From: Mycobacterium sherrisii
Lineage (GTDB): Bacteria > Actinomycetota > Actinomycetes > Mycobacteriales > Mycobacteriaceae
Length of the DNA stretch: 64,000 nucleotides
Assembly: GCF_002102355.1 (NCBI RefSeq)
Contig: NZ_LQPT01000070.1
Coordinates: 122,114 to 186,113, forward strand
Direction: 5' to 3'
Positions 1 through 64,000 of the stretch are shown piece after piece. Made by a program: the position numbers and the translations under genes. The first letter of the stretch is position 1. Each line of letters opens with the position of its first letter. The notes beneath the pieces are model-generated. The model was not told where the DNA came from. It worked only from the letters and a program-made list of their open reading frames with translations, and did not search any database.

Positions 1-430
1 GCACGCCGCGCAGCGGCGACGGCCAGTCCAGCGTCTCGAACAGCGCCGTCCTGATACCACTGGCGCCCTCCAGGTACCGCACCCGCGGGGCGGTGCCGGC
101 CTTGGCGTGAAAGGCCCGCAGCTGGGGCACCACCGATTCCAGCACCCGCCGCCGTTGACTCCACTCGTCCAGCAGCCGTTGCGGATCCTCGGCCCGCACA
201 ATGGTTCTGGGGCGTCCACTGGCGTTCGGGTCGTCGCGGTGGCTGCCGCCCTCGATCAGCGAGATAAGGCCACGCTGCGCCAGCCGCTTGGCGATGTCGT
301 AGGCATTGGTACGGCTGATCCGCGATGCCTCGGCGAGTTGGGCAATGGTGGCCGAATCCATGTTGAGCGCGGCCAGGTAGAACCGAGCCTCCTTCGGTTC
401 CAGCCCGGCCTCAACGAGTTCGGCCCACAT
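1..430 (-). CDS. TrmB-family transcriptional regulator, partial (3' end outside the window)
   Basis: Reading leftward from an ATG at 430, the frame stays open to the window edge (143 codons), so the C-terminus is missing. The N-terminus reads as a TrmB/MarR-like winged helix: a segment around 'LEPKEARFYLAAL', then 'TIAQLAEASRISRTNAYDIA', then a wing ending 'LAQRGLISLIEGG'. A coiled dimerisation helix ('LLDEWSQRRRVLESVVPQL') follows. TrmB proteins usually sense sugars or other small metabolites and control adjacent transport genes. The gene begins 18 nt after the symporter stop on the same strand, so it is probably co-transcribed and may regulate carboxylate uptake; that role is inference. A weak AAGG-type ribosome site precedes the ATG. 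Confidence 0.75.
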   Translation of the reverse strand, partial: MWAELVEAGLEPKEARFYLAALNMDSATIAQLAEASRISRTNAYDIAKRLAQRGLISLIEGGSHRDDPNASGRPRTIVRAEDPQRLLDEWSQRRRVLESVVPQLRAFHAKAGTAPRVRYLEGASGIRTALFETLDWPSPLRGV

Positions 431-448
431 CGCGGGTCGGTCCTTGAA

Positions 449-2083
449 TCAATGAACGAGCGCCTTTTCCACACCGACGCCGGTGAGGGAACGAACCTCC
501 ATCTCGGCCTGCTTGGCGGGGTCTTCCGGCAGGCCCCGCCCGACGTAGGTCCCGATGATGCCGAGCAGGAACGCCAGCGGAATGCTGACGATGCCCGGGT
601 TCGCCAGCGGGAACCAGGCGAAGTCGGCGTGCGGGAACATGGCCGAACGATTGCCGGAGACGGCCGGCGAGAAGACGATGAGCACCAGGCAACTGATCAG
701 CCCACCGTAGATGCTGAACAGGGCGCCGACGGTGTTGAACTTCTTCCAGAACAGCGAATACAGCAGGGTGGGCAGGTTCGCCGAGGCGGCGACGGCGAAC
801 GCCAAAGCCACCAGGAATGCCACATTCTGGCCGAGCGCGAGGATTCCGAGCACGATGGCCATGACGCCGATCACGACGACCATCATCCGCGAGACGCGCA
901 CCTGTTGCTCCTCGGACGCTACCCCGCGTTTGATCACGCCGGCGTAGATGTCGTGAGCGAACGAGGTGGCCGCGGTAATCGCCAGGCCGGCCACCACCGC
1001 CAGGATCGTCGCGAACGCGACGGCGGAGATCACGCCGAGGAAGATCGTGCCCCCCAGCTTGAACGCCAGTAGCGGCGCGGCGGAGTTCTCCTTGCCGGCG
1101 GTCGCCAGGATCACGTCCGGGCCGACCAGCCAGGCCGCACCGTAGCCGATGGCCAACGAGAACAGATAGAAGACGCCGATCAACGTGATCGCCCAGGTGA
1201 CCGAGCGGCGGGCCTCCTTGGCGGTGGGAACGGTGTAGAAGCGCATCAGCACGTGCGGCAGGCCGGCCGTTCCCAGCACCAGCGCGATACCCAGTGACAG
1301 GAAGTCCAGCTTGGTGATGTGGCTGGCCCCGTATTTGGCGCCCGGCGCCAGCACGTCGCGACCCGCGACGGCCTCGTTGGTCGAATGGTCAACCACCGCT
1401 TGGGCATTGGCCAACAACTGGGAGAAATTGCCGCGCACCGCGAGCACGACCAGCAGGAACATGATCGCCGCCCCGGTGACCAGCAGAACGGCCTTCACCA
1501 TCTGGACATAGGTGGTGCCCTTCATCCCGCCGATGAGCACGTAGGCGATCATCAAGACGCCGACCAAGGCGACCACGACCGACTGGCCGGTGCGGCCCCG
1601 GACGTCGAGCAGCAGCGCGACCAGCCCACCCGCACCGGCCATCTGGGCCAGCAGGTAGAACAGCGACACCATCAGCGTCGACAGCGCGGCGGCCATCCGG
1701 ACCGGACGTTGCCTCAGCCGGAAGCTCAGCACGTCGGCCATCGTGAAGCGCCCGGTGTTGCGCAGCAACTCCGCGACCAGCAGCAGCGCCAGCAGCCACG
1801 CCACCAAAAACCCGATCGAGTAAAGGAATCCGTCGTACCCGTAGATCGCGATGGCTCCGGACACCCCGAGGAAGGACGCCGCCGACAAGTAGTCGCCGGC
1901 GATAGCGAATCCGTTTTGCGCGCCGGAGAATTCACCGCCGCCGGTGTAGAAGTCGGTGGCCCGCTTGGTGGTTCGGCCAGCGCGGATCACCAGAGCCATC
2001 GACCCGGCGACAAACACCGCGAAGACAGCAATGTTGACCAGTGGGTTTCCCACGTTGGCGGCAGCCGCCAGGGTGGTCGTCAC
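449..2083 (-). CDS. Sodium:solute symporter, acetate/monocarboxylate type (ActP/MctC-like)
   Basis: A polytopic protein of 544 residues with about 13 hydrophobic segments and hallmarks of the SSS family: 'AGDYLSAASFLGVSGAIAI' near the N-terminus, 'IGGMKGTTYVQM', 'GTAGLPHVLMRFYTV' and 'SANLPTLLYSLFWKKFN'. These match the acetate/pyruvate/propionate permease branch (ActP in enterobacteria, MctC in corynebacteria), which import short monocarboxylates with sodium or protons. The GTG start at 2083 is preferred because it overlaps the stop of the upstream DUF485 gene as GTGA, the usual coupling in this window; a longer frame to 2161 would run through that gene. Pairing of a DUF485 protein with an ActP-type permease is a widespread arrangement. 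Confidence 0.9.
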   Translation of the reverse strand: MTTTLAAAANVGNPLVNIAVFAVFVAGSMALVIRAGRTTKRATDFYTGGGEFSGAQNGFAIAGDYLSAASFLGVSGAIAIYGYDGFLYSIGFLVAWLLALLLVAELLRNTGRFTMADVLSFRLRQRPVRMAAALSTLMVSLFYLLAQMAGAGGLVALLLDVRGRTGQSVVVALVGVLMIAYVLIGGMKGTTYVQMVKAVLLVTGAAIMFLLVVLAVRGNFSQLLANAQAVVDHSTNEAVAGRDVLAPGAKYGASHITKLDFLSLGIALVLGTAGLPHVLMRFYTVPTAKEARRSVTWAITLIGVFYLFSLAIGYGAAWLVGPDVILATAGKENSAAPLLAFKLGGTIFLGVISAVAFATILAVVAGLAITAATSFAHDIYAGVIKRGVASEEQQVRVSRMMVVVIGVMAIVLGILALGQNVAFLVALAFAVAASANLPTLLYSLFWKKFNTVGALFSIYGGLISCLVLIVFSPAVSGNRSAMFPHADFAWFPLANPGIVSIPLAFLLGIIGTYVGRGLPEDPAKQAEMEVRSLTGVGVEKALVH

Positions 2084-2535
2084 GCGTCGGCACCTTCGAG
2101 TTCGGCGCGGATGGCAGCGGCCCGCGGATCGAGCGTGCGGCCGGCAAATTTCACGTAGCACAGCGTGATCACGAAGGTGCTCACGAATTGGCCGAAGCCA
2201 AGCACCACACCGAGATTGACGTCGCCGACCACCCCGGTCGACATGAAAGCATGCGCGTAGGTGGCGAGCAGCATGTAGATCAGGTACCAGACGAGGAAGA
2301 ACGCCGCCATCGGAAACACGAACCGGCGCATCCGGTGGCGCAGGTCCTGAAACGCCGGGTCGGACTGCATCCGCACGAAGTCGTCGATGGTCGGCGTCGC
2401 GCGCACCCCGGAATCGGTGTCGACCCCGATTGTTGTCGAATTGTTCACTGAATGGCCATTATTCGGTGTCAGCAGCGACGTAGCGGGCGCACCGGCGCCC
2501 GGCTGGGGTGCGCCACTCGTTGTTGGCTGTGACAC
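2080..2535 (-). CDS. DUF485 small membrane protein, symporter partner
   Basis: A 151-residue protein with a polar N-terminal half and a DUF485 core: 'DPAFQDLRHRMRRFVFPMA' followed by two membrane helices (about residues 80-100 and 115-135). DUF485 proteins (YjcH in E. coli, MctB in corynebacteria) are encoded directly upstream of ActP/MctC permeases and are thought to support them. The GTG start at 2535 is chosen because a GGAGG ribosome site lies 5 nt upstream; an open frame continues to 2880 but lacks family similarity. It is first in a leftward unit with the symporter and the TrmB-like regulator. The N-terminal extension of about 50 residues is longer than in enterobacterial DUF485 proteins. 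Confidence 0.85.
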   Translation of the reverse strand: MSQPTTSGAPQPGAGAPATSLLTPNNGHSVNNSTTIGVDTDSGVRATPTIDDFVRMQSDPAFQDLRHRMRRFVFPMAAFFLVWYLIYMLLATYAHAFMSTGVVGDVNLGVVLGFGQFVSTFVITLCYVKFAGRTLDPRAAAIRAELEGADA

Positions 2536-2883
2536 GTGAACCTCCGAATTCAACGAAGTGTAGGGATGCCGAACGACGTCGACGTAGTAGAGACGTGGTA
2601 AACGAGCTGTGCTCTGCTCTGAATCGTGTTGTGCATCACTATAAGCGGCGCCGCACCATCGGCAACTTTCCGGTGAAAGCTTTTGCCTATTACCTGATCG
2701 GTGGATCAGCACAGCGTTTCCACTCCTGCCATGATTGTCGAAATCTGTCGACATTCTGCCGGAATATGCAGCCGCACAATTCATTTGACATGACTTCGCC
2801 TGCGGATAAAGTGGGCTTCGCGGATCGAAGGAAATCCCAAGCAGTGTCGAAGGATCAGAACATTCTCGAGAAAGGGCCACACC
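2536..2883. other. Divergent intergenic region, DUF485/symporter versus nitrilase
   Basis: These 348 bases separate two divergent genes and are clearly more AT-rich than the flanking genes. A good promoter for the nitrilase is visible near 2785-2812. No convincing leftward promoter or palindromic operator was recognised by eye. Open frames crossing the region have no family features and are treated as chance. Confidence 0.6.
2785..2812 (+). promoter_or_regulatory. Candidate SigA-type promoter of the nitrilase gene
   Basis: A perfect TTGACA hexamer (2785-2790) and TAAAGT (2807-2812) are separated by 16 nt. They point toward the nitrilase start at 2884 and would leave a leader of roughly 65 nt. 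The match is by eye only. Confidence 0.5.
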
Positions 2884-3987
2884 ATGTCAGCACTCGACCT
2901 TCCGAAGGTGGCCGTTGCCGCAGTTAACGCGGCGCCCGTCTTTCTCGATTTGCAGGCAACCCTCGACAAGGTGGAAGACCTCGTCGCGTCCGCCGCTCGA
3001 GACGGCGCGCAGTTGGTCGTATTCGGTGAGGCGTTTCTCGCCGGATTCCCGATTTGGACCGCCGTACTGCCGCCGATCGACCAGCACGAATGGCACGAGC
3101 GCCTGATCGCCCAGTCGATCGTCGTGCCGAGCCCACCCACGGAGCGGCTTGCCCGGATCGCCCGGGCCCATGGTGTGACCCTGTCCGTGGGCATCAACGA
3201 GCGCAACCCGAACAGCCTTGGGCAGCTTTGGAACTCGAACCTGATCTTCGACCCGAGCGGGCGATTGGTGAATCACCGCCGCAAGCTGGTGGCGACCTAC
3301 TACGAGCGGCTGACCTGGTCGCATGGCGACGCGCACGACCTGCGGCCGGTCGATCTCGGCGGCTGGCGGCTGGGCGCGCTGATCTGTGGCGAGAACACCA
3401 ACACGCTCGCACGGTTCACCTTGCTCGCGCAGGGCGAGCGGCTGCACATCGCGACCTACCCACCGGCGTGGCCTTTCGACGGCCGGTCGGAGAACTTCGA
3501 CTACGACCTCGCCGAGCTGATCCGGTTACGCAGTGCCAGCCACGCGTTCGAGGGCAAGGTGTTCGTCGTGGTCGCGGCGACGGCCCTGGACGAGACGGCG
3601 CTGCAAGCAGTCTCTCGCGGCGACGCACGCATCGAAAAGGCTTTGACCGCAACGCCTCCGGCGGCGATGGTGATCGGCCCCAACGGCCAGGTCGTCGCCG
3701 GGCCGCTGACCCGGCCGGACGCAATCCTGCACGCCGAGGTCGATCTGCAGACCGAAGTGGTCGCCAAGCAGGCTCACGACATCGTCGGCACCTACAACCG
3801 CGCGGACATCTTCAGCCTGTCCGTCGACATGAGCCGGCCCGCAATCCTGCGCGCGAATCACGATGGGAGCGCACCGAATCAGAGCTCGATCGACGGCCAG
3901 CGGTCTACGGGCCACGCCGACGCGCCGGCACCGACCGCCGAAGACCGTGTCGTGGTGACCAACCACGTCGGCTCACCGACGGCCTGA
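2884..3987 (+). CDS. Nitrilase (carbon-nitrogen hydrolase superfamily)
   Basis: A 367-residue enzyme with the full catalytic triad of the nitrilase branch: Glu49 in 'VVFGEAF', Lys134 in 'NHRRKLVATYYERLTW' and Cys168 in 'GALICGENTN'. The RRKL and ICGEN contexts fit true nitrilases (R-CN to carboxylate plus ammonia) rather than amidases, and length is typical (330-370). The C-terminal 50 residues are polar and probably disordered, as in spiral-forming nitrilases. ATG at 2884 follows a GAGAAAGGG ribosome site. Divergent to the carboxylate symporter, so the product acid and the transporter could serve one pathway; this is inference. The exact substrate (aliphatic or arylacetonitrile) cannot be read from sequence. 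Confidence 0.88.
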   Translation: MSALDLPKVAVAAVNAAPVFLDLQATLDKVEDLVASAARDGAQLVVFGEAFLAGFPIWTAVLPPIDQHEWHERLIAQSIVVPSPPTERLARIARAHGVTLSVGINERNPNSLGQLWNSNLIFDPSGRLVNHRRKLVATYYERLTWSHGDAHDLRPVDLGGWRLGALICGENTNTLARFTLLAQGERLHIATYPPAWPFDGRSENFDYDLAELIRLRSASHAFEGKVFVVVAATALDETALQAVSRGDARIEKALTATPPAAMVIGPNGQVVAGPLTRPDAILHAEVDLQTEVVAKQAHDIVGTYNRADIFSLSVDMSRPAILRANHDGSAPNQSSIDGQRSTGHADAPAPTAEDRVVVTNHVGSPTA

Positions 3988-3994
3988 CTGCCGG

Positions 3995-5032
3995 CTAGTT
4001 GGTGATCCAGTCGCTGGAGCCGTCGTTCTTCTTGTAGGAACCGCCGCTCGAGTTCTTCACGATGATCGGGTCACCCGGCCCGAAGTTGTCGAAGAACCAC
4101 CGTGCGTTGCTGGGGCTGATGTTGATGCAGCCGTGGCTGACGTCACGCTTGCCCTGGTCATCGACCGACCACGGGGCGCTGTGCACGAAGTCGCCGACGT
4201 TGTCGAACCGGACGGCGTCGGTCACGGTCACCTTGTAGCCGTAGGTGGAGTTGACCGGCACCCCGTAGGTCGAGGAGTCCATCACCACCGACGGCATCTT
4301 CTCCTGCACGTAGTAGGTGCCGTTGGGGGTTTGGTGGTTACCGGCGGTCATGCCCATCGACATCGGGATGGTCTTCTCCACCACGCCGTTACGGGTGACC
4401 GTGAGCTGATGCGTGGCATCGTCGGCCGTCGCGATCAGTTGGTCGCCGGTCCGGAAGCTGGACTTGGTGCCGCCCGCGTCGATGTTCACCGCGGTGTTGG
4501 CGGGCCAGAAGTTGAGCGGGCGCCACCGCAACTGCGTCGGTGTCATCCAGTAGAACTTGCCGGGCACCGGCGGGATGGACGACACGTGCACGGCGGCCTG
4601 CGCGGCGCCGGCGTCATCGACGCGCCCCGGGAAGTTGATGATGATCGGCTGCCCGACCCCGACCATCGAGCCGGTCTTCGGCACGAACGTCGGCGTGCCG
4701 AACGGCGCCGTGCCGGTGAACGGGATGGGGTCTTGTCCCTCGGCGGTACCCGCGGCGGCCGGCACCACGCCCGGCGGCGCCCACGGCGCGGGCGGCGGCG
4801 CCGCCGGGTCACCGGGCGGCGGCGGGGCCAACGGGTCACCCGGTGCGGGCGGTAGGCCCGGCAGCGGGGGCAACTGGAAGGGCGGTGGAGCTGGCGCAGG
4901 CGGTGCGGCGACCACACCCGGGTCACCGGGGTCCGGATCCGCCGCGGCGGGGCCGGCGCCGAGCACCAGCGCCGCACCTGTCGCGGCCGCGTTCAGAGCC
5001 GCGAAGAGGCTTGCCCTCGTCCAGCCCGACAT
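3995..5032 (-). CDS. L,D-transpeptidase, YkuD domain (Rv0192 / LdtMt4-type)
   Basis: A secreted 345-residue peptidoglycan cross-linking enzyme. A signal peptide (residues 1-33, hydrophobic '[17 protein letters not shown]' ending in AAADP) is followed by a Pro/Gly-rich linker, an immunoglobulin-like domain (about 95-190) and a YkuD catalytic domain with 'SHGCINIS', putting the nucleophile at Cys302. L,D-transpeptidases make 3-3 peptide cross-links, which dominate mycobacterial walls, and are carbapenem targets. ATG at 5032 is preferred because GGAGG sits 7 nt upstream; another ATG lies 6 nt earlier and a longer frame runs to 5071. Position next to the Rv0191-like transporter supports equivalence with Rv0192. 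The stop is 7 nt from the convergent nitrilase stop. Confidence 0.9.
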
Positions 5033-5149
5033 ATGCATACCTCCAGTCAGTTGCTGGCCCCAGTGTGGCATAGCGGCATTACCAGCTACCTAATTCGCGC
5101 GCGGCATCGCGCCCGTCAGACCCGCTGCTCGTGGCGGTGAGCTGGCGAA

Positions 5150-6391
5150 TTATGAATCCAGTGAGGTTGGTGGAGCAACGTCGAGCATGCGGTGGTTGGC
5201 GGCGACGCCGATCAGCGCGACGCCCATCAGGGCGGCCGAGGCGGTCAGCATCAGCGCGACGCTGTGTTCGTAGAGCAGACCGCCGCACAGCGAGCCGGCC
5301 ATGATGCCGACCTGGAACGCGGTGACGTAGAGCCCGGAGGCGCCGTCGGGGTCGTCGGCGCCGTTGCGCATCGCCGCGGATTGCATCATCGGCGACACCG
5401 CGGTGGCCATCGCGCCCCACAGCACGATCGCGGCGGTGCCGATCAGTGCGGTGGCCGCGGTGGTGCGGTCGCCGAAAGCCAGGGCGGTCAGCACCACGAA
5501 GGCTGCGGTCAATCCGGCCATGCACACGATGACGGCGCTACGGGGCCGGCGGTCCAGCGGGCGCGCCACCAGCGGCACCGACAGCAGCCCGGCCAGCCCG
5601 TAGGCGGCCAGCAGCCAGGCCTGGTTGGGCCCGCGCACGCCTACGACGTCGCGGATGATGACCGAGATGTAGGTGTAGGACACGAAATGGCCGGTCACCG
5701 CGACCATCGCCAACAGGCTCACGGTGATCAACCGTGGGTTGCGGTGGTGGCGCGATCGCGGCCCCACGCAGGCCAACTGGTCCTCGGTGAGCACCATCGC
5801 CGGCAGCATCGCCCGCGCGGCGACCGTGACGATCGCCGCCGCGGCGGTCACACACACCACCGCCAGCCGCCAGCCCCACATCAGGCTCAGCGCCGCCGTC
5901 AGCGGGCTGCCGATCACCAGCGCCAGGCTGGTGCCGACATAGATCGACATGGTCGCGCGCCCGGCATGGCTGGGCGGCACCAGGCGAGTGGCGATCGGCG
6001 CGATCACCGCCCACAGCAACCCGTGAGTGATCGCGCACAGCACCCGGCCCGCGGCCAGCACCGCGAAGCTGGGCGCCAGCGCCGAGATCACCTGCGAAGC
6101 GGTCAGACACGTCAGGCTCAACATCAAGGCGCGACGCCGCGGCCAGTGCGCGGTCCAGCGCACCAGCGGCACCGTCGTCAGCGCCGCGACCAGGGCATAC
6201 CAGGTCAGCAGCGTGCCAACAAACACGACGCTGACGTGCAGGTCACGAGAGATCGCCGACAGCGCCCCCACCGGCAAGATCTCGGCCGTGACATAGATGA
6301 ACGCCGCCGCCGCAAGCACCGCCAGCTGCGCAGCGATCCGTGGCGTCCACGTTCGCGCGGTCACGGCGGTAGATCCGGTTTCGGCTGTCAT
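5150..6391 (-). CDS. MFS transporter, drug-efflux family (Rv0191-like)
   Basis: A 413-residue integral membrane protein with 12 predicted helices. N-terminal features fit the AraJ/DHA1 branch of the major facilitator superfamily ('YVTAEILPVGALSAISRDL', then a motif-A-like 'RWTAHWPRRRALML' and 'ALAPSFAVLAAGRVLCAITHG'). These are proton antiporters that export drugs or metabolites. ATG at 6391 is chosen over an upstream in-frame start at 6448; it gives the length I recall for Rv0191. It lies 133 nt downstream of ricR on the same strand, so read-through from the copper-regulated promoter is possible but not shown. Confidence 0.85.
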   Translation of the reverse strand: MTAETGSTAVTARTWTPRIAAQLAVLAAAAFIYVTAEILPVGALSAISRDLHVSVVFVGTLLTWYALVAALTTVPLVRWTAHWPRRRALMLSLTCLTASQVISALAPSFAVLAAGRVLCAITHGLLWAVIAPIATRLVPPSHAGRATMSIYVGTSLALVIGSPLTAALSLMWGWRLAVVCVTAAAAIVTVAARAMLPAMVLTEDQLACVGPRSRHHRNPRLITVSLLAMVAVTGHFVSYTYISVIIRDVVGVRGPNQAWLLAAYGLAGLLSVPLVARPLDRRPRSAVIVCMAGLTAAFVVLTALAFGDRTTAATALIGTAAIVLWGAMATAVSPMMQSAAMRNGADDPDGASGLYVTAFQVGIMAGSLCGGLLYEHSVALMLTASAALMGVALIGVAANHRMLDVAPPTSLDS

Positions 6392-6524
6392 GGCGTCGGT
6401 GTCGGCCGGGTACCCAATTTCCTGGGTTGTCGTGCCTAATGCGATCACACTGCCTTACCGTACGCACCGCAACAACGGATTCGCTCAACCTGGCCCAGCA
6501 ACACCGTCTCAACTGGGTCACCGA

Positions 6525-6815
6525 TCAGGAACGAACCAGCCGCGCGATTGCTGCCGAGGCTTCGGCCAGCTTTTCGCCGGCGTCGCTGCCACCCTCGGCG
6601 ACCGCGTGGGTGACGCAGTGGCCCAGATGCTCGTCCAGCAAATTGAGCGCCACGGATCGCAGCGCGCTGTTGACGGCGCTGATCTGGGTGAGGATGTCGA
6701 TGCAGTACTTGTCCTCGTCGATCATGCGGGCGATGCCGCGCACCTGCCCCTCGATGCGCCGCAGCCGCTTGGCGTAGTTGTCCTTTTGTTGCGAATAGCC
6801 GTACGGACTGGTCAT
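6525..6815 (-). CDS. ricR: Copper-sensing repressor RicR (CsoR family, Rv0190)
   Basis: A 96-residue all-helical CsoR/DUF156 repressor. The Cu(I) ligand set is intact: Cys38 in 'DKYCIDI', then His63 and Cys67 in 'LDEHLGHC'. The opening basic helix ('KRLRRIEGQVRGIARMI') contributes to DNA binding in this family. In M. tuberculosis RicR represses itself, mymT, lpqS, mmcO and others, and releases DNA on binding Cu(I). Start at 6815 is chosen because family members begin 10-15 residues before KRLRRIEGQ; the frame is open much further upstream without homology. A RicR-type palindrome sits 67-81 nt upstream of the start, consistent with autoregulation. Confidence 0.95.
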   Translation of the reverse strand: MTSPYGYSQQKDNYAKRLRRIEGQVRGIARMIDEDKYCIDILTQISAVNSALRSVALNLLDEHLGHCVTHAVAEGGSDAGEKLAEASAAIARLVRS

Positions 6816-6881
6816 CTGGGCCTCAAACTTTCCCGGTTGATACACGACGTCAGGTGGCGTGTCACCGGCCACGATACCCCA

Positions 6882-6896
6882 TACCCCGCCGGGGTA
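6882..6896. promoter_or_regulatory. RicR-type operator between ricR and ilvD
   Basis: TACCC-CGCCG-GGGTA is a perfect 15-bp match to the known RicR consensus TACCC-N5-GGGTA. It lies 66 nt upstream of the ricR ATG (leftward) and 43 nt upstream of the ilvD ATG (rightward), so it could affect both. A leftward TTCACC lies just upstream in the ricR direction, as at the mymT operator. Confidence 0.9.
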
Positions 6897-6939
6897 TGGG
6901 CGGTGAAAATGGCTTGTCCAGGCCGCGCATACTTGACCC

Positions 6940-8652
6940 ATGGCCCTGGACACCGGCGCGGCAGCCGCCGATATCAAACCCCGTAGTCGTGACGTCACCG
7001 ACGGTCTGGAAAAGACCGCCGCGCGCGGCATGTTGCGTGCAATAGGCATGGACGACGACGACTTCGCCAAGCCGCAGATCGGTGTCGGCTCGTCGTGGAA
7101 CGAGATCACGCCCTGCAACCTGTCCCTGGACCGGCTGGCCAAGGCGGTCAAGGAGGGCGTGTTTGCCGCCGGCGGCTACCCGCTGGAGTTCGGCACCATC
7201 TCGGTGTCCGACGGCATCTCGATGGGCCACGAGGGGATGCACTTCTCGCTGGTGTCGCGCGAGGTGATCGCGGACAGCGTCGAGACCGTGATGCAGGCCG
7301 AGCGACTCGACGGTTCGGTGCTGCTGGCCGGGTGCGACAAGTCGCTGCCGGGCATGCTGATGGCGGCCGCCCGCCTGAACCTGGCCTCGGTGTTTCTCTA
7401 CGCCGGCTCGATCCTGCCGGGGGTGGCCAAGCTGTCCGACGGCAGCGAGCGCGAGGTGACGATCATCGACGCGTTCGAGGCGGTGGGCGCGTGTGCGCGC
7501 GGTTTGATGTCGCGCGACGACGTCGACGCCATCGAGCGCGCCATCTGCCCCGGCGAGGGTGCATGCGGCGGCATGTACACCGCCAACACGATGGCCAGCG
7601 CCGCCGAGGCGATAGGCATGTCGCTGCCTGGCTCGGCCGCTCCCCCGGCCACCGACCGCCGCCGGGACGGCTTCGCCCGCCGCAGCGGCGAGGCGGTCGT
7701 CGAACTGCTGCGCCGGGGCATCACGGCGCGCGACATCCTCACCAAGGAGGCGTTCGAAAACGCGATCGCGGTGGTGATGGCCTTCGGCGGTTCGACCAAC
7801 GCGGTGCTGCACTTGCTGGCCATCGCTCGCGAGGCGGAAGTCGAGCTCTCGCTGGAAGATTTCAGTCGGATCGGCTCGAAGGTGCCGCACCTGGCGGACG
7901 TCAAACCGTTTGGCCGGCATGTGATGACGCACGTCGACCACATTGGCGGTGTCCCGGTGATGATGCGGGCGTTGCTGGATGCCGGTCTGCTGCACGGAGA
8001 TTGCCTGACGGTGACCGGCAAAACGGTGGCCGAGAACCTGGCCGCCATCGACCCGCCCGACCCCGACGGCAAGGTGTTGCGCGCCCTGAACGATCCGATC
8101 CACCCGACGGGCGGGATCACCATCCTGCGGGGCAGCTTGGCCCCGGAGGGCGCGGTGGTCAAGTCGGCCGGATTCGATTCCGAGGTGATAGAAGGCACCG
8201 CAAGGGTTTTCGACGGCGAGCGAGCCGCGTTGGATGCGCTCGAGGACGGCACCATCACCAACGGCGACGCGGTGGTGATTCGCTACGAGGGCCCCAAGGG
8301 CGGGCCCGGCATGCGCGAAATGCTCGCCATCACCGGTGCGATCAAGGGTGCCGGCCTCGGCAAGGACGTGCTGCTGCTCACCGACGGCCGGTTCTCCGGC
8401 GGAACGACCGGCCTGTGCGTCGGACACATCGCGCCGGAGGCGGTCGACGGGGGACCGATCGCATTCGTGCGCGATGGCGACCGGATCCGGCTCGACGTCG
8501 CCGCCGGTACCCTCGACGTGCTGGTCGACGAGGACGAATTCACTTCGCGCCGTGATGGTTTCACGCCGCCGCCGCCCCGATACAAGACCGGCGTGCTGGC
8601 CAAGTACGTCAAGCTGGTCGGCTCGGCCGCCGGCGGCGCGGTCTGCGGGTAA
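6940..8652 (+). CDS. ilvD: Dihydroxy-acid dehydratase IlvD (Rv0189c)
   Basis: A 570-residue IlvD/Edd family dehydratase, normal length. It converts 2,3-dihydroxy-isovalerate (and the methylvalerate homologue) to the 2-keto acids, the third common step of valine, isoleucine, leucine and pantothenate synthesis. Three Fe-S cluster cysteines are visible: '[10 protein letters not shown]', '[11 protein letters not shown]' and '[14 protein letters not shown]'. The C-terminal domain has '[17 protein letters not shown]', a family signature. ATG at 6940 is the only start that fits the family N-terminus. The gene is divergent to ricR across the RicR operator, which is notable because copper damages exposed Fe-S clusters of dehydratases. 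Confidence 0.96.
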
Positions 8653-8744
8653 CCGGTCTAGGAGACAGCAAGCGCACGGGCCCGTCGGGCCAGCCCCAAC
8701 CCCGCCCGACAGGGACTGCGAACCTATGCGTGCCTAGGGGTGTG

Positions 8745-9185
8745 CTATGCGTGGGTGACCGCATCCCGCGTACGCATGCCGAAGTAGGTGGCGTTGAGAC
8801 CCAAGAACGTCAGCAACGCACCCGCGACGACGTGCGACCAGATCACGCCACCGGTCAGCGTCAGGCCTGGCAGGACCCACGGCGAGACGATCACCCACAG
8901 GCCCAGGACCGGGATGGTCCAGGTCATACCGTGTGCCCGATCCAATGCCGTGGCGAACCCATACGCCAAGAACGCCACCGCGATCCCGACGATCAGGTCG
9001 CAGGTGGCAAGGGCGCCCATGCCACTGAAACCGACGATCCACGGCGAGGCCGCGACATACAGTCCCGCCAGCAAAGTCAGTCCGAACGTGACATGTGCAG
9101 TCATCGACTCGGCAACCCGCTCATAGTTGGCGCGCAGCGCCATCAGATCGGGGTGGTGTTCGATTGATGAATGGACTGTACTCAT
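8745..9185 (-). CDS. SPW-repeat membrane protein (Rv0188-like)
   Basis: A 146-residue membrane protein with four predicted helices arranged as two SPW repeats. The SPW signatures are visible as 'AASPWIVGF' (around residue 45) and 'IVSPWVLPG' (around residue 100). The first 35 residues are a polar, probably cytoplasmic, segment. The function of SPW-repeat proteins is unknown. Its position between ilvD (convergent) and the O-methyltransferase matches Rv0188. ATG at 9185 begins 'MSTVHSSIEHH'. No ribosome site or operator stands out. Confidence 0.85.
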   Translation of the reverse strand: MSTVHSSIEHHPDLMALRANYERVAESMTAHVTFGLTLLAGLYVAASPWIVGFSGMGALATCDLIVGIAVAFLAYGFATALDRAHGMTWTIPVLGLWVIVSPWVLPGLTLTGGVIWSHVVAGALLTFLGLNATYFGMRTRDAVTHA

Positions 9186-9298
9186 TTTGTGACCTTTCTG
9201 TTATGCAGCAAGTCTTTTGGACCGTCTGCAAACCATCCATCTTTTCCAAGGTTACGCCTGGTCACACGGCACCAGCAACGAAAATTGCCGTCGCGCAG

Positions 9299-9958
9299 CT
9301 ACTTCACCAGCGCGATCGCGAACCCGTCCCACCGCTTGGCCCCGACGGTTTGCAGCACCGCGGTGTCCAGCCTGGGATGCTCGCCCATCAGTTGTAGGGT
9401 GCGCCGCGTAGCCTGCCCCCCGGCGTCCGTGGCCTCCGGCGCAACAACCGCGCCCTCGCGAATGACGTTGTCTACCACGATGATTGCGCCGGGCCGGGCC
9501 AGCTTGACGCCCCACTCCAGGTAGTCGACGTAGTTTTCCTTGTCCGCGTCGATGAACACCATGTCGAACGGTTCACCCGACACGGTCGGCAAGGTTTCCA
9601 GCGCCGGCCCGACCACCACCTGCACCCGCTCGGCGACGCCGGCGCGCTGCAGGTTCGCGCGAGCGACCTCGGCATGCCGGGGTTCGTACTCGAGTGTCAC
9701 CACCTGCCCCTGCGGCCCGACACCGCGCGCCAGCCAGATGGTGCTGAATCCGCCGAGGGTCCCGATCTCGAGGATGCGGCGGGCGCCGACGGCACCTGCC
9801 AGCAGAGACAAGAGTTTGCCCTGCTGTGACGACACGGCAATCGGCGGTAGCCCCGCCGCGTCGCTGGCCGCCAGGGCTGCCGACAATGCCGCGTCCTCAC
9901 CGATGACGGTGCTGTCCAGGAAGGCGTCGACGTCTTTGGGAGTGATTTTTTCGGTCAT
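9299..9958 (-). CDS. SAM-dependent O-methyltransferase (Rv0187-like)
   Basis: A 219-residue class I methyltransferase of the Methyltransf_3 (catechol/caffeoyl-CoA O-methyltransferase) family. The SAM-binding motif I reads 'RILEIGTLGGFSTIWLA', the acidic loop after strand 2 is 'VVTLEYEPRHAEVA', and the metal-binding motif is 'MVFIDADKENY', with a further 'IIVVDNVIREG'. These enzymes methylate catechol-like hydroxyls with Mg2+. The substrate in mycobacteria is not established to my knowledge. ATG at 9958 is a clean start. It is divergent to mymT, with the RicR operator between them. Confidence 0.9.
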   Translation of the reverse strand: MTEKITPKDVDAFLDSTVIGEDAALSAALAASDAAGLPPIAVSSQQGKLLSLLAGAVGARRILEIGTLGGFSTIWLARGVGPQGQVVTLEYEPRHAEVARANLQRAGVAERVQVVVGPALETLPTVSGEPFDMVFIDADKENYVDYLEWGVKLARPGAIIVVDNVIREGAVVAPEATDAGGQATRRTLQLMGEHPRLDTAVLQTVGAKRWDGFAIALVK

Positions 9959-10050
9959 CCATCAACGCTAACCCGGCCTCGATGCGCCGCGCCGGAGCCG
10001 CAGGTCAAGTGGCTAGGGAAAGCGAGCATCCCCGGAGCCCCTTCACCGGA

Positions 10051-10065
10051 TACCCATATGGGGTA
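10051..10065. promoter_or_regulatory. RicR-type operator of mymT
   Basis: TACCC-ATATG-GGGTA matches the RicR consensus exactly. A TTCACC (10042-10047) and TATATT (10064-10069) pair with 16-nt spacing flank it, so the operator fills the spacer and overlaps the -10 of a rightward promoter. RicR bound here would exclude polymerase until copper is present. Confidence 0.9.
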
Positions 10066-10160
10066 TATTGAGACCGTGGCCTTTCCCCGGGTCGCTGTTT
10101 CAGTTAATCGCACGGATTCCGGTGGATCGCGGAATCCCGAAGTAATCAAAGGTGATTCAC

Positions 10161-10307
10161 ATGGCGAACTACGAAGAGGGAACCCTGCTGACTTGCGGTC
10201 ACGAAGGCTGCGGATGTCGCGTCCGTATCGAAGTCGGATGCCACTGCTCGGGGTCGGGCGAAGATTATCGCTGCACCTGCGGCTCACCGCTGGTGCCGGT
10301 CAAGTAA
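10161..10307 (+). CDS. mymT: Copper metallothionein MymT (Rv0186A)
   Basis: A 48-residue Cys-rich protein too short for ordinary gene calling. It has seven cysteines (12, 17, 19, 27, 29, 38 and 40), mostly as CxC pairs ('CGC', 'CHC', 'CTC'), and ends 'LVPVK'. The pattern is that of M. tuberculosis MymT, which binds several Cu(I) ions in a luminescent core and protects against copper. ATG at 10161 has AGGTGA 5 nt upstream; the M. tuberculosis annotation is a few residues longer at the N-terminus. The gene sits between the bglS and O-methyltransferase equivalents, as in M. tuberculosis, and has its own RicR operator about 95 nt upstream. Confidence 0.95.
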
Positions 10308-10354
10308 ATACTGACGACCGGTCGCGCGCGCGAACTACACCATCTACTCGCCCA

Positions 10355-12523
10355 TCAGCGTCCAAAGGCGCGGCCGGTCAACTCGACCTCGGCGGTCAGC
10401 CGTAATGCGACCGCCGAGGCACCGACCGCCACCCGGTAGCGGCCCGGCGCGATGCACCAGCTGCCGGTCGTCCCGTCATGGCGAGCCAGCAATCGCGGAT
10501 CCGCAACAATGCTCACTCGGTGTGTCTGGCCCGGGTTCAGTTCTGTGCGTTCAAATCCCAGCAGCCGCACGCGGGGCACGCCGGCCGCGTCGGTCAGATA
10601 CAGCTGCGGGACATCGGCCCCACGAACCTCGCCGGTATTGGTGACGTCGAGGCTCGCCGTGATGGTGTCGCCGCCGGCGACGGCCAGGTTGTGATAGTCA
10701 AAGCTGGTGTAGGACAGGCCATGTCCGAATGCGAACAGCGGCGCGTGGCCGTGGCCGGCGAACCAACGATACCCGACCTCGGCCCCCTCGGTGTAGTCGA
10801 TGGTGATCGGTACGCCCACCGGGGCACCCGCACCGGGCACCTGTGGCCGGGGCGTCTGGTCGAGATCGGCCGGGAAGGTGATCGGCAGTCGCCCGGACGG
10901 GTTCACTTGACCGGCAAGGATTTCCGCGATCGCCCGGCCCCCCGCCTGGCCCGGGTACCAGGCCTGAAGAATCGCGTTCGCGGCCGTCCGCCACGGCATG
11001 GCCACCGGGTTGCCGGCTTCCAGCACCACTATGGTGTTCGGATTGACCGCCGCGACGGCCGCGATGACCGCGTCCTGTCCCCAGGGCAGTGACAGGTCGG
11101 CGCCGTCGAAGCCTTCGCCCTCGACCCGGATTCCGAAGACGACCGCGACCTCGGATCGGCGGGCAACCTGTGCGGCCTCCGCTGGGCTGAGACCGGGGTC
11201 GAAGTCGAGCTGCGCCTGCGGGAAGAGTTTTCGCAGTTCCTCCAGCGGGCTCGACGGAAGGAGATACAGGTTGCGGGTGCCGCCGGTGAGGCCGGGCCCG
11301 CCGATCGGGATCGTCGCCGCATAACCGCCCGGCGGCACCACGGCACTCGACCCGCACCCGATCGGCACACCCAGTTGCGCGTAACCCCCAATGACGGCGA
11401 TCCGGGCAGGGGCGGCCAGTGGCAGCGCCCCGCGGTTTTGCAGCAGTACCACGCCCTGCCGCGCGATTTGCAGCGCAATGTCCGCAATGTCCGCAATGTC
11501 CGCAATGTCCGCAATGTCGTTGTGGGCGACCATATCCGGTGCGTCGACGGGTCTGGCCGCGGTGCGGCCATCGGGGTCATCGTCGATTCCGATCGCGAAC
11601 ATCGAGCGCAGGATTCGTCGAACCATGTCCGAGAGCCGCTCTTTGGGCAATCGGCCGTCGGCATACGCGGCGCGCAACGGCTCGCAGAATGCCTCGGCCT
11701 GCCAGAACACCGTGTCGATCTGGGCGCCGCATTCCTGGTCCAGACCGTGCAGCGCGCACTCCCAGCTTGGCGTGGCACCCCAGTCGGACATGACCCAACC
11801 GCGGTATGCCCACGCGTCTTTCAACACCTCATTGATCAACACGCTGTTGGATGAGGCGTAGTGGCCGTTGACTTTGTTGTAGGCCGTCATCACGGCGCCT
11901 GGTTGGCAGCGCTCGATGGCGATCTCGAAGGCCAGCAGGTCGGATTCGCGATGGGCGTCGGGATCGATGACCGCGTTCAGCCAGTGCCGGTTGTTTTCGT
12001 TGCAGTTCAGCGAATAGTGCTTGACGGTCGAGATCACGCCTTGTTGCTGTATCCCGCTGACCGACTCGGCGGCGATCGTTGCCGTCAAAAGCGGGTCCTC
12101 GGAGAGGTATTCGAAGTTGCGACCGTTGCGCGGGTCGCGCACAAGGTTCATCGCACCGGCCAGTAGCACGTTGAACCCGCGGCTGCGTGCCTCGCGCCCG
12201 ATCAGTTGGCCCGCCGCGCGCGCGAGCGCCGGGTCGAATCCGGCGGCCAGCGCCAGTCCGGCCGGTAGCGCGGTGGCGGTGTCCCCCGGCCGGTAGCCGG
12301 GGTTGGTCACCCCGAGGCCGGCGTCGCTCATCCGCAGCGCCGGCACACCCAGCCGCGGAACGCCCGGTACGTATCCGGCGCTCATCGGGGTGTCCGGCGG
12401 GATGCGGTCATCGCGCAGCGGCCACAGGTCGGATTGCCCCATCACCGATACCAACAGCGTGAATCGTTCGTCGTCGGTCATTCGGCTCTCGACGTCGCGG
12501 GCCCGGACGTCGGGATCTGTCAC
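10355..12523 (-). CDS. bglS: Glycoside hydrolase family 3 beta-glucosidase (Rv0186)
   Basis: A 722-residue GH3 enzyme with the usual order: N-terminal TIM barrel (to about 330), alpha/beta sandwich and C-terminal fibronectin-III-like domain ('VTNTGEVRGADVPQLYL'). The nucleophile is the Asp in 'GWVMSDWGA'; substrate-binding 'GVISTVKHYSLN' is present. It would release terminal beta-glucose or a related sugar; no signal peptide is evident, so it is probably cytoplasmic. GTG at 12523 is chosen because it overlaps the preceding stop as GTGA. It is somewhat longer than the roughly 690 residues I recall for M. tuberculosis BglS, partly through a repeat-encoded (DIA)5 run between the barrel and the sandwich domain. 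Confidence 0.92.
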   Translation of the reverse strand: MTDPDVRARDVESRMTDDERFTLLVSVMGQSDLWPLRDDRIPPDTPMSAGYVPGVPRLGVPALRMSDAGLGVTNPGYRPGDTATALPAGLALAAGFDPALARAAGQLIGREARSRGFNVLLAGAMNLVRDPRNGRNFEYLSEDPLLTATIAAESVSGIQQQGVISTVKHYSLNCNENNRHWLNAVIDPDAHRESDLLAFEIAIERCQPGAVMTAYNKVNGHYASSNSVLINEVLKDAWAYRGWVMSDWGATPSWECALHGLDQECGAQIDTVFWQAEAFCEPLRAAYADGRLPKERLSDMVRRILRSMFAIGIDDDPDGRTAARPVDAPDMVAHNDIADIADIADIADIALQIARQGVVLLQNRGALPLAAPARIAVIGGYAQLGVPIGCGSSAVVPPGGYAATIPIGGPGLTGGTRNLYLLPSSPLEELRKLFPQAQLDFDPGLSPAEAAQVARRSEVAVVFGIRVEGEGFDGADLSLPWGQDAVIAAVAAVNPNTIVVLEAGNPVAMPWRTAANAILQAWYPGQAGGRAIAEILAGQVNPSGRLPITFPADLDQTPRPQVPGAGAPVGVPITIDYTEGAEVGYRWFAGHGHAPLFAFGHGLSYTSFDYHNLAVAGGDTITASLDVTNTGEVRGADVPQLYLTDAAGVPRVRLLGFERTELNPGQTHRVSIVADPRLLARHDGTTGSWCIAPGRYRVAVGASAVALRLTAEVELTGRAFGR
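11475..11519. repeat. 9-bp tandem repeat (5 copies) inside bglS
   Basis: GCAATGTCC is repeated four times exactly, followed by a fifth copy that differs only in its last base (GCAATGTCG). Read on the coding strand it gives five consecutive Asp-Ile-Ala triplets. Gain or loss of a unit keeps frame, so copy number could vary by slippage without inactivating the enzyme. Confidence 0.95.
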
Positions 12524-13017
12524 CGCACACCCTCTTTGGCGCAGACGACGCGCAGCACGTAGCCGACCTCGGGTGCCATCACCAGTTCGGCCAGCGCGGT
12601 GATGGTTTCGACGAACCGCGGGCCGTGCGGGGGTTGCGCCTGGCACAGATGATGCGCCACTTCGTGTAACACCACCAGCTCGCGCAGCGCCCAGTCCGCG
12701 GTATCACGGTCCGGGACGGCGATAACGCCCGTGCCATCGCGATTTTCGTAATGGGCCGCGGTGGCCGCCCGACGGGGACGTACGTTCAGCGGCGCGACGT
12801 CGGGCCACCGTTGCCGCACTGCCGGTAGCGCAAGCACCTGGTCAACATAGCGCTGCACCGACGCGACGGAGCCGAATCGCGCCTCCGGCGGCAGCGTCAA
12901 TGGAGTACCGAAGAACTCCACGGTCGGCGAACCACGTTCGGCGGCCCGGTCCAGCATTGTGCGGACGAACTCCTCGGCCGCGTACACCTTGGCGCGTTGG
13001 GAATCCCGCGGGGTCAC
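12520..13017 (-). CDS. Small zinc metallohydrolase-like protein (Rv0185-like)
   Basis: A 165-residue protein with a zinc metallopeptidase signature 'LVVLHEVAHHLCQ' (HExxH plus a further His), followed by 'HGPRFVETITAL', where a third metal ligand could lie. It resembles the actinobacterial family annotated as putative metallohydrolase (TIGR04338 type), whose substrate is unknown. No signal peptide or membrane segment is visible, so it is probably cytoplasmic. The GTG start at 13017 overlaps the DUF2786 gene stop as GTGA, and its own stop overlaps the bglS start in the same way. The three genes therefore look like one unit. Confidence 0.85.
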   Translation of the reverse strand: MTPRDSQRAKVYAAEEFVRTMLDRAAERGSPTVEFFGTPLTLPPEARFGSVASVQRYVDQVLALPAVRQRWPDVAPLNVRPRRAATAAHYENRDGTGVIAVPDRDTADWALRELVVLHEVAHHLCQAQPPHGPRFVETITALAELVMAPEVGYVLRVVCAKEGVR

Positions 13018-13763
13018 CGGCCCAGCGCGCTCCGCGCTCCCGGCAATTCGGGGCTGTTGCCCAACCGGGCGCGCCGACCGGCCCGATCGCCGGCGCGTCG
13101 CGCCGCCGACGAATACCCGGCCGAGGCCCGGCTGGCCTGCCAGGTGCCCCGCGCCTTGGATGCCTTGCGGTAGTAATCGTGCAGCTCGATATCCTTGTCC
13201 CGCAAGGCGATAGCGGTTCCTGGACGACGGCTGTGGTCCTCGGTGGCCTCCCGCCGGGCCTGCTCGCGCGCCTCGCTCAGCCGCTGACCGACGCGGGCAC
13301 CGAAGGCGAGCTGAAAGTTGAGCCGAGCGGTGATCGTGGGTGTCGGCCGGTGTGCCCCGGATGCGAGATAGGCGTCGGATGCCCGGACCATCTGAACCAC
13401 CAGGCTCGCATACAGGGCGTGGCTGGCGTCGATGTCCTCGGGAAACCCGTAGGCATAACAGAACGTCGAATTCGACGCGACGTCACATTTGACGTCGTTG
13501 GCCGCGGCAATCAGCACGAACAGCTGGACATAGGTGCGCAGGCCCTTGGTGCCGGCCTCGCCGATCGTGATGGTCCGCTGCGTCGGCGTCTGCGCCGCAG
13601 AACGGTTGGACGAATGCGACCGCGCCACGGCCAGGTCGATCGATGCCGCCGTGGCTAGCCGCTGCGCCGCGCTCATGAAAGCGTCGGCCTCGTGGGCGTT
13701 GTCCGTGCCTTCCGCCTGACGCAGCAGCGCGGCGATGCGCGCCAACATCTTCTCGTCAGTCAT
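13014..13763 (-). CDS. DUF2786 domain protein (Rv0184-like)
   Basis: A 249-residue protein whose N-terminus is a DUF2786 domain: 'KMLARIAALLRQAEGTDNAHEADAFM' in two parts, then 'AAQRLATAASIDLAVARS'. The middle is a mixed alpha/beta domain ('LFVLIAAANDVKCDV', 'HALYASLVVQMVRAS') and the C-terminus is basic and Arg/Ala-rich, ending 'SPELPGARSALGR', which suggests nucleic-acid contact but does not prove it. Function is unknown. ATG at 13763 matches the start of the domain; an upstream frame to 13856 passes through a repeated intergenic sequence and is not favoured. First gene of the unit with the metallohydrolase and bglS. Confidence 0.82.
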   Translation of the reverse strand: MTDEKMLARIAALLRQAEGTDNAHEADAFMSAAQRLATAASIDLAVARSHSSNRSAAQTPTQRTITIGEAGTKGLRTYVQLFVLIAAANDVKCDVASNSTFCYAYGFPEDIDASHALYASLVVQMVRASDAYLASGAHRPTPTITARLNFQLAFGARVGQRLSEAREQARREATEDHSRRPGTAIALRDKDIELHDYYRKASKARGTWQASRASAGYSSAARRAGDRAGRRARLGNSPELPGARSALGR

Positions 13764-13778
13764 ATAAGCGCCACTCCT

Positions 13779-13903
13779 CCTCATCGCTGCGCTCTGCATC
13801 GTCGCCGGCGCGTCATTTAAGCGCCACTCTCCCCCGCAAGCGGGCGGTACCCCCACCTCATCGCTGCGCTCTGCATCGTCGCCGGCGCGTCATTTAAGCG
13901 CCA
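13779..13903. repeat. Two 48-bp direct repeats, 77 bp apart, in an intergenic region
   Basis: Bases 13779-13826 and 13856-13903 are identical over 48 bp. A shorter third echo of the end of the unit (ATAAGCGCCACTC) lies at 13764-13776. The 29-bp spacer holds a GC-rich inverted arrangement (CCCCCGC...GCGGG, then GGTACCCCC). The block fills most of the 170 bp between the DUF2786 gene start and the lipase stop. Confidence 0.9.
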
Positions 13904-13933
13904 AAGTACGGGAGCGGTCCGACAACGGGTGCC

Positions 13934-14776
<843 letters not shown>

Positions 14777-14796
14777 TCATCATTAGGGGCAGCGTA

Positions 14797-15840
14797 ATGG
14801 CTCCCCGGACGCCGGTGTCCGAGACTCTGCGTAGGCTCAGCCGGGTGAGCTTGCTCGCGGAGAACTCCGGCGACGCACAAAGCCGCGGCACGGGTGATTT
14901 TTCGGCCCATGCCGAGCCCTATCGTCGCGAACTGCTCGCGCACTGCTACCGGATGACCGGGTCCCTGCACGACGCGGAAGACCTGGTGCAAGAGACGTTG
15001 CTGCGGGCCTGGAAGTCTTACGACAAGTTCGAAGGCAAATCGTCGCTGCGCACCTGGCTGCATCGCATCGCCACCAACACCTGCCTGAGTGCGCTGGAGG
15101 GTCGACAGCGTCGCCCGCTGCCGACCGGCCTGGGTGCTCCCGGTTCGGATCCGACGGACGAACTGGTGGAACGCCGGGAGGTGCCGTGGCTGCAGCCGCT
15201 GCCCGATCTGACCGACGACCCGGCCGATCCGTCGGTCATCGTGGGCTCCCGGGAGTCGGTGCGCCTGGCCTTCGTCGCCGCGCTGCAGCATCTCTCACCC
15301 CGACAGCGGGCGGTGCTGCTGTTGCGTGACGTACTGCAGTGGCGCGCGGCAGAAGTGGCCGACGCGATCGGCACCACCACCACCGCCGTCAACAGCCTGT
15401 TGCAGCGAGCTCGGTCGCAACTGGAAAACGTGCGGCCCAGTCCGAATGAGCGCCTGCTAGCCCCAGATTCGGCCGAAGCGCAGGACCTGCTGACGCGTTA
15501 CATCGCGGCGTTCGAGACCTACGACATCGACCGGCTGGTGGAACTGTTCACCGCCGAGGCGATCTGGGAAATGCCGCCGTACACCGGCTGGTATCGGGGT
15601 CCGCAGAACATCATCGCCCTGATCCACCAGCAATGCCCCGCCGAAGCCGCGGGCGATATGCGGATGCTCCCGCTGGTCGCCAACGGACAACCGGCCGCGG
15701 CGATGTACATGCGAACCGGACCCCGGCACGTGGCATTTCAGTTGCATGTGCTGGATGTCGGCCCCGACGGCGTCTCGCGTGTGGTTGCATTCCTGGACGA
15801 CACGTTGTTCGCGAAGTTTGGGCTGCCCCGCTCGCTGTGA
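14797..15840 (+). CDS. sigG: ECF RNA polymerase sigma factor SigG (Rv0182c)
   Basis: A 347-residue extracytoplasmic-function sigma factor with a C-terminal extension. Region 2 contains 'YRMTGSLHDAEDLVQETLLR' (about 55-75), region 4 'LSPRQRAVLLLRDVLQW' and 'AAEVADAIGTTTTAVNSLL' (about 165-205), and residues 220-340 form a SnoaL-like domain ('LLTRYIAAFETYDIDRLVEL', 'PPYTGWYRGPQNI'). ECF factors with such a domain often lack an anti-sigma partner and use it for self-control. In M. tuberculosis SigG is induced by DNA damage. The ATG at 14797 is the earliest start compatible with the divergent lipase; a later start near residue 18-27 is possible. Confidence 0.92.
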   Translation: MAPRTPVSETLRRLSRVSLLAENSGDAQSRGTGDFSAHAEPYRRELLAHCYRMTGSLHDAEDLVQETLLRAWKSYDKFEGKSSLRTWLHRIATNTCLSALEGRQRRPLPTGLGAPGSDPTDELVERREVPWLQPLPDLTDDPADPSVIVGSRESVRLAFVAALQHLSPRQRAVLLLRDVLQWRAAEVADAIGTTTTAVNSLLQRARSQLENVRPSPNERLLAPDSAEAQDLLTRYIAAFETYDIDRLVELFTAEAIWEMPPYTGWYRGPQNIIALIHQQCPAEAAGDMRMLPLVANGQPAAAMYMRTGPRHVAFQLHVLDVGPDGVSRVVAFLDDTLFAKFGLPRSL

Positions 15841-15873
15841 CGGGGAGCTGCCGATCCCGGAAGGGTGTTGCCC

Positions 15874-17283
15874 ATGACGGAGTCCGCCAGCATCACGCCG
15901 ATCGCCGGTAAACCGTTGTTGTTGGGCGCGTTCGACATTCGCGAGGTGGGCTATGTCGCCGAGGAATTCTTCGTCTCCGGTACCGCGACCTCGTACCGTC
16001 CCGTCTCGGAGCTGACGGCCGACGGTCGGTGGGACACAACCCCGTCCGGCACCGCCGACTACACCACCCGCATCGTGGTGCTGACCCCGGCCGACCCGGC
16101 CAGGTTCAACGGGACGGTACTGGTCGAATGGCTCAATGTCAGTGGCGGCATAGACGCTCCGGCGGTGTGGATGATGGCGCATCGCGAGATCGTCCGCGCG
16201 GGCTACGGCTACGTCGCGGTCTCCGCCCAGCAGGTCGGCATCCAGGGCGGCGCCAGCCTGCTCGGCATGGACATGTCGCTGAAAAGCCAAGACCCGGCCC
16301 GGTATGCGGCGCTGCAGCACCCGGGCGACGCGTTTTGCTACGACATCTTCTCCCAGACCGCACAGTTGGTTCGGACCGCCGATGTGCTGGGCGGGCTGCG
16401 TGCCGAACACGTTGTCGCCCTGGGTGAATCGCAGTCGGCGATGTTCCTCACCAGCTACGTCAATGCCGTCGACCACCATGCCCGCAGCTACGACGGTTTT
16501 CTGGTGCACTCCCGATTCGCCTCGGCCGCACCGCTGGACGGCGGTTCCGTCTTCGACGACCTGCAGTCCGGCACCCCGCAAGCGGTCAGGTTCCGGCCCG
16601 ACCTGCGCGTCCCGCTGGTCGCGATCATCACCGAAACGGATCTTTTCGGCGCCGTGCGACACGGCTACTACTTTGCGCGTCAGCCCGACAGCGATCGGTT
16701 ACGGGTCTGGGAGATTCCCGGGGCCGCGCACGCCGACAACTACACGATCCAGATGGCCGCCATCGACTCCGGCGCCGCGCCGCTCGCCGACATCGTGGCC
16801 GCCTACGCGCCCACCACGATGCTGATGGGCCAGCAGCTGGGGCATTTCATCAACTTCGCACCGCAACACCACTACGTGGTGCAGGCAGCGATCGCGGCAC
16901 TGCACACCTGGGTTCGTGGCGGGACGCCCGCGCCCGCCTCCCCACCCATTCAGATGCGCAAAACCGAAGCGCCACAGCCAGTTCTGGACTCGAACGGTCT
17001 GGCCTGCGGCGGTGTCCGGACCCCCTGGGTAGATGTGCCCATCGCCCGGACCTCCGGCGCCGGCGCCTGGCACGAGACCACAGAGAACGTGATGGCGGCG
17101 ATCTTCGGCAGCGGTGAACCCTTCGACGAGGCGACGTTGCGCCGGCTCTACCCGGGCGGCGCAACGGAATACCTGGACCGCTTCACCGCCGCACTTGACG
17201 CGGCCATCGTCGCCGGCTTCATCCTGTCCGCGGACCGTGCCGAGATACTCGCACTGGCCGCCGCGATGTTCCCGCTGAACTGA
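15874..17283 (+). CDS. Large alpha/beta hydrolase domain protein
   Basis: A 469-residue protein of the Abhydrolase_10 type. The nucleophile elbow is 'VVALGESQSAMFLTSYVN' and a late His is in 'EIPGAAHADNYTIQ'; the N-terminal third ('GYVAEEFFVSGTATSY', 'TTRIVVLTPADPARFNG') is characteristic of the family. Members are common in actinobacteria and proteobacteria near catabolic genes, but substrates are mostly unknown. ATG at 15874 is used because GGAAGGG precedes it at about 9 nt; a TTG lies three codons earlier. It follows sigG by 33 nt in the same direction. I do not place this gene between sigG and pirin in M. tuberculosis. Confidence 0.8.
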   Translation: MTESASITPIAGKPLLLGAFDIREVGYVAEEFFVSGTATSYRPVSELTADGRWDTTPSGTADYTTRIVVLTPADPARFNGTVLVEWLNVSGGIDAPAVWMMAHREIVRAGYGYVAVSAQQVGIQGGASLLGMDMSLKSQDPARYAALQHPGDAFCYDIFSQTAQLVRTADVLGGLRAEHVVALGESQSAMFLTSYVNAVDHHARSYDGFLVHSRFASAAPLDGGSVFDDLQSGTPQAVRFRPDLRVPLVAIITETDLFGAVRHGYYFARQPDSDRLRVWEIPGAAHADNYTIQMAAIDSGAAPLADIVAAYAPTTMLMGQQLGHFINFAPQHHYVVQAAIAALHTWVRGGTPAPASPPIQMRKTEAPQPVLDSNGLACGGVRTPWVDVPIARTSGAGAWHETTENVMAAIFGSGEPFDEATLRRLYPGGATEYLDRFTAALDAAIVAGFILSADRAEILALAAAMFPLN

Positions 17284-17299
17284 GCCTTCAACGGCGCGT

Positions 17300-18151
17300 T
17301 CAGTTTTCGAGTGACAACACCTCGCGTACCGCGGCATCGACGGTGCTCAGCACGTCCGGATCCATCCCGGAGCGGCCGCGAACCAATATCGACGCGCAGT
17401 TGGGCGTGGGCAACCCCTCCGCCGCGCACAGCCCATCGGGCAACTTCCCGATCTTGGGCAGCAAAGCCAACCCGAGCCCGGTCCGCACCGCCGCAAACAG
17501 CCCGGCGAGATCGGCGGACTCTGCGACTACCTCGTAGCCGATCGCATGCTTCTCCAAGATCGCGAACGCGGGCTCACGCAACGTGCACGGCTCGGCGTAG
17601 ATGACCAACGGCAGCGGCTCGTCTTGGCGGATGTTGAACGTCCGGGCCGAAACCCACTGCAGTTGAACAATTCCCGAGGCGTTGGCGCGATCCAGGCCCG
17701 ACCCGTCCAGCATGATCGCCAAATCCACCAGTCCCCGGTCGATCGCATCCGCCAGGGACACATTGCGGTCGAGCCGGAAGCGTAGCCGCCGGTCGGGCAG
17801 CCGGTCGCGCAGCACGCTGGTCAACGCGGGCAGCATCACATCCGCGCCATGCTCGGTGGCGCCGACGGTCAGCACCCGGTGCTCGGTCGCGCCGAGATCG
17901 TCAAGCGCAGCGTCGTGGGCCGCCAAGATCGTGCGCGCATGCCGCAACACCTTCTGGCCCATGTCGGTGAACAGCACGCCACGTCCGGACCGCTCGACTA
18001 CCGGTGCGCCGACCACACTTTCGACCTTGCGCAGGTGCTGGCTGACCGCGGATTGACTCAGGTGCAGCGCGGCCGCGGCGCGGTGGAACCCACCACAGTC
18101 GGCCACCGCGACCAGGCTGCGCAGCGGGGCGATATCGAGCACCTGAGGCAT
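17300..18151 (-). CDS. LysR-family transcriptional regulator
   Basis: A 283-residue LTTR. The N-terminal winged helix is typical: 'LRSLVAVADCGGFHRAAAAL', 'HLSQSAVSQHLRKVESVVGA' and 'VERSGRGVLFTDMGQ'. An effector domain of two alpha/beta lobes follows ('LTVGATEHGADVMLPAL' and 'VRTGLGLALLPKIGKLPD'). Start ATG at 18151 is the natural family start. It is divergent to an EamA exporter, the standard arrangement for an LTTR that controls the neighbouring transporter, and its stop is 16 nt from the convergent hydrolase stop. The effector is not predictable from sequence. Confidence 0.9.
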   Translation of the reverse strand: MPQVLDIAPLRSLVAVADCGGFHRAAAALHLSQSAVSQHLRKVESVVGAPVVERSGRGVLFTDMGQKVLRHARTILAAHDAALDDLGATEHRVLTVGATEHGADVMLPALTSVLRDRLPDRRLRFRLDRNVSLADAIDRGLVDLAIMLDGSGLDRANASGIVQLQWVSARTFNIRQDEPLPLVIYAEPCTLREPAFAILEKHAIGYEVVAESADLAGLFAAVRTGLGLALLPKIGKLPDGLCAAEGLPTPNCASILVRGRSGMDPDVLSTVDAAVREVLSLEN

Positions 18152-18300
18152 AGCTCACAACCCTAGTTCGATCAGCATCCATGATCAATTGGTGGGGCCT
18201 ATGAGCTGGGAGTTCTTGCAACGCCGGGTATGCGATTACAAATCGTGATTGATTGCGATCGTCAAAAATCGTTGGACGCCGTGCCGTCATCTCGCGAACT

Positions 18301-19275
18301 ATGGAAGCCATGCCACTGCGTCGCATGCCGCTGAGCACCGCTTCGGCGGTGACGTTCACCTATGCACTCGGATATCCGATTGGTGTCCTCGCGGTGGCGG
18401 GGATGACCCCGATGGCGGTGTTGGTGTTGCGATTCAGTTTGGCGGCCTTGGTTCTGGCGCTGTGGGCACTGCTGGCCAGGGCGCCATGGCCACGCGGTGC
18501 GCAGTTCGGTCACGTCCTCGTCGCCGGCCTGCTGATCCAGGCGGTCCAGTTCTGCTGCCTCTACGAGGCGGTGCTGTTGGGTGCGTCCGCGGTGCTGTGC
18601 GCGGTAGTCGTCGCGATGAATCCGGTGACCACGGCAATTCTGGCCGCGGTGTTCCTGCGTGAGCCGCTCGGCTGGCTGCGGGTCGGCGCGCTAGTCCTGG
18701 GGGTCGTCGCGGTGCTCGCGGCCTGCGCCCGGCGCTTGCTCGGCACGCACGGCCTGGACCCGGTCCTGCTGCTGCTTGTGCTTGGGCTGCTTGGCCTTTC
18801 GGCCGGCGGCGTGTACCAGCAGCGATACTGCACGGGCATCGACTTTCGCACCATGAGCGCGGTGCAGAACGGCGTGGCGTTCATACCAGCGGCGGCTTTT
18901 GCCCTCGTCACCCCGTTCGCCGTGCATGACGCGCGCCGGGCCATCATCGCGATCGCCGCGATGGTGCTGCTCAATGCCTCGGTTGCGGTCAGCATCTATC
19001 TGCGCGCGGTCACGCTGCACGGCGCGGCGGCGGTGGCGATGTTGTTCGCCATCATCCCGGCGGGCGCGGCCGTGCTGTCGTGGCTCATCCTGGGCGAGCG
19101 CCCGGACGTCGGCGTCGGCATCGGCCTGGTCGTCGGCGCCTTCGCGTGCTGGCTGAACAGCAGGGCGTCCGCCCGGCAGCGGGCCACCCGGGATCGGCCC
19201 GAGCCGGCGGCGGCCGGGTCGCCGGCCGGGTCGACGGCCCCGGCTCGCCTGGCGTCGTGCTCAGCGTCCGACTAG
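18301..19275 (+). CDS. EamA/DMT-family metabolite exporter
   Basis: A 324-residue drug/metabolite transporter with ten predicted helices in two EamA repeats. Repeat 1 contains 'GMTPMAVLVLRFSLAALVLA' and 'VVAMNPVTTAILAAVFLREP'; repeat 2 ends 'MLFAIIPAGAAVLSWLILGE'. Members export amino acids or other metabolites. The polar C-terminus after the last helix is Ala/Pro-rich. ATG 18301 is selected over a TTG at 18253, but ATGs at 18310 and 18325 are also possible because no ribosome site decides. The stop overlaps the convergent oxidoreductase gene by 15 nt. Likely target of the divergent LysR protein. Confidence 0.85.
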   Translation: MEAMPLRRMPLSTASAVTFTYALGYPIGVLAVAGMTPMAVLVLRFSLAALVLALWALLARAPWPRGAQFGHVLVAGLLIQAVQFCCLYEAVLLGASAVLCAVVVAMNPVTTAILAAVFLREPLGWLRVGALVLGVVAVLAACARRLLGTHGLDPVLLLLVLGLLGLSAGGVYQQRYCTGIDFRTMSAVQNGVAFIPAAAFALVTPFAVHDARRAIIAIAAMVLLNASVAVSIYLRAVTLHGAAAVAMLFAIIPAGAAVLSWLILGERPDVGVGIGLVVGAFACWLNSRASARQRATRDRPEPAAAGSPAGSTAPARLASCSASD

Positions 19276-20409
19276 GCGGCTGTCCGGTGTCGGCCCGTCG
19301 ACCGGCCGCACCAGGCCGGCGCCGGTGATCAGGGGCAGGTCGAGCGCTGACAGCAGGCCGGGGGCGGCCGCGCAGACCGCCGGGATGGCGTTGACCATCC
19401 GCGACGCGCCCGCAATGCGCGCCCCCAGGTCGTGGTCGTGGTCCTCGGCCATCTCGAATTCGCAGCGCATGGTCGGGGAGCCGTCGATCTCGACCCGGTA
19501 GACCCCGCGCCCGGTCGCCGGCCCGTACCCGAGGTCTTTCGGCGGGATGCTGACCTGCGGTTGCGGCCAGTCCGGCGCGATGTCGTCGCGCATCCGGGTG
19601 ACGTGGTCGACGACGAACGTCGGTTTGCCTGCAACGTAGCCGGTCAGTGTCGATCGCATGGCCGCGATCGTCCCGGCTGCGACGTGGCCGGTGGGCGTGT
19701 CGAACGACTCGGTGGTGGGGATGCGTTCGTTGCTCTCCTCGATGTTGTCGATCTTGACGCCCAGCCCCGCGGCGAGTTGATGCAGAACCGGTCCCCAGCC
19801 GAAGGTGAATATGCCGGGTTGGGCGGCGAACGCCGCATACTCCGGCGGCTTGCCGAATCCGAGGATCTCGTAGACCGCCGCCCGGTCGGGGTAGGTGGCG
19901 TAGTTGAACATCTCCGTCACCCGTACCGCGTCGATCACCCGGGAGACGCCGCTGAGCGCCAGGGGCAGCACATCATTGGCGAACCCGGAGTCGATGCCGG
20001 TGGTGAAGAACGACACCCCGCCGTCCAGCGCGGCGCGGCGCAGGGGGTCGGTGAACGCGCCGGGATCCAGCCCGGGCGCGTCGGGATAGACCAGCGGCAC
20101 CACCGAACATGACACCACGTTCTTTCCGGCCCGCAGGATCGACACCATGTCGGCCACCGCTTCCAGCGGGCGCAAATTCGCGGCGGCGGCGTACACCACC
20201 GCGTCGGCATCCCCGGCCAGCATCGGCCCCGGGTCCTGGGTCGCCACCACGCCGACCGGCGCGATGCCGCACAGCTCCCCGGCGTCGCGGCCCGCCTTGG
20301 TGTCGCTGTGGACAACGAGATCGGTCAATTGCAGCTCGGGGTGGTCGATCACGCCGCGCAGGGCGATCACACCCATCGAGCCCGGCCCCCAGACACCGAC
20401 CTTCAACAC
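19261..20409 (-). CDS. Dihydrodipicolinate-reductase-like NAD(P)-dependent oxidoreductase
   Basis: A 382-residue protein with an N-terminal Rossmann fold ('VGVWGPGSMGVIALRGVI', then 'DLVVHSDTKAGRDAGELCG') of the DapB N-terminal type and a long C-terminal domain ('FTFGWGPVLHQLAAGLG', 'YRVEIDGSPTMRCEFEMAE'). It is much longer than true DapB (about 245) and lacks its lysine-pathway context; such proteins are related to 2,4-diaminopentanoate dehydrogenase and their actinobacterial substrates are unknown. GTG at 20409 is the first codon, 8 nt after a perfect palindrome. It is divergent to an IclR-type regulator. A paralogue lies at 58938-60038. Confidence 0.8.
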   Translation of the reverse strand: MLKVGVWGPGSMGVIALRGVIDHPELQLTDLVVHSDTKAGRDAGELCGIAPVGVVATQDPGPMLAGDADAVVYAAAANLRPLEAVADMVSILRAGKNVVSCSVVPLVYPDAPGLDPGAFTDPLRRAALDGGVSFFTTGIDSGFANDVLPLALSGVSRVIDAVRVTEMFNYATYPDRAAVYEILGFGKPPEYAAFAAQPGIFTFGWGPVLHQLAAGLGVKIDNIEESNERIPTTESFDTPTGHVAAGTIAAMRSTLTGYVAGKPTFVVDHVTRMRDDIAPDWPQPQVSIPPKDLGYGPATGRGVYRVEIDGSPTMRCEFEMAEDHDHDLGARIAGASRMVNAIPAVCAAAPGLLSALDLPLITGAGLVRPVDGPTPDSRLVGR

Positions 20410-20416
20410 AATAGTC

Positions 20417-20430
20417 TCCTAATATTAGGA
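20417..20430. promoter_or_regulatory. Perfect 14-bp palindrome, candidate regulator operator
   Basis: TCCTAATATTAGGA is its own reverse complement and is strikingly AT-rich here. It lies in the 62-nt gap between the divergent oxidoreductase and IclR-type genes, 7 nt from the oxidoreductase start, so it is well placed to be the operator of the regulator and repress the oxidoreductase. Binding is inferred from position only. Confidence 0.6.
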
Positions 20431-20471
20431 TGCTTCTACTGATATTTGGGACGGATGCTAGGGAGTTCGGC

Positions 20472-21338
20472 ATGGGCGCGTCAACCGCCAAGTCGCCGCC
20501 CACGGCTCGGGTGATGGACGTGCTGGCCGCTCTGGCGCAGGCACCCGACGGCCGGACCTCGGCGGAACTGGCCAAAAGTTGCGGCATCAGCACCTCGACC
20601 TGCGCGCTGGTGCTGACCGAGTTGGAACGCCGGTCGTGGGTGGCCCGGCGCGAAGATCGACGGTTCTGCCTGGGCAGCGGCTTGTTCGGCCTGGTGCACG
20701 GGCTGCGGGTGCAGTTCCCCCTGTTGGACCGCGGCCGCGAGGCCCTCACCTTTCTGCACGAGACCCTGGGCGCGGGTTGTTCGATGTCGAAGATCGGCAA
20801 CCGCCACTTGACCACCTTCGACGTGGTAGGCCACGGCAGCGACGGCCAGCACGCCGTCGGCCAGCGTTTCCCGATCGACCCCCCGTTCGGCCTGGTCGCA
20901 ATGGCCTGGCGCGACGACGATTTCGTCGCGGCCTGGCTGCAGGGCGTGACGCCGCGGCTGAGTAGGCCGGAGATCGCGCAGCAGCAACGGGTGCTCGCCG
21001 ACATCCGGACCCGCGGCTACGGCGCGTGGCGGTTCGACGACACACACCAGTCGCTGCACCATCGGCTGGCCGGGCTACTCGCGTCCCTGGAACCGACCGC
21101 ACAGGTCGCCCGCCGGCTCACCACGCTGATGACCATGGTCACCCTGCAATCGATCACCGCCACCCTCGAAACCGATTTGGCATCAACGGAATTCGTTGTC
21201 CTGCCGATCTTTGGCCGCGACCGCCAGCCGGAATACCAGATCGAGATCCATCTCGGCGGGCCCGCCGCATTGACGCTGGCCGAACTGGACGCGGCGCTCG
21301 CGCATGCGCAACGGCTACTCGGCGCCGGGGTGGGTTGA
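20472..21338 (+). CDS. IclR-type transcriptional regulator
   Basis: A 288-residue regulator with an N-terminal winged helix ('ARVMDVLAALAQAPDGRTSA', 'ELAKSCGISTSTCALVLTEL') and a larger effector domain ('LGAGCSMSKIGNRHLTTFD', 'PPFGLVAMAWRDDDFVAAW'). The arrangement fits the IclR family, though the effector domain is divergent. ATG at 20472 has AGGGAG 7 nt upstream; an earlier ATG at 20430 overlaps the palindrome and has no ribosome site. It is divergent to the dihydrodipicolinate-reductase-like gene and is its likely regulator. The stop is followed 19 nt later by the pirin start. Confidence 0.8.
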   Translation: MGASTAKSPPTARVMDVLAALAQAPDGRTSAELAKSCGISTSTCALVLTELERRSWVARREDRRFCLGSGLFGLVHGLRVQFPLLDRGREALTFLHETLGAGCSMSKIGNRHLTTFDVVGHGSDGQHAVGQRFPIDPPFGLVAMAWRDDDFVAAWLQGVTPRLSRPEIAQQQRVLADIRTRGYGAWRFDDTHQSLHHRLAGLLASLEPTAQVARRLTTLMTMVTLQSITATLETDLASTEFVVLPIFGRDRQPEYQIEIHLGGPAALTLAELDAALAHAQRLLGAGVG

Positions 21339-21357
21339 CGCTGACTACGCTGAGGTC

Positions 21358-22077
21358 ATGCCTGCCCACTGCGAGATTCGGCGTGCGGCCGACCGGGCCG
21401 TCACCACCACGGCGTGGCTACAGTCCAAGCATTCGTTTTCCTTCGGCGACCACTACGACCCGCAGAACACCCATTTCGGGCTGCTGGTGGTGAACAACGA
21501 CGACTGGGTGGCACCGGCGTCGGGGTTTGATACCCACTCGCACCGCGACATGGAAATCCTCACCTGGGTGCTGGACGGGGAACTGGCACACCAGGATTCG
21601 GCCGGCAATCGCGGCGTGATCTATCCCGGCCTGGCCCAACGCATGTCGGCGGGCAGCGGGATCTCGCACTCGGAGAAGAACGACTCCGCAACGCGGCCGG
21701 TGCATTTCGTGCAGATGTGGGTCGTGCCCGACCAAACCGCCCTCTCGCCCGGCTACCAGCAACATGAAATCGGCCACATGGGGGCCGAACTTGTGACCAT
21801 CGCCTCGGGCCGGCCGGGACGCGACGCTGCCATCTTCGTGCACAACCGCGACGCGGCGCTGCACGGCGCGCGACTGCGCCCCGGCGAGGGCGTCACCGCG
21901 CCCGCCGCGCCGTTCCTGCACGTCTACGTGCCACGGGGTCGGATCACCGTGGAGGGCGCGGGTGAGATCTCCGACGGCGACGCGGTCCGGCTCACCGATA
22001 CCGACGGCCCGCGGTTAACCGCCCGCGAACCGACGGACCTGTTGGTCTGGGAGATGCACGCAAAACTGGGTGGCTAG
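21358..22077 (+). CDS. Pirin-family cupin protein (Rv0181c-like)
   Basis: A 239-residue bicupin. The N-terminal cupin has metal-binding residues in 'GFDTHSHRDMEILTWVLDG' and 'MSAGSGISHSEKN', typical of pirins, some of which have quercetin 2,3-dioxygenase activity; others act as redox-linked regulators. ATG at 21358 begins 'MPAHCEIRRAADRAV'. In M. tuberculosis the equivalent gene is next to sigG; here five genes intervene. It is followed by the membrane gene at 22113 in the same direction. The physiological substrate in mycobacteria is not known. Confidence 0.9.
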   Translation: MPAHCEIRRAADRAVTTTAWLQSKHSFSFGDHYDPQNTHFGLLVVNNDDWVAPASGFDTHSHRDMEILTWVLDGELAHQDSAGNRGVIYPGLAQRMSAGSGISHSEKNDSATRPVHFVQMWVVPDQTALSPGYQQHEIGHMGAELVTIASGRPGRDAAIFVHNRDAALHGARLRPGEGVTAPAAPFLHVYVPRGRITVEGAGEISDGDAVRLTDTDGPRLTAREPTDLLVWEMHAKLGG

Positions 22078-22112
22078 AGCAAATAGAGTGGGCATGACAG
22101 ACAGGAGTTGGC

Positions 22113-23531
22113 ATGTCGAAAGCGCAGCCGCGGCACGCGGTGCCGAACCCGGATCGGAACGTGAAAGCACTGCGGACGGTCAAGTTCTGGGCGTTACCGA
22201 TCGGCGCCACGTTGGCCCTGATGTCGGCGCTGTGTGCGCTGTATCTCGGGGGCATCCTGAATCCGGCCACGAATCTGCGTCATTTCCCGATCGCGGTGGT
22301 CAACGAGGACGCGGGGACCGCCGGCGCCAAGATCGTCGACGGACTGGTCTCGGCCTTGGACAAGAACAAGTTCGACGTGCGGGTGGTGTCGCACGACGAG
22401 GCCAGGCAGCAGCTGGACCGCGCGCAGGTCTACGGCGAACTGGTGATCCCGCCCACGTTCTCGTCGAATCTGCGCGAATTCGGCGCGAGCGCCGTCACAC
22501 CCGCGAAGGCACAGCGCCCCTCGGTGAGCATCTTCACCAATCCACGAGCCGGCACGCTGGGCGCCAGCATCGCCGGACAAACCCTGAGCCAAGCCATGGC
22601 GTCCGCCAACACCAAAGTGGGACAGTACCTTTCGTCTGAAGTTGCCCAGCAGACGGGCGGGGCGCCGCTGACCGGAGCGGCACAGTTGGGATTGGCCAGC
22701 CCGATCGACATCAAGTCGTCGGTGTATAACGCGCTTCCCAACGGCACCGGCAATGGACTGTCGGCGTTTTATTACGCTCTGCTGTTGTTGCTGGCCGGAT
22801 TCACCGGCAGCATCGTGGTGTCCACGCTGGTGGACTCGCTGCTTGGGTACGTACCGGCGGAGTGGGGCCCGGTGTACCGATTTGCCGAGCAGGCCAACAT
22901 ATCTCGCTTCCGTACGTTGTTGGTCAAGTGGTTGATCATGGTGATTTTGGCGCTGCTGACGTCGGGGGTCTACCTGGCCATCGCCCACGGCCTCGGCATG
23001 CCGATCCAACACCCCTGGCAGCTATGGGCGTTTGGCGTGTTCGCCATCGTGGCCGTCGGCGTCACCTCCAGTTCGCTTATCGCCGTGCTGGGTTCGATGG
23101 GCTTGCTGTTCAGCATGCTGGTGTTCGTGATCTTCGGGTTGCCGTCGGCCGGCGCCACCGTTCCGCTGGAGGCGGTCCCGCCGTTCTTCCGCTGGCTGGC
23201 CAAATTCGAGCCCATGCATCAGGTGTTCTTGGGGGTGCGGTCGTTGGTCTATCTCAACGGCGCCGGACCGGCGGGACTGTCGCAGGCGTTGTGGATGACC
23301 GCCATCGGATTGGTGATCGGGCTGTTGGTGGGTGGCATCGTCACACGCATCTACGACCACAGCGGGTTCCACCGGATCCCGGGCGCCGTCGAGCTGGCGA
23401 TCGCCGAAGCCCACCAGGCTCAGCATCAGGCTCAACAGAAGGCCCGCGCCGGCAAACACGCGGCCACCGGTGCCCCGGCGGACGGCGAGCCGGCCGACGA
23501 GGATCCCGAAAGTTTAAGCGAGCAAACGTAA
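22113..23531 (+). CDS. YhgE/Pip-like large membrane protein (Rv0180c-like)
   Basis: A 472-residue membrane protein. One helix near residues 30-50 is followed by an extracellular domain with 'HFPIAVVNEDAGTAGAKIV' and 'VSHDEARQQLDRAQVYGELV', features of the YhgE/Pip family and ABC-2-type permeases, then five or six helices from about residue 215 to 425 ('NGLSAFYYALLLLLAGFTGS', 'SSLIAVLGSMGLLFSMLVF'). The C-terminus is polar, with 'QAQHQAQQKARAGKHAA'. Such proteins are implicated in export or in phage adsorption in other bacteria; the role in mycobacteria is not established. ATG at 22113 has AGGAG 6 nt upstream. Position after pirin matches Rv0180c. Confidence 0.85.
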   Translation: MSKAQPRHAVPNPDRNVKALRTVKFWALPIGATLALMSALCALYLGGILNPATNLRHFPIAVVNEDAGTAGAKIVDGLVSALDKNKFDVRVVSHDEARQQLDRAQVYGELVIPPTFSSNLREFGASAVTPAKAQRPSVSIFTNPRAGTLGASIAGQTLSQAMASANTKVGQYLSSEVAQQTGGAPLTGAAQLGLASPIDIKSSVYNALPNGTGNGLSAFYYALLLLLAGFTGSIVVSTLVDSLLGYVPAEWGPVYRFAEQANISRFRTLLVKWLIMVILALLTSGVYLAIAHGLGMPIQHPWQLWAFGVFAIVAVGVTSSSLIAVLGSMGLLFSMLVFVIFGLPSAGATVPLEAVPPFFRWLAKFEPMHQVFLGVRSLVYLNGAGPAGLSQALWMTAIGLVIGLLVGGIVTRIYDHSGFHRIPGAVELAIAEAHQAQHQAQQKARAGKHAATGAPADGEPADEDPESLSEQT

Positions 23532-23636
23532 TTCGCGCGCGGCCAAAGCGTCACCCGTCCGTTATTTATGTTGACAGTGTGACCTGCGTGACTGATGATG
23601 TGGATGTTGTAATTCATCAGGGCCGAAAGGGCTGCC

Positions 23637-24719
23637 GTGCTGACACGACGCGCCAGCTTGCGCCGCTTGGCGGCCAGTCTGACGGCCATGCTCGCCTGCG
23701 CCGTCTTGACGAACACCGTCGCGCCTCCCGTCGCCCACGCCGCGGACGGCCGCGAGATGCTCGCGAACGCGATCGGTGCCACCAAGGGCTCGTATTTGGT
23801 GTACAACTTCGGGCCCGGCCACCCCACACCGTTGCTGGATGCCGGCGGTCGCTGGTACGAGATGAACAACGGCGGCCACCTGATGATCATCAAGAACGCA
23901 TCGACACGCCTGGCCCCGCACCTGCTGGTCGACACCCATCGAGGTGACCAAGCGCGCTGCGAACACAACCCCGGAGCCCGCACCGGGGAGGGCCTGTGGC
24001 AAGCGTCCGAGCTCTACACGCCGCTGCAGGCCTGGCAACGGATGGGGCAGCCGACCATCGCGATCAACGCCAACTTCTTCGACGTGCGCGGGCAGAAGGC
24101 CGGCTCGTGGCGCCAGACCGGCTGCAGCTCTCCGTTGGGCGCATTCGTGGACAACACCAACGGACAGGGCCGCGCCAATCAGGCCGTCACCGGCACCGTG
24201 GCCTACCCCGGCAAGCAAGGACTCTCCGGTGGCGGCGAGAGCTGGTCCTCGTTGACGACGATGATCCTGCCCACCGGCAGCGCCCCGTACGTGGTGTGGC
24301 CACGCAGCAAGAACGATTATGACGCCGCCACCCCGGTGGTGGCCGACCTGCTGAACAAAAACGAGAAGTTCGTCGCGGTATCCGGCATCGGGCTGCTCGG
24401 CCCCGGACAGACCCAACAGCTGCGCGACGGCGGCCCCAGCGCGGCGCGGACGGCGCTGGGCTACGTCAAGCAGCGCGACGAGATGTACGTCTTCGAGGGC
24501 GGCAGCTACACGCCGGACAACATGCAGGATTTGTTCCGCGGTCTGGGCAGCGACACCGCGGTGCTACTGGACGGCGGCGGGTCGTCGGCGATCGTGCTGC
24601 GCCGCGACACCGGCGGCATGTGGGCCGGCGCCGGTTCGCCGCGCGGCTCCTGCGATACCCGTCAGGTGCTGTGCGACTCCCACGAACGAGCCCTGCCCAG
24701 CTGGCTGGCCTTCAACTAA
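23637..24719 (+). CDS. Secreted phosphodiester glycosidase-fold protein (position of Rv0179c, lprO)
   Basis: A 360-residue exported protein. The signal sequence (residues 1-35, 'LAASLTAMLACAVLTNTVAP', then AHAADG) contains a cysteine, but the lipobox is poor (MLAC), so either lipidation or ordinary cleavage at AHA-AD is possible. The mature part has the NAGPA fold signatures: 'QPTIAINANFFDVRGQKAG' and 'DTAVLLDGGGSSAIVLRRD' plus 'RTALGYVKQRDEMYVFEGG'. The family includes the mannose-6-phosphate uncovering enzyme, which cleaves a sugar phosphodiester. The substrate here is unknown; a cell-wall sugar phosphodiester is a reasonable guess. GTG at 23637 follows an AAAGGG ribosome site. Convergent with the DUF1275 gene, overlapping by 4 nt. 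Confidence 0.78.
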   Translation: MLTRRASLRRLAASLTAMLACAVLTNTVAPPVAHAADGREMLANAIGATKGSYLVYNFGPGHPTPLLDAGGRWYEMNNGGHLMIIKNASTRLAPHLLVDTHRGDQARCEHNPGARTGEGLWQASELYTPLQAWQRMGQPTIAINANFFDVRGQKAGSWRQTGCSSPLGAFVDNTNGQGRANQAVTGTVAYPGKQGLSGGGESWSSLTTMILPTGSAPYVVWPRSKNDYDAATPVVADLLNKNEKFVAVSGIGLLGPGQTQQLRDGGPSAARTALGYVKQRDEMYVFEGGSYTPDNMQDLFRGLGSDTAVLLDGGGSSAIVLRRDTGGMWAGAGSPRGSCDTRQVLCDSHERALPSWLAFN

Positions 24720-25414
24720 ACTTCTTCTGGCACAGCGACTTTCACGTCGGGCGCGCCGCACCGGAAGATCACCAGGCTGACCGCCACCACGCCCGCCACC
24801 AGAACGAAGACCGGAGCGATGAAGAACCTGGACAGGGTCGCGCCGAGAAACGCACCGGCGCACATCGTCACTACGACGGCCAAACGCAGCATTTGACGCT
24901 CGCCCGTGCCGCCGGCGAGCCGGCTGTCCAGACCGAGGCTGACGATGGTCGACGTCAACACCGTGGTCGACAGTTCCGAAATTCCGAACTGGCGCGCGCT
25001 CGAATGCTGCAGGCCGAACGTCACCGCGAGGAATCCGATCATGATCAGTTTGGAGTTGTCGTGATAGTGCAGCACGCCCGTGCCGGCCAGGACCGACAAG
25101 GTAAGCAGCAACACGATTTCGGTGGCCAGCACGGTGGTGATCCAGGCGCGGGCCCGCGCACCGAAAAACCTCGACAGGCGGCCGCTGAGGATGGTGGTGA
25201 CGACGAAGGTGGGTAGCGCCACCGAGACCGCCGTCAGGTCGATGTTGGTGCGTGGGGCCAGCCAGAAGCCGAGAAAGATCACGTTGCCCGTCATGTTCGC
25301 GACGAACACGTGGCCGAGGACCAAGATGCTGATCGAATCGGCCAGACCGGTGGCGAAAGTCAACAACAGCAACGCCGCAACCGTCAACCGTTCCGACACC
25401 GGCGACGTAGCCAC
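24716..25414 (-). CDS. DUF1275 (YoaK-like) membrane protein
   Basis: A 232-residue membrane protein with six or seven predicted helices. The opening 'ALLLLTFATGLADSISILVL' followed by 'FVANMTGNVIFLGF' is the signature of the DUF1275/YoaK family, and 'LQHSSARQFGISELSTTVLT' is also conserved. Function is unknown; some members sit beside transport genes. GTG at 25414 is preferred because the frame upstream enters the Mce-associated gene; that gene ends 29 nt earlier. It thus lies at the far end of the mce1 block on the same strand and could be co-transcribed. I do not recall this gene at this position in M. tuberculosis. Confidence 0.82.
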   Translation of the reverse strand: MATSPVSERLTVAALLLLTFATGLADSISILVLGHVFVANMTGNVIFLGFWLAPRTNIDLTAVSVALPTFVVTTILSGRLSRFFGARARAWITTVLATEIVLLLTLSVLAGTGVLHYHDNSKLIMIGFLAVTFGLQHSSARQFGISELSTTVLTSTIVSLGLDSRLAGGTGERQMLRLAVVVTMCAGAFLGATLSRFFIAPVFVLVAGVVAVSLVIFRCGAPDVKVAVPEEV

Positions 25415-25443
25415 CGGGGCAGTATATTTCGGCGCCGCCCCGA

Positions 25444-26193
25444 CTACGGATGCGGTGTCAGATCCAGCGAGGTGACTGTGGTCATCCGGGTCACCAGCCA
25501 GCGCCCGTGCACGCGCTTCATGAACAACCGATACGACAGATACTTCAGCGCCGGGATGTTCTTGGTCAGGGGGCTGGTGGAGGTGGTGTTGGTGTAGACG
25601 ATCACGATCGCGTTCTGATCGTCCAGCGACTCGACCGCGGCGCCGGTGACCTGGGTGGTGTTGGTGATCTTGGCCTGCTTGTTGGGGGCGACGATGGCGT
25701 CGACGAATTTGCGGTACTGCGCCTCGAAATCGCCGCTGAGGTAGTTCGCCGCCCGGTCGGCGAGGCTGTCCATGTTCTCCGGCGTATAGGTCCACAGCGT
25801 GGTGATCGCGTTGGCGGCCGTGCGCGCCACTTTCAGCTTGGTCGCCGCGGCGGCGCGGTCAGACAGGTAGGGCTGCATGGTCGCACCCGCGAACGCGGCC
25901 GAGCCGACGAACAGCACCGCGGCCACCACGACGGCCACTGCCGCCCACTTCCCGCCCAGCAACCGCCGCCGACGGCCGTTCTTTTCGGTCTTCGCCGCGG
26001 ATTCCTCCGCGGTTTCGCCGTCGGTGCCCGGGTGTTCGGCCGCGTCAGAATCGGCTTCAGTGTCGATTTCGGTGTCGATTTCGGTTGCCGCCGAGGTGGT
26101 TTCGCCCTGCGCAGCGGCATCGGTGGCGACGTCGCTACGCTCCGCCGATTTGTCGATGGTCAGATCACCTGCTGCAGGCTGCTTATCTTCCAC
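25444..26193 (-). CDS. Mce-associated membrane protein, Rv0178-like (Mam1D)
   Basis: A 249-residue protein with a long acidic, probably unstructured cytoplasmic N-terminus ('ATEIDTEIDTEADSDAAEHP'), one membrane helix around residue 95 ('WAAVAVVVAAVLFVGSAAF') and a periplasmic NTF2-like domain ending in 'YLSYRLFMKRVHGRWLVTRM'. This is the common architecture of Mce-associated proteins, which are thought to stabilise Mce complexes. GTG at 26193 has AAGGGA upstream and lies inside the preceding gene (34-nt overlap). Last of the four associated genes at the end of the mce1 operon. Confidence 0.88.
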   Translation of the reverse strand: MEDKQPAAGDLTIDKSAERSDVATDAAAQGETTSAATEIDTEIDTEADSDAAEHPGTDGETAEESAAKTEKNGRRRRLLGGKWAAVAVVVAAVLFVGSAAFAGATMQPYLSDRAAAATKLKVARTAANAITTLWTYTPENMDSLADRAANYLSGDFEAQYRKFVDAIVAPNKQAKITNTTQVTGAAVESLDDQNAIVIVYTNTTSTSPLTKNIPALKYLSYRLFMKRVHGRWLVTRMTTVTSLDLTPHP

Positions 26194-26717
26194 TGATTCC
26201 CTTCCCGCGTCGCAGTTGCCGTCCAACGGTTGGTGTTCTCGACGACCTGTTTCTGGTCGGGCGACTTGGACGTCACTTCGGTCGCCACCATCACGATCGC
26301 GCTGCCGTCGTCATTCCACCGCTCCACGGCCGCACCGAGAATGGTGCCTTTGGCCGGTTCCGCCCGGGCGACTTGCAGCAGGATCTCGTTGGCCTTGTCG
26401 TGGTACTCCTTGGCGAATTCGCCTGTCGCCTGGTCCATTACCCGCATCACGTAGTCGTTGGCGTGGTAGGGGTCGATGGAGGTGAATTGCGTCATGAAAC
26501 CCGTCACGTAGTTGAGCACTTCGCGATTCTTCGAAGCGTCTCGGACCCGCAGTTCGTGAGAGACCAACATCAGGGTGGTCAGCGTGATCGCCACGACCAT
26601 CAGCACCCCCGCGGCGGCGCCCGCCACCGGCAGACCCCACCGCCGCTGCGGCGTCTCCGGCTCGGTCGCGACCAGCAGCGACCGTTCACCGGGCGCGAAC
26701 TTGCGGCGGGGACTCAT
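26160..26717 (-). CDS. Mce-associated membrane protein, Rv0177-like (Mam1C)
   Basis: A 185-residue protein with a short basic N-terminus ('MSPRRKFAPGERSLLV'), one membrane helix near residues 30-52 ('GAAAGVLMVVAITLTTLML') and a periplasmic domain that contains 'NREVLNYVTGFMTQFTSIDP' and 'EPAKGTILGAAVERWNDDGS'. It belongs to the same NTF2-like Mce-associated family as its neighbours. ATG at 26717 overlaps the preceding stop by 4 nt. Length agrees with the M. tuberculosis equivalent. It shares the leftward operon with mce1. Confidence 0.9.
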   Translation of the reverse strand: MSPRRKFAPGERSLLVATEPETPQRRWGLPVAGAAAGVLMVVAITLTTLMLVSHELRVRDASKNREVLNYVTGFMTQFTSIDPYHANDYVMRVMDQATGEFAKEYHDKANEILLQVARAEPAKGTILGAAVERWNDDGSAIVMVATEVTSKSPDQKQVVENTNRWTATATREGNQWKISSLQQVI

Positions 26718-27676
26718 TTTCCGTTCCCCGGCGGTTTCGGTTTGGTCAGCACCGCGAGATCGTCGACGCGCCAGCGGCCGTCGTCCTTGGCGAAGTTCAC
26801 CCGCACGGTCGCGGTGATGTAGCGTTCGTCGGGCGCCGCGCCCCGGCGCCCCTGCATGAACAACAGCATCGTCGCCCGGTCCGGCGACGCCGCTTCGATC
26901 GAGCTGTCGGTCACCCAGTATTCATTGATAACCGGGTTGCCCTTTTCCACGATGTCCTGCTGCGCCTTGAGCTGCCCGCGGTACTTGTCGGTGGCCAGCG
27001 ACTGCGCCCGGGTGAAGTCGTCGCGCAACGTCTTCGGGTCGTAGGTCAGCATCTGCGCGACGATCTTGGGTCCCTGAATCCCGATCTGCGCCCTGGTCTG
27101 ATCGGTCGCCCGGTCGCGGGAGTACACCACCGCGTAGCTCATGACGACGCCGGCCAGGCACAGCGCAGCGGCGCCGAGCACCGCGATGGTCGTCCACCGC
27201 CGGATGTCGGGCCGTGGGGCTGCGGAGGACCGTACCTCGGTACGCAATAGCATGTCGGCGAAGGTGCGGCGGCTCGAATCCCATAGCGGCCAAAGCCATC
27301 CCATCACCGATAGGGTATCGAGCAGGTGGGCCAGGTCGCGCAGCAGCAGACTCCAGGCGCCGACGCCGCCGCCGTCGCGCCGAGTCACCGCGATGCCGCA
27401 CAGGGCGCGGCCCAGGCTCCAGCCGACGGTCGGCGGCAACAGCAAGCGGTTGACCAACAGCACCAGGACGGACAGGCCCAACACGCAGATGGACACCCAC
27501 CACCACACGCCGCCGGCCGGCACCGTAAACGACACCAAGGCCATCGTGGTGGCCACGGCAACGGCCGGCAGCACGTCGACAGCGCAGGCGCACAGACGAA
27601 TATGCCAGGGCGCCAAGGCATTCGGTGATGACACTTGGTTGGCCGTGATCGAAGTTTCCTCGACCACCACCGTCAC
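26714..27676 (-). CDS. Mce-associated RDD-domain membrane protein, Rv0176-like (Mam1B)
   Basis: A 320-residue protein that fuses an RDD membrane domain to an Mce-associated periplasmic domain. The first 150 residues hold three helices and the RDD features ('WHIRLCACAVDVLPAVAVAT', 'GWSLGRALCGIAVTRRDGG', 'SRRTFADMLLRTEV'). A fourth helix near residue 165 leads to the soluble domain ('AQSLATDKYRGQLKAQQDIV', 'YITATVRVNFAKDDGRWRVD'). GTG at 27676 overlaps the preceding stop as GTGA. The RDD part probably anchors or interacts with the permeases; its precise role is unknown. Confidence 0.9.
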   Translation of the reverse strand: MTVVVEETSITANQVSSPNALAPWHIRLCACAVDVLPAVAVATTMALVSFTVPAGGVWWWVSICVLGLSVLVLLVNRLLLPPTVGWSLGRALCGIAVTRRDGGGVGAWSLLLRDLAHLLDTLSVMGWLWPLWDSSRRTFADMLLRTEVRSSAAPRPDIRRWTTIAVLGAAALCLAGVVMSYAVVYSRDRATDQTRAQIGIQGPKIVAQMLTYDPKTLRDDFTRAQSLATDKYRGQLKAQQDIVEKGNPVINEYWVTDSSIEAASPDRATMLLFMQGRRGAAPDERYITATVRVNFAKDDGRWRVDDLAVLTKPKPPGNGK

Positions 27677-28449
27677 TTCGTCACCTGGTCGAGCTTGGCG
27701 ATCCGGTACTGGCCTTCGTCGAGCGCCATCTTCACCCGGAGCCGGTAGCCCGTTTCGTTCTGCGATTGATCGCTGGCCACCTTGACACGCATCGCCACCA
27801 GCACGTCGACCGAGCCGTCGCTGTTGGTGCGCTCGACCGCCGCCCGCACGTCCGACACCTGAACGTGGACGTTCGACTCCTTGTATGCCTGCACCAGCAT
27901 GCCGGTGTACAGCAGCGCCTGGGCGCGGAACGCGTCGGTGCCGCAGTCGATGATCTTCTGTTCGGCCGCGATCATCGCGTTGGTGTCGGGCGCCTGGGTG
28001 GCAGCAACGCAGTCGATCGCGGCCCTGAGCGCCGCGGCGTTGTTGCGGGCGATCTCCTGGGTTTGGTGGTGGTAGCGCAACGCGAAGTAGCCACCCGTGC
28101 CGACGGCGGCGGCAAGCAGGACCAGGACCGCGGCGATGCCGGCCAGCCAGCCGCGGGACAGCCGCGACGGGCGGCGCCCGGTTGCGTCGTCGTCGGCCGG
28201 GGTCGCTTCGTCGGCGAGGGCCGCGATTTCGGTCTCAACATCCGCGTCGGGCTCGGCTGCGTCGTCGAGCGGTGCGGGCTGCGCGTCGGCGGTTTCATCG
28301 GCGGCCCCGGCGGCGTCTTCGGCGGACGCGGTATCGACCGATTCCGGCGAATCCTCGGACGTCACCGGGGAGTTGGTTTCGTCGGCGACGTTCTCCGATT
28401 CCTCGCGGATCTTCGGCCGTCTCCGACGCAGACGACTAAGCATCGACAT
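27673..28449 (-). CDS. Mce-associated membrane protein, Rv0175-like (Mam1A)
   Basis: A 258-residue protein: basic start ('MSMLSRLRRRRPKIREE'), an acidic low-complexity cytoplasmic stretch of about 100 residues (rich in D, E, A, S and T), one membrane helix ('LAGIAAVLVLLAAAVGTGGY') and a periplasmic domain with 'DAFRAQALLYTGMLVQAYKE'. The acidic tail is longer than I expect from the roughly 213-residue M. tuberculosis protein. ATG at 28449 is chosen; a second ATG two codons later is equally possible. It starts 11 nt after the mce1F stop. Confidence 0.87.
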   Translation of the reverse strand: MSMLSRLRRRRPKIREESENVADETNSPVTSEDSPESVDTASAEDAAGAADETADAQPAPLDDAAEPDADVETEIAALADEATPADDDATGRRPSRLSRGWLAGIAAVLVLLAAAVGTGGYFALRYHHQTQEIARNNAAALRAAIDCVAATQAPDTNAMIAAEQKIIDCGTDAFRAQALLYTGMLVQAYKESNVHVQVSDVRAAVERTNSDGSVDVLVAMRVKVASDQSQNETGYRLRVKMALDEGQYRIAKLDQVTK

Positions 28450-28460
28450 CGGTGGGGGGT

Positions 28461-30011
28461 TCAGCCGGCGGGCGCCAGCATCTCCTTCCATCCGTCGTCT
28501 CCTGTTTTGGTCGAGTTTTCGACGGAGTATTTGACCCCGTCGGGCCCTACCAGTTCACCGCTCTGGGGACTGTATACCGCCGAGGGAGGCCCGGCGGGGG
28601 TGTAGACACACGGGTTGGGCTGCTGCCCGTTGCACTGCACGCTACCCGAGCCCGGCCGGGTCAACGGGTCGCTGGTCGGCGGCGGTGTCCCCGCCACGCG
28701 GTCCGACGGAGCCGGGTTCATGCCGCTGTTGATCGACGGCGCCGGGATTACCATCCCGGGACGCACCGACTGATCACAGCGCGCAGACGGTGCGGGGCAG
28801 GTCAGGATCTGGTTCGGGTCGCCGTACCACGGGTTCGTCCCGGCGGGCACGTAAGGCCTGGGGTCGCGGCACTCGCGCGGTGTCGCCGCCCGCTTGCCCG
28901 GGACATCGGCGCACGGGATGTTCCGCGAACCACGCACGCTGTTGGCCGGCGTATCCATCGGGATCTTGCAGTACGTTCCCGTCGGCAACGGCTGCAGGCT
29001 GGTGTCGGCCGGCGACCGCCACTCCGGAGCGGGGATGAAGCCGGTCAGACACGGCGGCGGCTGGTTGATCGACAGCGCCAAGTCCAGGGCGGCCTGGTTG
29101 GGGAACGGCGCGGCCACCGTCTGCGCGATCGAGGCTCCCTGCGGCAGGAACACCAGCACCTGCTCGAGGCCGCTGTGGTACCGCTTGAGCAGGTCGAACA
29201 CCACCTCGAGGTTCGCCAATGTCTGCGGCAGCGATTCGCGCACGTCGCTGAACACCGCGCTGACCTGGTCGGCGGTCGGCGCCGCCTGGGACAGGATGCT
29301 CCGGACGTTTTGGTCCCGCGCCGCGGCCTGCGCCGCCAGCGTGTTCAGGTTGCGGGCCCAGCGTTCGATGTTGCTGCTCGAATTGACCTGGCTGTCCAGG
29401 ACCGGGCCGGAGTTCTGGATGATGTCGTTGACGTTGGTGATGTTGGTGCGGAAATCACCGACGATCGCCTGAGTGGAGTCGACCAGGCGCTGCAGCGCGG
29501 GCCCCAACCCACCCACGGACTCGGCGGTCTCGTCGAGCAGCGTGGCGATCTTGTCCTTGGGCAACACCGCCAGCCCGCGGTTCGCGGTGTCGAGTGCCGG
29601 CCCGATCTCCGCGGGCACCGTGCCCTTGGTGATGGTCTGCCCGTCGGCGAGGTACTTGCCGGGGTTCCCCGTCGAGACGAGGTCGAGATACTGTTCACCG
29701 ACGGCCGACACCGAGTGCACGTTGGCGACCGCGTCGACCGGGATCTTGTACTGGCTGTCGATACTCATCGTCGCCTCGGCGCCGTGCGTGGTCGGCTCGA
29801 CGGCGGTGACCTTACCGATTGTGATGCCCCGATAGGTCACGTTGGCGGTCGGATACAGCCCGCCCGAGGCCGGCAGATCGGCCTTGAGCGTGTACCGGCC
29901 GATCCCCATCAGGCTGGGCACCTGCAGGTAGTAGACGCCCAGCACCAGCAGCGAGACCACCGTCAGGACCAGGAACAGCCACAGCTGGCGTCGGATGAAC
30001 GGAGTCAGCAA
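28461..30011 (-). CDS. mce1F: Mce family protein Mce1F (Rv0174)
   Basis: A 516-residue Mce subunit. An N-terminal membrane anchor ('RRQLWLFLVLTVVSLLVLGV') is followed by the MlaD/Mce domain (about 40-120; 'GLYPTANVTYRGITIGKVTA', 'VSAVGEQYLDLVS'), a long helical region and a Pro/Asn/Cys-rich C-terminal tail (from about 345) with many cysteines, probably disulphide-bonded outside the cytoplasm. Six different Mce proteins form a heterohexameric tunnel that delivers fatty acids to the YrbE permeases. The TTG at 30011 overlaps the mce1E stop by 7 nt. Length is normal. Confidence 0.95.
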   Translation of the reverse strand: MLTPFIRRQLWLFLVLTVVSLLVLGVYYLQVPSLMGIGRYTLKADLPASGGLYPTANVTYRGITIGKVTAVEPTTHGAEATMSIDSQYKIPVDAVANVHSVSAVGEQYLDLVSTGNPGKYLADGQTITKGTVPAEIGPALDTANRGLAVLPKDKIATLLDETAESVGGLGPALQRLVDSTQAIVGDFRTNITNVNDIIQNSGPVLDSQVNSSSNIERWARNLNTLAAQAAARDQNVRSILSQAAPTADQVSAVFSDVRESLPQTLANLEVVFDLLKRYHSGLEQVLVFLPQGASIAQTVAAPFPNQAALDLALSINQPPPCLTGFIPAPEWRSPADTSLQPLPTGTYCKIPMDTPANSVRGSRNIPCADVPGKRAATPRECRDPRPYVPAGTNPWYGDPNQILTCPAPSARCDQSVRPGMVIPAPSINSGMNPAPSDRVAGTPPPTSDPLTRPGSGSVQCNGQQPNPCVYTPAGPPSAVYSPQSGELVGPDGVKYSVENSTKTGDDGWKEMLAPAG

Positions 30012-31288
30012 TTCCGGTCCCCCCTTTCCACCAGCGGCCCGCCGGGCGCGTCATTGGGGTTCGACGTGTAGCGGACGTCGGGGATCATCGTCTCCGGGTC
30101 GCGGCCGAACGACTGCTCAAGAGCCCGCAGCGCGCCCGACAATCCGGTGCCCGTCAGGAACGCGTTGTCGACGGCGCTGTAGGTCACGTCCAGCGTCAGC
30201 GAGATGTTGACGTAGTCCCCGCGGAACATCTTCGGCACGGTGTCGATGTCGAACGGCTGCGTCAGGATCAGCTTCAGCGCGCCGATCAGGTACGGCGAGG
30301 CCCGGCCGAGCTCCTTCAACGGGCATTGCAATGCCTGCAGATCGGTGTGCAGCGGCGCCCGCGCCTCCGACAGATACTGGTCGGCGGCCTGGCTGAGCCG
30401 GCCCACCGAATCGGCGGCGTTGATCAGCAGGTTCTTGGTGTCGGCGAAGTGCTTGATCAGCGGCGGGATGTCGGTCAGCACCCGGTCCAGGACGTCGGCC
30501 CGGCCACCCACATAGGTCAGCAGCCGGTTGGTGGAGTCGATCGCGTGCGTGATGTCGTCGCGCTGCTGGTTGAGCTGGGTGGTGAAGGTGTCTAGCTTGC
30601 CGAGGAAGGACCGGATCTGCTCGCCGCGGCCGTTGAAGATGTTGTAGACCTCGTTCTGCAGCACCTCCAGGTTGGGGATGCCGCCGCCGCGCAGGATCAA
30701 CGACAGGCTGGCCAACGTCTGCTCGGTGGTGGGGTACGACGTCGCATTCTTCAGCGGAATGGTGTCGCCGTTCCGCAGCAAATCCTGCGACGGGTTCGGC
30801 GGTGCGGCGAGTTCCACGTGCTGCGAACCCAGCAGCGACGTCTGGCCGATCCGGGCGATGGCGTTCTTCGGTAACTTGACGCTCTTCTTCACACCCAGCG
30901 TCAGGGTCGCCACCCAGTTTTTCAGGTTGATGGCCTTGATCGAGCCGACGAAGACGTCGGCGACCATCACCTTGCTGTTGCCGTTGATGGCCAGGGTGTC
31001 GGGCACCTGGACGTAGATCGTCATGGAATCCGGTCCGCTGCCCGGACCGCCGGGGATCGCCACGTTGGAGATGCCTCGCCACCCACAGGAGCTGAGCACC
31101 ATGGCGATCACCAGCAGCACCAACCCCTGCCAGGCCCGATGCCGGAGGAAGCGCGTCACGCCGCTCATCGCGCGCCGCTGTACCTGTCGGTTCGGCTTGC
31201 TCCTCGCGGCTACGCCGCTCATCGCGCGCCGCTGTACCTGTCGGTTCGGCTTGCTCCTCGCGGCTACGCCGCTCATCGCGCGCCTCAC
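30005..31288 (-). CDS. lprK: Mce family lipoprotein Mce1E / LprK (Rv0173), repeat-expanded N-terminus
   Basis: A lipoprotein subunit of the Mce1 complex. The hydrophobic core 'WQGLVLLVIAMVLSSCGW' has a good lipobox (LSSC). It is followed by the MlaD/Mce domain ('MTIYVQVPDTLAINGNSKVM', 'TSLLGSQHVELAAPP') and a helical domain ending 'NPNDAPGGPLVERGDRNC'. From the GTG at 31288, which overlaps the mce1D stop as GTGA, the product is 427 residues. The first 40 codons are mostly a 54-bp tandem repeat that duplicates 'RAMSGVAARSKPNRQVQR', so in-frame ATGs recur at 31276, 31222 and 31168. Starting at 31168 would give a normal-length signal peptide; which start is used is undecided. Confidence 0.93.
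   Translation of the reverse strand: MRRAMSGVAARSKPNRQVQRRAMSGVAARSKPNRQVQRRAMSGVTRFLRHRAWQGLVLLVIAMVLSSCGWRGISNVAIPGGPGSGPDSMTIYVQVPDTLAINGNSKVMVADVFVGSIKAINLKNWVATLTLGVKKSVKLPKNAIARIGQTSLLGSQHVELAAPPNPSQDLLRNGDTIPLKNATSYPTTEQTLASLSLILRGGGIPNLEVLQNEVYNIFNGRGEQIRSFLGKLDTFTTQLNQQRDDITHAIDSTNRLLTYVGGRADVLDRVLTDIPPLIKHFADTKNLLINAADSVGRLSQAADQYLSEARAPLHTDLQALQCPLKELGRASPYLIGALKLILTQPFDIDTVPKMFRGDYVNISLTLDVTYSAVDNAFLTGTGLSGALRALEQSFGRDPETMIPDVRYTSNPNDAPGGPLVERGDRNC
31159..31284. repeat. 54-bp in-frame tandem repeat (2.3 copies) at the mce1E start
   Basis: Bases 31159-31212 and 31213-31266 are identical, and 31267-31284 repeats the first 18 bases again. Each unit encodes 18 residues, keeps frame and carries a potential ATG start codon. 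The repeat begins immediately after the mce1D stop in the direction of transcription, so it lies exactly at the junction of two translationally coupled genes. Confidence 0.95.
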
Positions 31289-32898
31289 TGCCCCAGCCCC
31301 GCATCAACCGGCGCCGGCGGTCCCCCGGCGTTGGGCGCCGGGGCCGCAACCGGCGCGGGTGTCGGAGCGACCGGACCGGGGAGCACCCCCGGTCCCGGTG
31401 CCGGCGGTTGGACCGGCGTCGGGGCCCGCAACCCGATGGGCGGCAGGATCGGGTTCTCGTCGTACGCGTTCGGCGGACCCGGCGGGGTCTGCAGGTTCGA
31501 TTGGACGGGCTCGATGTTGGGACCGCCCATCAGCTCGGCCAGCGAGTCCGGCGTCATCAGGCCCGCGGTGATCGGCCCCACCTGCTGGCCCTGCATACCG
31601 GGCGCCACGATCCAGCCGTGCTGGGTGTTGCGGTGCGACAACGGGGTGTCCGGCACCCAGATGCCCGGGACCGTCGTGTCCTTATAACCGTTCGGCGGCT
31701 GCAGCCGCGGCTCGGAGTAGGCGATGTGTTTGGGCAGCGTCTCGGCCGTGCTGAACAGGTTCAGGCCGAACGGCAGGTAGTTGAACTTGATCGCATCGAG
31801 GATCGGCGCGAGGTACTGCGCGCACAGCTCCGCCGACTCCTGATACCCGAGCCGGCTGCCCGCCTGGATCGAGCTGCAGATGAACTGCATGGGGTTGGCG
31901 AAGTTCGTGATCGCCGGAATGGCCACCACCGACCCGTGCGTCGGGTGATAGATCTGGTTGATGTTCGACGCCGCGGTCGGCAAGACGTGCAGCGCGGTTT
32001 CCAACCCGTTCAGCGAGTCGGGCTGCAGCAGCGTGTTGGTGGCCGTGGCCAGGTTGTTCACGTCGGTGGCCAGCACCTCGTGGTTCTTGTCCAGCCACGG
32101 ACGCACGGTCGTCAGCAGGCTGTCGAACTGCTGCAGGGCGTTCGACAGGTCGCCGTCGGACGAGGCGAGCCGGCCGGTGACGTCGGCCAGGTTCTGATTG
32201 AGCGCGACGAACTGCGCGTCGTCTTGGTGCAGCGCGTTGACGAACAACGCCAGGCTGCGCACCACCGCGAAGAAGTCGCCGCGGCCCTCGTTGAGCGCGG
32301 TCAACGCCGACGACAGGCTGTTCAGCGCGGTGTTGATCTGCTTGCTCTTCCCGGCCAGGCCGTCAGCGAAGGACGTGATGACCTCACCGAACGGGCCCGT
32401 CGGCTGCTCCTTGGTCGGGCCGAGCTTGGAGATGATGTTGGTGATGCTATTGCGCAGCTCGTCCCATTCCACCGGCACCTGGGTGCGCTCTTCGGGGATC
32501 ACCGCGTTGTCGCCGAGCACCGGCCCGCCCTTGTAGGGCGGTTCCAGCTGAATTGCGCGCGACGCCACCAGCGTCGGGTTGAGAATCACCGCCGACGCGT
32601 TGGCCGGCACCTTGTATTTGTTCTCGTAATGGAACGTCACCTTCATCTTGTCGCCGACCGGCTCGATGCTGTCGATCGATCCGACCCGCAGACCCATGAT
32701 CTGAACCTTGTCCCCCTTGTAGAGGGCGTTGGCGGCGGGGAAATAGGCGATCACGGTGTTGTTCGTCAGCTTCTCGAACAGCCGGTAGCCGACATAGCCG
32801 ACCACCAGGGCCACCACCACGATCAGCGATCCGACAATCGCCGTCGTCCGGGAGAACTTGGGGAGCCGCACGTTGCGGATGTCAAAGATGGTGCTCAA
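31285..32898 (-). CDS. mce1D: Mce family protein Mce1D (Rv0172)
   Basis: A 537-residue Mce subunit with a single N-terminal membrane helix ('AIVGSLIVVVALVVGYVGYR'), an MlaD/Mce domain ('NALYKGDKVQIMGLRVGSID', 'SAVILNPTLVASRAIQLEP'), a helical needle region (about 150-330) and a Pro/Ala/Gly-rich C-terminal tail of about 80 residues after 'GLMTPDSLAELMGGPN'. It is slightly longer than the M. tuberculosis protein (about 530). The TTG start at 32898 overlaps the mce1C stop (TTGA). Function as in the complex: a periplasmic conduit for fatty acids. Confidence 0.95.
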   Translation of the reverse strand: MSTIFDIRNVRLPKFSRTTAIVGSLIVVVALVVGYVGYRLFEKLTNNTVIAYFPAANALYKGDKVQIMGLRVGSIDSIEPVGDKMKVTFHYENKYKVPANASAVILNPTLVASRAIQLEPPYKGGPVLGDNAVIPEERTQVPVEWDELRNSITNIISKLGPTKEQPTGPFGEVITSFADGLAGKSKQINTALNSLSSALTALNEGRGDFFAVVRSLALFVNALHQDDAQFVALNQNLADVTGRLASSDGDLSNALQQFDSLLTTVRPWLDKNHEVLATDVNNLATATNTLLQPDSLNGLETALHVLPTAASNINQIYHPTHGSVVAIPAITNFANPMQFICSSIQAGSRLGYQESAELCAQYLAPILDAIKFNYLPFGLNLFSTAETLPKHIAYSEPRLQPPNGYKDTTVPGIWVPDTPLSHRNTQHGWIVAPGMQGQQVGPITAGLMTPDSLAELMGGPNIEPVQSNLQTPPGPPNAYDENPILPPIGLRAPTPVQPPAPGPGVLPGPVAPTPAPVAAPAPNAGGPPAPVDAGLGQ

Positions 32899-34484
32899 TT
32901 CTGGCTACCTCCCGTGACACCACTACCACCCGATCCGCCCGGGTTGATGAACGGCGCCGGCAACTGGTTCCCCGGCCCGGGCGGGGCCGGCGGACCCGGC
33001 GGCAAGCCCGGCGCGAACGTCGACGGCGGCGGCGTGGGTCCGGCCGGGGCCAGGTTCTCGGTGCGCGCACCCGGCGGTGCCTGCGCCGGCAACGGCACCG
33101 GGGTTCCGGGAACGTTCGGCGGCGGGTCGCCCGGACGCCCGGCGATCGGCATGCCCGGCGTGGGCGGCAGTCCGTCGGGGTTCGGCGGCGACGTCGCGAC
33201 GTCGATGGGCGCCGGGAATCCGGGCCCGCCGAATGGTCCGACGGTGGCACCCGCGCATGGCAGCGGGTTCCACGGCCGCGGCAGACCCTCGTCGCCGACG
33301 GTGATGTTGCCGCCAGGGTTCGCCGGCGTGTACGAGCACGGCGAGCCCGGCGGGATGGCCGGCCCGGGATGGTCGGGCGTGCCCTCCAGTACCGGCGGTG
33401 CCGGCGGCGGCGCGCCGTTGGGGAATCGGGTGCCGTTCGGGTCGGGCCAGCGGTATTCCGGCAGGCCGGCGCTGCGCCAGAAGTTCTCCGGATCGATGCC
33501 GCGCTTCTTGAACGCCGCGTCCACCCAGGGCTGGATGATTTGGTACAGCGCCAGGTTGTGCAGCACCACCTTGAAGAACGGTCCCGACGCGATGGCCTCG
33601 TTCAGGGACGGCAGGAACCGGCCGACCTCGGTCAGACCGTCGGCCACGTCCTGTCGGCGGTCGACCAGGATCTGACTGATCGTGCGCAGCTGCTCCAGCA
33701 CGTGGTTCAGGTTCGGGTTGTCGTTGATCAGGCCCTTGACCTGTTCGGAGAACGCGGCCACGTTGCTCAGCAGCGCGTTGATCGCTTGACCGCGCTCGTT
33801 GAAGGCCGCCAGCAGCGTCTTGGCGTTGACCAGCAGCCGGTCCACCTGCTCGCTGCGGTCGCCGAGGATGCTGGCCACCTGGTTGGCCTGGGCGAGCAGA
33901 TGCTTGACCTCCGCGTCCCGCTTGCCGACCGTGTCGGAGAACTTCGCGACGCCGTCCAGGGCGGCGCTCAGGTGCGGGTAGGTCTGGTCGATGGTCTGCG
34001 ACAGCACGTGCAGCGACTCTTTGACCGTGTCGATGTCCCAGCCCGACGCAGCCTTGGTGACGTCGAAGAAGGCGTCGTAGATCTGGTAGGGCGTCGTGCT
34101 CTGGCCGATCGGCAAGGTGGCCCCGGGGCGCAGCGGTTGGGAACCCCGCGCCTCGATCTCCATAACCTTCTTACCGAGAATGGTGTCGGTGCGGATGGCC
34201 AGCCGGCTCTCGGTGCCGATCGTGTTGGTGCCGATCGAGAACTTCATCACGACGTGGTCGCCGTCGATCTTGAGGCCCTCGACCTTGCCCACGTCCATAC
34301 CGGCGATGCGCACCTTGTCGCCGGTATTGATGCCGCCGGAGTCGGTGAACTGCCCGTAGTAGGCCGGCCGTGCCATCAGGATCGGGACACTGGTGAAGCT
34401 TTGCCCGACGCCGATCACCAGCAGCGTGACCACGATGCCCATCAGGCCGAGCCGGAGTCGGTTCGGAGGTTCCAGCGTTCTCAT
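32895..34484 (-). CDS. mce1C: Mce family protein Mce1C (Rv0171)
   Basis: A 529-residue Mce subunit. It opens 'MRTLEPPNRLRLGLMGIVVT' with a membrane helix, then the MlaD/Mce domain ('GQFTDSGGINTGDKVRIAGM', 'TDTILGKKVMEIEARGSQPL'), a long helical region ('QANQVASILGDRSEQVDRLL') and a Pro-rich tail of about 160 residues with many PPG and PGxPP motifs. ATG at 34484 is chosen because it overlaps the mce1B stop as ATGA; a GTG four codons earlier also exists. The tail is a little longer than in M. tuberculosis. Confidence 0.95.
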   Translation of the reverse strand: MRTLEPPNRLRLGLMGIVVTLLVIGVGQSFTSVPILMARPAYYGQFTDSGGINTGDKVRIAGMDVGKVEGLKIDGDHVVMKFSIGTNTIGTESRLAIRTDTILGKKVMEIEARGSQPLRPGATLPIGQSTTPYQIYDAFFDVTKAASGWDIDTVKESLHVLSQTIDQTYPHLSAALDGVAKFSDTVGKRDAEVKHLLAQANQVASILGDRSEQVDRLLVNAKTLLAAFNERGQAINALLSNVAAFSEQVKGLINDNPNLNHVLEQLRTISQILVDRRQDVADGLTEVGRFLPSLNEAIASGPFFKVVLHNLALYQIIQPWVDAAFKKRGIDPENFWRSAGLPEYRWPDPNGTRFPNGAPPPAPPVLEGTPDHPGPAIPPGSPCSYTPANPGGNITVGDEGLPRPWNPLPCAGATVGPFGGPGFPAPIDVATSPPNPDGLPPTPGMPIAGRPGDPPPNVPGTPVPLPAQAPPGARTENLAPAGPTPPPSTFAPGLPPGPPAPPGPGNQLPAPFINPGGSGGSGVTGGSQN

Positions 34485-35521
34485 TGCGGGGTGCACCTAC
34501 CCGTCGGCTGCTGGAAGAGCCGGACCGTGCGCACCGGGCCACCGCCCTGCAGACCGTTGATCTTCAGCGTGATGTCGCAGGCGTAGAAGTTGACGAAGTC
34601 TCCGTAGGACCCGATGGCCCGCCCGATCATGTTCAGCGCGGTCGGCACCTTCTTCAGGTAGTCCTGCAGTTGGTCCTGCTGATCGATCAGCGGCTGCTGA
34701 ATCCCGTCCAAATAGTTGATCGTCTTGTGCAGCAGTGCGCGGTCCTCGGCCAGCAGATCGGCCACGGTCCCGGCGGCGTTACTGATGTGCGCGGTCCCAC
34801 CGGCCAGCTGGTCCTTGTGGTCCTTGAGCCCGGTGATCAGCACCTCGAGGTTGTTGACGGTCTGGTCGAACTGCTGGCGATGCCGGACGGTGGTGTCCAG
34901 CACGATGTTCAGGTTCTTGATCACCTCGCCGATCGCCTGGTCGCGCTCCCCGATCTGGGAGGTCAGCTGCGCGGTGTTGTCAAGGATGTCGTTGATGGTC
35001 CCGCCCTGCCCCTGGAACACGGTGACCAGCGCGGTGGCGATGGTGTTGACCTTCTCCGGGTCCAACGCCCGGAACAGCGGCTTGAACCCGCCGATCAATG
35101 CGTCGAGGTCGAGCGCCGGCGAGGTGCGCGACAGCGGGATGAAACCGCCGGGGGCCAGGATCTTGTCGGCGCCTTCACCCTCGCCGCGCTTGAGCTCGAG
35201 GTACCGGTTTCCGATCAGGTCGAGGTAGCGGATCTGCGCCGTCGTCGACTGGTACAGCGGGACCGAGCGGTCGACGTTGAACTTCACCCGGGCCCGCTTG
35301 CCGCCGTCGACCAGCTGCACCGAATCGACCTTGCCGATCTCCACACCGGAGGCGCGGACAAACTGGCCCTGACGTAACCCACTGATGTTGCTGAACTCGG
35401 CCGTGTACGCGTAGGTGCGGTCGAACCGCATCTGACCGAACACCACGACGATCATCGCAGTGAACAGCAACAGCACCAGCGAGAAGATGCTGAGTCGAAT
35501 GAGCGTGCCGGTGATTTTCAT
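34481..35521 (-). CDS. mce1B: Mce family protein Mce1B (Rv0170)
   Basis: A 346-residue Mce subunit, the shortest of the six and the same length as in M. tuberculosis. A membrane anchor ('RLSIFSLVLLLFTAMIVVVF') precedes the MlaD/Mce domain ('SGLRQGQFVRASGVEIGKVD', 'YLDLIGNRYLELKRGEG') and a coiled helical region with 'QQFDQTVNNLEVLITGLKDH'. It lacks the proline-rich tail of its neighbours and ends 'FQQPTGRCTPQ'. ATG at 35521 overlaps the mce1A stop as ATGA. Confidence 0.96.
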   Translation of the reverse strand: MKITGTLIRLSIFSLVLLLFTAMIVVVFGQMRFDRTYAYTAEFSNISGLRQGQFVRASGVEIGKVDSVQLVDGGKRARVKFNVDRSVPLYQSTTAQIRYLDLIGNRYLELKRGEGEGADKILAPGGFIPLSRTSPALDLDALIGGFKPLFRALDPEKVNTIATALVTVFQGQGGTINDILDNTAQLTSQIGERDQAIGEVIKNLNIVLDTTVRHRQQFDQTVNNLEVLITGLKDHKDQLAGGTAHISNAAGTVADLLAEDRALLHKTINYLDGIQQPLIDQQDQLQDYLKKVPTALNMIGRAIGSYGDFVNFYACDITLKINGLQGGGPVRTVRLFQQPTGRCTPQ

Positions 35522-36819
35522 GGGTTGATCGTGTTATCCCCTACCTGACGGCCCCAGACGTACTCGATGGCGTAGGGCGAACCGGTGTCGAGGTGGTTAT
35601 ACGGCGCAATGCTGTTGCCGGTGTCCATCACCAACTCGGGTGCGGGCCACAGGTCACGCGTGATGTGCTGCCAGCAACCTGGCGCACCGCCCGGGCCACC
35701 GCGGGCGTTCACGCGCGGCAGGTTCTCCGGGTAGATGTAAGGGTTGGGCGCGCCGCCGACCACCCCGGCCAGCCCGCCGACCAGGCTGGCGATGGTGGCG
35801 ACCGCCGAGACGGGGTTGGCCAGCAGTCCCAGACCGGACAGCGCCTCGGTGTGGGCGTTCAGCGAGTAACCGTTGCCGGCCAGGAACGAGGCCGCCTTGG
35901 GCTCGATGTCGTGGTAGTTGCGCAGCGTGCAGTAGATGGCCGGGCTGTAGGTGTCCAGCAACTGCGCCGACGGCACCAGGTCGGCCGCGCCGCGGGCCAG
36001 GTATGGCCCGCCCTTCTCGAAGATCTCCGCGCCGGTGTTGCCGAACCCGGCCGCCGCCAACAGCGCGGAGTCCAGGTCCTTTTGCTGCTGATTGATGGTG
36101 CGGGAGGTGACGACGGCGTGGTTGAGGAAGTCGAACAGGTCAGGCGAGGCGTTGGCGTAGGTGTCGCCGAGCCCGGCCAGCTGCTGGATGTCGTGGCGGA
36201 TCTGCGGCATCTGCGGGTTGACGTCGTCGAGGACGGCGTTGCCGTTGACGATCGACTGGCCGAACTTGTCACCCAGGCCGGCCAGCGATTGCGCGGCCGC
36301 GCTCAGCGTCAAGTTCAGCTTGACCGGATCCACCTTCTCCGAAATCGAGGTGATGGTCTGGAACAGCGTGTTGATCTCCGTCGTCACCGACCGCGCGTCG
36401 ATCACCGAGTGCGCGGACAGCTTCTGCTGCGACGGGTTCTGCGGTGTCGTCAGCGACACGTACTTGCCACCGAACACGGTGGTGGCCTTGATGTCGGCGT
36501 TGACGTTGGCCGGGATCAGCGCGAGGTAACGCGGGTAGACGTCCAGGGTGAACTTGGCGGCCGGCTTGCCGTCCCGCACGATCTCGGTGATGGTATCCAC
36601 CCGGCCGATCTCGACCCCGTTGTAGGTGACCTTGGAACCCGGGTCCATGACCAGGCCGGCCCGCGCGGCCAGCATGGTCAGCTTGGTCTTGGGGGTGAAG
36701 TCACCACGGAACTGTCCGTAGATCAGCACGAAGGCGATCGCGGCGATGACCAGCATGCCGATGCCCGCCAACTTGTAGGGCGGGGTCCGCGAGGCGTTGA
36801 CTTTTCCGGGTCTGGCCAT
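35518..36819 (-). CDS. mce1A: Mce family protein Mce1A (Rv0169)
   Basis: A 433-residue founding-type Mce protein. After 'MARPGKVNASRTPPYKLAG' and a membrane helix, the MlaD/Mce domain reads 'ARAGLVMDPGSKVTYNGVEI' and 'VFGGKYVSLTTPQNPSQQKL'. The helical domain and C-terminal 'HLDTGSPYAIEYVWGRQVGD' are typical. In M. tuberculosis Mce1A promotes uptake of bacteria or coated beads by non-phagocytic cells and belongs to the Mce1 fatty-acid importer. It is about 20 residues shorter than the M. tuberculosis protein, at the C-terminus. ATG at 36819 lies 4 nt after the yrbE1B stop. Confidence 0.96.
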   Translation of the reverse strand: MARPGKVNASRTPPYKLAGIGMLVIAAIAFVLIYGQFRGDFTPKTKLTMLAARAGLVMDPGSKVTYNGVEIGRVDTITEIVRDGKPAAKFTLDVYPRYLALIPANVNADIKATTVFGGKYVSLTTPQNPSQQKLSAHSVIDARSVTTEINTLFQTITSISEKVDPVKLNLTLSAAAQSLAGLGDKFGQSIVNGNAVLDDVNPQMPQIRHDIQQLAGLGDTYANASPDLFDFLNHAVVTSRTINQQQKDLDSALLAAAGFGNTGAEIFEKGGPYLARGAADLVPSAQLLDTYSPAIYCTLRNYHDIEPKAASFLAGNGYSLNAHTEALSGLGLLANPVSAVATIASLVGGLAGVVGGAPNPYIYPENLPRVNARGGPGGAPGCWQHITRDLWPAPELVMDTGNSIAPYNHLDTGSPYAIEYVWGRQVGDNTINP

Positions 36820-36823
36820 GGCG

Positions 36824-37693
36824 CTACACCGTCAAAGCGAAGTTGGGGTTGACGCCGTAGAGCGCCAACGCGGCGGACAACACGACCACCTGCACCGAAA
36901 CCAGCGAGAAGCGCATCGACCGTCCCACCGCCTCGCCGACGCCGACGGGTCCGCCGCCCGCGTTGTACCCGTAGAAGCAGTGGGTGATCATCACTACCGC
37001 CGTGATCAGGATGGCCTCCACGAACGACCAGAACACGTCGTCGGGGCGCAGGAACGTTCGGAAGTAATGGTCGTAGGTGCCGTTGGACTGGCCGTACAGG
37101 ACGGTCGTGGTGATCTGCGGCGACAGGAAGCACATGATCATGGCCAGCGCGTAGATTGGGATGATGACGACCAGGCCCGCCATGAACCGGGTGGTCGCCA
37201 GGAACGAGATGGACTTGATGCCCATGACTTCCAGCGCGTCGATCTCCTCGCTGATGCGCATGGCACCGAGTTCGGCGGTGGCGCCCGCCCCGACCGTCGC
37301 GGCCATTGCGATGCCGGTGACGACGGGAGCGGCGATGCGCACGTTGATCAGAGCGGCGAAGAAGCCGGTGAACGCCTCGACGCCGATGTTGCCCAGGGAC
37401 GCGAAGCCCTGGATCGCGACCAGCGAACTGCCGGACAGCGTCACGAAGCCGACGATTGCGACGGTGCCGCCGACGACGGCCATGGCGCCGGTGCCCATGC
37501 CGATCTGCGCGATCAGCCGCAGCGTCTCCTTGCGGTAGTTGCGCAGCGCGTGCGGCACCTGCCCGATGCACAGCAGCCCGAACCAGGCCATCTGGCCGAG
37601 GTCGTCGAGTCCCCGGCCGGCGGCACCGCCGTAGCGGTTGAGGTTCTCGGCGGCCCGGGGGAAGCGGGCACGCAACACTGCGGCAGTCGACAT
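36824..37693 (-). CDS. yrbE1B: YrbE-family permease YrbE1B (Rv0168)
   Basis: A 289-residue MlaE-type permease with five or six predicted helices. Characteristic segments are 'IAQIGMGTGAMAVVGGTVAI', 'ATVGAGATAELGAMRISEEI' and 'DALEVMGIKSISFLATTR', the EExDAxxxMG coupling motif that docks the ATPase. With YrbE1A it forms the membrane pore of the Mce1 importer; the shared ATPase (MceG) is encoded elsewhere in mycobacterial genomes and is absent here. ATG at 37693 begins 1 nt after the yrbE1A stop. Length matches M. tuberculosis. Confidence 0.96.
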   Translation of the reverse strand: MSTAAVLRARFPRAAENLNRYGGAAGRGLDDLGQMAWFGLLCIGQVPHALRNYRKETLRLIAQIGMGTGAMAVVGGTVAIVGFVTLSGSSLVAIQGFASLGNIGVEAFTGFFAALINVRIAAPVVTGIAMAATVGAGATAELGAMRISEEIDALEVMGIKSISFLATTRFMAGLVVIIPIYALAMIMCFLSPQITTTVLYGQSNGTYDHYFRTFLRPDDVFWSFVEAILITAVVMITHCFYGYNAGGGPVGVGEAVGRSMRFSLVSVQVVVLSAALALYGVNPNFALTV

Positions 37694-37694
37694 G

Positions 37695-38513
37695 TCAGCG
37701 TCCCGTCCCGAATCGCACGCCGATGGTGGTCAGCACCACGTTCACCGCGTACAGCGCGACGACGCAGAGCACGACGGTTTCGTTGACGGCGGTGCCCAGG
37801 CCCTTGGAACCGCCGCGCACGGTCAGGCCGCGGAAGCAGCCGACCAGGCCGGCGATCAGGCCGAAGGTCGCGGCCTTGACGGTCGCGATGACCACCTCCG
37901 GCAGGCCGGTGATGGTGGTCAGGGTCGCCAGGTAGGCGCCGCCCGACACGTTCTGCAGATACACACCGAATAGGTAGCCGCCGACCAGCCCGACCGTGAT
38001 GACCAGACCGTTGAGCAAAGTGGCGACCAAGGTCGCGGCGATCACCCGGGGCACCACCAGCCGGTGGATGGGGTCGATGCCGAGCACCTCCATCGCGTCG
38101 ATCTCCTCACGGATGGTGCGCGCGCCGAGGTCGGCGCAGATCGCCGTCGATCCGGCGCCGGCGACCACCAGCACCGTGGTCAGCGGGCCGAGCTGGGTGA
38201 CGGCACCGATTGCCGCGCCCGCCCCGGACAGGTCGGCGGCACCGAACTGGGCCAGCAACACGTTGAGGGTGAAGATCAGCAGCACCGTCAGTGGGATGGA
38301 GACGAAGACGGTCGGTAGGAACGCCACCCGCATGATGAACCAGCACTGCAAGATGAATTCGCGCCACTGGAAGGGTCGACGGAACAACGCCTTGCCGGTG
38401 AGCACACACATCCGGAAAAAGCCGCCGATCAATGTCAGCGGCGACTCCAGTTGATCGCGCAGATAGCCGACGAGGTAGGGCCCACGCGAGTTCGTCGAGG
38501 TCGACGTCACCAC
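37695..38513 (-). CDS. yrbE1A: YrbE-family permease YrbE1A (Rv0167)
   Basis: A 272-residue MlaE-type permease, partner of YrbE1B. The motif 'ADLGARTIREEIDAMEVLGI' is the ATPase-docking element; helices include 'TTVLVVAGAGSTAICADLGA' and 'VIAATLVATLLNGLVITVGL'. The C-terminus ends 'VVLTTIGVRFGTGR'. GTG at 38513 is used; a second GTG follows directly, and the M. tuberculosis protein is a few residues shorter. It is separated from fadD5 by a 242-nt gap, the only large gap in the operon. Confidence 0.95.
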   Translation of the reverse strand: MVTSTSTNSRGPYLVGYLRDQLESPLTLIGGFFRMCVLTGKALFRRPFQWREFILQCWFIMRVAFLPTVFVSIPLTVLLIFTLNVLLAQFGAADLSGAGAAIGAVTQLGPLTTVLVVAGAGSTAICADLGARTIREEIDAMEVLGIDPIHRLVVPRVIAATLVATLLNGLVITVGLVGGYLFGVYLQNVSGGAYLATLTTITGLPEVVIATVKAATFGLIAGLVGCFRGLTVRGGSKGLGTAVNETVVLCVVALYAVNVVLTTIGVRFGTGR

Positions 38514-38755
38514 TGCCCCCTCACGCCGGAGCCGCGCGCCATGCGACTGCGCGGATCGTGTCGCACGCCTCGCCCCCTCGCCGTCAGGCGGCCGGGAAAA
38601 GCCCCGCCTTGCCCCCGATTCACCTGTGTGACCTCCGACTCCCTACTGGCAAGTAGTAACGGAGACCACAGGAATGTACCCGATGGCCAAGCAGGTGTGA
38701 ACCGCATCCGCACAATTAACCCTTCGTCAACAACGGGCAAACGTTACAGTATCGA
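38514..38755 (-). promoter_or_regulatory. fadD5-yrbE1A intergenic region, possible internal promoter
   Basis: This 242-nt gap has no open gene. In M. tuberculosis promoter activity has been reported for the corresponding fadD5-yrbE1A interval. On the minus strand a TTGACG hexamer is present (complement of 38725-38730), but no matching -10 was clear at 16-18 nt, so no promoter position is claimed. A GC-rich stretch occupies the yrbE1A-proximal half. Confidence 0.4.
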
Positions 38756-40414
38756 TCAGCTCCCCTCTCCCGTCGTGAAATCCCTTGCAGTACCCGCGCT
38801 TTGAGATCCGCTCGCGTTACCGTAGCGAATCCGCAGCTCGGTTTTGAGGACCTTGCCGGCGGGGTTGCGGGGCAACGCGTCGACGACCTCGAGCGCCTTG
38901 GGGTGCTTGTATCGCGCGAGGCGTTCGTTGAGGAACTCGGACAGGTCGTCCAGGCGCAGTCCGTCGGTGCTGACGGCGGCGACCGCGATCGGGACTTCGC
39001 CCCACTTTTCGTGCGCGCGACCGATGACCGCGACTTCGACAATGCCGGGATGGCTGGCGAGCACGTTCTCCACTTCCGCGCAGTAGATGTTCTCGCCGCC
39101 GGAGATGATCATGTCCTTCTTGCGGTCCACAACCCAGACGTAGCCGTCCTCGTCCATGCGAACGAGATCGCCCGAATGGAACCAGCCGCCGGCGAACGCC
39201 GCCGCGGTGGCCTCCGGGTTGTTCCAATAGCCGGCCATCAAAGTCGGTGCGCGATAGACGATTTCGCCGACCTCACCGATCGGCACGTCGTTCATGTTTT
39301 CGTCGACCACGCGGGCAGAGACCGTCGGGATCACCTTACCGACCGAGCCCCTCTTCCGGATCGCGTCCTCGCCGAGCAGCATGCAGGTCACCGGCGACAT
39401 CTCGGTCTGCCCGAATGCCGCCAAAATCTGGGTTCCTGGAAAGGTCGCCGACATCTCCCGCAGCAACGCATCCGGCGCAGGCGCGGCGCCCCAGGACATG
39501 ATGCGCAACTTCAGGTCCCGGGGCCGGGCTCGCTGCTCGGCGCAGACGGCCTGCCATTGGGCGGGCACCAAAAAGATCCCGGTGACCTTTTCGGCCGCCA
39601 GCACGTCCAGCAGCTGCCCGGGTTCGAATGCGCCCAGGGGATAGATCACCGTGGGCAGGCCGAGTAGCAGACCGCCCAGCAGGTTTCCGACGCCGGCGAT
39701 GTGGAACAGCGGGACGCCGATGAAACCGACGTCGTTGTTGATGTCCGCGCCGTTGGTGTACAGCCCGGTCATCGTCTGCCCGGTCAGGTTGGTGTGGGTC
39801 AGCACCGCACCCTTGGGGCGCCCGGTGGTGCCGGAGGTGTACATGATCAGGGCCGGCGAGTCGTTCGGCACGTCCGCGGGCTCACCCGCGCCGCCGGGCT
39901 CGTCGATCAAGTCTTCATAGCCCACGACGTGGTCGTCGGTGGCGCCGCCGGCGACGACGATCGTCTCGAGCAGCGGCTGGATCTCGCGGACCGCGGTGGC
40001 TACCGGGGCCAGCACCTCCTCGGTGACCACGACCCGTGCTTCGCAGTCTTCGACCAGGAAGCCGATCTCGGACGGGGTGAGCCGGAAGTTCAGCGGCACC
40101 GCGATGGCGCCGAGCATGTTGGTCGCAAGCACGGCCTCGACGAACTCGGGGCGGTTGAGCATCAGGACCATCACCCGGTCTCCGAAGCCGACCCCTCGTC
40201 TGCTCAGGGCACCGGCCAGCGCACTGACCCGGCGCTGCAGGTCGGCCCACGCCAACGTGCGTCCCGTGAATCGCAGCGCCACGCCCTGCGGCTGCATCAG
40301 CGCGTGCCGCTCGAGCTGGTTGACCCAGTTCTGCCGGCGGGCCAGATACGGCTGCCCGGTGGGCTGTGACGCCTGTGCTGCGTGAGTCTCGTGGCTAGCA
40401 AGTTGCGCGGTCAA
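38756..40414 (-). CDS. fadD5: Fatty-acid-CoA ligase FadD5 (Rv0166)
   Basis: A 552-residue AMP-binding enzyme that activates fatty acids as acyl-AMP then acyl-CoA. The P-loop-like motif is 'LIMYTSGTTGRPKGAVLTH', the A5 region 'AAFGQTEMSP', the hinge 'HSGDLVRMDEDGYVWVVDRK' and the C-terminal lysine lies in 'LPRNPAGKVLKTEL'. In M. tuberculosis FadD5 is the first gene of the mce1 operon and helps recycle mycolic-acid-derived fatty acids. The TTG at 40414 is the only start before 'MTAQLASHE' that fits, with GGAAGG upstream. Divergent to mce1R over 170 nt. Confidence 0.95.
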   Translation of the reverse strand: MTAQLASHETHAAQASQPTGQPYLARRQNWVNQLERHALMQPQGVALRFTGRTLAWADLQRRVSALAGALSRRGVGFGDRVMVLMLNRPEFVEAVLATNMLGAIAVPLNFRLTPSEIGFLVEDCEARVVVTEEVLAPVATAVREIQPLLETIVVAGGATDDHVVGYEDLIDEPGGAGEPADVPNDSPALIMYTSGTTGRPKGAVLTHTNLTGQTMTGLYTNGADINNDVGFIGVPLFHIAGVGNLLGGLLLGLPTVIYPLGAFEPGQLLDVLAAEKVTGIFLVPAQWQAVCAEQRARPRDLKLRIMSWGAAPAPDALLREMSATFPGTQILAAFGQTEMSPVTCMLLGEDAIRKRGSVGKVIPTVSARVVDENMNDVPIGEVGEIVYRAPTLMAGYWNNPEATAAAFAGGWFHSGDLVRMDEDGYVWVVDRKKDMIISGGENIYCAEVENVLASHPGIVEVAVIGRAHEKWGEVPIAVAAVSTDGLRLDDLSEFLNERLARYKHPKALEVVDALPRNPAGKVLKTELRIRYGNASGSQSAGTARDFTTGEGS

Positions 40415-40478
40415 CTAATACCTTCCCTTCACTCGCGCACCGCTTGCGACAGCTTGATATTTGATAAAACATCGTGTT

Positions 40479-40491
40479 GTGTGGGTCACAC
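40479..40491. promoter_or_regulatory. Candidate Mce1R operator (palindrome)
   Basis: GTGTG-GGT-CACAC is a perfect dyad with a 3-bp centre in the 170-nt gap between fadD5 and mce1R. It is surrounded by the only AT-rich patch there. FadR-type GntR regulators bind short dyads in divergent promoters, so Mce1R is the natural candidate; this is inferred from position. Confidence 0.45.
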
Positions 40492-40584
40492 TATGGCTTT
40501 GCCGCCCTGATGACAAGACCCGGAAAAACCTGAAAACGCCCTGAAACCGCCCCGCCCACTCTTGCGAAAGCCCTGGCCACCCAC

Positions 40585-41280
40585 GTGAACGTACCGCTAC
40601 CTACGCGACCGCCGGGACGCCGGCGACAGCTGCGCCGGGCGCAGCTGTCCGACGAGGTCGCGGGCCACCTGCGGGCGGCGATCATGTCGGGGAGGTTGCG
40701 GCCGGGCACCTTCATCCGGCTCGACGAGACCGCGGCCGAGCTCGGGGTCAGCGTGACGCCGGTGCGGGAGGCGCTGCTCAAGCTGCGCGGCGAGGGCATG
40801 GTGCAGCTGGAGCCGCACCGCGGCCACGTGGTGCTGCCATTGACCCGGCAAGACATCGAGGACATTTTCTGGCTGCAGGCGACCATCGCGCGAGAACTCG
40901 CCGAGGCGGCCACCGACCACATCACCGAGGCCGAGATCGACGAGCTGGAACGGATCAACGAGTCGCTGGCGGCGGCCGTCGGCTCCGGCGACCCGGAGAC
41001 GATCGCGGGCCTCGAGTTCTCCTTCCACCGGGTCTTCAATCAGGCCAGCGGACGGATCAAGCTGGCCTGGTTCCTGCTGAACGCCGCGCGGTACATGCCG
41101 GTGCTGGTGTACGCCGGCGATCCGCAGTGGGGCGTGGCCGCGGTCGACAACCACCGACAGCTGATCGGCGCGCTGCGCCGGCGGGACACGCCGGCGGTGA
41201 TCGAGCACACGGTCTGGCAGTTCACCGACGCGGCCCGGCGGCTGACCGAAATGCTGGACGGCGCCGGGATTTTCGGCTGA
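40585..41280 (+). CDS. mce1R: GntR/FadR-family repressor Mce1R (Rv0165c)
   Basis: A 231-residue regulator with an N-terminal winged helix ('LSDEVAGHLRAAIMSGRLRP', 'ETAAELGVSVTPVREALLKL') and an all-helical FCD effector domain ('LQATIARELAEAATDHITEA', 'FHRVFNQASGRIKLAWFLL'). In M. tuberculosis Mce1R represses the mce1 operon. GTG at 40585 is the first codon of the frame; a start nearer the helix-turn-helix is possible, but the basic N-terminus 'RPPGRRRQLRRAQ' is likely real. Divergent to fadD5; its stop is 7 nt from the next, convergent, gene. Confidence 0.92.
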   Translation: MNVPLPTRPPGRRRQLRRAQLSDEVAGHLRAAIMSGRLRPGTFIRLDETAAELGVSVTPVREALLKLRGEGMVQLEPHRGHVVLPLTRQDIEDIFWLQATIARELAEAATDHITEAEIDELERINESLAAAVGSGDPETIAGLEFSFHRVFNQASGRIKLAWFLLNAARYMPVLVYAGDPQWGVAAVDNHRQLIGALRRRDTPAVIEHTVWQFTDAARRLTEMLDGAGIFG

Positions 41281-41287
41281 CCGGGCC

Positions 41288-41728
41288 TCAGCTCGCGGCC
41301 AGCTGCTCGGCGCGTTGTTTGAGGTTGTCGGCCAAGTGGTCCAGGACGTTGTTGAGCATCTGTTTGACCAGCGGTGCGGGTACGGGCATCGACGGCTCGA
41401 CGTCGATGTCGACGGTCAGCAGGCTCGCGGCGCCGAGTTCGACGACGCTGAACAGCTGCTCCTGCTTCTTGAAGAGCTCGCCTTGCTGCATCACCGTCTG
41501 AATCTGGTTCGGCCCCGGGTAGTAGACGGCCTGGATGTAGACGCCCTCGAATCCTTGGTAGGCGGCGTCCAGGCGCAGCTGGCTGGGGCGGCCGTCGTCG
41601 TACCGAGCAAGCACCCAGCAGCCCGTGACGCCGTCACTCCACTCCGGGTACCGCTCGAAATCCGCGACGATCGCCATGACCGCGCCGGCGTCGGCGTCGA
41701 CCTCGACGGTCTTACTCAAAACGGGCAT
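41288..41728 (-). CDS. SRPBCC / polyketide-cyclase-like protein (Rv0164, TB18.5-like)
   Basis: A 146-residue START-like protein that begins 'MPVLSKTVEVDADAGAVMAI' and continues 'VADFERYPEWSDGVTGCWVL', which is the signature of the SRPBCC ligand-binding fold. Such proteins hold a hydrophobic ligand in a deep cavity; the ligand is unknown here. ATG at 41728 is chosen; the M. tuberculosis annotation starts about 15 residues upstream and an equivalent sequence ('RYASR') is readable before this ATG. The gene follows the Rv0163-like thioesterase and is convergent with mce1R, as in M. tuberculosis. Confidence 0.88.
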   Translation of the reverse strand: MPVLSKTVEVDADAGAVMAIVADFERYPEWSDGVTGCWVLARYDDGRPSQLRLDAAYQGFEGVYIQAVYYPGPNQIQTVMQQGELFKKQEQLFSVVELGAASLLTVDIDVEPSMPVPAPLVKQMLNNVLDHLADNLKQRAEQLAAS

Positions 41729-41771
41729 GCGCGAAGCATAACGGGGGACGCGAAACCCGCAGCGCGGGGCG

Positions 41772-42272
41772 CTAACTGGGGCGTTCGGCCGACTCGTCGA
41801 CGGTGGCCGTCGCCAGCACCGACCGGATGGGGACCGGGATCGGTACCGATTTGCGGCTGCTCCGGTCGACGTAGACGTGCACCCAGTGCCCCAGCGCGGT
41901 GACCGGCCGTGCCGCGCCGACGCCGGAGTCCGCCGGGGCCGCGAACACACCGAGGCGATAGGTGACGCTGCTGCGGCCCAGCCGCGTCACGGCCAGACCG
42001 ATCTCGAGTCGCTGCGGAAACTGCAGTTCGGTGAAGTAGCGGCAGCCCGACTCGGCGACCACCCCCAGCGCGGGCATCGTGGTCGGGTCGAGCCCCGTGC
42101 CCAGCGTGATCCAGGCGTTGATGGCGGTGTCGAACAGCTGGTAGTACACCGCGTTGTTGAGGTGGCCGAACATGTCGTTGTCGGCCCACCGAGTGCCGAC
42201 CGGCCACAGCACCGGGAAGTCGCCGCTGGTGAGCTGGTCGGGCGCGGGCGGGATCGACGGGCCGGAAGCCAT
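41772..42272 (-). CDS. Hotdog-fold thioesterase (Rv0163-like)
   Basis: A 166-residue 4-hydroxybenzoyl-CoA-thioesterase-type hotdog protein. The active-site helix region reads 'RWADNDMFGHLNNAVYYQLF', with the catalytic Asp and the HLNN motif typical of the FadM/YbgC group, and 'HWVHVYVDRSSRKSVPIP' forms the final strand. It would hydrolyse an acyl-CoA. ATG at 42272 is used; the first 12 residues are not conserved in type and a shorter start cannot be excluded. It ends 43 nt before the SRPBCC gene start. This marks the end of the conserved mce1 neighbourhood; the genes beyond it are accessory. Confidence 0.87.
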   Translation of the reverse strand: MASGPSIPPAPDQLTSGDFPVLWPVGTRWADNDMFGHLNNAVYYQLFDTAINAWITLGTGLDPTTMPALGVVAESGCRYFTELQFPQRLEIGLAVTRLGRSSVTYRLGVFAAPADSGVGAARPVTALGHWVHVYVDRSSRKSVPIPVPIRSVLATATVDESAERPS

Positions 42273-42319
42273 GCTGGTATTCCAGCACGGCTCGCCGGGC
42301 CGCCACGGGGCGCCACGGC

Positions 42320-43237
42320 CTAGTGACCGTAGAAGGCGCTCGTCAGGGCGCGGCCCTGCATCGTGAACAGTTGCTCGGTGGTCGACCACTCCGGTAGCAG
42401 CGAATCGAAGCCGTGACAGGTGCGGGCAAAGACGTGCAGTTCGGTGGCGACCCCGGCGTGCAGCAGCCGCAGCGCATAGTTGACGGCTTCGTCGCGGAAC
42501 GGGTCGATCTCCGCGCAGGTGATGAAAGCGGTTGGCAGGCCGCTTAATTCGCTGCGGCGCGCCGGCACGGCGGCCGGGGTCGCGGGCGTATCGCCCAAAT
42601 AGTGGTGCCACATCAGTTCGGCGGCCTCACCGTCGAAGGCCGGGCTGGTGCGAAATTCGGCCTTCGAGGCGGTGGCGCGATCGTCGAGCACCGGTTGGTG
42701 CAGCAGCTGGAACATCACGGGCGGCACCGATCCGTCGGTGGCGCGCTGTGCCAGGCACGCGGCCAGCGTGGCGCCCGCGCTGCTGCCCGCCACGGCCAGC
42801 CGCGTCGCATCGACGTCGAGCGCGCCGGCATGGTCGGCCACCCACCTCAGCACCGCGATCGCGTCGTCCAGCGCGGCCGGATACGGATGCTCGGGCGCCA
42901 GTCGGTAGTCGACCGATATCACGGTGCAGCGGCCGCGGCGCGCAAGTTCGGCGCACTGGCGGTGGTCGGTGTCGAGGTTGCCCAACGCGAATCCGCCTGC
43001 GTGGCAATAGATCACCACCGGCGCCGGCGATGGCCCGCCCCGATAGCTGCGGACCGGCACCCCGCCAAGGTCGTCGTTGCCGATCGCCACGCCGGGCAGC
43101 CGACCGGCGGCGTGGCGGCGGCGCTGGTCGAACGGCCCGCGCAGCGCCGCGATGGCTTCCCGGGTGAACGCGGTGCGGGTGGTCGCGATGGCGCGCAGCG
43201 CCGGATCGAGACGGTCGGCGCCGTCGAGTTCGCTCAT
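42320..43237 (-). CDS. HSL-family alpha/beta hydrolase (carboxylesterase)
   Basis: A 305-residue esterase of the hormone-sensitive-lipase family. The oxyanion motif reads 'VIYCHAGGFALGN' (HAGGF in place of the usual HGGGF), the nucleophile Ser is in 'AVAGSSAGATLAA', the Asp in 'TCAEIDPFRDEAV' and the His in 'TCHGFDSLL'; 'VDYRLAPEHPYPAALDDA' is a strong family marker. It resembles mycobacterial LipH/LipI-type enzymes acting on short acyl esters. ATG at 43237 fits; an open frame continues upstream without homology. Last gene of a leftward catabolic unit that begins at 48351. Confidence 0.9.
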   Translation of the reverse strand: MSELDGADRLDPALRAIATTRTAFTREAIAALRGPFDQRRRHAAGRLPGVAIGNDDLGGVPVRSYRGGPSPAPVVIYCHAGGFALGNLDTDHRQCAELARRGRCTVISVDYRLAPEHPYPAALDDAIAVLRWVADHAGALDVDATRLAVAGSSAGATLAACLAQRATDGSVPPVMFQLLHQPVLDDRATASKAEFRTSPAFDGEAAELMWHHYLGDTPATPAAVPARRSELSGLPTAFITCAEIDPFRDEAVNYALRLLHAGVATELHVFARTCHGFDSLLPEWSTTEQLFTMQGRALTSAFYGH

Positions 43238-43289
43238 CGGACCGGCCCGCCCGGCCCGGCTCCGACGATGCCGACCGCCAAGTCCGGTT

Positions 43290-44018
43290 TCATCGAATCT
43301 GCAGGCATTGCCCACCGTCGACAACCAGTTCCGACCCGGTGATGAACGAGGCCGCGTCGGACACCAAGAATGCGACCGCATCCGCGATTTCGGTTGGCCG
43401 CCCGAGTCGCCCGAACATCGCCGTCGCGGTCAGGCGCTGCTGTGTGGCCGCGTCGAGCATCGAGGTCGCGATCGGCCCTGGGAACACCGCGTTGACCCGG
43501 ATCCCGGACGGGCCGAGCTCGGCCGCCGCCGTTTGGGTCAGCCCGCGCAGCGCCCACTTCGAGGAGCCGTAGGCACAGTGCGTGGGGAAGGGACGGATCG
43601 CCCCGGTGCTGCAGATGTTGACGATGGCGGGATTCTCGGCCACTCGCAGTGCGGCGAGCGCGGCGCGCATACCCAGGAACGCTCCCAGACAATTGACCCG
43701 CCAAGCGCTTTCGAAATCCTCCGGCGTCTCGTCGGCCAGCGTGGCGCGGTGCAAGACGCCGGCGTTGTTGATCAGCACGCTCAGCCCACCGAATCGGTTC
43801 ACGGTTTTCTCGACGGCGATCTGCCATTGCCCGGGACTGGTCACGTCGAGTTCTACCGCGAGCAGCTCGCTGTCGCCCAGCTCGCCGACCTTGGCCGCCA
43901 CCTTGTCGGCTCGGACGTCACCGACGGTCACCGAATAGCCCTCGGCGCGAAGGCGTCTGGCGATGGCCCAGCCTTGGCCGCCCGCGGCGCCGGTGACGAG
44001 TGCGATGCGCCGGCTCAT
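43290..44018 (-). CDS. Short-chain dehydrogenase/reductase
   Basis: A 242-residue classical SDR. Cofactor motif 'LVTGAAGGQGWAIARRL', the strand-4 motif 'LINNAGV' and the active site 'ICSTGAIRPFPTHCAYGSSK' (catalytic Ser, then YxxxK) are all present, as is 'SELVVDGGQCL' at the end. It would oxidise a secondary alcohol or reduce a ketone with NAD(P). ATG at 44018 overlaps the stop of the preceding SnoaL-like remnant as ATGA. It lies in the P450/aldolase unit. The substrate is unknown. Confidence 0.9.
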   Translation of the reverse strand: MSRRIALVTGAAGGQGWAIARRLRAEGYSVTVGDVRADKVAAKVGELGDSELLAVELDVTSPGQWQIAVEKTVNRFGGLSVLINNAGVLHRATLADETPEDFESAWRVNCLGAFLGMRAALAALRVAENPAIVNICSTGAIRPFPTHCAYGSSKWALRGLTQTAAAELGPSGIRVNAVFPGPIATSMLDAATQQRLTATAMFGRLGRPTEIADAVAFLVSDAASFITGSELVVDGGQCLQIR

Positions 44019-44136
44019 GACGATGCCACCTCGGGGCCATCGGACGGGCCGTCACGCACGCAGTCCTCGATGTGCCACGGTCAAGGGCGAGCGCGTAGCC
44101 GGCGATCAATTCGCGAATCGGGTTGTCGTCGCTCAT
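44015..44136 (-). pseudogene. Deleted SnoaL-like (NTF2-fold) gene remnant
   Basis: An ATG at 44136, overlapping the aldolase stop as ATGA, begins 'MSDDNPIRELIAGYALALD', which looks like the N-terminus of a SnoaL-like protein. After about 19 codons the frame becomes nonsense. In another frame the last 20 codons before the SDR start read 'PWHIEDCVRDGPSDGPEVAS' and end in TGA that overlaps the SDR ATG, as a C-terminus should. The simplest reading is an internal deletion of roughly 300 bp that fused the two ends out of frame. Both translational couplings survived. The deletion size is inferred from the usual length of the family (130-150 residues). Confidence 0.65.
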
Positions 44137-44879
44137 TGGCCGGTTGCCTCGCGTAGGTGCTCGATCGCGCCGCGGCGCAGCGCCTGCGACTCGGCGGCCA
44201 GGGTGATCATCTGGAAGCCCAGCTGCGCCATAGCGTGCCCGGTTTCACCGTCATTGGCATGTATGCCGGTGACCAGGCCGGCCTGTGCGGCGACCCGATG
44301 GATGCGCACGATCGCGTTCAGCACGTCGGGGTGGCGGGCGGTCCCGACGGGCGGGTGGCCCATCGAGATCGCCAGATCGGCGGGCCCGACGTAGATTCCG
44401 GTCAGACCGCCGACCGCGCAGATCTCGGCGAGCCGGTCGACGGCCGCCGCGGTCTCGATCATCGCGAACACACTCACCCTGGCTTCGTGCGCGGCCGGGT
44501 CCGGGCCGAGGGCGGCGCGCAGGGGACCGAAACTGCGGACGCCGCGCGGCGGGTAACGGGTGGCGGCCACGGCCGCCGCGGCCTGCTCGGCCGACTCGAT
44601 CATCGCGATGAGGACGGCGTCGGCGCCGGCGTCAAGCACCCGGCCGATCGGGGCCGCGTCGGCGTTGGGTAGGCGCACCACGGTGGTGATTCGGACGTGC
44701 TCGAGACAGCGCAGCAAGCCGGCGATGTCGGCGTCGTCGAGGTAGCCGTGCTGGGCATCGAAGCCCACGTAATCGTACCCGGCACGCGCGAATTCCTGCG
44801 GCCCGATCAGCGTCGGCCCGGTGATCCAACCACCCCAGATCGGGGTGGTCGCGCTGCGCACCGCGCCGAACGCGCTCAC
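44133..44879 (-). CDS. HpcH/HpaI-family aldolase
   Basis: A 248-residue class II pyruvate aldolase. Active-site segments are 'YDYVGFDAQHGYLDDADIA' (the catalytic His), 'VRLPNADAAPIGRVLDAGAD' and 'GIYVGPADLAISMG' with metal-binding Glu in 'FAMIETAAAV'. Relatives cleave 4-hydroxy-2-keto acids to pyruvate and an aldehyde at the end of aromatic and other catabolic routes; the substrate here is unknown. GTG at 44879 overlaps the dehydrogenase stop. An aldehyde product could pass to the adjacent dehydrogenase, which is inference. Confidence 0.88.
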   Translation of the reverse strand: MSAFGAVRSATTPIWGGWITGPTLIGPQEFARAGYDYVGFDAQHGYLDDADIAGLLRCLEHVRITTVVRLPNADAAPIGRVLDAGADAVLIAMIESAEQAAAAVAATRYPPRGVRSFGPLRAALGPDPAAHEARVSVFAMIETAAAVDRLAEICAVGGLTGIYVGPADLAISMGHPPVGTARHPDVLNAIVRIHRVAAQAGLVTGIHANDGETGHAMAQLGFQMITLAAESQALRRGAIEHLREATGQ

Positions 44880-45844
44880 GACGCGATCGCGATCTTCACC
44901 CGCTCGGCGACCGGCCGGCAGGCCAGCTCGAAGGCGCCCTGGACGTCGTGAACGCCGAAGGTGTGCGTGAGGTAGCGGCCGAGCAACTCGGGATGGTCGG
45001 CGGCGAACTTGCCGGCGTCCTCGAGCATCCGTCGCCGGTCAAGCGTCACACCGGATTTCAGCGTCAGGTTGTTGCGCAGCATGAGACGCATGTTAACCGG
45101 ATACGCCTCGTCGTCGGCGACCCCGAAGTAGAACACGGTGCCGCCGGGAGCGGCGGCCGCAATAGCATGACCCAGCGTGGCGACTTGATGTCCGACGGCC
45201 TCGATCACGACATCGGCGCGGTCGCTGGGCGAAAGCTGATCGACCCACCGGTCGCTGGTGGCCCGTACCATGTCGTCGACGCCGAAAGTTGTTGCCAGAC
45301 TTCGCCGGTCGACAGGATCCACGCCGGTGACGCGGCGGGCGCCGGCCGCCTTGGCGAGATAGGAGAACAGCAGACCGATCGAGCCCTGACCGATGACCGC
45401 GACGTGCCGGCCGGCCAGGTCGGGCAGTTGCTCACACGCGTAGAGCACGCATGCCAGCGGCTGCAGCCCGACCGCCTGCGCGGGCAACAGCGCCGGATCG
45501 TAGGGCGCCAGGCCGTCGCCATGGCTGATCACCCGCTCCATCAGGCCGTCGAAACCGGAGGCCCAGCCCACCACGCGATCGCCGGGCCGGTGGTCGGGAT
45601 GCCGGCTGGCGATCACCTCGCCGGCCACCTCGTGAATCGGGAACCCGTCCTTCTCCGCCGCGCTGACGCCGTCATCACCAGGCAGCCTGCCCTTGGCGCC
45701 GCGAAAGGCCGGCAGATCGCTGCCGCACACCCCGGCGGCCAAGAACCGCAGCAGGACCTGACCGTCGGTGAGCTGCTCGGCGGTCTTCTCGGCGATGGCG
45801 GTCCTCTCGAACTGATACGGCGCGACGATCCGGTAGGACCACAC
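44876..45844 (-). CDS. Zinc-type alcohol dehydrogenase-like protein (MDR)
   Basis: A 322-residue medium-chain dehydrogenase. The catalytic zinc Cys is in 'AAGVCGSDLPAFRG' and the nucleotide fold reads 'VAVIGQGSIGLLFSYLAKAA'. The four-Cys structural zinc loop is not visible and the usual GHE is 'IHEVAGEV', so this is a short MDR variant. It would interconvert an alcohol and a carbonyl with NAD(P). GTG at 45844 follows the P450 stop by 1 nt. The C-terminus ends 'ACRPVAERVKIAIAS' and its stop overlaps the aldolase start. Confidence 0.85.
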   Translation of the reverse strand: MWSYRIVAPYQFERTAIAEKTAEQLTDGQVLLRFLAAGVCGSDLPAFRGAKGRLPGDDGVSAAEKDGFPIHEVAGEVIASRHPDHRPGDRVVGWASGFDGLMERVISHGDGLAPYDPALLPAQAVGLQPLACVLYACEQLPDLAGRHVAVIGQGSIGLLFSYLAKAAGARRVTGVDPVDRRSLATTFGVDDMVRATSDRWVDQLSPSDRADVVIEAVGHQVATLGHAIAAAAPGGTVFYFGVADDEAYPVNMRLMLRNNLTLKSGVTLDRRRMLEDAGKFAADHPELLGRYLTHTFGVHDVQGAFELACRPVAERVKIAIAS

Positions 45845-45845
45845 C

Positions 45846-47081
45846 TCAGACCTCCACCGGGATGCTGTTCCATCCCCACTGGAAACTGGACGGCGGCCGG
45901 GTGGCAGCCCGGCCGTTGATCGCGAAATCGGAGACTCGTCTGAGCCATTCCTGCACCAGCACAGTCACTTCCAGTCGAGCCAAATGAAAGCCGATGCAGA
46001 AATGCTGGCCGCGGCCGAAGACCAGTGAGCGGGTGATGGGCCGATTCCAGACGAACTCGTCGGGGTTTACGTACTCCCGCTCGTCGCGGTTGGCCGAGGC
46101 CAGCAGGGTGATCACCCGTTGGCCGTGGTGGATGGTCTGGCCGTGGATGGTGAAGGGCCGCCGCGCAGTTCGGGCGAACCATTGCGCGGGCGCGCAGTAC
46201 CGCAGCATCTCCTCCCTGGCCACCGGCACGGTGGCGGCGGGGTCGGCGCGCACGGCGGCGCACTGCTCGGGCCGCAGACTGAGCTCCCACAGCCCGTGGG
46301 AGACGATCTTCGGCACGGTTTCGGTGCCGCCGATGAAGATGCACAGCATTTGCGTTGCGGCTTCCACGTCGGACAGGGCGCTGCCGTCGGGCAGTCGGTA
46401 CCCGAGCAGACCGTCCACCACCGGCAACGGGCGCCCGGACTGGTCGGCTCGGCGCCGCCGTACCACCGGGATCAGGTATTCCAGGTAATTGGGACGGGCC
46501 TGCGCGGTGTCGACGCCCTCACCGGGCGCGGTCAGGCTCCCGGCATTGACGGCGGCCAGCACCTGCGGCGCGAGTTCGGTTGCGATGCCCAATAAGTCGC
46601 AGACCATTGAGGCCGCCACGATGCGGCCGTAGTCCTGGGTCAGGTCGAACGACCCTTGCGGTAGCAACTCGTCGAGACGCTCGTTGGCCAACTCCCGGAT
46701 CCGGGCCGCCAACCCGGCGACCGAGCGGGGCCGCAGCGGCGCCGAGTGCGCTCGCCGGATCTCGCTGTACAGGTCGGTGTCGAACACCGCGTGAAAGGGC
46801 AAGGGGTGCAACGGCGGATCCTCTACCGGCCCGCTGTTGTGCTTGGCCAGCACCGCCGCGGAGGGCAGCGTTCCCTCCGACGCCACGAAGGTTCCGTCGT
46901 TGAGCTCGAGCACCTGCCAGATGTCCTCGAACCGGGACAGCGCGAAGGTGTCCCATTGCGGCATGTAGTAGACGGGATACCGGTCGCGCAGAATTCGGTA
47001 GTACGGCAACGGGTTTGCCATCACGTCCGCGTCGAACGGATCGTAGGCGAAGGCCGGGTCCGCCGATGTCGGTGCGGTCAC
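45846..47081 (-). CDS. Cytochrome P450
   Basis: A 411-residue soluble bacterial P450. The I-helix is 'MLCIFIGGTETVPKIVSHGL' (the usual acidic-Thr pair is TET), the K-helix ExxR lies in 'AREEMLRYCAP', and the haem loop is 'VFGRGQHFCIGFHLARLEV', with the Cys thiolate ligand. It needs a ferredoxin and reductase, which are not encoded nearby. GTG at 47081 overlaps the preceding gene stop as GTGA; the frame is open further upstream without homology. It is the oxygenase of the leftward catabolic unit, so it probably starts attack on the substrate. I cannot assign a CYP family. Confidence 0.93.
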   Translation of the reverse strand: MTAPTSADPAFAYDPFDADVMANPLPYYRILRDRYPVYYMPQWDTFALSRFEDIWQVLELNDGTFVASEGTLPSAAVLAKHNSGPVEDPPLHPLPFHAVFDTDLYSEIRRAHSAPLRPRSVAGLAARIRELANERLDELLPQGSFDLTQDYGRIVAASMVCDLLGIATELAPQVLAAVNAGSLTAPGEGVDTAQARPNYLEYLIPVVRRRRADQSGRPLPVVDGLLGYRLPDGSALSDVEAATQMLCIFIGGTETVPKIVSHGLWELSLRPEQCAAVRADPAATVPVAREEMLRYCAPAQWFARTARRPFTIHGQTIHHGQRVITLLASANRDEREYVNPDEFVWNRPITRSLVFGRGQHFCIGFHLARLEVTVLVQEWLRRVSDFAINGRAATRPPSSFQWGWNSIPVEV

Positions 47082-47782
47082 TGCAGGGGTGAGGGCGGTA
47101 GGGCTTGCAGGATCGAATCTTCCCAGCCGTCGCGCAGGGCCGGCGCCACGCTCATCCAGGTGACGATCTCGGCCGGCGGGCTTTCCTGCCACGACGGGTA
47201 GTGGTTGGCGAAGCACTCCCAGCCGCCGTCCAACGCCCAGTAGTGGATGACCTCGTTGTAGCGAAACGTGGTGGTGAACGAGCCCAGCCAGCGTTTGCCG
47301 GTGCGCTCCGACCACGGTACGTAGAGGCGCTCCAGCTCGCGGATGTAGTCGTCTTGGCGGCCCGGCTTGGTCTGCATGATCTCTTGAATCACCAGTGGCG
47401 CAGTGAAATTGGCCTCGCGCAGCTGTGTCAGGGTCTTGTTGCTGGGGCCGGGATACATGATCCGTCCCTCACCGGAGGCGCCAATCTCGGTCAGATAGGC
47501 CGACCAGTTGCCCGCCGCGGACTCGTGACTTCCGCCTCGGGACTGGGCCGCGCCGATCCGCGCGTAGTCGGCGAACCCGTCGATCTCCCAGATGATCGTC
47601 ACCTGCGGCCAGTGCCCGTTGTACGGCGTGGTTTCCCAGATCGCAAACAGCCGCGCCCCGAGCTGATCCATCATCGGTCGATAGGTATCGGCGAAGACCT
47701 CAGTGAATCGGTCGCCGGATCCGCAGCCCAGCGAAATCGTCTCGTGCAGGTAGAGCAGGGTGTGGCGATAGTACTTCTTCAT
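47078..47782 (-). CDS. Unrecognised protein, possibly dimeric alpha-beta barrel (NIPSNAP-like)
   Basis: A 234-residue cytoplasmic protein without signal or membrane segment. It begins 'MKKYYRHTLLYLHETISLGC' and has two similar-looking halves: 'FAIWETTPYNGHWPQVTIIW' in the first and 'RWLGSFTTTFRYNEVIHYWA' in the second, each followed by an aromatic-rich helix ('DGFADYARIGAAQ', 'GGWECFANHYPSWQ'). This two-repeat pattern suggests a duplicated ferredoxin-like barrel of the NIPSNAP type, but I am not certain. It lies directly upstream of and overlaps the P450 gene. A possible role is in handling or isomerising the P450 substrate; unknown. Confidence 0.6.
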   Translation of the reverse strand: MKKYYRHTLLYLHETISLGCGSGDRFTEVFADTYRPMMDQLGARLFAIWETTPYNGHWPQVTIIWEIDGFADYARIGAAQSRGGSHESAAGNWSAYLTEIGASGEGRIMYPGPSNKTLTQLREANFTAPLVIQEIMQTKPGRQDDYIRELERLYVPWSERTGKRWLGSFTTTFRYNEVIHYWALDGGWECFANHYPSWQESPPAEIVTWMSVAPALRDGWEDSILQALPPSPLQ

Positions 47783-48351
47783 CAGTCCAGCCGGACCGGA
47801 TCTGACCCGGGACCCGCGCTACTCGCTTCGCACAGCAGCGTCTCGGTGGGTTCGACCAGGGCGCAAGGGATCCCGGCCGCGGCCAGGGCGTAGCTCTTGA
47901 ATCGTTGTGCCGCCGCGCTGAGCACGTGCTGGGCCCGTGTCATGCTGCGGTTGACACCCAATGGCCACCCCTGGCCCCACAGGGCGACCTCGGTCAGGCG
48001 GTCGTCCAGCGAGGCGAACACTCGGTCACGTACCCGTGGATCCGCGGCGAACGCCTCGGCGCTGACGGCCAGGGTCTGGCTCGGGGACTCGGTCACCTCG
48101 TCGTCGGAAACGGAATCGGCCACCCGGAGGCCGAGGATGCGCAGCGGCCGAGTATCGCAGCTGCCGGGCAACAGCACGGTCACCTCCCAGCCCGCCATGC
48201 TCCGGTCGTAGAGCCATCCGCCGGCCGCGTGCACGACGTCGACGGCGCTCGCCGCGACCACGTCCAGGCGGTAGCGCAGGCATTCACCTCGGCTGGCCGG
48301 CACGGCACCGGCGTGCCTGCTCGGGCTGATGTCGAACGTCGGAGTGACCAT
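47782..48351 (-). CDS. Unrecognised 189-residue protein, first gene of the P450 unit
   Basis: I do not recognise this protein. It has no signal peptide or membrane helix. Notable segments are 'AVDVVHAAGGWLYDRSMAGW', 'VTVLLPGSCDTRPLRILGLR' and a C-terminal 'AQHVLSAAAQRFKSYALAAA'. ATG at 48351 is the start, and its stop overlaps the next ATG as TGATG, so it is translationally coupled to the unknown gene and the P450. A copy of the 26-bp repeated element lies 125 nt upstream. Coupling suggests it works with the pathway rather than being spurious. Confidence 0.65.
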   Translation of the reverse strand: MVTPTFDISPSRHAGAVPASRGECLRYRLDVVAASAVDVVHAAGGWLYDRSMAGWEVTVLLPGSCDTRPLRILGLRVADSVSDDEVTESPSQTLAVSAEAFAADPRVRDRVFASLDDRLTEVALWGQGWPLGVNRSMTRAQHVLSAAAQRFKSYALAAAGIPCALVEPTETLLCEASSAGPGSDPVRLD

Positions 48352-48475
48352 CGAATCCGTTCCTCACCGCCACACCGAGGAGTGCGTGGGCTCCAAGGCA
48401 GCTGCAGCGCTTGTCATGGGCTCTGAAAAGGGCTGGCGCCGCCTCACACCCGGTGACGCGGCTCACCGCACAGCG

Positions 48476-48501
48476 TGACACTTCGGTCGGATTTTGTAAA
48501 G
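48476..48501. promoter_or_regulatory. 26-bp repeated element, site 1 (upstream of the P450 unit)
   Basis: TGACACTT-N9-TTTGTAAAG, located 125 nt before the first gene of the leftward P450 unit. The preceding flank GCTCACCGCACAGCG (48461-48475) is also shared with site 2 apart from one base. The ends form an imperfect dyad (TnACA...TGTnA), which fits an operator. Confidence 0.65.
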
Positions 48502-48515
48502 GTTCTGCGGAGCAG

Positions 48516-49685
48516 TCAGCAGTCGCGTCGGGCCTTGAGTTCAGCCAGGATTTCCTCGGTGTGCTGGCCCAACTGCGGGGCCACGGCGCGGGGTGCCCAC
48601 GGCGTGCCGTGGAAGTCCGCCGGGGTCGCGACCATGGCGACACCGGCTTCGCCGTCGGGCACGTCGACGATGCCGCCAGCGGCGTGAAACTGCTCGTCGG
48701 CCACCACGTCTTCTAGCGAATTAATCGGTGACCAGAAGAAATCCGGTTCCGTCGCGAACGTCTCGGCCCATTCGTCCAGGGCGCGGGTCGCAAAGATCGC
48801 GTCCAACTCGGCGATCAGCTCGGGACCGTTGGCGAACCGGGCCTGCGCGTCGCTGAATCTCGGATCGTCGATCCAGTCGGGCCGGTTGACCACACGGCAC
48901 AGCGGCGGCCAGTGCCGGTCGCCTTCCAGGCCGACGATCCAGAACCGCCGACCGTCGCCCGCCGCGTAGTTGTTCATGCACGGATTGCCCATCGTTTCGC
49001 GCTCTCCGACTGCGATGGGTTGACCGGTCAGCAGATAGGTGTTCAGGTCGAAGCTCACCGTGTAGGCGCCCTGGCGGTACAGGGAGGTGGTGACCAGCTG
49101 CCCCGTTCCGGTGCGTTCGCGGGCGAGCAGCGCCGCGCAGATCGCCGCGGCCAGCGTCATTCCGGCCGAGTGATCGCCCATGCCGCCACGCTGGAACGGC
49201 GGCGTCTGGCCGGGCCGGGTGAGCAGGTGTGCCAGCCCGGCCCGCGACCAGAATGCGGCGACGTCGTAGGCGGCGCGCTCGGCGTCGGGACCGGTCTCCC
49301 CGTACCCGGTGATCAGGCCGTAGACCAGGCGGGGGTGGTGCGCGGATAGCGATTCGTAGTCCAGGCCGAGACGGTGCAAGGCGCCGGGACGGACGTTGGT
49401 CACGAAAACGTCTGCCTCGGCCAGCAATTCGAAAGCGATGCCTCGGCCCTCGTCGCTGGTGAGGTCCAGCACGATGCTGCGCTTGTTGCGGTTGTCCATC
49501 TCGAACGGCGGGTTGAGGCCCAGGTCGCAGCCCAGCATCCGGCCGAACATCCGTCCCGGATCGCCGGCCGGCGGCTCGATCTTGATGACGTCGGCGCCCC
49601 AGTCGGCCAAAATGGCACTGGCGGCCGGACCAGCCACCCACACTCCGAGTTCGACGACCTTGAGGCCTGCTACCGGTCCTGCCAT
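48516..49685 (-). CDS. Family III CoA-transferase (CaiB/BaiF)
   Basis: A 389-residue CoA-transferase. The start 'AGLKVVELGVWVAGPAASAI' followed by 'LADWGADVIKIEPPAGD' is the family signature, and the catalytic Asp is expected in 'ERAAYDVAAFWSRAGLAHLL'. These enzymes move CoA between carboxylic acids, for example to activate a substrate at the expense of another acyl-CoA. Length is usual. ATG at 49685 is clear. It lies between the secreted repeat protein and the P450 unit on the same strand, with 164 nt before the next gene, so it may be separately transcribed. Confidence 0.9.
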   Translation of the reverse strand: MAGPVAGLKVVELGVWVAGPAASAILADWGADVIKIEPPAGDPGRMFGRMLGCDLGLNPPFEMDNRNKRSIVLDLTSDEGRGIAFELLAEADVFVTNVRPGALHRLGLDYESLSAHHPRLVYGLITGYGETGPDAERAAYDVAAFWSRAGLAHLLTRPGQTPPFQRGGMGDHSAGMTLAAAICAALLARERTGTGQLVTTSLYRQGAYTVSFDLNTYLLTGQPIAVGERETMGNPCMNNYAAGDGRRFWIVGLEGDRHWPPLCRVVNRPDWIDDPRFSDAQARFANGPELIAELDAIFATRALDEWAETFATEPDFFWSPINSLEDVVADEQFHAAGGIVDVPDGEAGVAMVATPADFHGTPWAPRAVAPQLGQHTEEILAELKARRDC

Positions 49686-49770
49686 GGCTATGTTCCTACT
49701 CCGTGCCGTCCCTGTCGCCGTGCTGCGGGTCGGTGCAGCGCGGGGACAGGGGTGACGAGCGTGGGAGTGA

Positions 49771-50253
49771 TTAGAGGCCCGGCCACGGGCCCAGTGGCGC
49801 CGGATTGGCCGCCGGAGCCTGGTTCAGGACGGGCAGGCCGGGAGTGCCACCGAACCCCGGAGCGCCACCGAGACCAGGCACGCCACCCAGGCCCGGGGCA
49901 CCGCCCAGGCCCGGGGCCCCGCCCAGGCCTTGCAACCCAAACGGCATCTGGCCGTTGGCTAGTGAGGCGATCATACCCGGGCACTGTGACTGAATCGCCA
50001 TGCCGGCGACCATGCTGACGATGCCGGGCGGAAGACCGGAGCTGCCGGACAACTGCGAGGCGATGGACGCCAGGGTGGCGCCCGGCTTCACCAGCATCGG
50101 ACAGATCGACTGTCCGATCGCGGTGAGCGAGCCGGTGGGCGGGTCGGCGTGCGCCGGCCCGCCCGCCCCGACCGCGGATAGTCCCAGTGTCAAAGCGAGC
50201 GCCGGAACCGCCGCCCCAACGGCGGCGCGGCGGCGGTTGGTCAGTGCTGTCAT
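49771..50253 (-). CDS. Secreted Gly/Pro-rich repeat protein
   Basis: A 160-residue exported protein. A signal peptide ('AAVGAAVPALALTLGLSAVG', cleavage near AHA-DPP) is followed by a small domain with two cysteines ('GQSICPMLV', 'MAIQSQCPGM') that may form a disulphide, and a C-terminal run of imperfect GGAPGL/GGVPGL repeats (about residues 108-142). I do not recognise the family; small two-Cys mycobacterial secreted proteins with Pro/Gly tails are common at the envelope. ATG at 50253 has GGGGGG(A) upstream. A 328-nt AT-rich gap precedes it. Confidence 0.75.
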   Translation of the reverse strand: MTALTNRRRAAVGAAVPALALTLGLSAVGAGGPAHADPPTGSLTAIGQSICPMLVKPGATLASIASQLSGSSGLPPGIVSMVAGMAIQSQCPGMIASLANGQMPFGLQGLGGAPGLGGAPGLGGVPGLGGAPGFGGTPGLPVLNQAPAANPAPLGPWPGL

Positions 50254-50581
50254 TCGTCCCCCCGGTTAATTGTCAAGAATTGCTAACTGCATTCATTTCG
50301 CTTCGATAACAATGGGGGTTTTTTGTCACGTTTACGACACGTTTAGGTCAAGCTTTGTGATCTGCCTGTTTCCTTATCGTTGTCTCAAATGCATTGCTTC
50401 GCTTTGTTATTTGCTGCAAGCCGTCAATATGTCCCCGTTCACCCACGCGGCGTCTGTGCGGCATTTGCACATTGCCCATATCGAGACGGCGGCAACCACC
50501 GATGTCGGTTAGGGCCTTATTTTTCGAAGCTTTTCCGGGCGGCCCCGCTGCGGCCGTGGCTGACGCCTTAACCTGGGCATC
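50254..50581. other. AT-rich divergent intergenic region
   Basis: These 328 bases separate the secreted protein (leftward) and the DUF427 gene (rightward) and are the most AT-rich stretch of this part of the window (for example 50270-50420). A TTGACAATT is present on the minus strand near 50270, too close to the start to be its -35. No gene, hairpin terminator or operator was convincing. Confidence 0.5.
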
Positions 50582-51247
50582 ATGAGTTTGGTCGCCGGAC
50601 ATGGCCCGCTCAGCCGCGAACCGGCCGGGCGGTTTTCTCCCCCGCTGCCTGGCGAGGTCGTCTATATCGAGCCGCATCCGCGCCGCGTGCAGGCGCTGCG
50701 GGGCGGGCGTCCGGTGATCGACACCGAGGAAGTGCTGCTGGTGCATCGGCGGGGGTGCCCCCTGAGCTACCTGTTTCGCGCCGAGGACGTCGGCGATCTG
50801 CCGGCCGAACCCGAGCCGGCGGCACCGGGTTTCGTACACGTGCCGTGGGACGCGGTCGACACCTGGGTGGAGGAAGGCCGCGAGCTCGTGCACTACCCGC
50901 CCAATCCCTACCACCGGGTGGACTGCCGGCCGACCACACGCCGCCTGCGCGTCCGGCTCGGGGGCACCACGCTGGTCGACACCGACGACACCGTCATCGT
51001 GTTCGAGACCGCGCTGGCCCCGCGACTCTATGTGCACCCGTCACGTGTTCGCACCGAGCTGCTGCGCCGCTCGCAGACGGTGACCTACTGCAACTACAAG
51101 GGTCACGCGACGTACTGGTCGGCGGGCGAGGTCGAGGACGTCGCCTGGAGTTACCCGGATCCGCCGCCGGAAAGCCTTCCCATCAAAGGGTTTTTCAGCT
51201 TCGATGAGTCCAAGGCGGAGGTAATCGCGCAGCTACCCGCTTCTTGA
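50582..51247 (+). CDS. Tandem DUF427 domain protein
   Basis: A 221-residue cytoplasmic protein with two DUF427-type repeats. The first contains 'PRRVQALRGGRPVIDTEEVL' and 'RAEDVGDLP'; the second contains 'TRRLRVRLGGTTLVDTDDTV' and 'LYVHPSRV', ending with the family motif 'YCNYKGHATYW'. DUF427 proteins are widespread and of unknown function, though some are enzyme-like. ATG at 50582 fits the family. It converges on the acyl-CoA dehydrogenase gene. There is no clear link to the neighbouring catabolic genes. Confidence 0.88.
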   Translation: MSLVAGHGPLSREPAGRFSPPLPGEVVYIEPHPRRVQALRGGRPVIDTEEVLLVHRRGCPLSYLFRAEDVGDLPAEPEPAAPGFVHVPWDAVDTWVEEGRELVHYPPNPYHRVDCRPTTRRLRVRLGGTTLVDTDDTVIVFETALAPRLYVHPSRVRTELLRRSQTVTYCNYKGHATYWSAGEVEDVAWSYPDPPPESLPIKGFFSFDESKAEVIAQLPAS

Positions 51248-51300
51248 CACCGCGAGACTGCGACAGGCGACGCATTTCGCCCGAGCAGGGACGGCGATAG

Positions 51301-52482
51301 TTACCGTCTCGCGGCAGGACTGGGGCGGCCGAGCTTCAGCTCGTGCTGGGCGATCATGTTGCGGAACACCTCCAGGGTGCCGCCGTAGATCCCGGCGGGT
51401 ACACCGTGGCGGAAGATGAACTCGATGGCCCCATTGTCGGCGGAACCCGTGGTGTCGGTGGGCAATGCCGACGCCGTCCCAAGCATGTCCATCAATTCCG
51501 GCGACACCTCGCGCATGGTCTGGATCAGCGCCACCCGTCCGTACATGCCCGGCGTCGACAGCGCCGCCTCGATTCGCGCCAAGCTGCGCCCGAGCCGGTA
51601 CTTCGTCGACTCGTCGTCGATTGGGCGCCGCCCGTCGGTGTCCGGTGCAGACAGCACCGCGGCAACCCCATCGGCCGCCTCGGCCATCAAGTTGCCGTGC
51701 TCGGACATCATCGAAATGTTCTGCAGCCCATGGGTTTGCGGTTCGGCGATGCCGTGCTCGGCGTCGAGGGCGAACCGCATCACCGTCCAGCCCCCGTTGA
51801 CCTCGCCGATCCGGTGGTGATCGTCGACCCGCACATCGCTGTAGTACACGATGTTGGTGCGGTCTCCGTCGAGCGTGCGGATGCCCTGAATCTCGATGCC
51901 CGGCGAATCCAGGGGCACCAGAAACATGGTCAGGTTCTTGTGCTTACGTCCCTGCGGGTCGGTGTTGGTGAGCAGGAAGACGTACTGGGCGTTCTGCGCG
52001 TTGGAGGTGAACATCTTCGACCCGTTGATGACCCAGCCGTCCCCGTCCCGGACGGCCCGGGTCTTGCACGTCGCGACGTCGGAACCGCCCTCGGGTTCGG
52101 TGTAGCCCAGGCACAACCGGATTTCGCCGGCCAGCACCCCCGGCAGCACCGCGTCGACGAGTGCGGGAGCCCCGAATTGCTTGACCAGTCGCGCGACGAC
52201 GGCGGTGGTGCCCCAGTGGTACCAGGGCGTGTGGGCCCGACCGATCTCGAGGTGAAAGATCCGCCGGCGCACCGGATCGAATCCACCTTCGGGTTCTAGC
52301 AAAAAGTCCGAGGAAAGATAACCCGCTGCGCCCAGCGCCAAATGTACTGGCTCGCTGAAGTTTTCACCCGTCTCGCGGTCTCGCCGGCGCACCTCGTCGG
52401 TGACGTGTTCGGCGACGAACGCCCGGGTCTGGTCGAAGAACTCCTGTTCCTCGGGCGAGAGTTCGACACGGGAGAAGTCCAT
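51301..52482 (-). CDS. Acyl-CoA dehydrogenase
   Basis: A 393-residue flavoenzyme of the acyl-CoA dehydrogenase family. It begins 'MDFSRVELSPEEQEFFDQTR', has the FAD/substrate loop 'LCLGYTEPEGGSDVATCKTR' and 'WVINGSKMFTSNAQNAQYVF', and the C-terminal 'GIYGGTLEVFRNMIAQHELK'. It introduces a double bond alpha-beta to a CoA thioester. The catalytic Glu is not obvious by eye, as in several mycobacterial FadE proteins. ATG at 52482 overlaps the preceding stop. It is third in a leftward unit with a thioesterase and an F420-type oxidoreductase. Confidence 0.92.
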   Translation of the reverse strand: MDFSRVELSPEEQEFFDQTRAFVAEHVTDEVRRRDRETGENFSEPVHLALGAAGYLSSDFLLEPEGGFDPVRRRIFHLEIGRAHTPWYHWGTTAVVARLVKQFGAPALVDAVLPGVLAGEIRLCLGYTEPEGGSDVATCKTRAVRDGDGWVINGSKMFTSNAQNAQYVFLLTNTDPQGRKHKNLTMFLVPLDSPGIEIQGIRTLDGDRTNIVYYSDVRVDDHHRIGEVNGGWTVMRFALDAEHGIAEPQTHGLQNISMMSEHGNLMAEAADGVAAVLSAPDTDGRRPIDDESTKYRLGRSLARIEAALSTPGMYGRVALIQTMREVSPELMDMLGTASALPTDTTGSADNGAIEFIFRHGVPAGIYGGTLEVFRNMIAQHELKLGRPSPAARR

Positions 52483-53402
52483 CAGATCGCGTCGATCACC
52501 AGCGTGCGGAAGCGGTCCAGGGTCTCCAGCGCGTGCGCCATGCTGTCGCCGGGCAGGTGGACGCTGACCCAGCTGACCCCGAGTTTCGCCAGTCGGTCCA
52601 GGCCGTCGAGGTAGGCGTCGGCGTTGAACCCGTCCCCGGTCGGGCTGCCGCCGTCGAAGTTCGTGAAGGTGATGTCGACTGCCGCGAAGTCCCGGCCCGC
52701 CGCATCGCAGCGGCGCCGCAGATCGTCGATGCCGGCGGCGAGTGTGTCCACCGAGTCGACTACGGCGGTGCCGGCGGTCTGCGCCAGTTGCAGCGCGGCG
52801 GGGAATGGGCACCAGCCGTCACCGTACTGTGCCACCCGCTGGCGTGCGGCGGCGGTGTTGCCGCCGATCCAGATCGGCGGATGCGGGCTGCTCAGCGGCC
52901 GGGGGTGCGCGGTGATGCCGCGGGCGCTGAAATGCTTTCCCTCATAGGTGATGTCGTCGCCGGTCCAGATGGACCGAATCACCTGCAGGGCCTCCTCGAA
53001 CAGCTCGGCGCGCTCGTCGTAGCTCACCCCCAACGCCGCGAACTCGCGTTTGAGGTAGCCCACGCCCACCGCGAGGGTGAACCGACCGCCGGAGAGCAGG
53101 TCGAGGGTGGCGGCGGATTTGGCGACCACGAACGGGTTGCGGTAGGGCAGCACGACAATGTTGGGAATCAGCCGCAGCGTCGAGGTGGCCGCGGCCGCGA
53201 AAGCCAAAGCGACAAAAGGATCTAACGCGTCATGCCCGCCCGCCTCCAACCATCGCTGCGAGGGCGCCGGGTGGTCGGTGAAACCGAAGCCGTGAATGCC
53301 GGCCGCCTCGGCCGCCGCGGCCATCTTGGCGATGCCATCCGCGCTCACCAGCTCCCGGTTGTACGGGTGGCTGTGCATCGGGTGCGTGATGGTGAAGTGC
53401 AT
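52482..53402 (-). CDS. LLM-class (probable F420-dependent) oxidoreductase
   Basis: A 306-residue luciferase-like TIM-barrel protein. It begins 'MHFTITHPMHSHPYNRELVS' and carries 'FGFTDHPAPS', 'RLIPNIVVLPYRNPFVVAKS' and 'DLLSGGRFTLAVGVGYLKRE', typical of actinobacterial TIGR03619-type F420-dependent members rather than FMN monooxygenases. It would transfer hydride to or from a substrate using F420, but the cofactor is inferred. ATG at 53402 is clear. It sits between the thioesterase and the acyl-CoA dehydrogenase with 12-nt and overlapping junctions. Confidence 0.88.
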   Translation of the reverse strand: MHFTITHPMHSHPYNRELVSADGIAKMAAAAEAAGIHGFGFTDHPAPSQRWLEAGGHDALDPFVALAFAAAATSTLRLIPNIVVLPYRNPFVVAKSAATLDLLSGGRFTLAVGVGYLKREFAALGVSYDERAELFEEALQVIRSIWTGDDITYEGKHFSARGITAHPRPLSSPHPPIWIGGNTAAARQRVAQYGDGWCPFPAALQLAQTAGTAVVDSVDTLAAGIDDLRRRCDAAGRDFAAVDITFTNFDGGSPTGDGFNADAYLDGLDRLAKLGVSWVSVHLPGDSMAHALETLDRFRTLVIDAI

Positions 53403-53414
53403 CGCGAGCCGGGT

Positions 53415-54305
53415 TCAGAAGCGGGCGCGCGCGTCGATCGCGGTGTCGCTGGTGCGCAACGGGCGGATCAGCGCCTCTTGCGCGAAGGAGCAGAGCAGGT
53501 CGCCCTGTTCGGCATGTACGGTGCCGCGCACGTAGGACATGCCCGCGCCGACCTGGGTGCTCTCGTGGCTGTAGAGCAGCCAGCCGTCCCAGCGCACCGG
53601 CTCGTGGAAGGCCACCGAGATGCTCATCGGGGCGGTGGACACGGTCAGATGGGCTTGGGCCGTGCCGATACCCGGATGCGCCCGCATCGTGGTGGAGATG
53701 CCCAGATGCCCGGTGAAGTAGGCCAGCAGCGCCTTGGCCAGGTCGTCGCGGGCAGGGACGGGGTCATAGTGCAGCCACGCATAGAGCTCCGGCGGCCCGA
53801 TCTCGTCGGGGCTGTTGACGTCGACGACGTCGACCAACCGCAGCTCCCGCCCGACCATCGGCATCGGCGAGTGGTTGGCGTCGGCGGGAGCGGCGACATC
53901 CGGACGAGGCAGGTGGTGGCGGATGACGTCGTCGGTCGGGACGTCGGCCAGCACGGTGACGCTCAGGCAGCGCCGCCCGCTCTGGTGCACGGCGACCAGG
54001 GCGGTCGCGGTGGACCGGCCCTCGGCCACCACGTCGAGGACGAGTTCGATCGGCGGGCCGACGACCACGGCCCGGGAAAACACGGCGTGCGCCGAGCGCA
54101 CCGACTTGTCCGGGAATCTCTTGGCCACCGCGACGATCGCCTGGGCCAGCACCTGCGTGCCCTCCACGACCTGACGTTCGTCGCCGCCGGCGATCCCGGT
54201 GTCCGCGGTGAACCGGTCGTCCCCGGCGCCCTGCACGTCGAACAGATCCAACAGGCCCTGCACCGTCCACTCGGTCTGCTGCGATTCCTCGGACGCTCTG
54301 GTCAA
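53415..54305 (-). CDS. Acyl-CoA thioesterase II-like double hotdog protein
   Basis: A 296-residue TesB-type thioesterase. The first hotdog has 'RFTADTGIAGGDERQVVEGT' and 'RSAHAVFSRAVVVGPPIELV'; the second has 'HEPVRWDGWLLYSHESTQVG' and ends 'FAQEALIRPL', matching the family. It releases fatty or other acids from CoA. The TTG at 54305 is the only start near the conserved region; no ATG is in frame upstream. Site 2 of the 26-bp element is 38 nt upstream. It leads the unit with the oxidoreductase and dehydrogenase. Confidence 0.88.
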   Translation of the reverse strand: MTRASEESQQTEWTVQGLLDLFDVQGAGDDRFTADTGIAGGDERQVVEGTQVLAQAIVAVAKRFPDKSVRSAHAVFSRAVVVGPPIELVLDVVAEGRSTATALVAVHQSGRRCLSVTVLADVPTDDVIRHHLPRPDVAAPADANHSPMPMVGRELRLVDVVDVNSPDEIGPPELYAWLHYDPVPARDDLAKALLAYFTGHLGISTTMRAHPGIGTAQAHLTVSTAPMSISVAFHEPVRWDGWLLYSHESTQVGAGMSYVRGTVHAEQGDLLCSFAQEALIRPLRTSDTAIDARARF

Positions 54306-54343
54306 CTCGGCTCCATTCCTCGTCGGCAGCTCATCGCACAGCG

Positions 54344-54369
54344 TGACACTTTGGCCCAGATTTGTAAAG
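54344..54369. promoter_or_regulatory. 26-bp repeated element, site 2 (before the thioesterase unit)
   Basis: TGACACTT-N9-TTTGTAAAG with the flank GCTCATCGCACAGCG (54329-54343), which is identical to the flank of site 1 except for one base. It lies 38 nt upstream of the leftward thioesterase start, in the same orientation relative to its genes as site 1. Probable operator. Confidence 0.7.
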
Positions 54370-54433
54370 ATTGGCTAACAATGGGAGGCGGGGCGGGCGC
54401 TGGCATCGGATTGACATCGACGCCGCGGTTGCA

Positions 54434-54459
54434 TGACACTTCTGCGGTGTTTTGTAAAG
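54434..54459. promoter_or_regulatory. 26-bp repeated element, site 3 (before the SMP-30 unit)
   Basis: TGACACTT-N9-TTTGTAAAG, ending 7 nt before the ATG of the rightward SMP-30 gene and 90 bp from site 2. The GTAAAG end falls where a ribosome site would be, so binding here would block expression. The repeat appears in the opposite orientation relative to its gene compared with sites 1 and 2. Confidence 0.7.
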
Positions 54460-54466
54460 TGAGCCG

Positions 54467-55297
54467 ATGATCCCCGAGCAGCTGGCCAACGGGTTCTGCT
54501 TCGGCGAAGGCCCCCGCTGGTTCGAGGGCCTGCTGTGGTTCTCCGATCTGCTGGGCGAGGCGGTCCACACCTCCACCCTGAGCGGCGCGTTGACCACGCT
54601 GCCGCTGCCGGGCCATTCCCCGTCCGGGCTGGGTTTTCGGCCCGCCGGGTCGCTGCTGATCGCGTCCGCCGAGGACCGCAAGGTATTACGTTACGACGGC
54701 GAGACCATCGTGCAGATCGCCGATCTGTCCGGCCTGGTCCCGGCCAACCTCGGCGACATGGTCGTCGACCACCTGGGGCGCGCCTACATCGGCTCCCAGG
54801 CATTCACCGGCGGCGTGATCGTGCGGCTCGACCCCGGCGCCGACGACCCCGCTGGCGTCACCGTCGTCGCCAAGGACCTCGACTTCCCCAACGGGATGGT
54901 CATCACGCCCGACCACCGGACGCTGATCGTTGCCGAATCGATCGGCCGGCGACTGACCGCGTTCACGATCGACGATGACGGCGCCCTACACGACCGGCGG
55001 GTGTTCGCCGACGGCCTGGACGGCCCGCCCGACGGGATCGCGCTGGACGCCGAGGGCGGCGTCTGGACATCGATGACGCTGGCCCACCAATTCCAGCGGA
55101 TCGTGGCGGGTGGAACCGTGACCGACCGCATCGACATGGGCGATCGCGTCGCCGTCGCGTGCGCGCTGGGCGGCCCCGACCGCCGCGTCCTGTTCCTGCT
55201 GTCGAGCACCGACGCCTATCCTCAGCGGCTAGTGGGCACCCGGCTGTCGCGGCTGGACGCCGTGCCGGTCGCCGCGCCCGGCGCCGGGTTGCCCTGA
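54467..55297 (+). CDS. SMP-30/gluconolactonase-like lactone hydrolase
   Basis: A 276-residue six-bladed beta-propeller of the SMP-30/gluconolactonase family. Metal-binding motifs are seen as 'GFCFGEGPRWFEGLLWF' (Glu), 'DLDFPNGMVITPDHRTLIVA' (Asn) and 'DGPPDGIALDAEGGVW' (Asp). These enzymes open lactones with a divalent metal, for example the product of a Baeyer-Villiger step or a sugar lactone. ATG at 54467 lies directly after site 3. It precedes a thioesterase and a TetR regulator, all in the same direction, so it is likely part of one regulated unit. Confidence 0.9.
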   Translation: MIPEQLANGFCFGEGPRWFEGLLWFSDLLGEAVHTSTLSGALTTLPLPGHSPSGLGFRPAGSLLIASAEDRKVLRYDGETIVQIADLSGLVPANLGDMVVDHLGRAYIGSQAFTGGVIVRLDPGADDPAGVTVVAKDLDFPNGMVITPDHRTLIVAESIGRRLTAFTIDDDGALHDRRVFADGLDGPPDGIALDAEGGVWTSMTLAHQFQRIVAGGTVTDRIDMGDRVAVACALGGPDRRVLFLLSSTDAYPQRLVGTRLSRLDAVPVAAPGAGLP

Positions 55298-55312
55298 GAT
55301 AGCGAGAAAGAC

Positions 55313-56131
55313 GTGACCGACTCCTACTACGAGCTGATCGACACCGACGCACTCGGCGAGAAATTCCGGGCGACCGACCTGGCGCGCGGCACCTGGTCGG
55401 CGGCCATCCAGCACGGCGGGCCGGTCTCGGCGCTGCTGGCCCGGGCGCTGGAACGGTGCGAGCAGCGCGACGACCCCCGCCTGTCGCGCGTCGTCGTCGA
55501 CCTGCTGGGTGGGGTACCGGCCGAGGGCGACCTCTGGGTGCGCGCGCAGCTGCAGCGGCCCGGCAAACAGATCGAGCTCCTCACCGCCGAGATGCTGGCC
55601 CCCGGGCCCGACGGCGAGCCCCGACCGGTGGCGCGCGCCAGCGGGTGGCGGCTGCAGCAGCAGGACACCCAGGCAATCGCGCACGGCGCGGCCGAGTCGC
55701 CGCGGCCGCGGACCGACGCCCACAGCCGCAACCTCAAGGCCCGCGAGTGGGACCGCAATTACGTGCACAGCCTGGATTGGCTGTGGTTGACCGAACCGCT
55801 GACGCCCGGCGCGGGCGAGTCGTGGATCAAGCCGACGGTCGACCTGGTCAAGGGCGAGACCATGACGCAGCTGGAACGGTTGTTCGCGGTGGCCGACTGC
55901 GCCAACGGCATCGGCAGCAAGCTCGACATCACCAAGTGGACGTTTCTGAACACAGATCTGGCGGTGCACGTTTTTCGCGTCCCGGACGGAGAGTGGGTCG
56001 GTATTCGCGCCGAGACCAGCTACGGGCCGGACGGCATTGGCACGACCGTCGGCACGCTGCACGACGAGCAGGGCGCCGTCGGCGCCATCCAGCAATCGGT
56101 GTTGGTGCGCCGCCGACCCGGGTCGGCCTGA
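55313..56131 (+). CDS. Thioesterase-superfamily protein (TesB-like)
   Basis: A 272-residue double hotdog protein. It opens 'TDSYYELIDTDALGEKFRAT' and has 'WSAAIQHGGPVSALLARALE' and 'DLLGGVPAEGDLWVRAQLQR' in the first half and 'TKWTFLNTDLAVHVFRVPDG' and 'ETSYGPDGIGTTVGTLHDEQ' in the second, the pattern of acyl-CoA thioesterase/acyl-CoA-binding domains found in many mycobacterial proteins. GTG at 55313 lies 15 nt after the lactonase stop. It probably hydrolyses or binds an acyl-CoA intermediate. Confidence 0.85.
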   Translation: MTDSYYELIDTDALGEKFRATDLARGTWSAAIQHGGPVSALLARALERCEQRDDPRLSRVVVDLLGGVPAEGDLWVRAQLQRPGKQIELLTAEMLAPGPDGEPRPVARASGWRLQQQDTQAIAHGAAESPRPRTDAHSRNLKAREWDRNYVHSLDWLWLTEPLTPGAGESWIKPTVDLVKGETMTQLERLFAVADCANGIGSKLDITKWTFLNTDLAVHVFRVPDGEWVGIRAETSYGPDGIGTTVGTLHDEQGAVGAIQQSVLVRRRPGSA

Positions 56132-56185
56132 CGTGGGGGTGCAAGCGCCGTGGCTAGTCCGGCAACACTTCGTAAAGTTTCTGAT

Positions 56186-56737
56186 ATGACCCACCCGGCG
56201 CAGGCCCTGGCCGTCACCGATACTGACACGTCGACGCGTCAGCGGATCCTGTTGGCCACCGCCGAAGTGCTCGGCCGAAACGGCAAGACCAAGCTCAGCC
56301 TGTCCGAGGTCGCCGCCCAGGCCGGGGTCTCCCGGCCCACGCTGTACCGCTGGTTCGCCTCCAAGGAGGAGTTGCTGTCGGCGTTTTCCCAATACGAACG
56401 ACAGCTTTTCGAAAGCGGTCTGGTCAAGGCCACCGCCGGGCTCAAAGGGTACGACAAGGTCGACGCCGTGCTGCGCTTCATCGTCGACTACCAGCACTCC
56501 TACTCCGGGGTGCGGATGGTCGACGTCGAACCCGAGCACACCATTGCCCAGTTCTCTCATGTCATCCCACAGATGCGGGACGGGTTGCAACGGCATTTGC
56601 CGGGTCCCAACGCCGCGGTGAAGGCGGCGACAGTGATCCGAATCGCCATCTCGCACTACATCGTCCGCAGTGACGACGCCGAGCAGTTCCTGGCGCAGCT
56701 GCGCCACGCCGTCGGCATCAAGCCGGCCGCCGACTGA
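56186..56737 (+). CDS. TetR-family transcriptional regulator (candidate regulator of the 26-bp sites)
   Basis: A 183-residue TetR protein. The helix-turn-helix is 'SLSEVAAQAGVSRPTLYRWF' after 'TRQRILLATAEVLGRNG'. The ligand domain is helical, with 'LRFIVDYQHSYSGVRMVDVE'. ATG at 56186 is used; a GTG at 56150 is also in frame and has a purine-rich upstream. Just before this ATG lies AACACTT-C-GTAAAG, a compressed variant of the 26-bp element (11 bp shorter in the spacer, about one helical turn), consistent with autoregulation, though it may be chance. It is convergent with the FAD oxidase and last in the SMP-30 unit. Regulatory assignment is inference. Confidence 0.82.
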   Translation: MTHPAQALAVTDTDTSTRQRILLATAEVLGRNGKTKLSLSEVAAQAGVSRPTLYRWFASKEELLSAFSQYERQLFESGLVKATAGLKGYDKVDAVLRFIVDYQHSYSGVRMVDVEPEHTIAQFSHVIPQMRDGLQRHLPGPNAAVKAATVIRIAISHYIVRSDDAEQFLAQLRHAVGIKPAAD

Positions 56738-56758
56738 TTTTTGCCGCGACGGCATGCA

Positions 56759-58108
56759 TTAGGCGAACAGCACCGCCGCGTTGAGGTAGCCGGTCGGGTC
56801 CAGCGCCGCCTTGACCGACCGCATCGCGGCGACATCCGTTGAATTCCTTGACATTCCGAGGTAATCCCGCTTGCGGGTGCCGACGCCGTGTTCGGAGCTG
56901 ACGTTGCCGCCGCACCGCGCGATTAGGTCCATCATTGCCCCGTACAGCCCCTGCTCCTGGTCCAGCGGGACGCGCAGCACGTTGAGATGCAGATTGCCCT
57001 CACCGACGTGACCGAACAGCACCGGCACCGCGTCGGCGACCCGCTGGTGAATCAACGCGACCGCCTGCGAGGCGAACTCGGGGATCGTCGCCAGCGGCAA
57101 CGACACGTCGAACTTCAGCGGCGGCCCGTACACGCCGAGCACCTCGGCAAGCGATTCGCGGACCCGCCAAAGACGTTGCTGGGCAGCAATATCCACACCC
57201 ACCGCCGGCTCCGACGACATTGGGACGTCGGTTAGCAGGTCGGCCAGCCGATCGGTCTGGTCGTGGTCGGCGGCCAACTCCACCAGCAGCAGCCAGTCCG
57301 CGTCGACCGGCGGGCTCATCCCGAGATGCTCGGCGGTCAGCGCGCCGGCCCGGCCGTCGATCAGTTCCAGTGCGGCGATTCCGTCGACGTCGCGGAAGCT
57401 GCGTCCGGCATCGATCAGCGCCGCGAGGTCGGCGAACCCGCAGACCGCGGTCACCCGGTGCGACGGCGTGGGATGCAGTCGCAGGTCCAGCGCGGTGATC
57501 ACGCCGAGCGTGCCCTCGGCACCCACGAACAGAGCCGGCAGATCGTATCCGGTGTTGTCGCTGCGCACCAGGCTGTGCCGGCGCAGCAGCGATCCATCGG
57601 GTAACGCCACGTCCAGGCCGACGACCTGCTCACCCATATTGCCGTACCGGACGGTGCGTAGGCCGCCGGCATTGGTCGAGGCCATGCCGCCGACGGTCGC
57701 GGTGTCGCGCGCGGCCAGGTCCACCCCGAACACCAGCCCCGCCGCCGCGGCGGCATGCTGCACCGCGGCCAATGTCGCTCCGGCACCGACGGCGATCCGG
57801 CGCTCGACGCTATCGACTTCGCTTAGCCCACAGAGGCGTTCGGTGGACAACAGCACGTCGTCATGCTCCGGGACGGTGCCGGCCACCAGCGAGGTGCGAC
57901 CGCCCTGGACGGTGACGTGGGCCCCGGCGTCGCGGCACACCCGCAGCACCTCCGCGACCTCGTCGGCTGACCCGGGCCGGACCAGCATGCTGGCGTGCCC
58001 GCGGTAGCGGCCGGTGTGGTCGAGGCTGCGCCCTTCCAGCACGTCCGGATCGGTGACGACGTGGTTCACTCCGACGATTCCCGTCAGTTCCCCAAGGCTG
58101 GCTGGCAT
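56759..58108 (-). CDS. FAD-linked oxidase, D-2-hydroxyacid dehydrogenase type (Rv0161-like)
   Basis: A 449-residue flavoenzyme of the GlcD/D-lactate dehydrogenase type. The FAD_binding_4 domain contains 'MLVRPGSADEVAEVLRVCRD', 'HVTVQGGRTSLVAGT' and 'DTATVGGMASTNAGG'; the C-terminal FAD-oxidase domain contains 'VLFGHVGEGNLHLNVLRVP' and 'SSEHGVGTRKRDYLGM'. It oxidises a 2-hydroxyacid such as D-lactate or a similar compound. Length and neighbours match the M. tuberculosis Rv0161 product. ATG at 58108 is used. It marks the return to conserved gene order after the 14-kb catabolic block. Confidence 0.9.
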   Translation of the reverse strand: MPASLGELTGIVGVNHVVTDPDVLEGRSLDHTGRYRGHASMLVRPGSADEVAEVLRVCRDAGAHVTVQGGRTSLVAGTVPEHDDVLLSTERLCGLSEVDSVERRIAVGAGATLAAVQHAAAAAGLVFGVDLAARDTATVGGMASTNAGGLRTVRYGNMGEQVVGLDVALPDGSLLRRHSLVRSDNTGYDLPALFVGAEGTLGVITALDLRLHPTPSHRVTAVCGFADLAALIDAGRSFRDVDGIAALELIDGRAGALTAEHLGMSPPVDADWLLLVELAADHDQTDRLADLLTDVPMSSEPAVGVDIAAQQRLWRVRESLAEVLGVYGPPLKFDVSLPLATIPEFASQAVALIHQRVADAVPVLFGHVGEGNLHLNVLRVPLDQEQGLYGAMMDLIARCGGNVSSEHGVGTRKRDYLGMSRNSTDVAAMRSVKAALDPTGYLNAAVLFA

Positions 58109-58178
58109 GTTCGCGGTTATAGCACCGCCCCGCCGGCGCGGCACAGCGCCGTGCCCCGGCACGCCTAAGAACAGGCGC

Positions 58179-58922
58179 CTAGAACAAGTCCTTGTGCGGG
58201 ACGTCGGTGACCAGCCCGCCGTCCATCACGAACTCGCTGCCGGTGGCGTAGGACGACTCGTCACTGGCCAGGAACAGGATGAACGTCGACACCTCCCGCG
58301 ACTCGGCCGGGCGGCCCAGCGGGATGGTCACCATGTCCTCGGGCAGGTGCTTGGTCATCGGGGTCTTGATGAAGCCGGGGTGCACCGAGTTGACCCGGAT
58401 GTTGTGCCGGGCCAGCTCCAGGGCGGCGGACTTCGCCAGGCCGCGCACCCCCCACTTGGACGCGACATACGGGTGCACCATGGGCGCACCGCGCAGGCCC
58501 TCGATCGAGGACACGTTGATGATCGAGCCGCCGCCCGCGGCGATCATCGGGTCGACGGCCACCCGCATGCCCAGGAACGTCCCGGTCAGGTTGACGTCGA
58601 TCACCTTCTGCCACTTGGCCAGATCGAAGCTCTTCAGCGGTCCGAGCGCGACGGTACCGGCATTGTTGACCAGCACGTTGAGCTTGCCGAATTCGCCGAC
58701 GGCGGTTGCCACCGCGGCATCCCAGTGGTCGGGCTGGGTCACGTCCAGGTGCACGTAGCGCACCGAGTCGCCGATCTCGTCGGCGACCGCCTTGCCCTCG
58801 TCGTCGAGGATGTCGCCGATCACCACTTTGGCACCCTCGGCCGCCAGCAGCCGCGCATGCTCGGCACCCATGCCGCGGGCGCCGCCGCTGATCAGTGCAA
58901 CCTTGCCGTCTACCCGTCCCAC
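58179..58922 (-). CDS. SDR, 3alpha/20beta-hydroxysteroid-dehydrogenase-like
   Basis: A 247-residue classical SDR with 'ALISGGARGMGAEHARLLAA', 'NVLVNNAGTVAL', catalytic 'INVSSIEGLRGAPMVHPYVA' followed by YVASK, and 'FIKTPMTKHLPEDM'. The pattern is that of the mycobacterial FabG3-type enzymes, which reduce steroid ketones, but other substrates are possible. ATG at 58922 is clear. It precedes the dihydrodipicolinate-reductase-like gene by 15 nt in the transcribed direction (leftward), so the latter is transcribed first and the two are probably one unit. Confidence 0.88.
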   Translation of the reverse strand: MGRVDGKVALISGGARGMGAEHARLLAAEGAKVVIGDILDDEGKAVADEIGDSVRYVHLDVTQPDHWDAAVATAVGEFGKLNVLVNNAGTVALGPLKSFDLAKWQKVIDVNLTGTFLGMRVAVDPMIAAGGGSIINVSSIEGLRGAPMVHPYVASKWGVRGLAKSAALELARHNIRVNSVHPGFIKTPMTKHLPEDMVTIPLGRPAESREVSTFILFLASDESSYATGSEFVMDGGLVTDVPHKDLF

Positions 58923-58937
58923 CAGGTCTCCTTTCGA

Positions 58938-60038
58938 TTAAGTGGACACCAAAGTGCTTGGTGCGTAAAGGCCATTGCCGGTGACCAGCGGCAGGTCGAG
59001 TGTGGTCCGGATACCCGGCGGTGCCGCGATGACCGCCGGGATCGCGTTGACGATGCGCCCCGCCGCCCCGGCGATCGCGGCATGGTTGTGGTCGCCCTTG
59101 CGGCTGCTGGGAATGATGTCCACAGCGTAGGACGGCTCGCCGGTGATCTCGACGCGGTAGGAGCCGTCGCCGGACGCAGGCCGGGGCAGGTCGGGCCGCA
59201 AGTCGGGGCGCAGCCGGGTGACGTGCTCGATCACGATCGCGGGATGGCCCTTGACCATGCCGCGGATCTCGAATTGCAGCACCGCGACCGTCCCCTTGGC
59301 CACGTGGCCGACGGCGATGTCGAAGTCCTCGGGCGCCGGTTCGCGCTGGTAGGACTCGGTGATCTCATCGACCTCGATACCCAGACCGGCCGCCAGCTGC
59401 CGGATCGCAGTGCCCCAGGCGATGCTCAGGATGCCCGGTTGCAGCAGCATCGGGATCTCATCCATTGGCCGGGCGAAGCCCATGTAGTGCATCACCTCTT
59501 GGCCGTCGTAGCTGGCGTAGTCGTGAATTTCCATGCACCGCACCTGTTCGATGCGCTGACACGTCCCGGCGAGGGCGAACGGGATCAGATCGTTGACGAA
59601 TCCCGGGTCGACGCCGCTGATGAAGATACTCGAATTCCCTTGCCTGGCAGCATCTTCCACACGGCCGATGTACTTGTCGGGCATGACGCCCCACGGGTAC
59701 TGCAACAACCCGGGCGAGGATCCGACGACGTTGATGCCCGCGGCCAGAATGCGCATCACGTCGGCCATCGCGTCGGGCAGGCGGGTGTCACCCATCGCGC
59801 AGTACACCACGCACTCGGGTCGCTCGGCGATGATCGCGTCCAGGTCGTCGACGGCCAGCACCCCCGTCGTGATGCCCTCGTCGAGGCCGACGCCGCACAG
59901 TTGCCCGGCGTCCTTACCCACCTTCTCCGGGGTGGACACGCACACGCCGGTCAGGTCGAACTGTGCATTGGTGATCAGTTCGGCCAGGGCCAGCCCGCCG
60001 ACATTCCCGGTACCGACGTGCGCGACGCGGATCGCCAT
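58938..60038 (-). CDS. Dihydrodipicolinate-reductase-like oxidoreductase, paralogue of 19261-20409
   Basis: A 366-residue protein with a DapB-type Rossmann fold ('VAHVGTGNVGGLALAELITN', 'VCVSTPEKVGKDAGQLCGVG') and a long C-terminal domain ('ILSIAWGTAIRQLAAGLGIE', 'YRVEITGEPSYAVDIIPS'). It shares many landmarks with the 382-residue protein at 19261-20409, so both belong to one family, related to 2,4-diaminopentanoate dehydrogenase. ATG at 60038 follows a GGAGGC ribosome site. The adjacent SDR suggests a shared redox pathway; substrate unknown. Confidence 0.82.
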   Translation of the reverse strand: MAIRVAHVGTGNVGGLALAELITNAQFDLTGVCVSTPEKVGKDAGQLCGVGLDEGITTGVLAVDDLDAIIAERPECVVYCAMGDTRLPDAMADVMRILAAGINVVGSSPGLLQYPWGVMPDKYIGRVEDAARQGNSSIFISGVDPGFVNDLIPFALAGTCQRIEQVRCMEIHDYASYDGQEVMHYMGFARPMDEIPMLLQPGILSIAWGTAIRQLAAGLGIEVDEITESYQREPAPEDFDIAVGHVAKGTVAVLQFEIRGMVKGHPAIVIEHVTRLRPDLRPDLPRPASGDGSYRVEITGEPSYAVDIIPSSRKGDHNHAAIAGAAGRIVNAIPAVIAAPPGIRTTLDLPLVTGNGLYAPSTLVST

Positions 60039-60132
60039 GGCCGCCTCCGTCCCTTCAACCCCCGCGAAAACTTTTCTAGACAGTAGTCCATAACTTCCGG
60101 GTGGCCTACCCGCCGGGCAGAATCGACAATCG

Positions 60133-61029
60133 ATGACTCAGCGCGAAGATGTGCAGTTCACGTCCGGCGGCGACCGGATCAGTGCCTGGCTCTACCGCCC
60201 GGCCGGCGCCGCCGCGGCACCGCTGTTGGTGATGGCGCACGGGCTGGGCGCGGTGCGCGCCATGCGGCTGGACGCCTACGCCGAGCGGTTCAGCGCGGCC
60301 GGCTACGCCTGCCTGGTGTTCGACTACCGCAACTTCGGCGACAGCGAGGGTGCGCCGCGCCAGGTCCTCGACATCGAGATGCAGCTCGCCGACTGGGCCG
60401 CCGCGGTGGGCTATGCCCACACCCTCGACGGCGTCAACACAAATCGAATCGCGTTGTGGGGCACGTCTTTTGCCGGCGGTCACGTGATCGCCACGGCGGC
60501 CCGGGTGCCGGGCATCGCCGCAGTCGTCGCGCAGTGCCCGTTCACCGACGGCATCGCGTCGGGGCGCGCGATCATCAAGCCGTTGACCACCGCGCGCATC
60601 GCCGGCCGCGCGATCCGCGACGTGCTGGGCGCCCGGCTGGGTCGTGCCCCGGTGATGGTGGCCACCGCGGGCCGGCCCGGTGAGGTGGCGTTGATGGCCA
60701 CCCCCGACGCCTACCCGGGTTATCTGCGGCTGCTGCCCGAGGGGGTCGAGCTGCGCAACGAGGTCGCCGCCCGCATCGCCTTGCATGTGTTCAGCTACCG
60801 ACCCGGTCTGCTCACCCCGAAAGTCAACTGTCCCATCCTGTTCTGCGTGTGCGAACACGACTCGGTGGCCCCTGCGGACGCCGCCTTGCGCCACGCCGCC
60901 AAGGCCCCGCGCGGTGAGGTGCGGATCTATCCGGAAGGGCATTTCGCGATTTATGTCGACGACGCGTTCGAGCGGGTGCTCGCCGACCAGCTCGCCTTCC
61001 TGGACAAGCATTTGAAATCTCCGACATAG
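60133..61029 (+). CDS. Alpha/beta hydrolase (dienelactone-hydrolase/acyl-peptidase-like)
   Basis: A 298-residue soluble hydrolase. The start 'VQFTSGGDRISAWLYRPAGA' with oxyanion 'VMAHGLGAVRAMRLDAYAE' and 'CLVFDYRNFGDSEGAPRQ' leads to the nucleophile 'ALWGTSFAGGHVIAT', an Asp in 'FCVCEHDSVAPADAAL' and a His in 'YPEGHFAIYVDD'. This is the Hydrolase_4/DLH-like group; substrate is unknown. ATG at 60133 is the family start. Divergent to the dihydrodipicolinate-reductase-like gene over 94 nt. It precedes the sensor kinase by 27 nt. Confidence 0.86.
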   Translation: MTQREDVQFTSGGDRISAWLYRPAGAAAAPLLVMAHGLGAVRAMRLDAYAERFSAAGYACLVFDYRNFGDSEGAPRQVLDIEMQLADWAAAVGYAHTLDGVNTNRIALWGTSFAGGHVIATAARVPGIAAVVAQCPFTDGIASGRAIIKPLTTARIAGRAIRDVLGARLGRAPVMVATAGRPGEVALMATPDAYPGYLRLLPEGVELRNEVAARIALHVFSYRPGLLTPKVNCPILFCVCEHDSVAPADAALRHAAKAPRGEVRIYPEGHFAIYVDDAFERVLADQLAFLDKHLKSPT

Positions 61030-61056
61030 TCGTCGAAGAACACCGCGGGCCCACCT

Positions 61057-62211
61057 ATGCTGGGCGCGATGACCCGCACCGAACCCGATGCGACTGCGCC
61101 GCTGTGGCGCGCGGCGCAGGTGTTCCGGCTGCTGAGTTGCCTTTACGCGCTGGGCTTCCAGATCGCGATCAACCCGGATCTGCGCCGGCCCGCCCTGGGC
61201 TGGGCGCTGTTCGCCGTGTTGCTGGGCTGGAATGCGGTGTGCGCGTACGCCTACCTGCGCGGGTTCGGTCGCAAACCGGGATGGGTGATCGCCGAGATCG
61301 TGGTCGTCCTGCTGCTGATGTGGTCCAACCGGGTGGTCACCTACGGGACTTGGGCGGCGGATAACCAGACCTGGCCGACCACGTTGTGGGCCAGCAATCC
61401 CACGATCTCGGCCGCCATTCAATTCGGTCCGGCCCGCGGCATGCTGACCGGGCTGGCCGTGATGGCCACGAATTTCGCCGTCAAGAACTACTTCGATCTC
61501 AACCTCGGCCACAATGCCACGATCATCGTCGAGTTGGCGATCGGCATGGCGATCGGTATGGCCGCGCAGACCGCGCGCCGCTCCCACGACGAGTTGCAGC
61601 GGGCCGCCCAGCTGTCTGCCGCGGTGCGGGAGCGCGAGCGGCTGTCCCGACAGGTGCATGACGGCGCCATCCAGGTGTTGGCGCTGGTGGCCAAGCGCGG
61701 CCATGAAATCGATGGCGCCACAGCAGAATTGGCCGACTTGGCCAGCGAGCAGGAACGCGCGCTGCGGCGCTGGATCAGTGCGGCGGCCGTCGACGAGATT
61801 GGCGATGCAACGACGATCGATCTGCGTACGCTGCTGCGCCGACGGGAGTCCGACGGCGTGTCGCTGAGCCTGCCGCCGACCGCCGCACTGTTGCCGCGCT
61901 GGGTGGCCACCGAGCTGGACGCCGCGGTGGGCAACGCACTGGACAACGTGCGAGCGCACGCGGGTGCGGGCGCGCGGGCGTTCGTGCTGTTGGAAGACCT
62001 GGGCGATTCGGTGGTGGTCACCGTGCGCGACGACGGCGTCGGCATCCCGGCCGGCCGGCTCGCGGAGGCGGCCCGGCAGGGCCGACTGGGCATTACGAAA
62101 TCGATTGTGGGGCGGCTGGATTCGCTGGGCGGCAGCGCAACATTGCGCAGCGCGACGGGTGCCGGTGTGGAGTGGGAGCTGTGCGTGCCACGCGGGGACC
62201 GCGATGGCTGA
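61057..62211 (+). CDS. Sensor histidine kinase, NarL-partner type (MacS-like)
   Basis: A 384-residue membrane kinase. Four or five helices in the first 165 residues ('LGWALFAVLLGWNAVCAYAY', 'PGWVIAEIVVVLLLMWSNRV') form the sensor, with no large extracytoplasmic domain. A coiled DHp helix carries the phospho-acceptor His in 'LSRQVHDGAIQVLALVAK', and the ATPase domain has 'AAVGNALDNVRAHAGAG', 'VTVRDDGVGIPAGRL' and 'GRLGITKSIVGRL'. Stop overlaps the regulator start by 8 nt. ATG at 61057 or at 61069 are both possible starts. The signal is unknown. Confidence 0.88.
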   Translation: MLGAMTRTEPDATAPLWRAAQVFRLLSCLYALGFQIAINPDLRRPALGWALFAVLLGWNAVCAYAYLRGFGRKPGWVIAEIVVVLLLMWSNRVVTYGTWAADNQTWPTTLWASNPTISAAIQFGPARGMLTGLAVMATNFAVKNYFDLNLGHNATIIVELAIGMAIGMAAQTARRSHDELQRAAQLSAAVRERERLSRQVHDGAIQVLALVAKRGHEIDGATAELADLASEQERALRRWISAAAVDEIGDATTIDLRTLLRRRESDGVSLSLPPTAALLPRWVATELDAAVGNALDNVRAHAGAGARAFVLLEDLGDSVVVTVRDDGVGIPAGRLAEAARQGRLGITKSIVGRLDSLGGSATLRSATGAGVEWELCVPRGDRDG

Positions 62212-62866
62212 GGACACCGCCACCACGGTCATGGCGGTCGACGACCACCCCATCTGGCGCGACGCCGTCGCCCGCGACCTGGCCGCGGACGGCTTCGATG
62301 TGGTCGCCACCGCCGACGGCGTGGCCGCCGTGCGGCGCCGGGCCGCCGCGGTCCAACCGGACGTGGTGGTGATGGACATGCGGCTGTCCGACGGCACCGG
62401 TGCGCAGGCGACGACGGAGGTGCTGGCGGTGTCGCCGGCGTCGCGGATCCTGGTGCTGTCCGCCTCCGACGAGCGCGACGACGTGCTGGACGCGGTCAAG
62501 GCCGGGGCGACCGGATACCTGGTCAAGAGCACCTCGCGGGCCGAACTGACCGAAGCGGTGGCAGCCACCGTGGCCGGGCGCGCCGTGTTCACCCCGAGCC
62601 TGGCCGGGCTGGTGCTCGGCGAATATCGGCGCATCGCACAGAACAAGGATTGCGAACCCACCGGCCCCAGCCTCACCGAACGGGAGACCGAGGTGCTACG
62701 GCACGTCGCGAAGGGGTTGTCCGCCAAGCAGATTGCCGAACGGCTCTCATTGAGCCATCGCACCGTCGAAAACCATATCCAGGCGACCTTCCGTAAGTTG
62801 CAGGTCGCCAATCGTGTGGAGCTCACCCGCTACGCCATCGAGCACGGCCTGGATGGCGAGCCCTAA
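62204..62866 (+). CDS. NarL/LuxR-family response regulator
   Basis: A 220-residue response regulator. The receiver has the acidic 'MAVDDHPIWRDAVARDLAA', phospho-acceptor Asp in 'PDVVVMDMRLSDG', 'ILVLSASDERDDV' and Lys in 'GATGYLVKSTSRAEL'. The LuxR-type HTH is 'LTERETEVLRHVAKGLSAKQ' and 'IAERLSLSHRTVENHIQATF'. ATG at 62204 overlaps the kinase stop, so the pair is cotranslated. Target genes are unknown; the adjacent acyltransferase and hydrolase are candidates. The C-terminus overlaps an antisense frame from the damaged acyltransferase, which is not functional there. Confidence 0.93.
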   Translation: MAEDTATTVMAVDDHPIWRDAVARDLAADGFDVVATADGVAAVRRRAAAVQPDVVVMDMRLSDGTGAQATTEVLAVSPASRILVLSASDERDDVLDAVKAGATGYLVKSTSRAELTEAVAATVAGRAVFTPSLAGLVLGEYRRIAQNKDCEPTGPSLTERETEVLRHVAKGLSAKQIAERLSLSHRTVENHIQATFRKLQVANRVELTRYAIEHGLDGEP

Positions 62867-62940
62867 CGCACCCGAACGCGACGTGAAACCGCCAGCGCCG
62901 CAGTCCCTGTCGCGGTAATGAGCGCGGACGCGGCGATGGT

Positions 62941-63779
62941 TCATGCGAACGGCACGGTGGGTAGCCCGGCCATCGTCTTGCCGAACACGAGCGGCGCTGG
63001 AACGATCCCGCTGACCAGCAGCAGGCCGGCCAGCAACGGCGGCGCGCAGGCCACCATCGTGACCCAGATGCCGGTGCGGCGACGGGCCAGTAGCATGATC
63101 GCACCGGCGAACATGCCGGCCGTCGTCCGCGGCGGTACGCGACCCCGAACATCGCGGGGATGAGCCACACCGCCAGGTTCAGATAGCCCAGGGCCGACGC
63201 GGCCGGCCAGTGCAGCCGGACGGCGTCGACCGCGGCGATGCCCGCGTACACCACACCGACGCCGGCGCCCAGCCGTCCGCGGGTGGTGATCCGGTGCAAC
63301 GCCGGCATCGCGGCCAGGACTAGCACATAGGCGCCCAAAAACCAGAGTAGCTGAATGCTCACCCCGGCCACCGGCTCGTAAATGTGTTGGGGCAAAACGG
63401 GATACAGCACGGTCAGGGCGGCCGCCCAAAACCCGAGGTAGTAGAACACCGGCCGGAACAGCCGGGTGCACCGCTTCATCAGCCAGCCGCCCCAGTTGGT
63501 GCCGGGACGCCAGGAGGACAGGCACGCCGCGGCGCCCGCGAAGAAGAACAGCGGCATGATCTGGAAGATCCACGTCAGCGCCCGAAACACCGGCGAGGTG
63601 GTGAGCAGGTTGTCCCAGATGAGTACGTGGTTGGCGATGATGCTGATCGCCATCACGGTGTGGCCGGCCACGACGCCGACCAACGAGACGATGCGGATGA
63701 CGTCGAGGGCGCGGTCGCGGTCGGCCGGCGTGCGTGCCGCCAGCTCGGCGGGGCTCGGAATTCCCAGTGCTGTGGTCAT
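62941..63779 (-). pseudogene. Acyltransferase-3-family membrane protein with a frameshift
   Basis: From ATG 63779 the frame reads 'MTTALGIPSPAELAARTPAD' and 'RALDVIRIVSLVGVVAGHTV', with the Arg and His typical of acyltransferase-3 proteins and several helices ('FYYLGFWAAALTVLYPVLPQ'). Near 63121-63140, after 'MFGVAYRRGRR', the frame turns to Arg/Trp/Cys-rich nonsense. The next frame continues plausible membrane sequence ('MFAGAIMLLARRRTGIWVTM') to a stop at 62941. A one- or two-base change in this GC-rich stretch therefore interrupts a gene of about 280 codons. It could be a real mutation or a sequencing error. The family transfers acyl groups to sugars or peptidoglycan. Confidence 0.75.
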
Positions 63780-64000
63780 GGCGAAAGCATGGTTGACCAG
63801 CGGCGGGGAGCACCCGCGCAGAACTACGCGTCAGCGGTGCGTACTTTTACTCAAAAGCGGCGGTCTACTCAGCGGCTTTCCGGCTAGGAGTCTGCTGAAT
63901 TATGCACGTTGGGGGCGGGGTGCCTCGCGGCGCTTGTTGGCGCTGATTTGAAGTCAGACCCTGGGGTCGACAGAAGAGGTCACCCCGCCGTTTCTCAGCG
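63780..64000. other. Window-edge non-coding stretch
   Basis: No gene is supported in the final 221 bases. The acyltransferase promoter should lie in the first part. The last part (63890-64000) reads differently from neighbouring coding DNA and could be the edge of another gene or of a mobile element, but nothing in it is diagnostic. Confidence 0.4.

Follow-up and report, generated by a model that had tools for sequence, protein, structure and literature searches.

What is the 26-bp element TGACACTT-N9-TTTGTAAAG that recurs ahead of catabolic genes in Mycobacterium sherrisii, and which protein reads it? The analysed stretch of 64,000 nucleotides (64 kb; hereafter the window) carries three exact copies, all on the plus strand: site 1 at 48476–48501, site 2 at 54344–54369 and site 3 at 54434–54459. 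These positions, ahead of three catabolic units, agree exactly with the original prediction. The pattern search of the window found no further copy at up to three mismatches, and at least three matches of the 26-bp pattern were reached in 0 of 100 shuffles of the window. In the whole genome (5,562,166 bases in 128 contigs), the same three sites are the sole matches at up to three mismatches; the genome-wide scan suggested with the original prediction thus yielded no copies at random positions. The pattern read backwards, which served as a control, has two matches genome-wide. The element is real, specific and common to three transcription units.

Site 1 lies upstream of the minus-strand P450 unit, a presumed operon of nine genes (41288–48351, grouped by strand and spacing) coding for an unknown 190-aa protein, a NIPSNAP-like protein (score below the Pfam cut-off), a P450, a zinc ADH, an HpcH/HpaI aldolase, an SDR, an esterase, a 4HBT thioesterase and a polyketide cyclase-like protein. 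Site 2 lies upstream of a second minus-strand unit (51301–54305), for which profile searches and gene calls indicate a TesB-like thioesterase, an F420-type LLM oxidoreductase and an acyl-CoA dehydrogenase; the start of the thioesterase was taken as the TTG at 54305, and the gene caller chose 54263. Site 3 precedes a plus-strand unit, in which a profile search recognized an SMP-30/gluconolactonase-like protein and a two-domain acyl-CoA thioesterase (54467–56131), and which ends with a TetR-family protein of 183 aa, the likely regulator (56186–56737, plus strand; PF00440 (TetR_N), 4.1e-13, 49.3 bits against a cut-off of 24). Gene calls with our own codon-usage script give 9 + 3 + 3 = 15 genes across the three units, not the 13 or so first proposed. 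It is plausible that these 15 genes serve one pathway; PDB searches with the P450 and the TetR protein pointed to no particular substrate. The cluster adjoins an mce-type (lipid-uptake) locus.

Of 88 genomes of the same genus, 68 contain the motif at up to two mismatches; of 60 genomes of other genera, none does. The backwards control is found at this threshold in 11 of the 148 genomes. A gene-centred test was conducted on 80 named Mycobacterium loci, with the site sought at up to three mismatches within 350 bp before each orthologue. Counted over loci that overlap in species (L064–L163; L065 and L144, for example, hold overlapping stretches) and are therefore not independent, the site precedes the orthologous head gene of the P450 unit in each of 57 loci, already at up to two mismatches (44 exact copies), the orthologue of the thioesterase in 73 of 74 (60 exact; the 350-bp interval can hold site 3 too) and that of the SMP-30 gene in 66 of 72 (53 exact), the remaining six having none within these limits. 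The orientation is always that of the window, with no site in the opposite orientation, and the reversed core gave 0 of 203. Footprinting of the gaps in related mycobacteria, also suggested at the outset, thus places the same element ahead of the orthologous first genes.

Sites 1 and 2 also share a 15-bp flank with one mismatch (GCTCACCGCACAGCG / GCTCATCGCACAGCG), as had been noticed, and such a flank could be the trace of a recent repeat or a mobile element, if the three copies are not due to chance. Against an origin of this kind, the spacer sequences of the three copies differ from one another, the positions are kept in relatives and shuffles of the window give none (further shuffles, single-base ones, covered 30 loci); conservation refutes it in practice, and we give it virtually no chance. 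The flank is shared because a predicted minus-strand promoter, TTTACA-N17-CACGCT, is built into both sites, the flank being its predicted −10 region. This promoter would serve the P450 unit at 48472–48500, inside site 1, and the thioesterase unit at 54340–54368, inside site 2. For the SMP-30 unit, the predicted promoter is TTGACA-N18-GACACT (54411–54440, plus strand), whose −10 falls within the left block of site 3. In site classes gathered by core match (up to three mismatches, so that conservation of the core is partly built in), the −35 and −10 criteria hold jointly for 68 of 69 sites of the P450-unit class and 77 of 88 of the thioesterase-unit class, and TTGACA stands at the identical distance in 68 of 73 sites of the SMP-30 class.

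Hexamers of this quality, together with TAAAGT 7 nt before tetR (56173–56178, held in the right block of the degenerate site described below and likely a −10 hexamer), would suit an element that is a promoter only, that is, a −35/−10 pair recognized by a sigma factor, ordinary or alternative, with no operator. Yet the predicted promoters are oppositely oriented and draw on different portions of the element, and the core is nonetheless common to the three target classes. A promoter sequence of this sort would also have to be confined to three places in the genome and missing from all 60 genomes of other genera. Since the predicted promoters that the element overlaps are not the same from target to target, an operator is favoured over a mere promoter. 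The core common to oppositely reading promoters led us to reject promoter function as the whole story, which we consider very unlikely.

A candidate for the protein that binds such an operator is encoded within the third unit. The original prediction named the TetR protein as regulator and described a compressed copy of the element just before its start. The corresponding string, AACACTTCGTAAAG, is indeed present at 56164–56177; its reading as a compressed, variant operator was rejected, as relatives have a full 26-bp site in the same place and ACACTT of the window belongs to the spacer. All 81 loci were searched next to tetR (in-frame start sought, gaps of 7–9 nt tried, best taken): the full site lies 7–8 nt upstream of tetR in 37, the right block alone is kept in 25 further loci, the window included, and 17 have no site directly before tetR. 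Among 36 tetR-class sites gathered by core match (up to three mismatches, the core conservation again being partly built in), 32 end 8 nt before the tetR start. By comparison with the full sites of the relatives, the degenerate site of the window covers 56152–56177 on the plus strand; its right block TTCGTAAAG stands at 56169–56177 with one mismatch, and its left block has decayed, with mismatches at five of eight positions. What had been read as a compressed copy is thus what remains of a full 26-bp site, namely its right half.

A TetR homologue (E ≤ 1e-20) is found in 75 of the 88 same-genus genomes. All 13 genomes devoid of it are also devoid of homologues of SMP-30 (E ≤ 1e-30) and of the acyl-CoA dehydrogenase (E ≤ 1e-80). 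Because TetR and the two tested targets are lost together, co-occurrence across species is confounded and cannot by itself name TetR. It was rejected as proof of the regulator on grounds of relatedness and joint target loss, and no weight is placed on a Fisher test of 68/7 against 0/13 (6e-11), which ignores both. In seven of the 75 genomes with TetR, the search at up to two mismatches gave no site; in stretches of 9–14 kb from these seven, one shows a three-mismatch candidate, two show four-mismatch candidates and four show none. All seven are without the acyl-CoA dehydrogenase and six without SMP-30 (G055 has a 40% match), so this TetR exists without these targets.

The same confounding leaves room for a different trans-acting regulator, with tetR as merely one of its targets. 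The genome offers other candidates, with 128 TetR_N matches, and the 17 loci lacking a site directly before tetR fit such an arrangement. Several observations speak against it. In locus L143, where neither an SMP-30 nor a P450 homologue was called within 20.5 kb, the site stays before tetR. In genome G004 the cluster is split between 0.17 Mb, where the TetR/P450 part lies, and 4.71 Mb, where the SMP-30 operon lies; an exact site is found at each, and the genome has one close TetR homologue. The site also precedes TetR paralogues of 53–62% identity in several genomes (no distance limit was set for a site being before a gene). For another regulator, moreover, one would have to assume losses that parallel those of the cluster, and we regard it as quite unlikely. 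The TetR protein at 56186–56737 is the best candidate and the likely regulator of the three units, as originally proposed, supported by the full sites before tetR in relatives and by the exact sites in both parts of the split G004 cluster. In several relatives, a single cluster holds two copies of TetR.

A site was also sought upstream of a distant acyl-CoA ligase gene. It was found in 21 of 40 upstream regions with TKACACT-N10-TTTGTAAAG, a pattern looser than that of the main finding and shaped on earlier motif hits, to which mismatches were counted. The 40 regions comprise 39 of 71 ligase matches plus G074, in which the start was mis-set; G007 is outside the set, as is G046, which carries the site and from which the ligase query was taken. 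At up to two mismatches the ligase site is absent in the TetR-bearing genomes G012, G031 and G060 and in the window genome. In the latter, the ligase was rejected as a target, the best upstream match having eight mismatches to the core and seven to the looser pattern.

We conclude that the 26-bp element is probably the operator of the TetR-family repressor encoded at 56186–56737. Without inducer, TetR would bind TGACACTT-N9-TTTGTAAAG and exclude RNA polymerase from the three promoters, since the site covers the minus-strand −35/−10 region and the SMP-30 −10. A pathway intermediate, perhaps an acyl-CoA or a lactone, would free TetR from the DNA, and as tetR lies within the third unit, the switch would be self-controlled. 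The symmetry of the site was analysed with a motif compiled from 269 distinct sites. The dyad TnACA...TGTnA of the original prediction is the best-scoring symmetry axis; the palindrome is a partial one, because only four of six conserved column pairs match. A partly palindromic site is unusual for a TetR homodimer, which counts against a TetR operator. The spacing of the TnACA half-sites, about 19 bp or close to two turns of the helix, would make a pair of dimers more likely than a single dimer on a compact palindrome.

Among known regulators, KstR2 is a TetR repressor that controls a regulon of 15 genes for cholesterol catabolism (PMC3068626). According to that report, it resembles the present case as a local TetR repressor with three sites per genome and operators in the promoter gaps of several catabolic units; its operator is a compact 14-bp palindrome, AnCAAGnnCTTGnT, unlike the 26-bp element. 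Identity with a KstR or KstR2 regulon was rejected: neither AnCAAGnnCTTGnT nor the KstR operator motif has a match in the window, and a model that represents KstR, not KstR2, gives the window TetR 26.1 bits, the cut-off being 280. BkaR, an autoregulated TetR repressor of branched-chain keto-acid genes, likewise governs a local regulon (PMC3920632), and the window TetR is presumably autoregulated too. The dimer-bound palindrome given there for BkaR, GTTA(N)T(N4)A(N)TAAC, differs from the element and has no match in the window, so that a BkaR regulon was rejected as well. Eleven predicted mycobacterial TetR motifs (PMC4482099) came from the same approach, in which motifs are sought in the gaps ahead of TetR genes that are conserved; they are described as palindromes only, at divergently placed conserved TetR genes, and were set beside the element by description alone.

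Mce3R, one chain with two TetR units (PMC11667970), is the best PDB sequence match of the window TetR (2.1e-7). This similarity does not go beyond that of TetR proteins in general, and kinship was rejected; the window protein has one TetR_N stretch in its 183 aa. The Mce3R operator is described there as non-palindromic, about 25 bp long and next to an mce operon, and by this description the partly asymmetric 26-bp element may resemble it; no defined Mce3R site was found in the passages of PMC2277422. A single-domain TetR might read a truly asymmetric 26-bp operator, each half contacting different bases, as an unlike-bound dimer pair or a paralogue heterodimer, on an element that is also a core promoter; we consider this unlikely. 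Equally doubtful is the joint claim that would go with it, in which the left block is the −10 for the genes of one side and the right block the −35 for those of the other. If this asymmetric operator were true, separate chains would do what Mce3R does by fusion.

Searches of the text of open-licence PMC papers showed no description of the motif or the cluster. Returning to the repressor operator favoured above, the proposed TetR regulon beside an mce-type locus would be new, and the type of switch, a TetR-type repressor, otherwise ordinary. It would give a TetR for which no description was found a regulon that is defined and testable, with 15 genes here and further units in relatives. The block is tied together, in that the regulator, SMP-30 and the acyl-CoA dehydrogenase are jointly missing from 13 of 88 same-genus genomes. 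With the operator known, the substrate can be sought via the inducer of a reporter, and the promoter-embedded, partly asymmetric site may offer a clean case for DNA reading by a one-domain TetR.

The element claimed in the original prediction, TGACACTT-N9-TTTGTAAAG (26 bp, composed of a left and a right block), is present in three exact copies, all on the plus strand, at 48476 (site 1, upstream of the P450 unit), 54344 (site 2, thioesterase/LLM/acyl-CoA dehydrogenase unit) and 54434 (site 3, SMP-30/thioesterase/TetR unit). These are the sole matches at up to three mismatches in the window and, according to the genome-wide motif scan, in the 5,562,166 bases of the genome, where the pattern read backwards has two matches. 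None of 100 shuffles contained three matches.

At up to two mismatches, the element was found in 68 of the 148 genomes searched, all belonging to the 88 genomes of the same genus (M. sherrisii counted), and in none of the 60 genomes from other genera of the order; the backwards pattern matched in 11 of the 148. A set of 100 loci (L064–L163; 80 named Mycobacterium loci found via TetR and 20 further genome stretches), which share species and hence are not independent samples, yielded 303 sites at up to three mismatches in 1.95 Mb. Thirty shuffled loci yielded one.

Genes in the loci were called with a codon-usage script. With the window included, 288 of 306 sites have an outward-pointing neighbour gene on at least one side, at any distance; 15 lie within a predicted gene and three have no such neighbour. 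The sites were sorted into four classes: upstream of SMP-30 on the same strand (73), upstream of the TesB-like thioesterase on the opposite strand (88), upstream of the 190-aa protein heading the P450 unit on the opposite strand (69), and upstream of tetR on the same strand (36, with 32 ending exactly 8 nt short of the start). The core is more loosely kept in the tetR class and among the 40 remaining sites. In L064, L112 and L146, sites 2 and 3 are separated by an additional called ORF, about 160 codons long, which widens their spacing from 90 bp to 546–588 bp.

Because these sites had been gathered by their match to the core, a second, gene-first test was run on the 80 named loci, searching 350 bp upstream of each called orthologue at up to three mismatches. 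A site precedes the head gene of the P450 unit in 57 of 57 orthologues (44 exact), the thioesterase in 73 of 74 (60 exact; 350 bp may reach site 3; absent in L068) and SMP-30 in 66 of 72 (53 exact; absent in L091, L126, L128, L129, L131 and L141). The reversed core was absent from all 203 upstream regions. The sites found are all oriented as in the window and none in the opposite orientation.

Predicted promoters overlap the element. On the gene strand, both opposite-strand classes show TTTACA-N17-CACGCT, within site 1 for the P450 unit (48500–48472, minus strand) and within site 2 for the thioesterase unit (54368–54340, minus strand). At least five of six matches to TTGACA, together with A and T at −10 positions 2 and 6, were found in 77 of 88 thioesterase-class and 68 of 69 P450-unit-class sites. 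In the SMP-30 class, the left block itself supplies GACACT (70 of 73 sites), and 68 of 73 sites have TTGACA at a fixed spacing of 18 bp ahead of it; in the window this predicted promoter occupies 54411–54440 on the plus strand and includes GACACT of site 3. The 15-bp flank claimed to be common to sites 1 and 2 exists, with one mismatch; it corresponds to the −10 region and start predicted on the minus strand, and is no additional part of the operator. Operator and promoter are separable on these predictions: the promoters run in opposite directions and draw on different parts of the element, but all share the core. A bound protein is the best explanation for this common constraint.

The candidate regulator is the 183-aa TetR-family protein encoded by the last gene of the third unit (56186–56737, plus strand). 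It has a TetR_N domain and reaches no cut-off among the NCBIfam models; its nearest named relatives are from M. triplex, M. genavense and M. ahvazicum (93%). Homologues (E ≤ 1e-20) occur in 75 of the 88 same-genus genomes, and the motif is present in 68 of these 75 versus none of the 13 without TetR. The co-occurrence is weaker than it appears, since, at the thresholds used, homologues of SMP-30 and acyl-CoA dehydrogenase are likewise missing from those 13, so that regulator, targets and sites vanish together. Stretches of 9–14 kb were inspected from the seven genomes that have TetR but no site at up to two mismatches: a 3-mismatch site is present in one and 4-mismatch candidates, upstream of tetR or CaiB, in two; in four no site was seen. 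All seven lack acyl-CoA dehydrogenase and six lack SMP-30.

Position is better evidence for TetR. Of 81 loci, 37 have a full site (left block at up to two mismatches, right block at up to three) 7–8 nt before a tetR start; 25 more, including the window, have just the right block (up to two mismatches), two just the left block and 17 neither. Candidatus Mycobacterium methanotrophicum (L143) keeps an exact site at tetR even though gene calling over its 20.5-kb locus gave neither an SMP-30 nor a P450 homologue. L151 and L155 contain TetR paralogues (60–62% identity) with sites 8 and 2 nt, respectively, ahead of the called start, and in L185 a paralogue of 53% identity is preceded by a 3-mismatch site located 32 nt above the protein match. 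In genome G004 the cluster is split: one part, at 4.71 Mb, holds SMP-30 and its neighbours, and the other, at 0.17 Mb, holds TetR plus P450 and NIPSNAP genes. Each part carries an exact site, and the genome has one close TetR homologue (next match E 6e-9). Residues V48–R55, which by analogy to the TetR family would form the recognition helix, are invariant in an alignment of 30 TetR sequences. Two TetR paralogues lie inside one enlarged cluster in L151, L153 and L155, with additions such as a GH3 glycosidase (L151) or aldehyde dehydrogenase and APH/EcKL kinases (L155). A 49%-identical TetR amid several P450-like genes, with one exact site, in L161 (a contig of G049) is perhaps a duplicated regulon.

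The sequence AACACTTCGTAAAG at 56164–56177, originally taken for a compressed operator variant, proved to be a worn full-length site, with one mismatch in the right block and five of eight in the left. A shortened site is ruled out by the full-length site at the equal position in many relatives, TGACAC-N11-TTcGTAAAG followed by 8 nt and ATG, where the ATACTT or ACACTT preceding cGTAAAG starts within the spacer. The remnant reads as a putative −10 hexamer, TAAAGT, 7 nt from the tetR ATG. The gene can still be controlled via site 3, which precedes its whole unit.

Outlying motif matches pointed to a distant target, an acyl-CoA ligase with a small downstream gene. Scanning 40 upstream regions with TKACACT-N10-TTTGTAAAG (up to two mismatches) gave 21 sites, 20 of them 23–34 nt before the start used; in the 21st (G074) the start is mis-set and ligase identity was not scored. 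The site-bearing regions fall among the 26 whose ligase is at least 79% identical (or G074), and the remaining 14 (≤77%) have no site at this threshold. Five of the 26 lack a site: M. sherrisii itself (G000), G031, G060, G012 and G015. The TetR-less G015 has a site with four mismatches, which would be expected had the regulator disappeared before it; this says little, because the TetR-bearing G060 (whose sole match has four mismatches and is on the other strand) and G012 (no match) likewise lack a good site. The target seems to have been lost in M. sherrisii and G031. Upstream of the ligase in L199 (G000:C70:82400-83100) and L196, TACACTATG is immediately followed by TTCGTAGAG, as if 7 bp of a full site's spacer had been deleted in this clade.

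At the level of sequence, the comparison establishes that the motif is specific, conserved, placed on predicted promoters and tied by position to tetR. TetR would bind the element and repress by excluding RNA polymerase, and a pathway intermediate would release it. With 19 bp between their centres, the TnACA half-sites lie too far from each other to form a compact TetR palindrome, and our preferred picture is therefore two dimers on one site. Mce3R is described as a TetR-type repressor using a 25-bp non-palindromic operator; it differs in being a double-domain protein (PMC11667970). The element is neither the KstR2 nor the BkaR operator: the motifs of these, as given in excerpts of PMC3068626 and PMC3920632, have no match in the window. 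No prior description of the motif or gene set was found among the open-licence papers searched, and we file the system as a local TetR regulon, the partly asymmetric operator being its one unusual trait.

The cluster adjoins a run of yrbE/mce-type genes, read from translations, with a fadD5-like ligase (28461–40297; 997 bits to the FadD5 model, cut-off 733), and a GntR regulator (40585–41280). We take this arrangement to match the mce1 locus and its GntR regulator; at that position M. tuberculosis presumably has Rv0161–Rv0166, without most of these catabolic genes. The neighbouring operon looks like mce1, which would place the catabolic block beside a lipid-import system. Larger clusters in relatives add aldehyde dehydrogenase, APH/EcKL-type kinases, a GH3 glycosidase, a putative cyclase, an FMO-like monooxygenase and a wax-ester synthase. 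The gene content (P450, ADH, aldolase, SDR, esterase, thioesterases, LLM, acyl-CoA dehydrogenase and SMP-30) suggests a pathway in which a lipid-like or terpenoid compound is oxidised, opened at a ring or lactone, and broken down through CoA-dependent steps.
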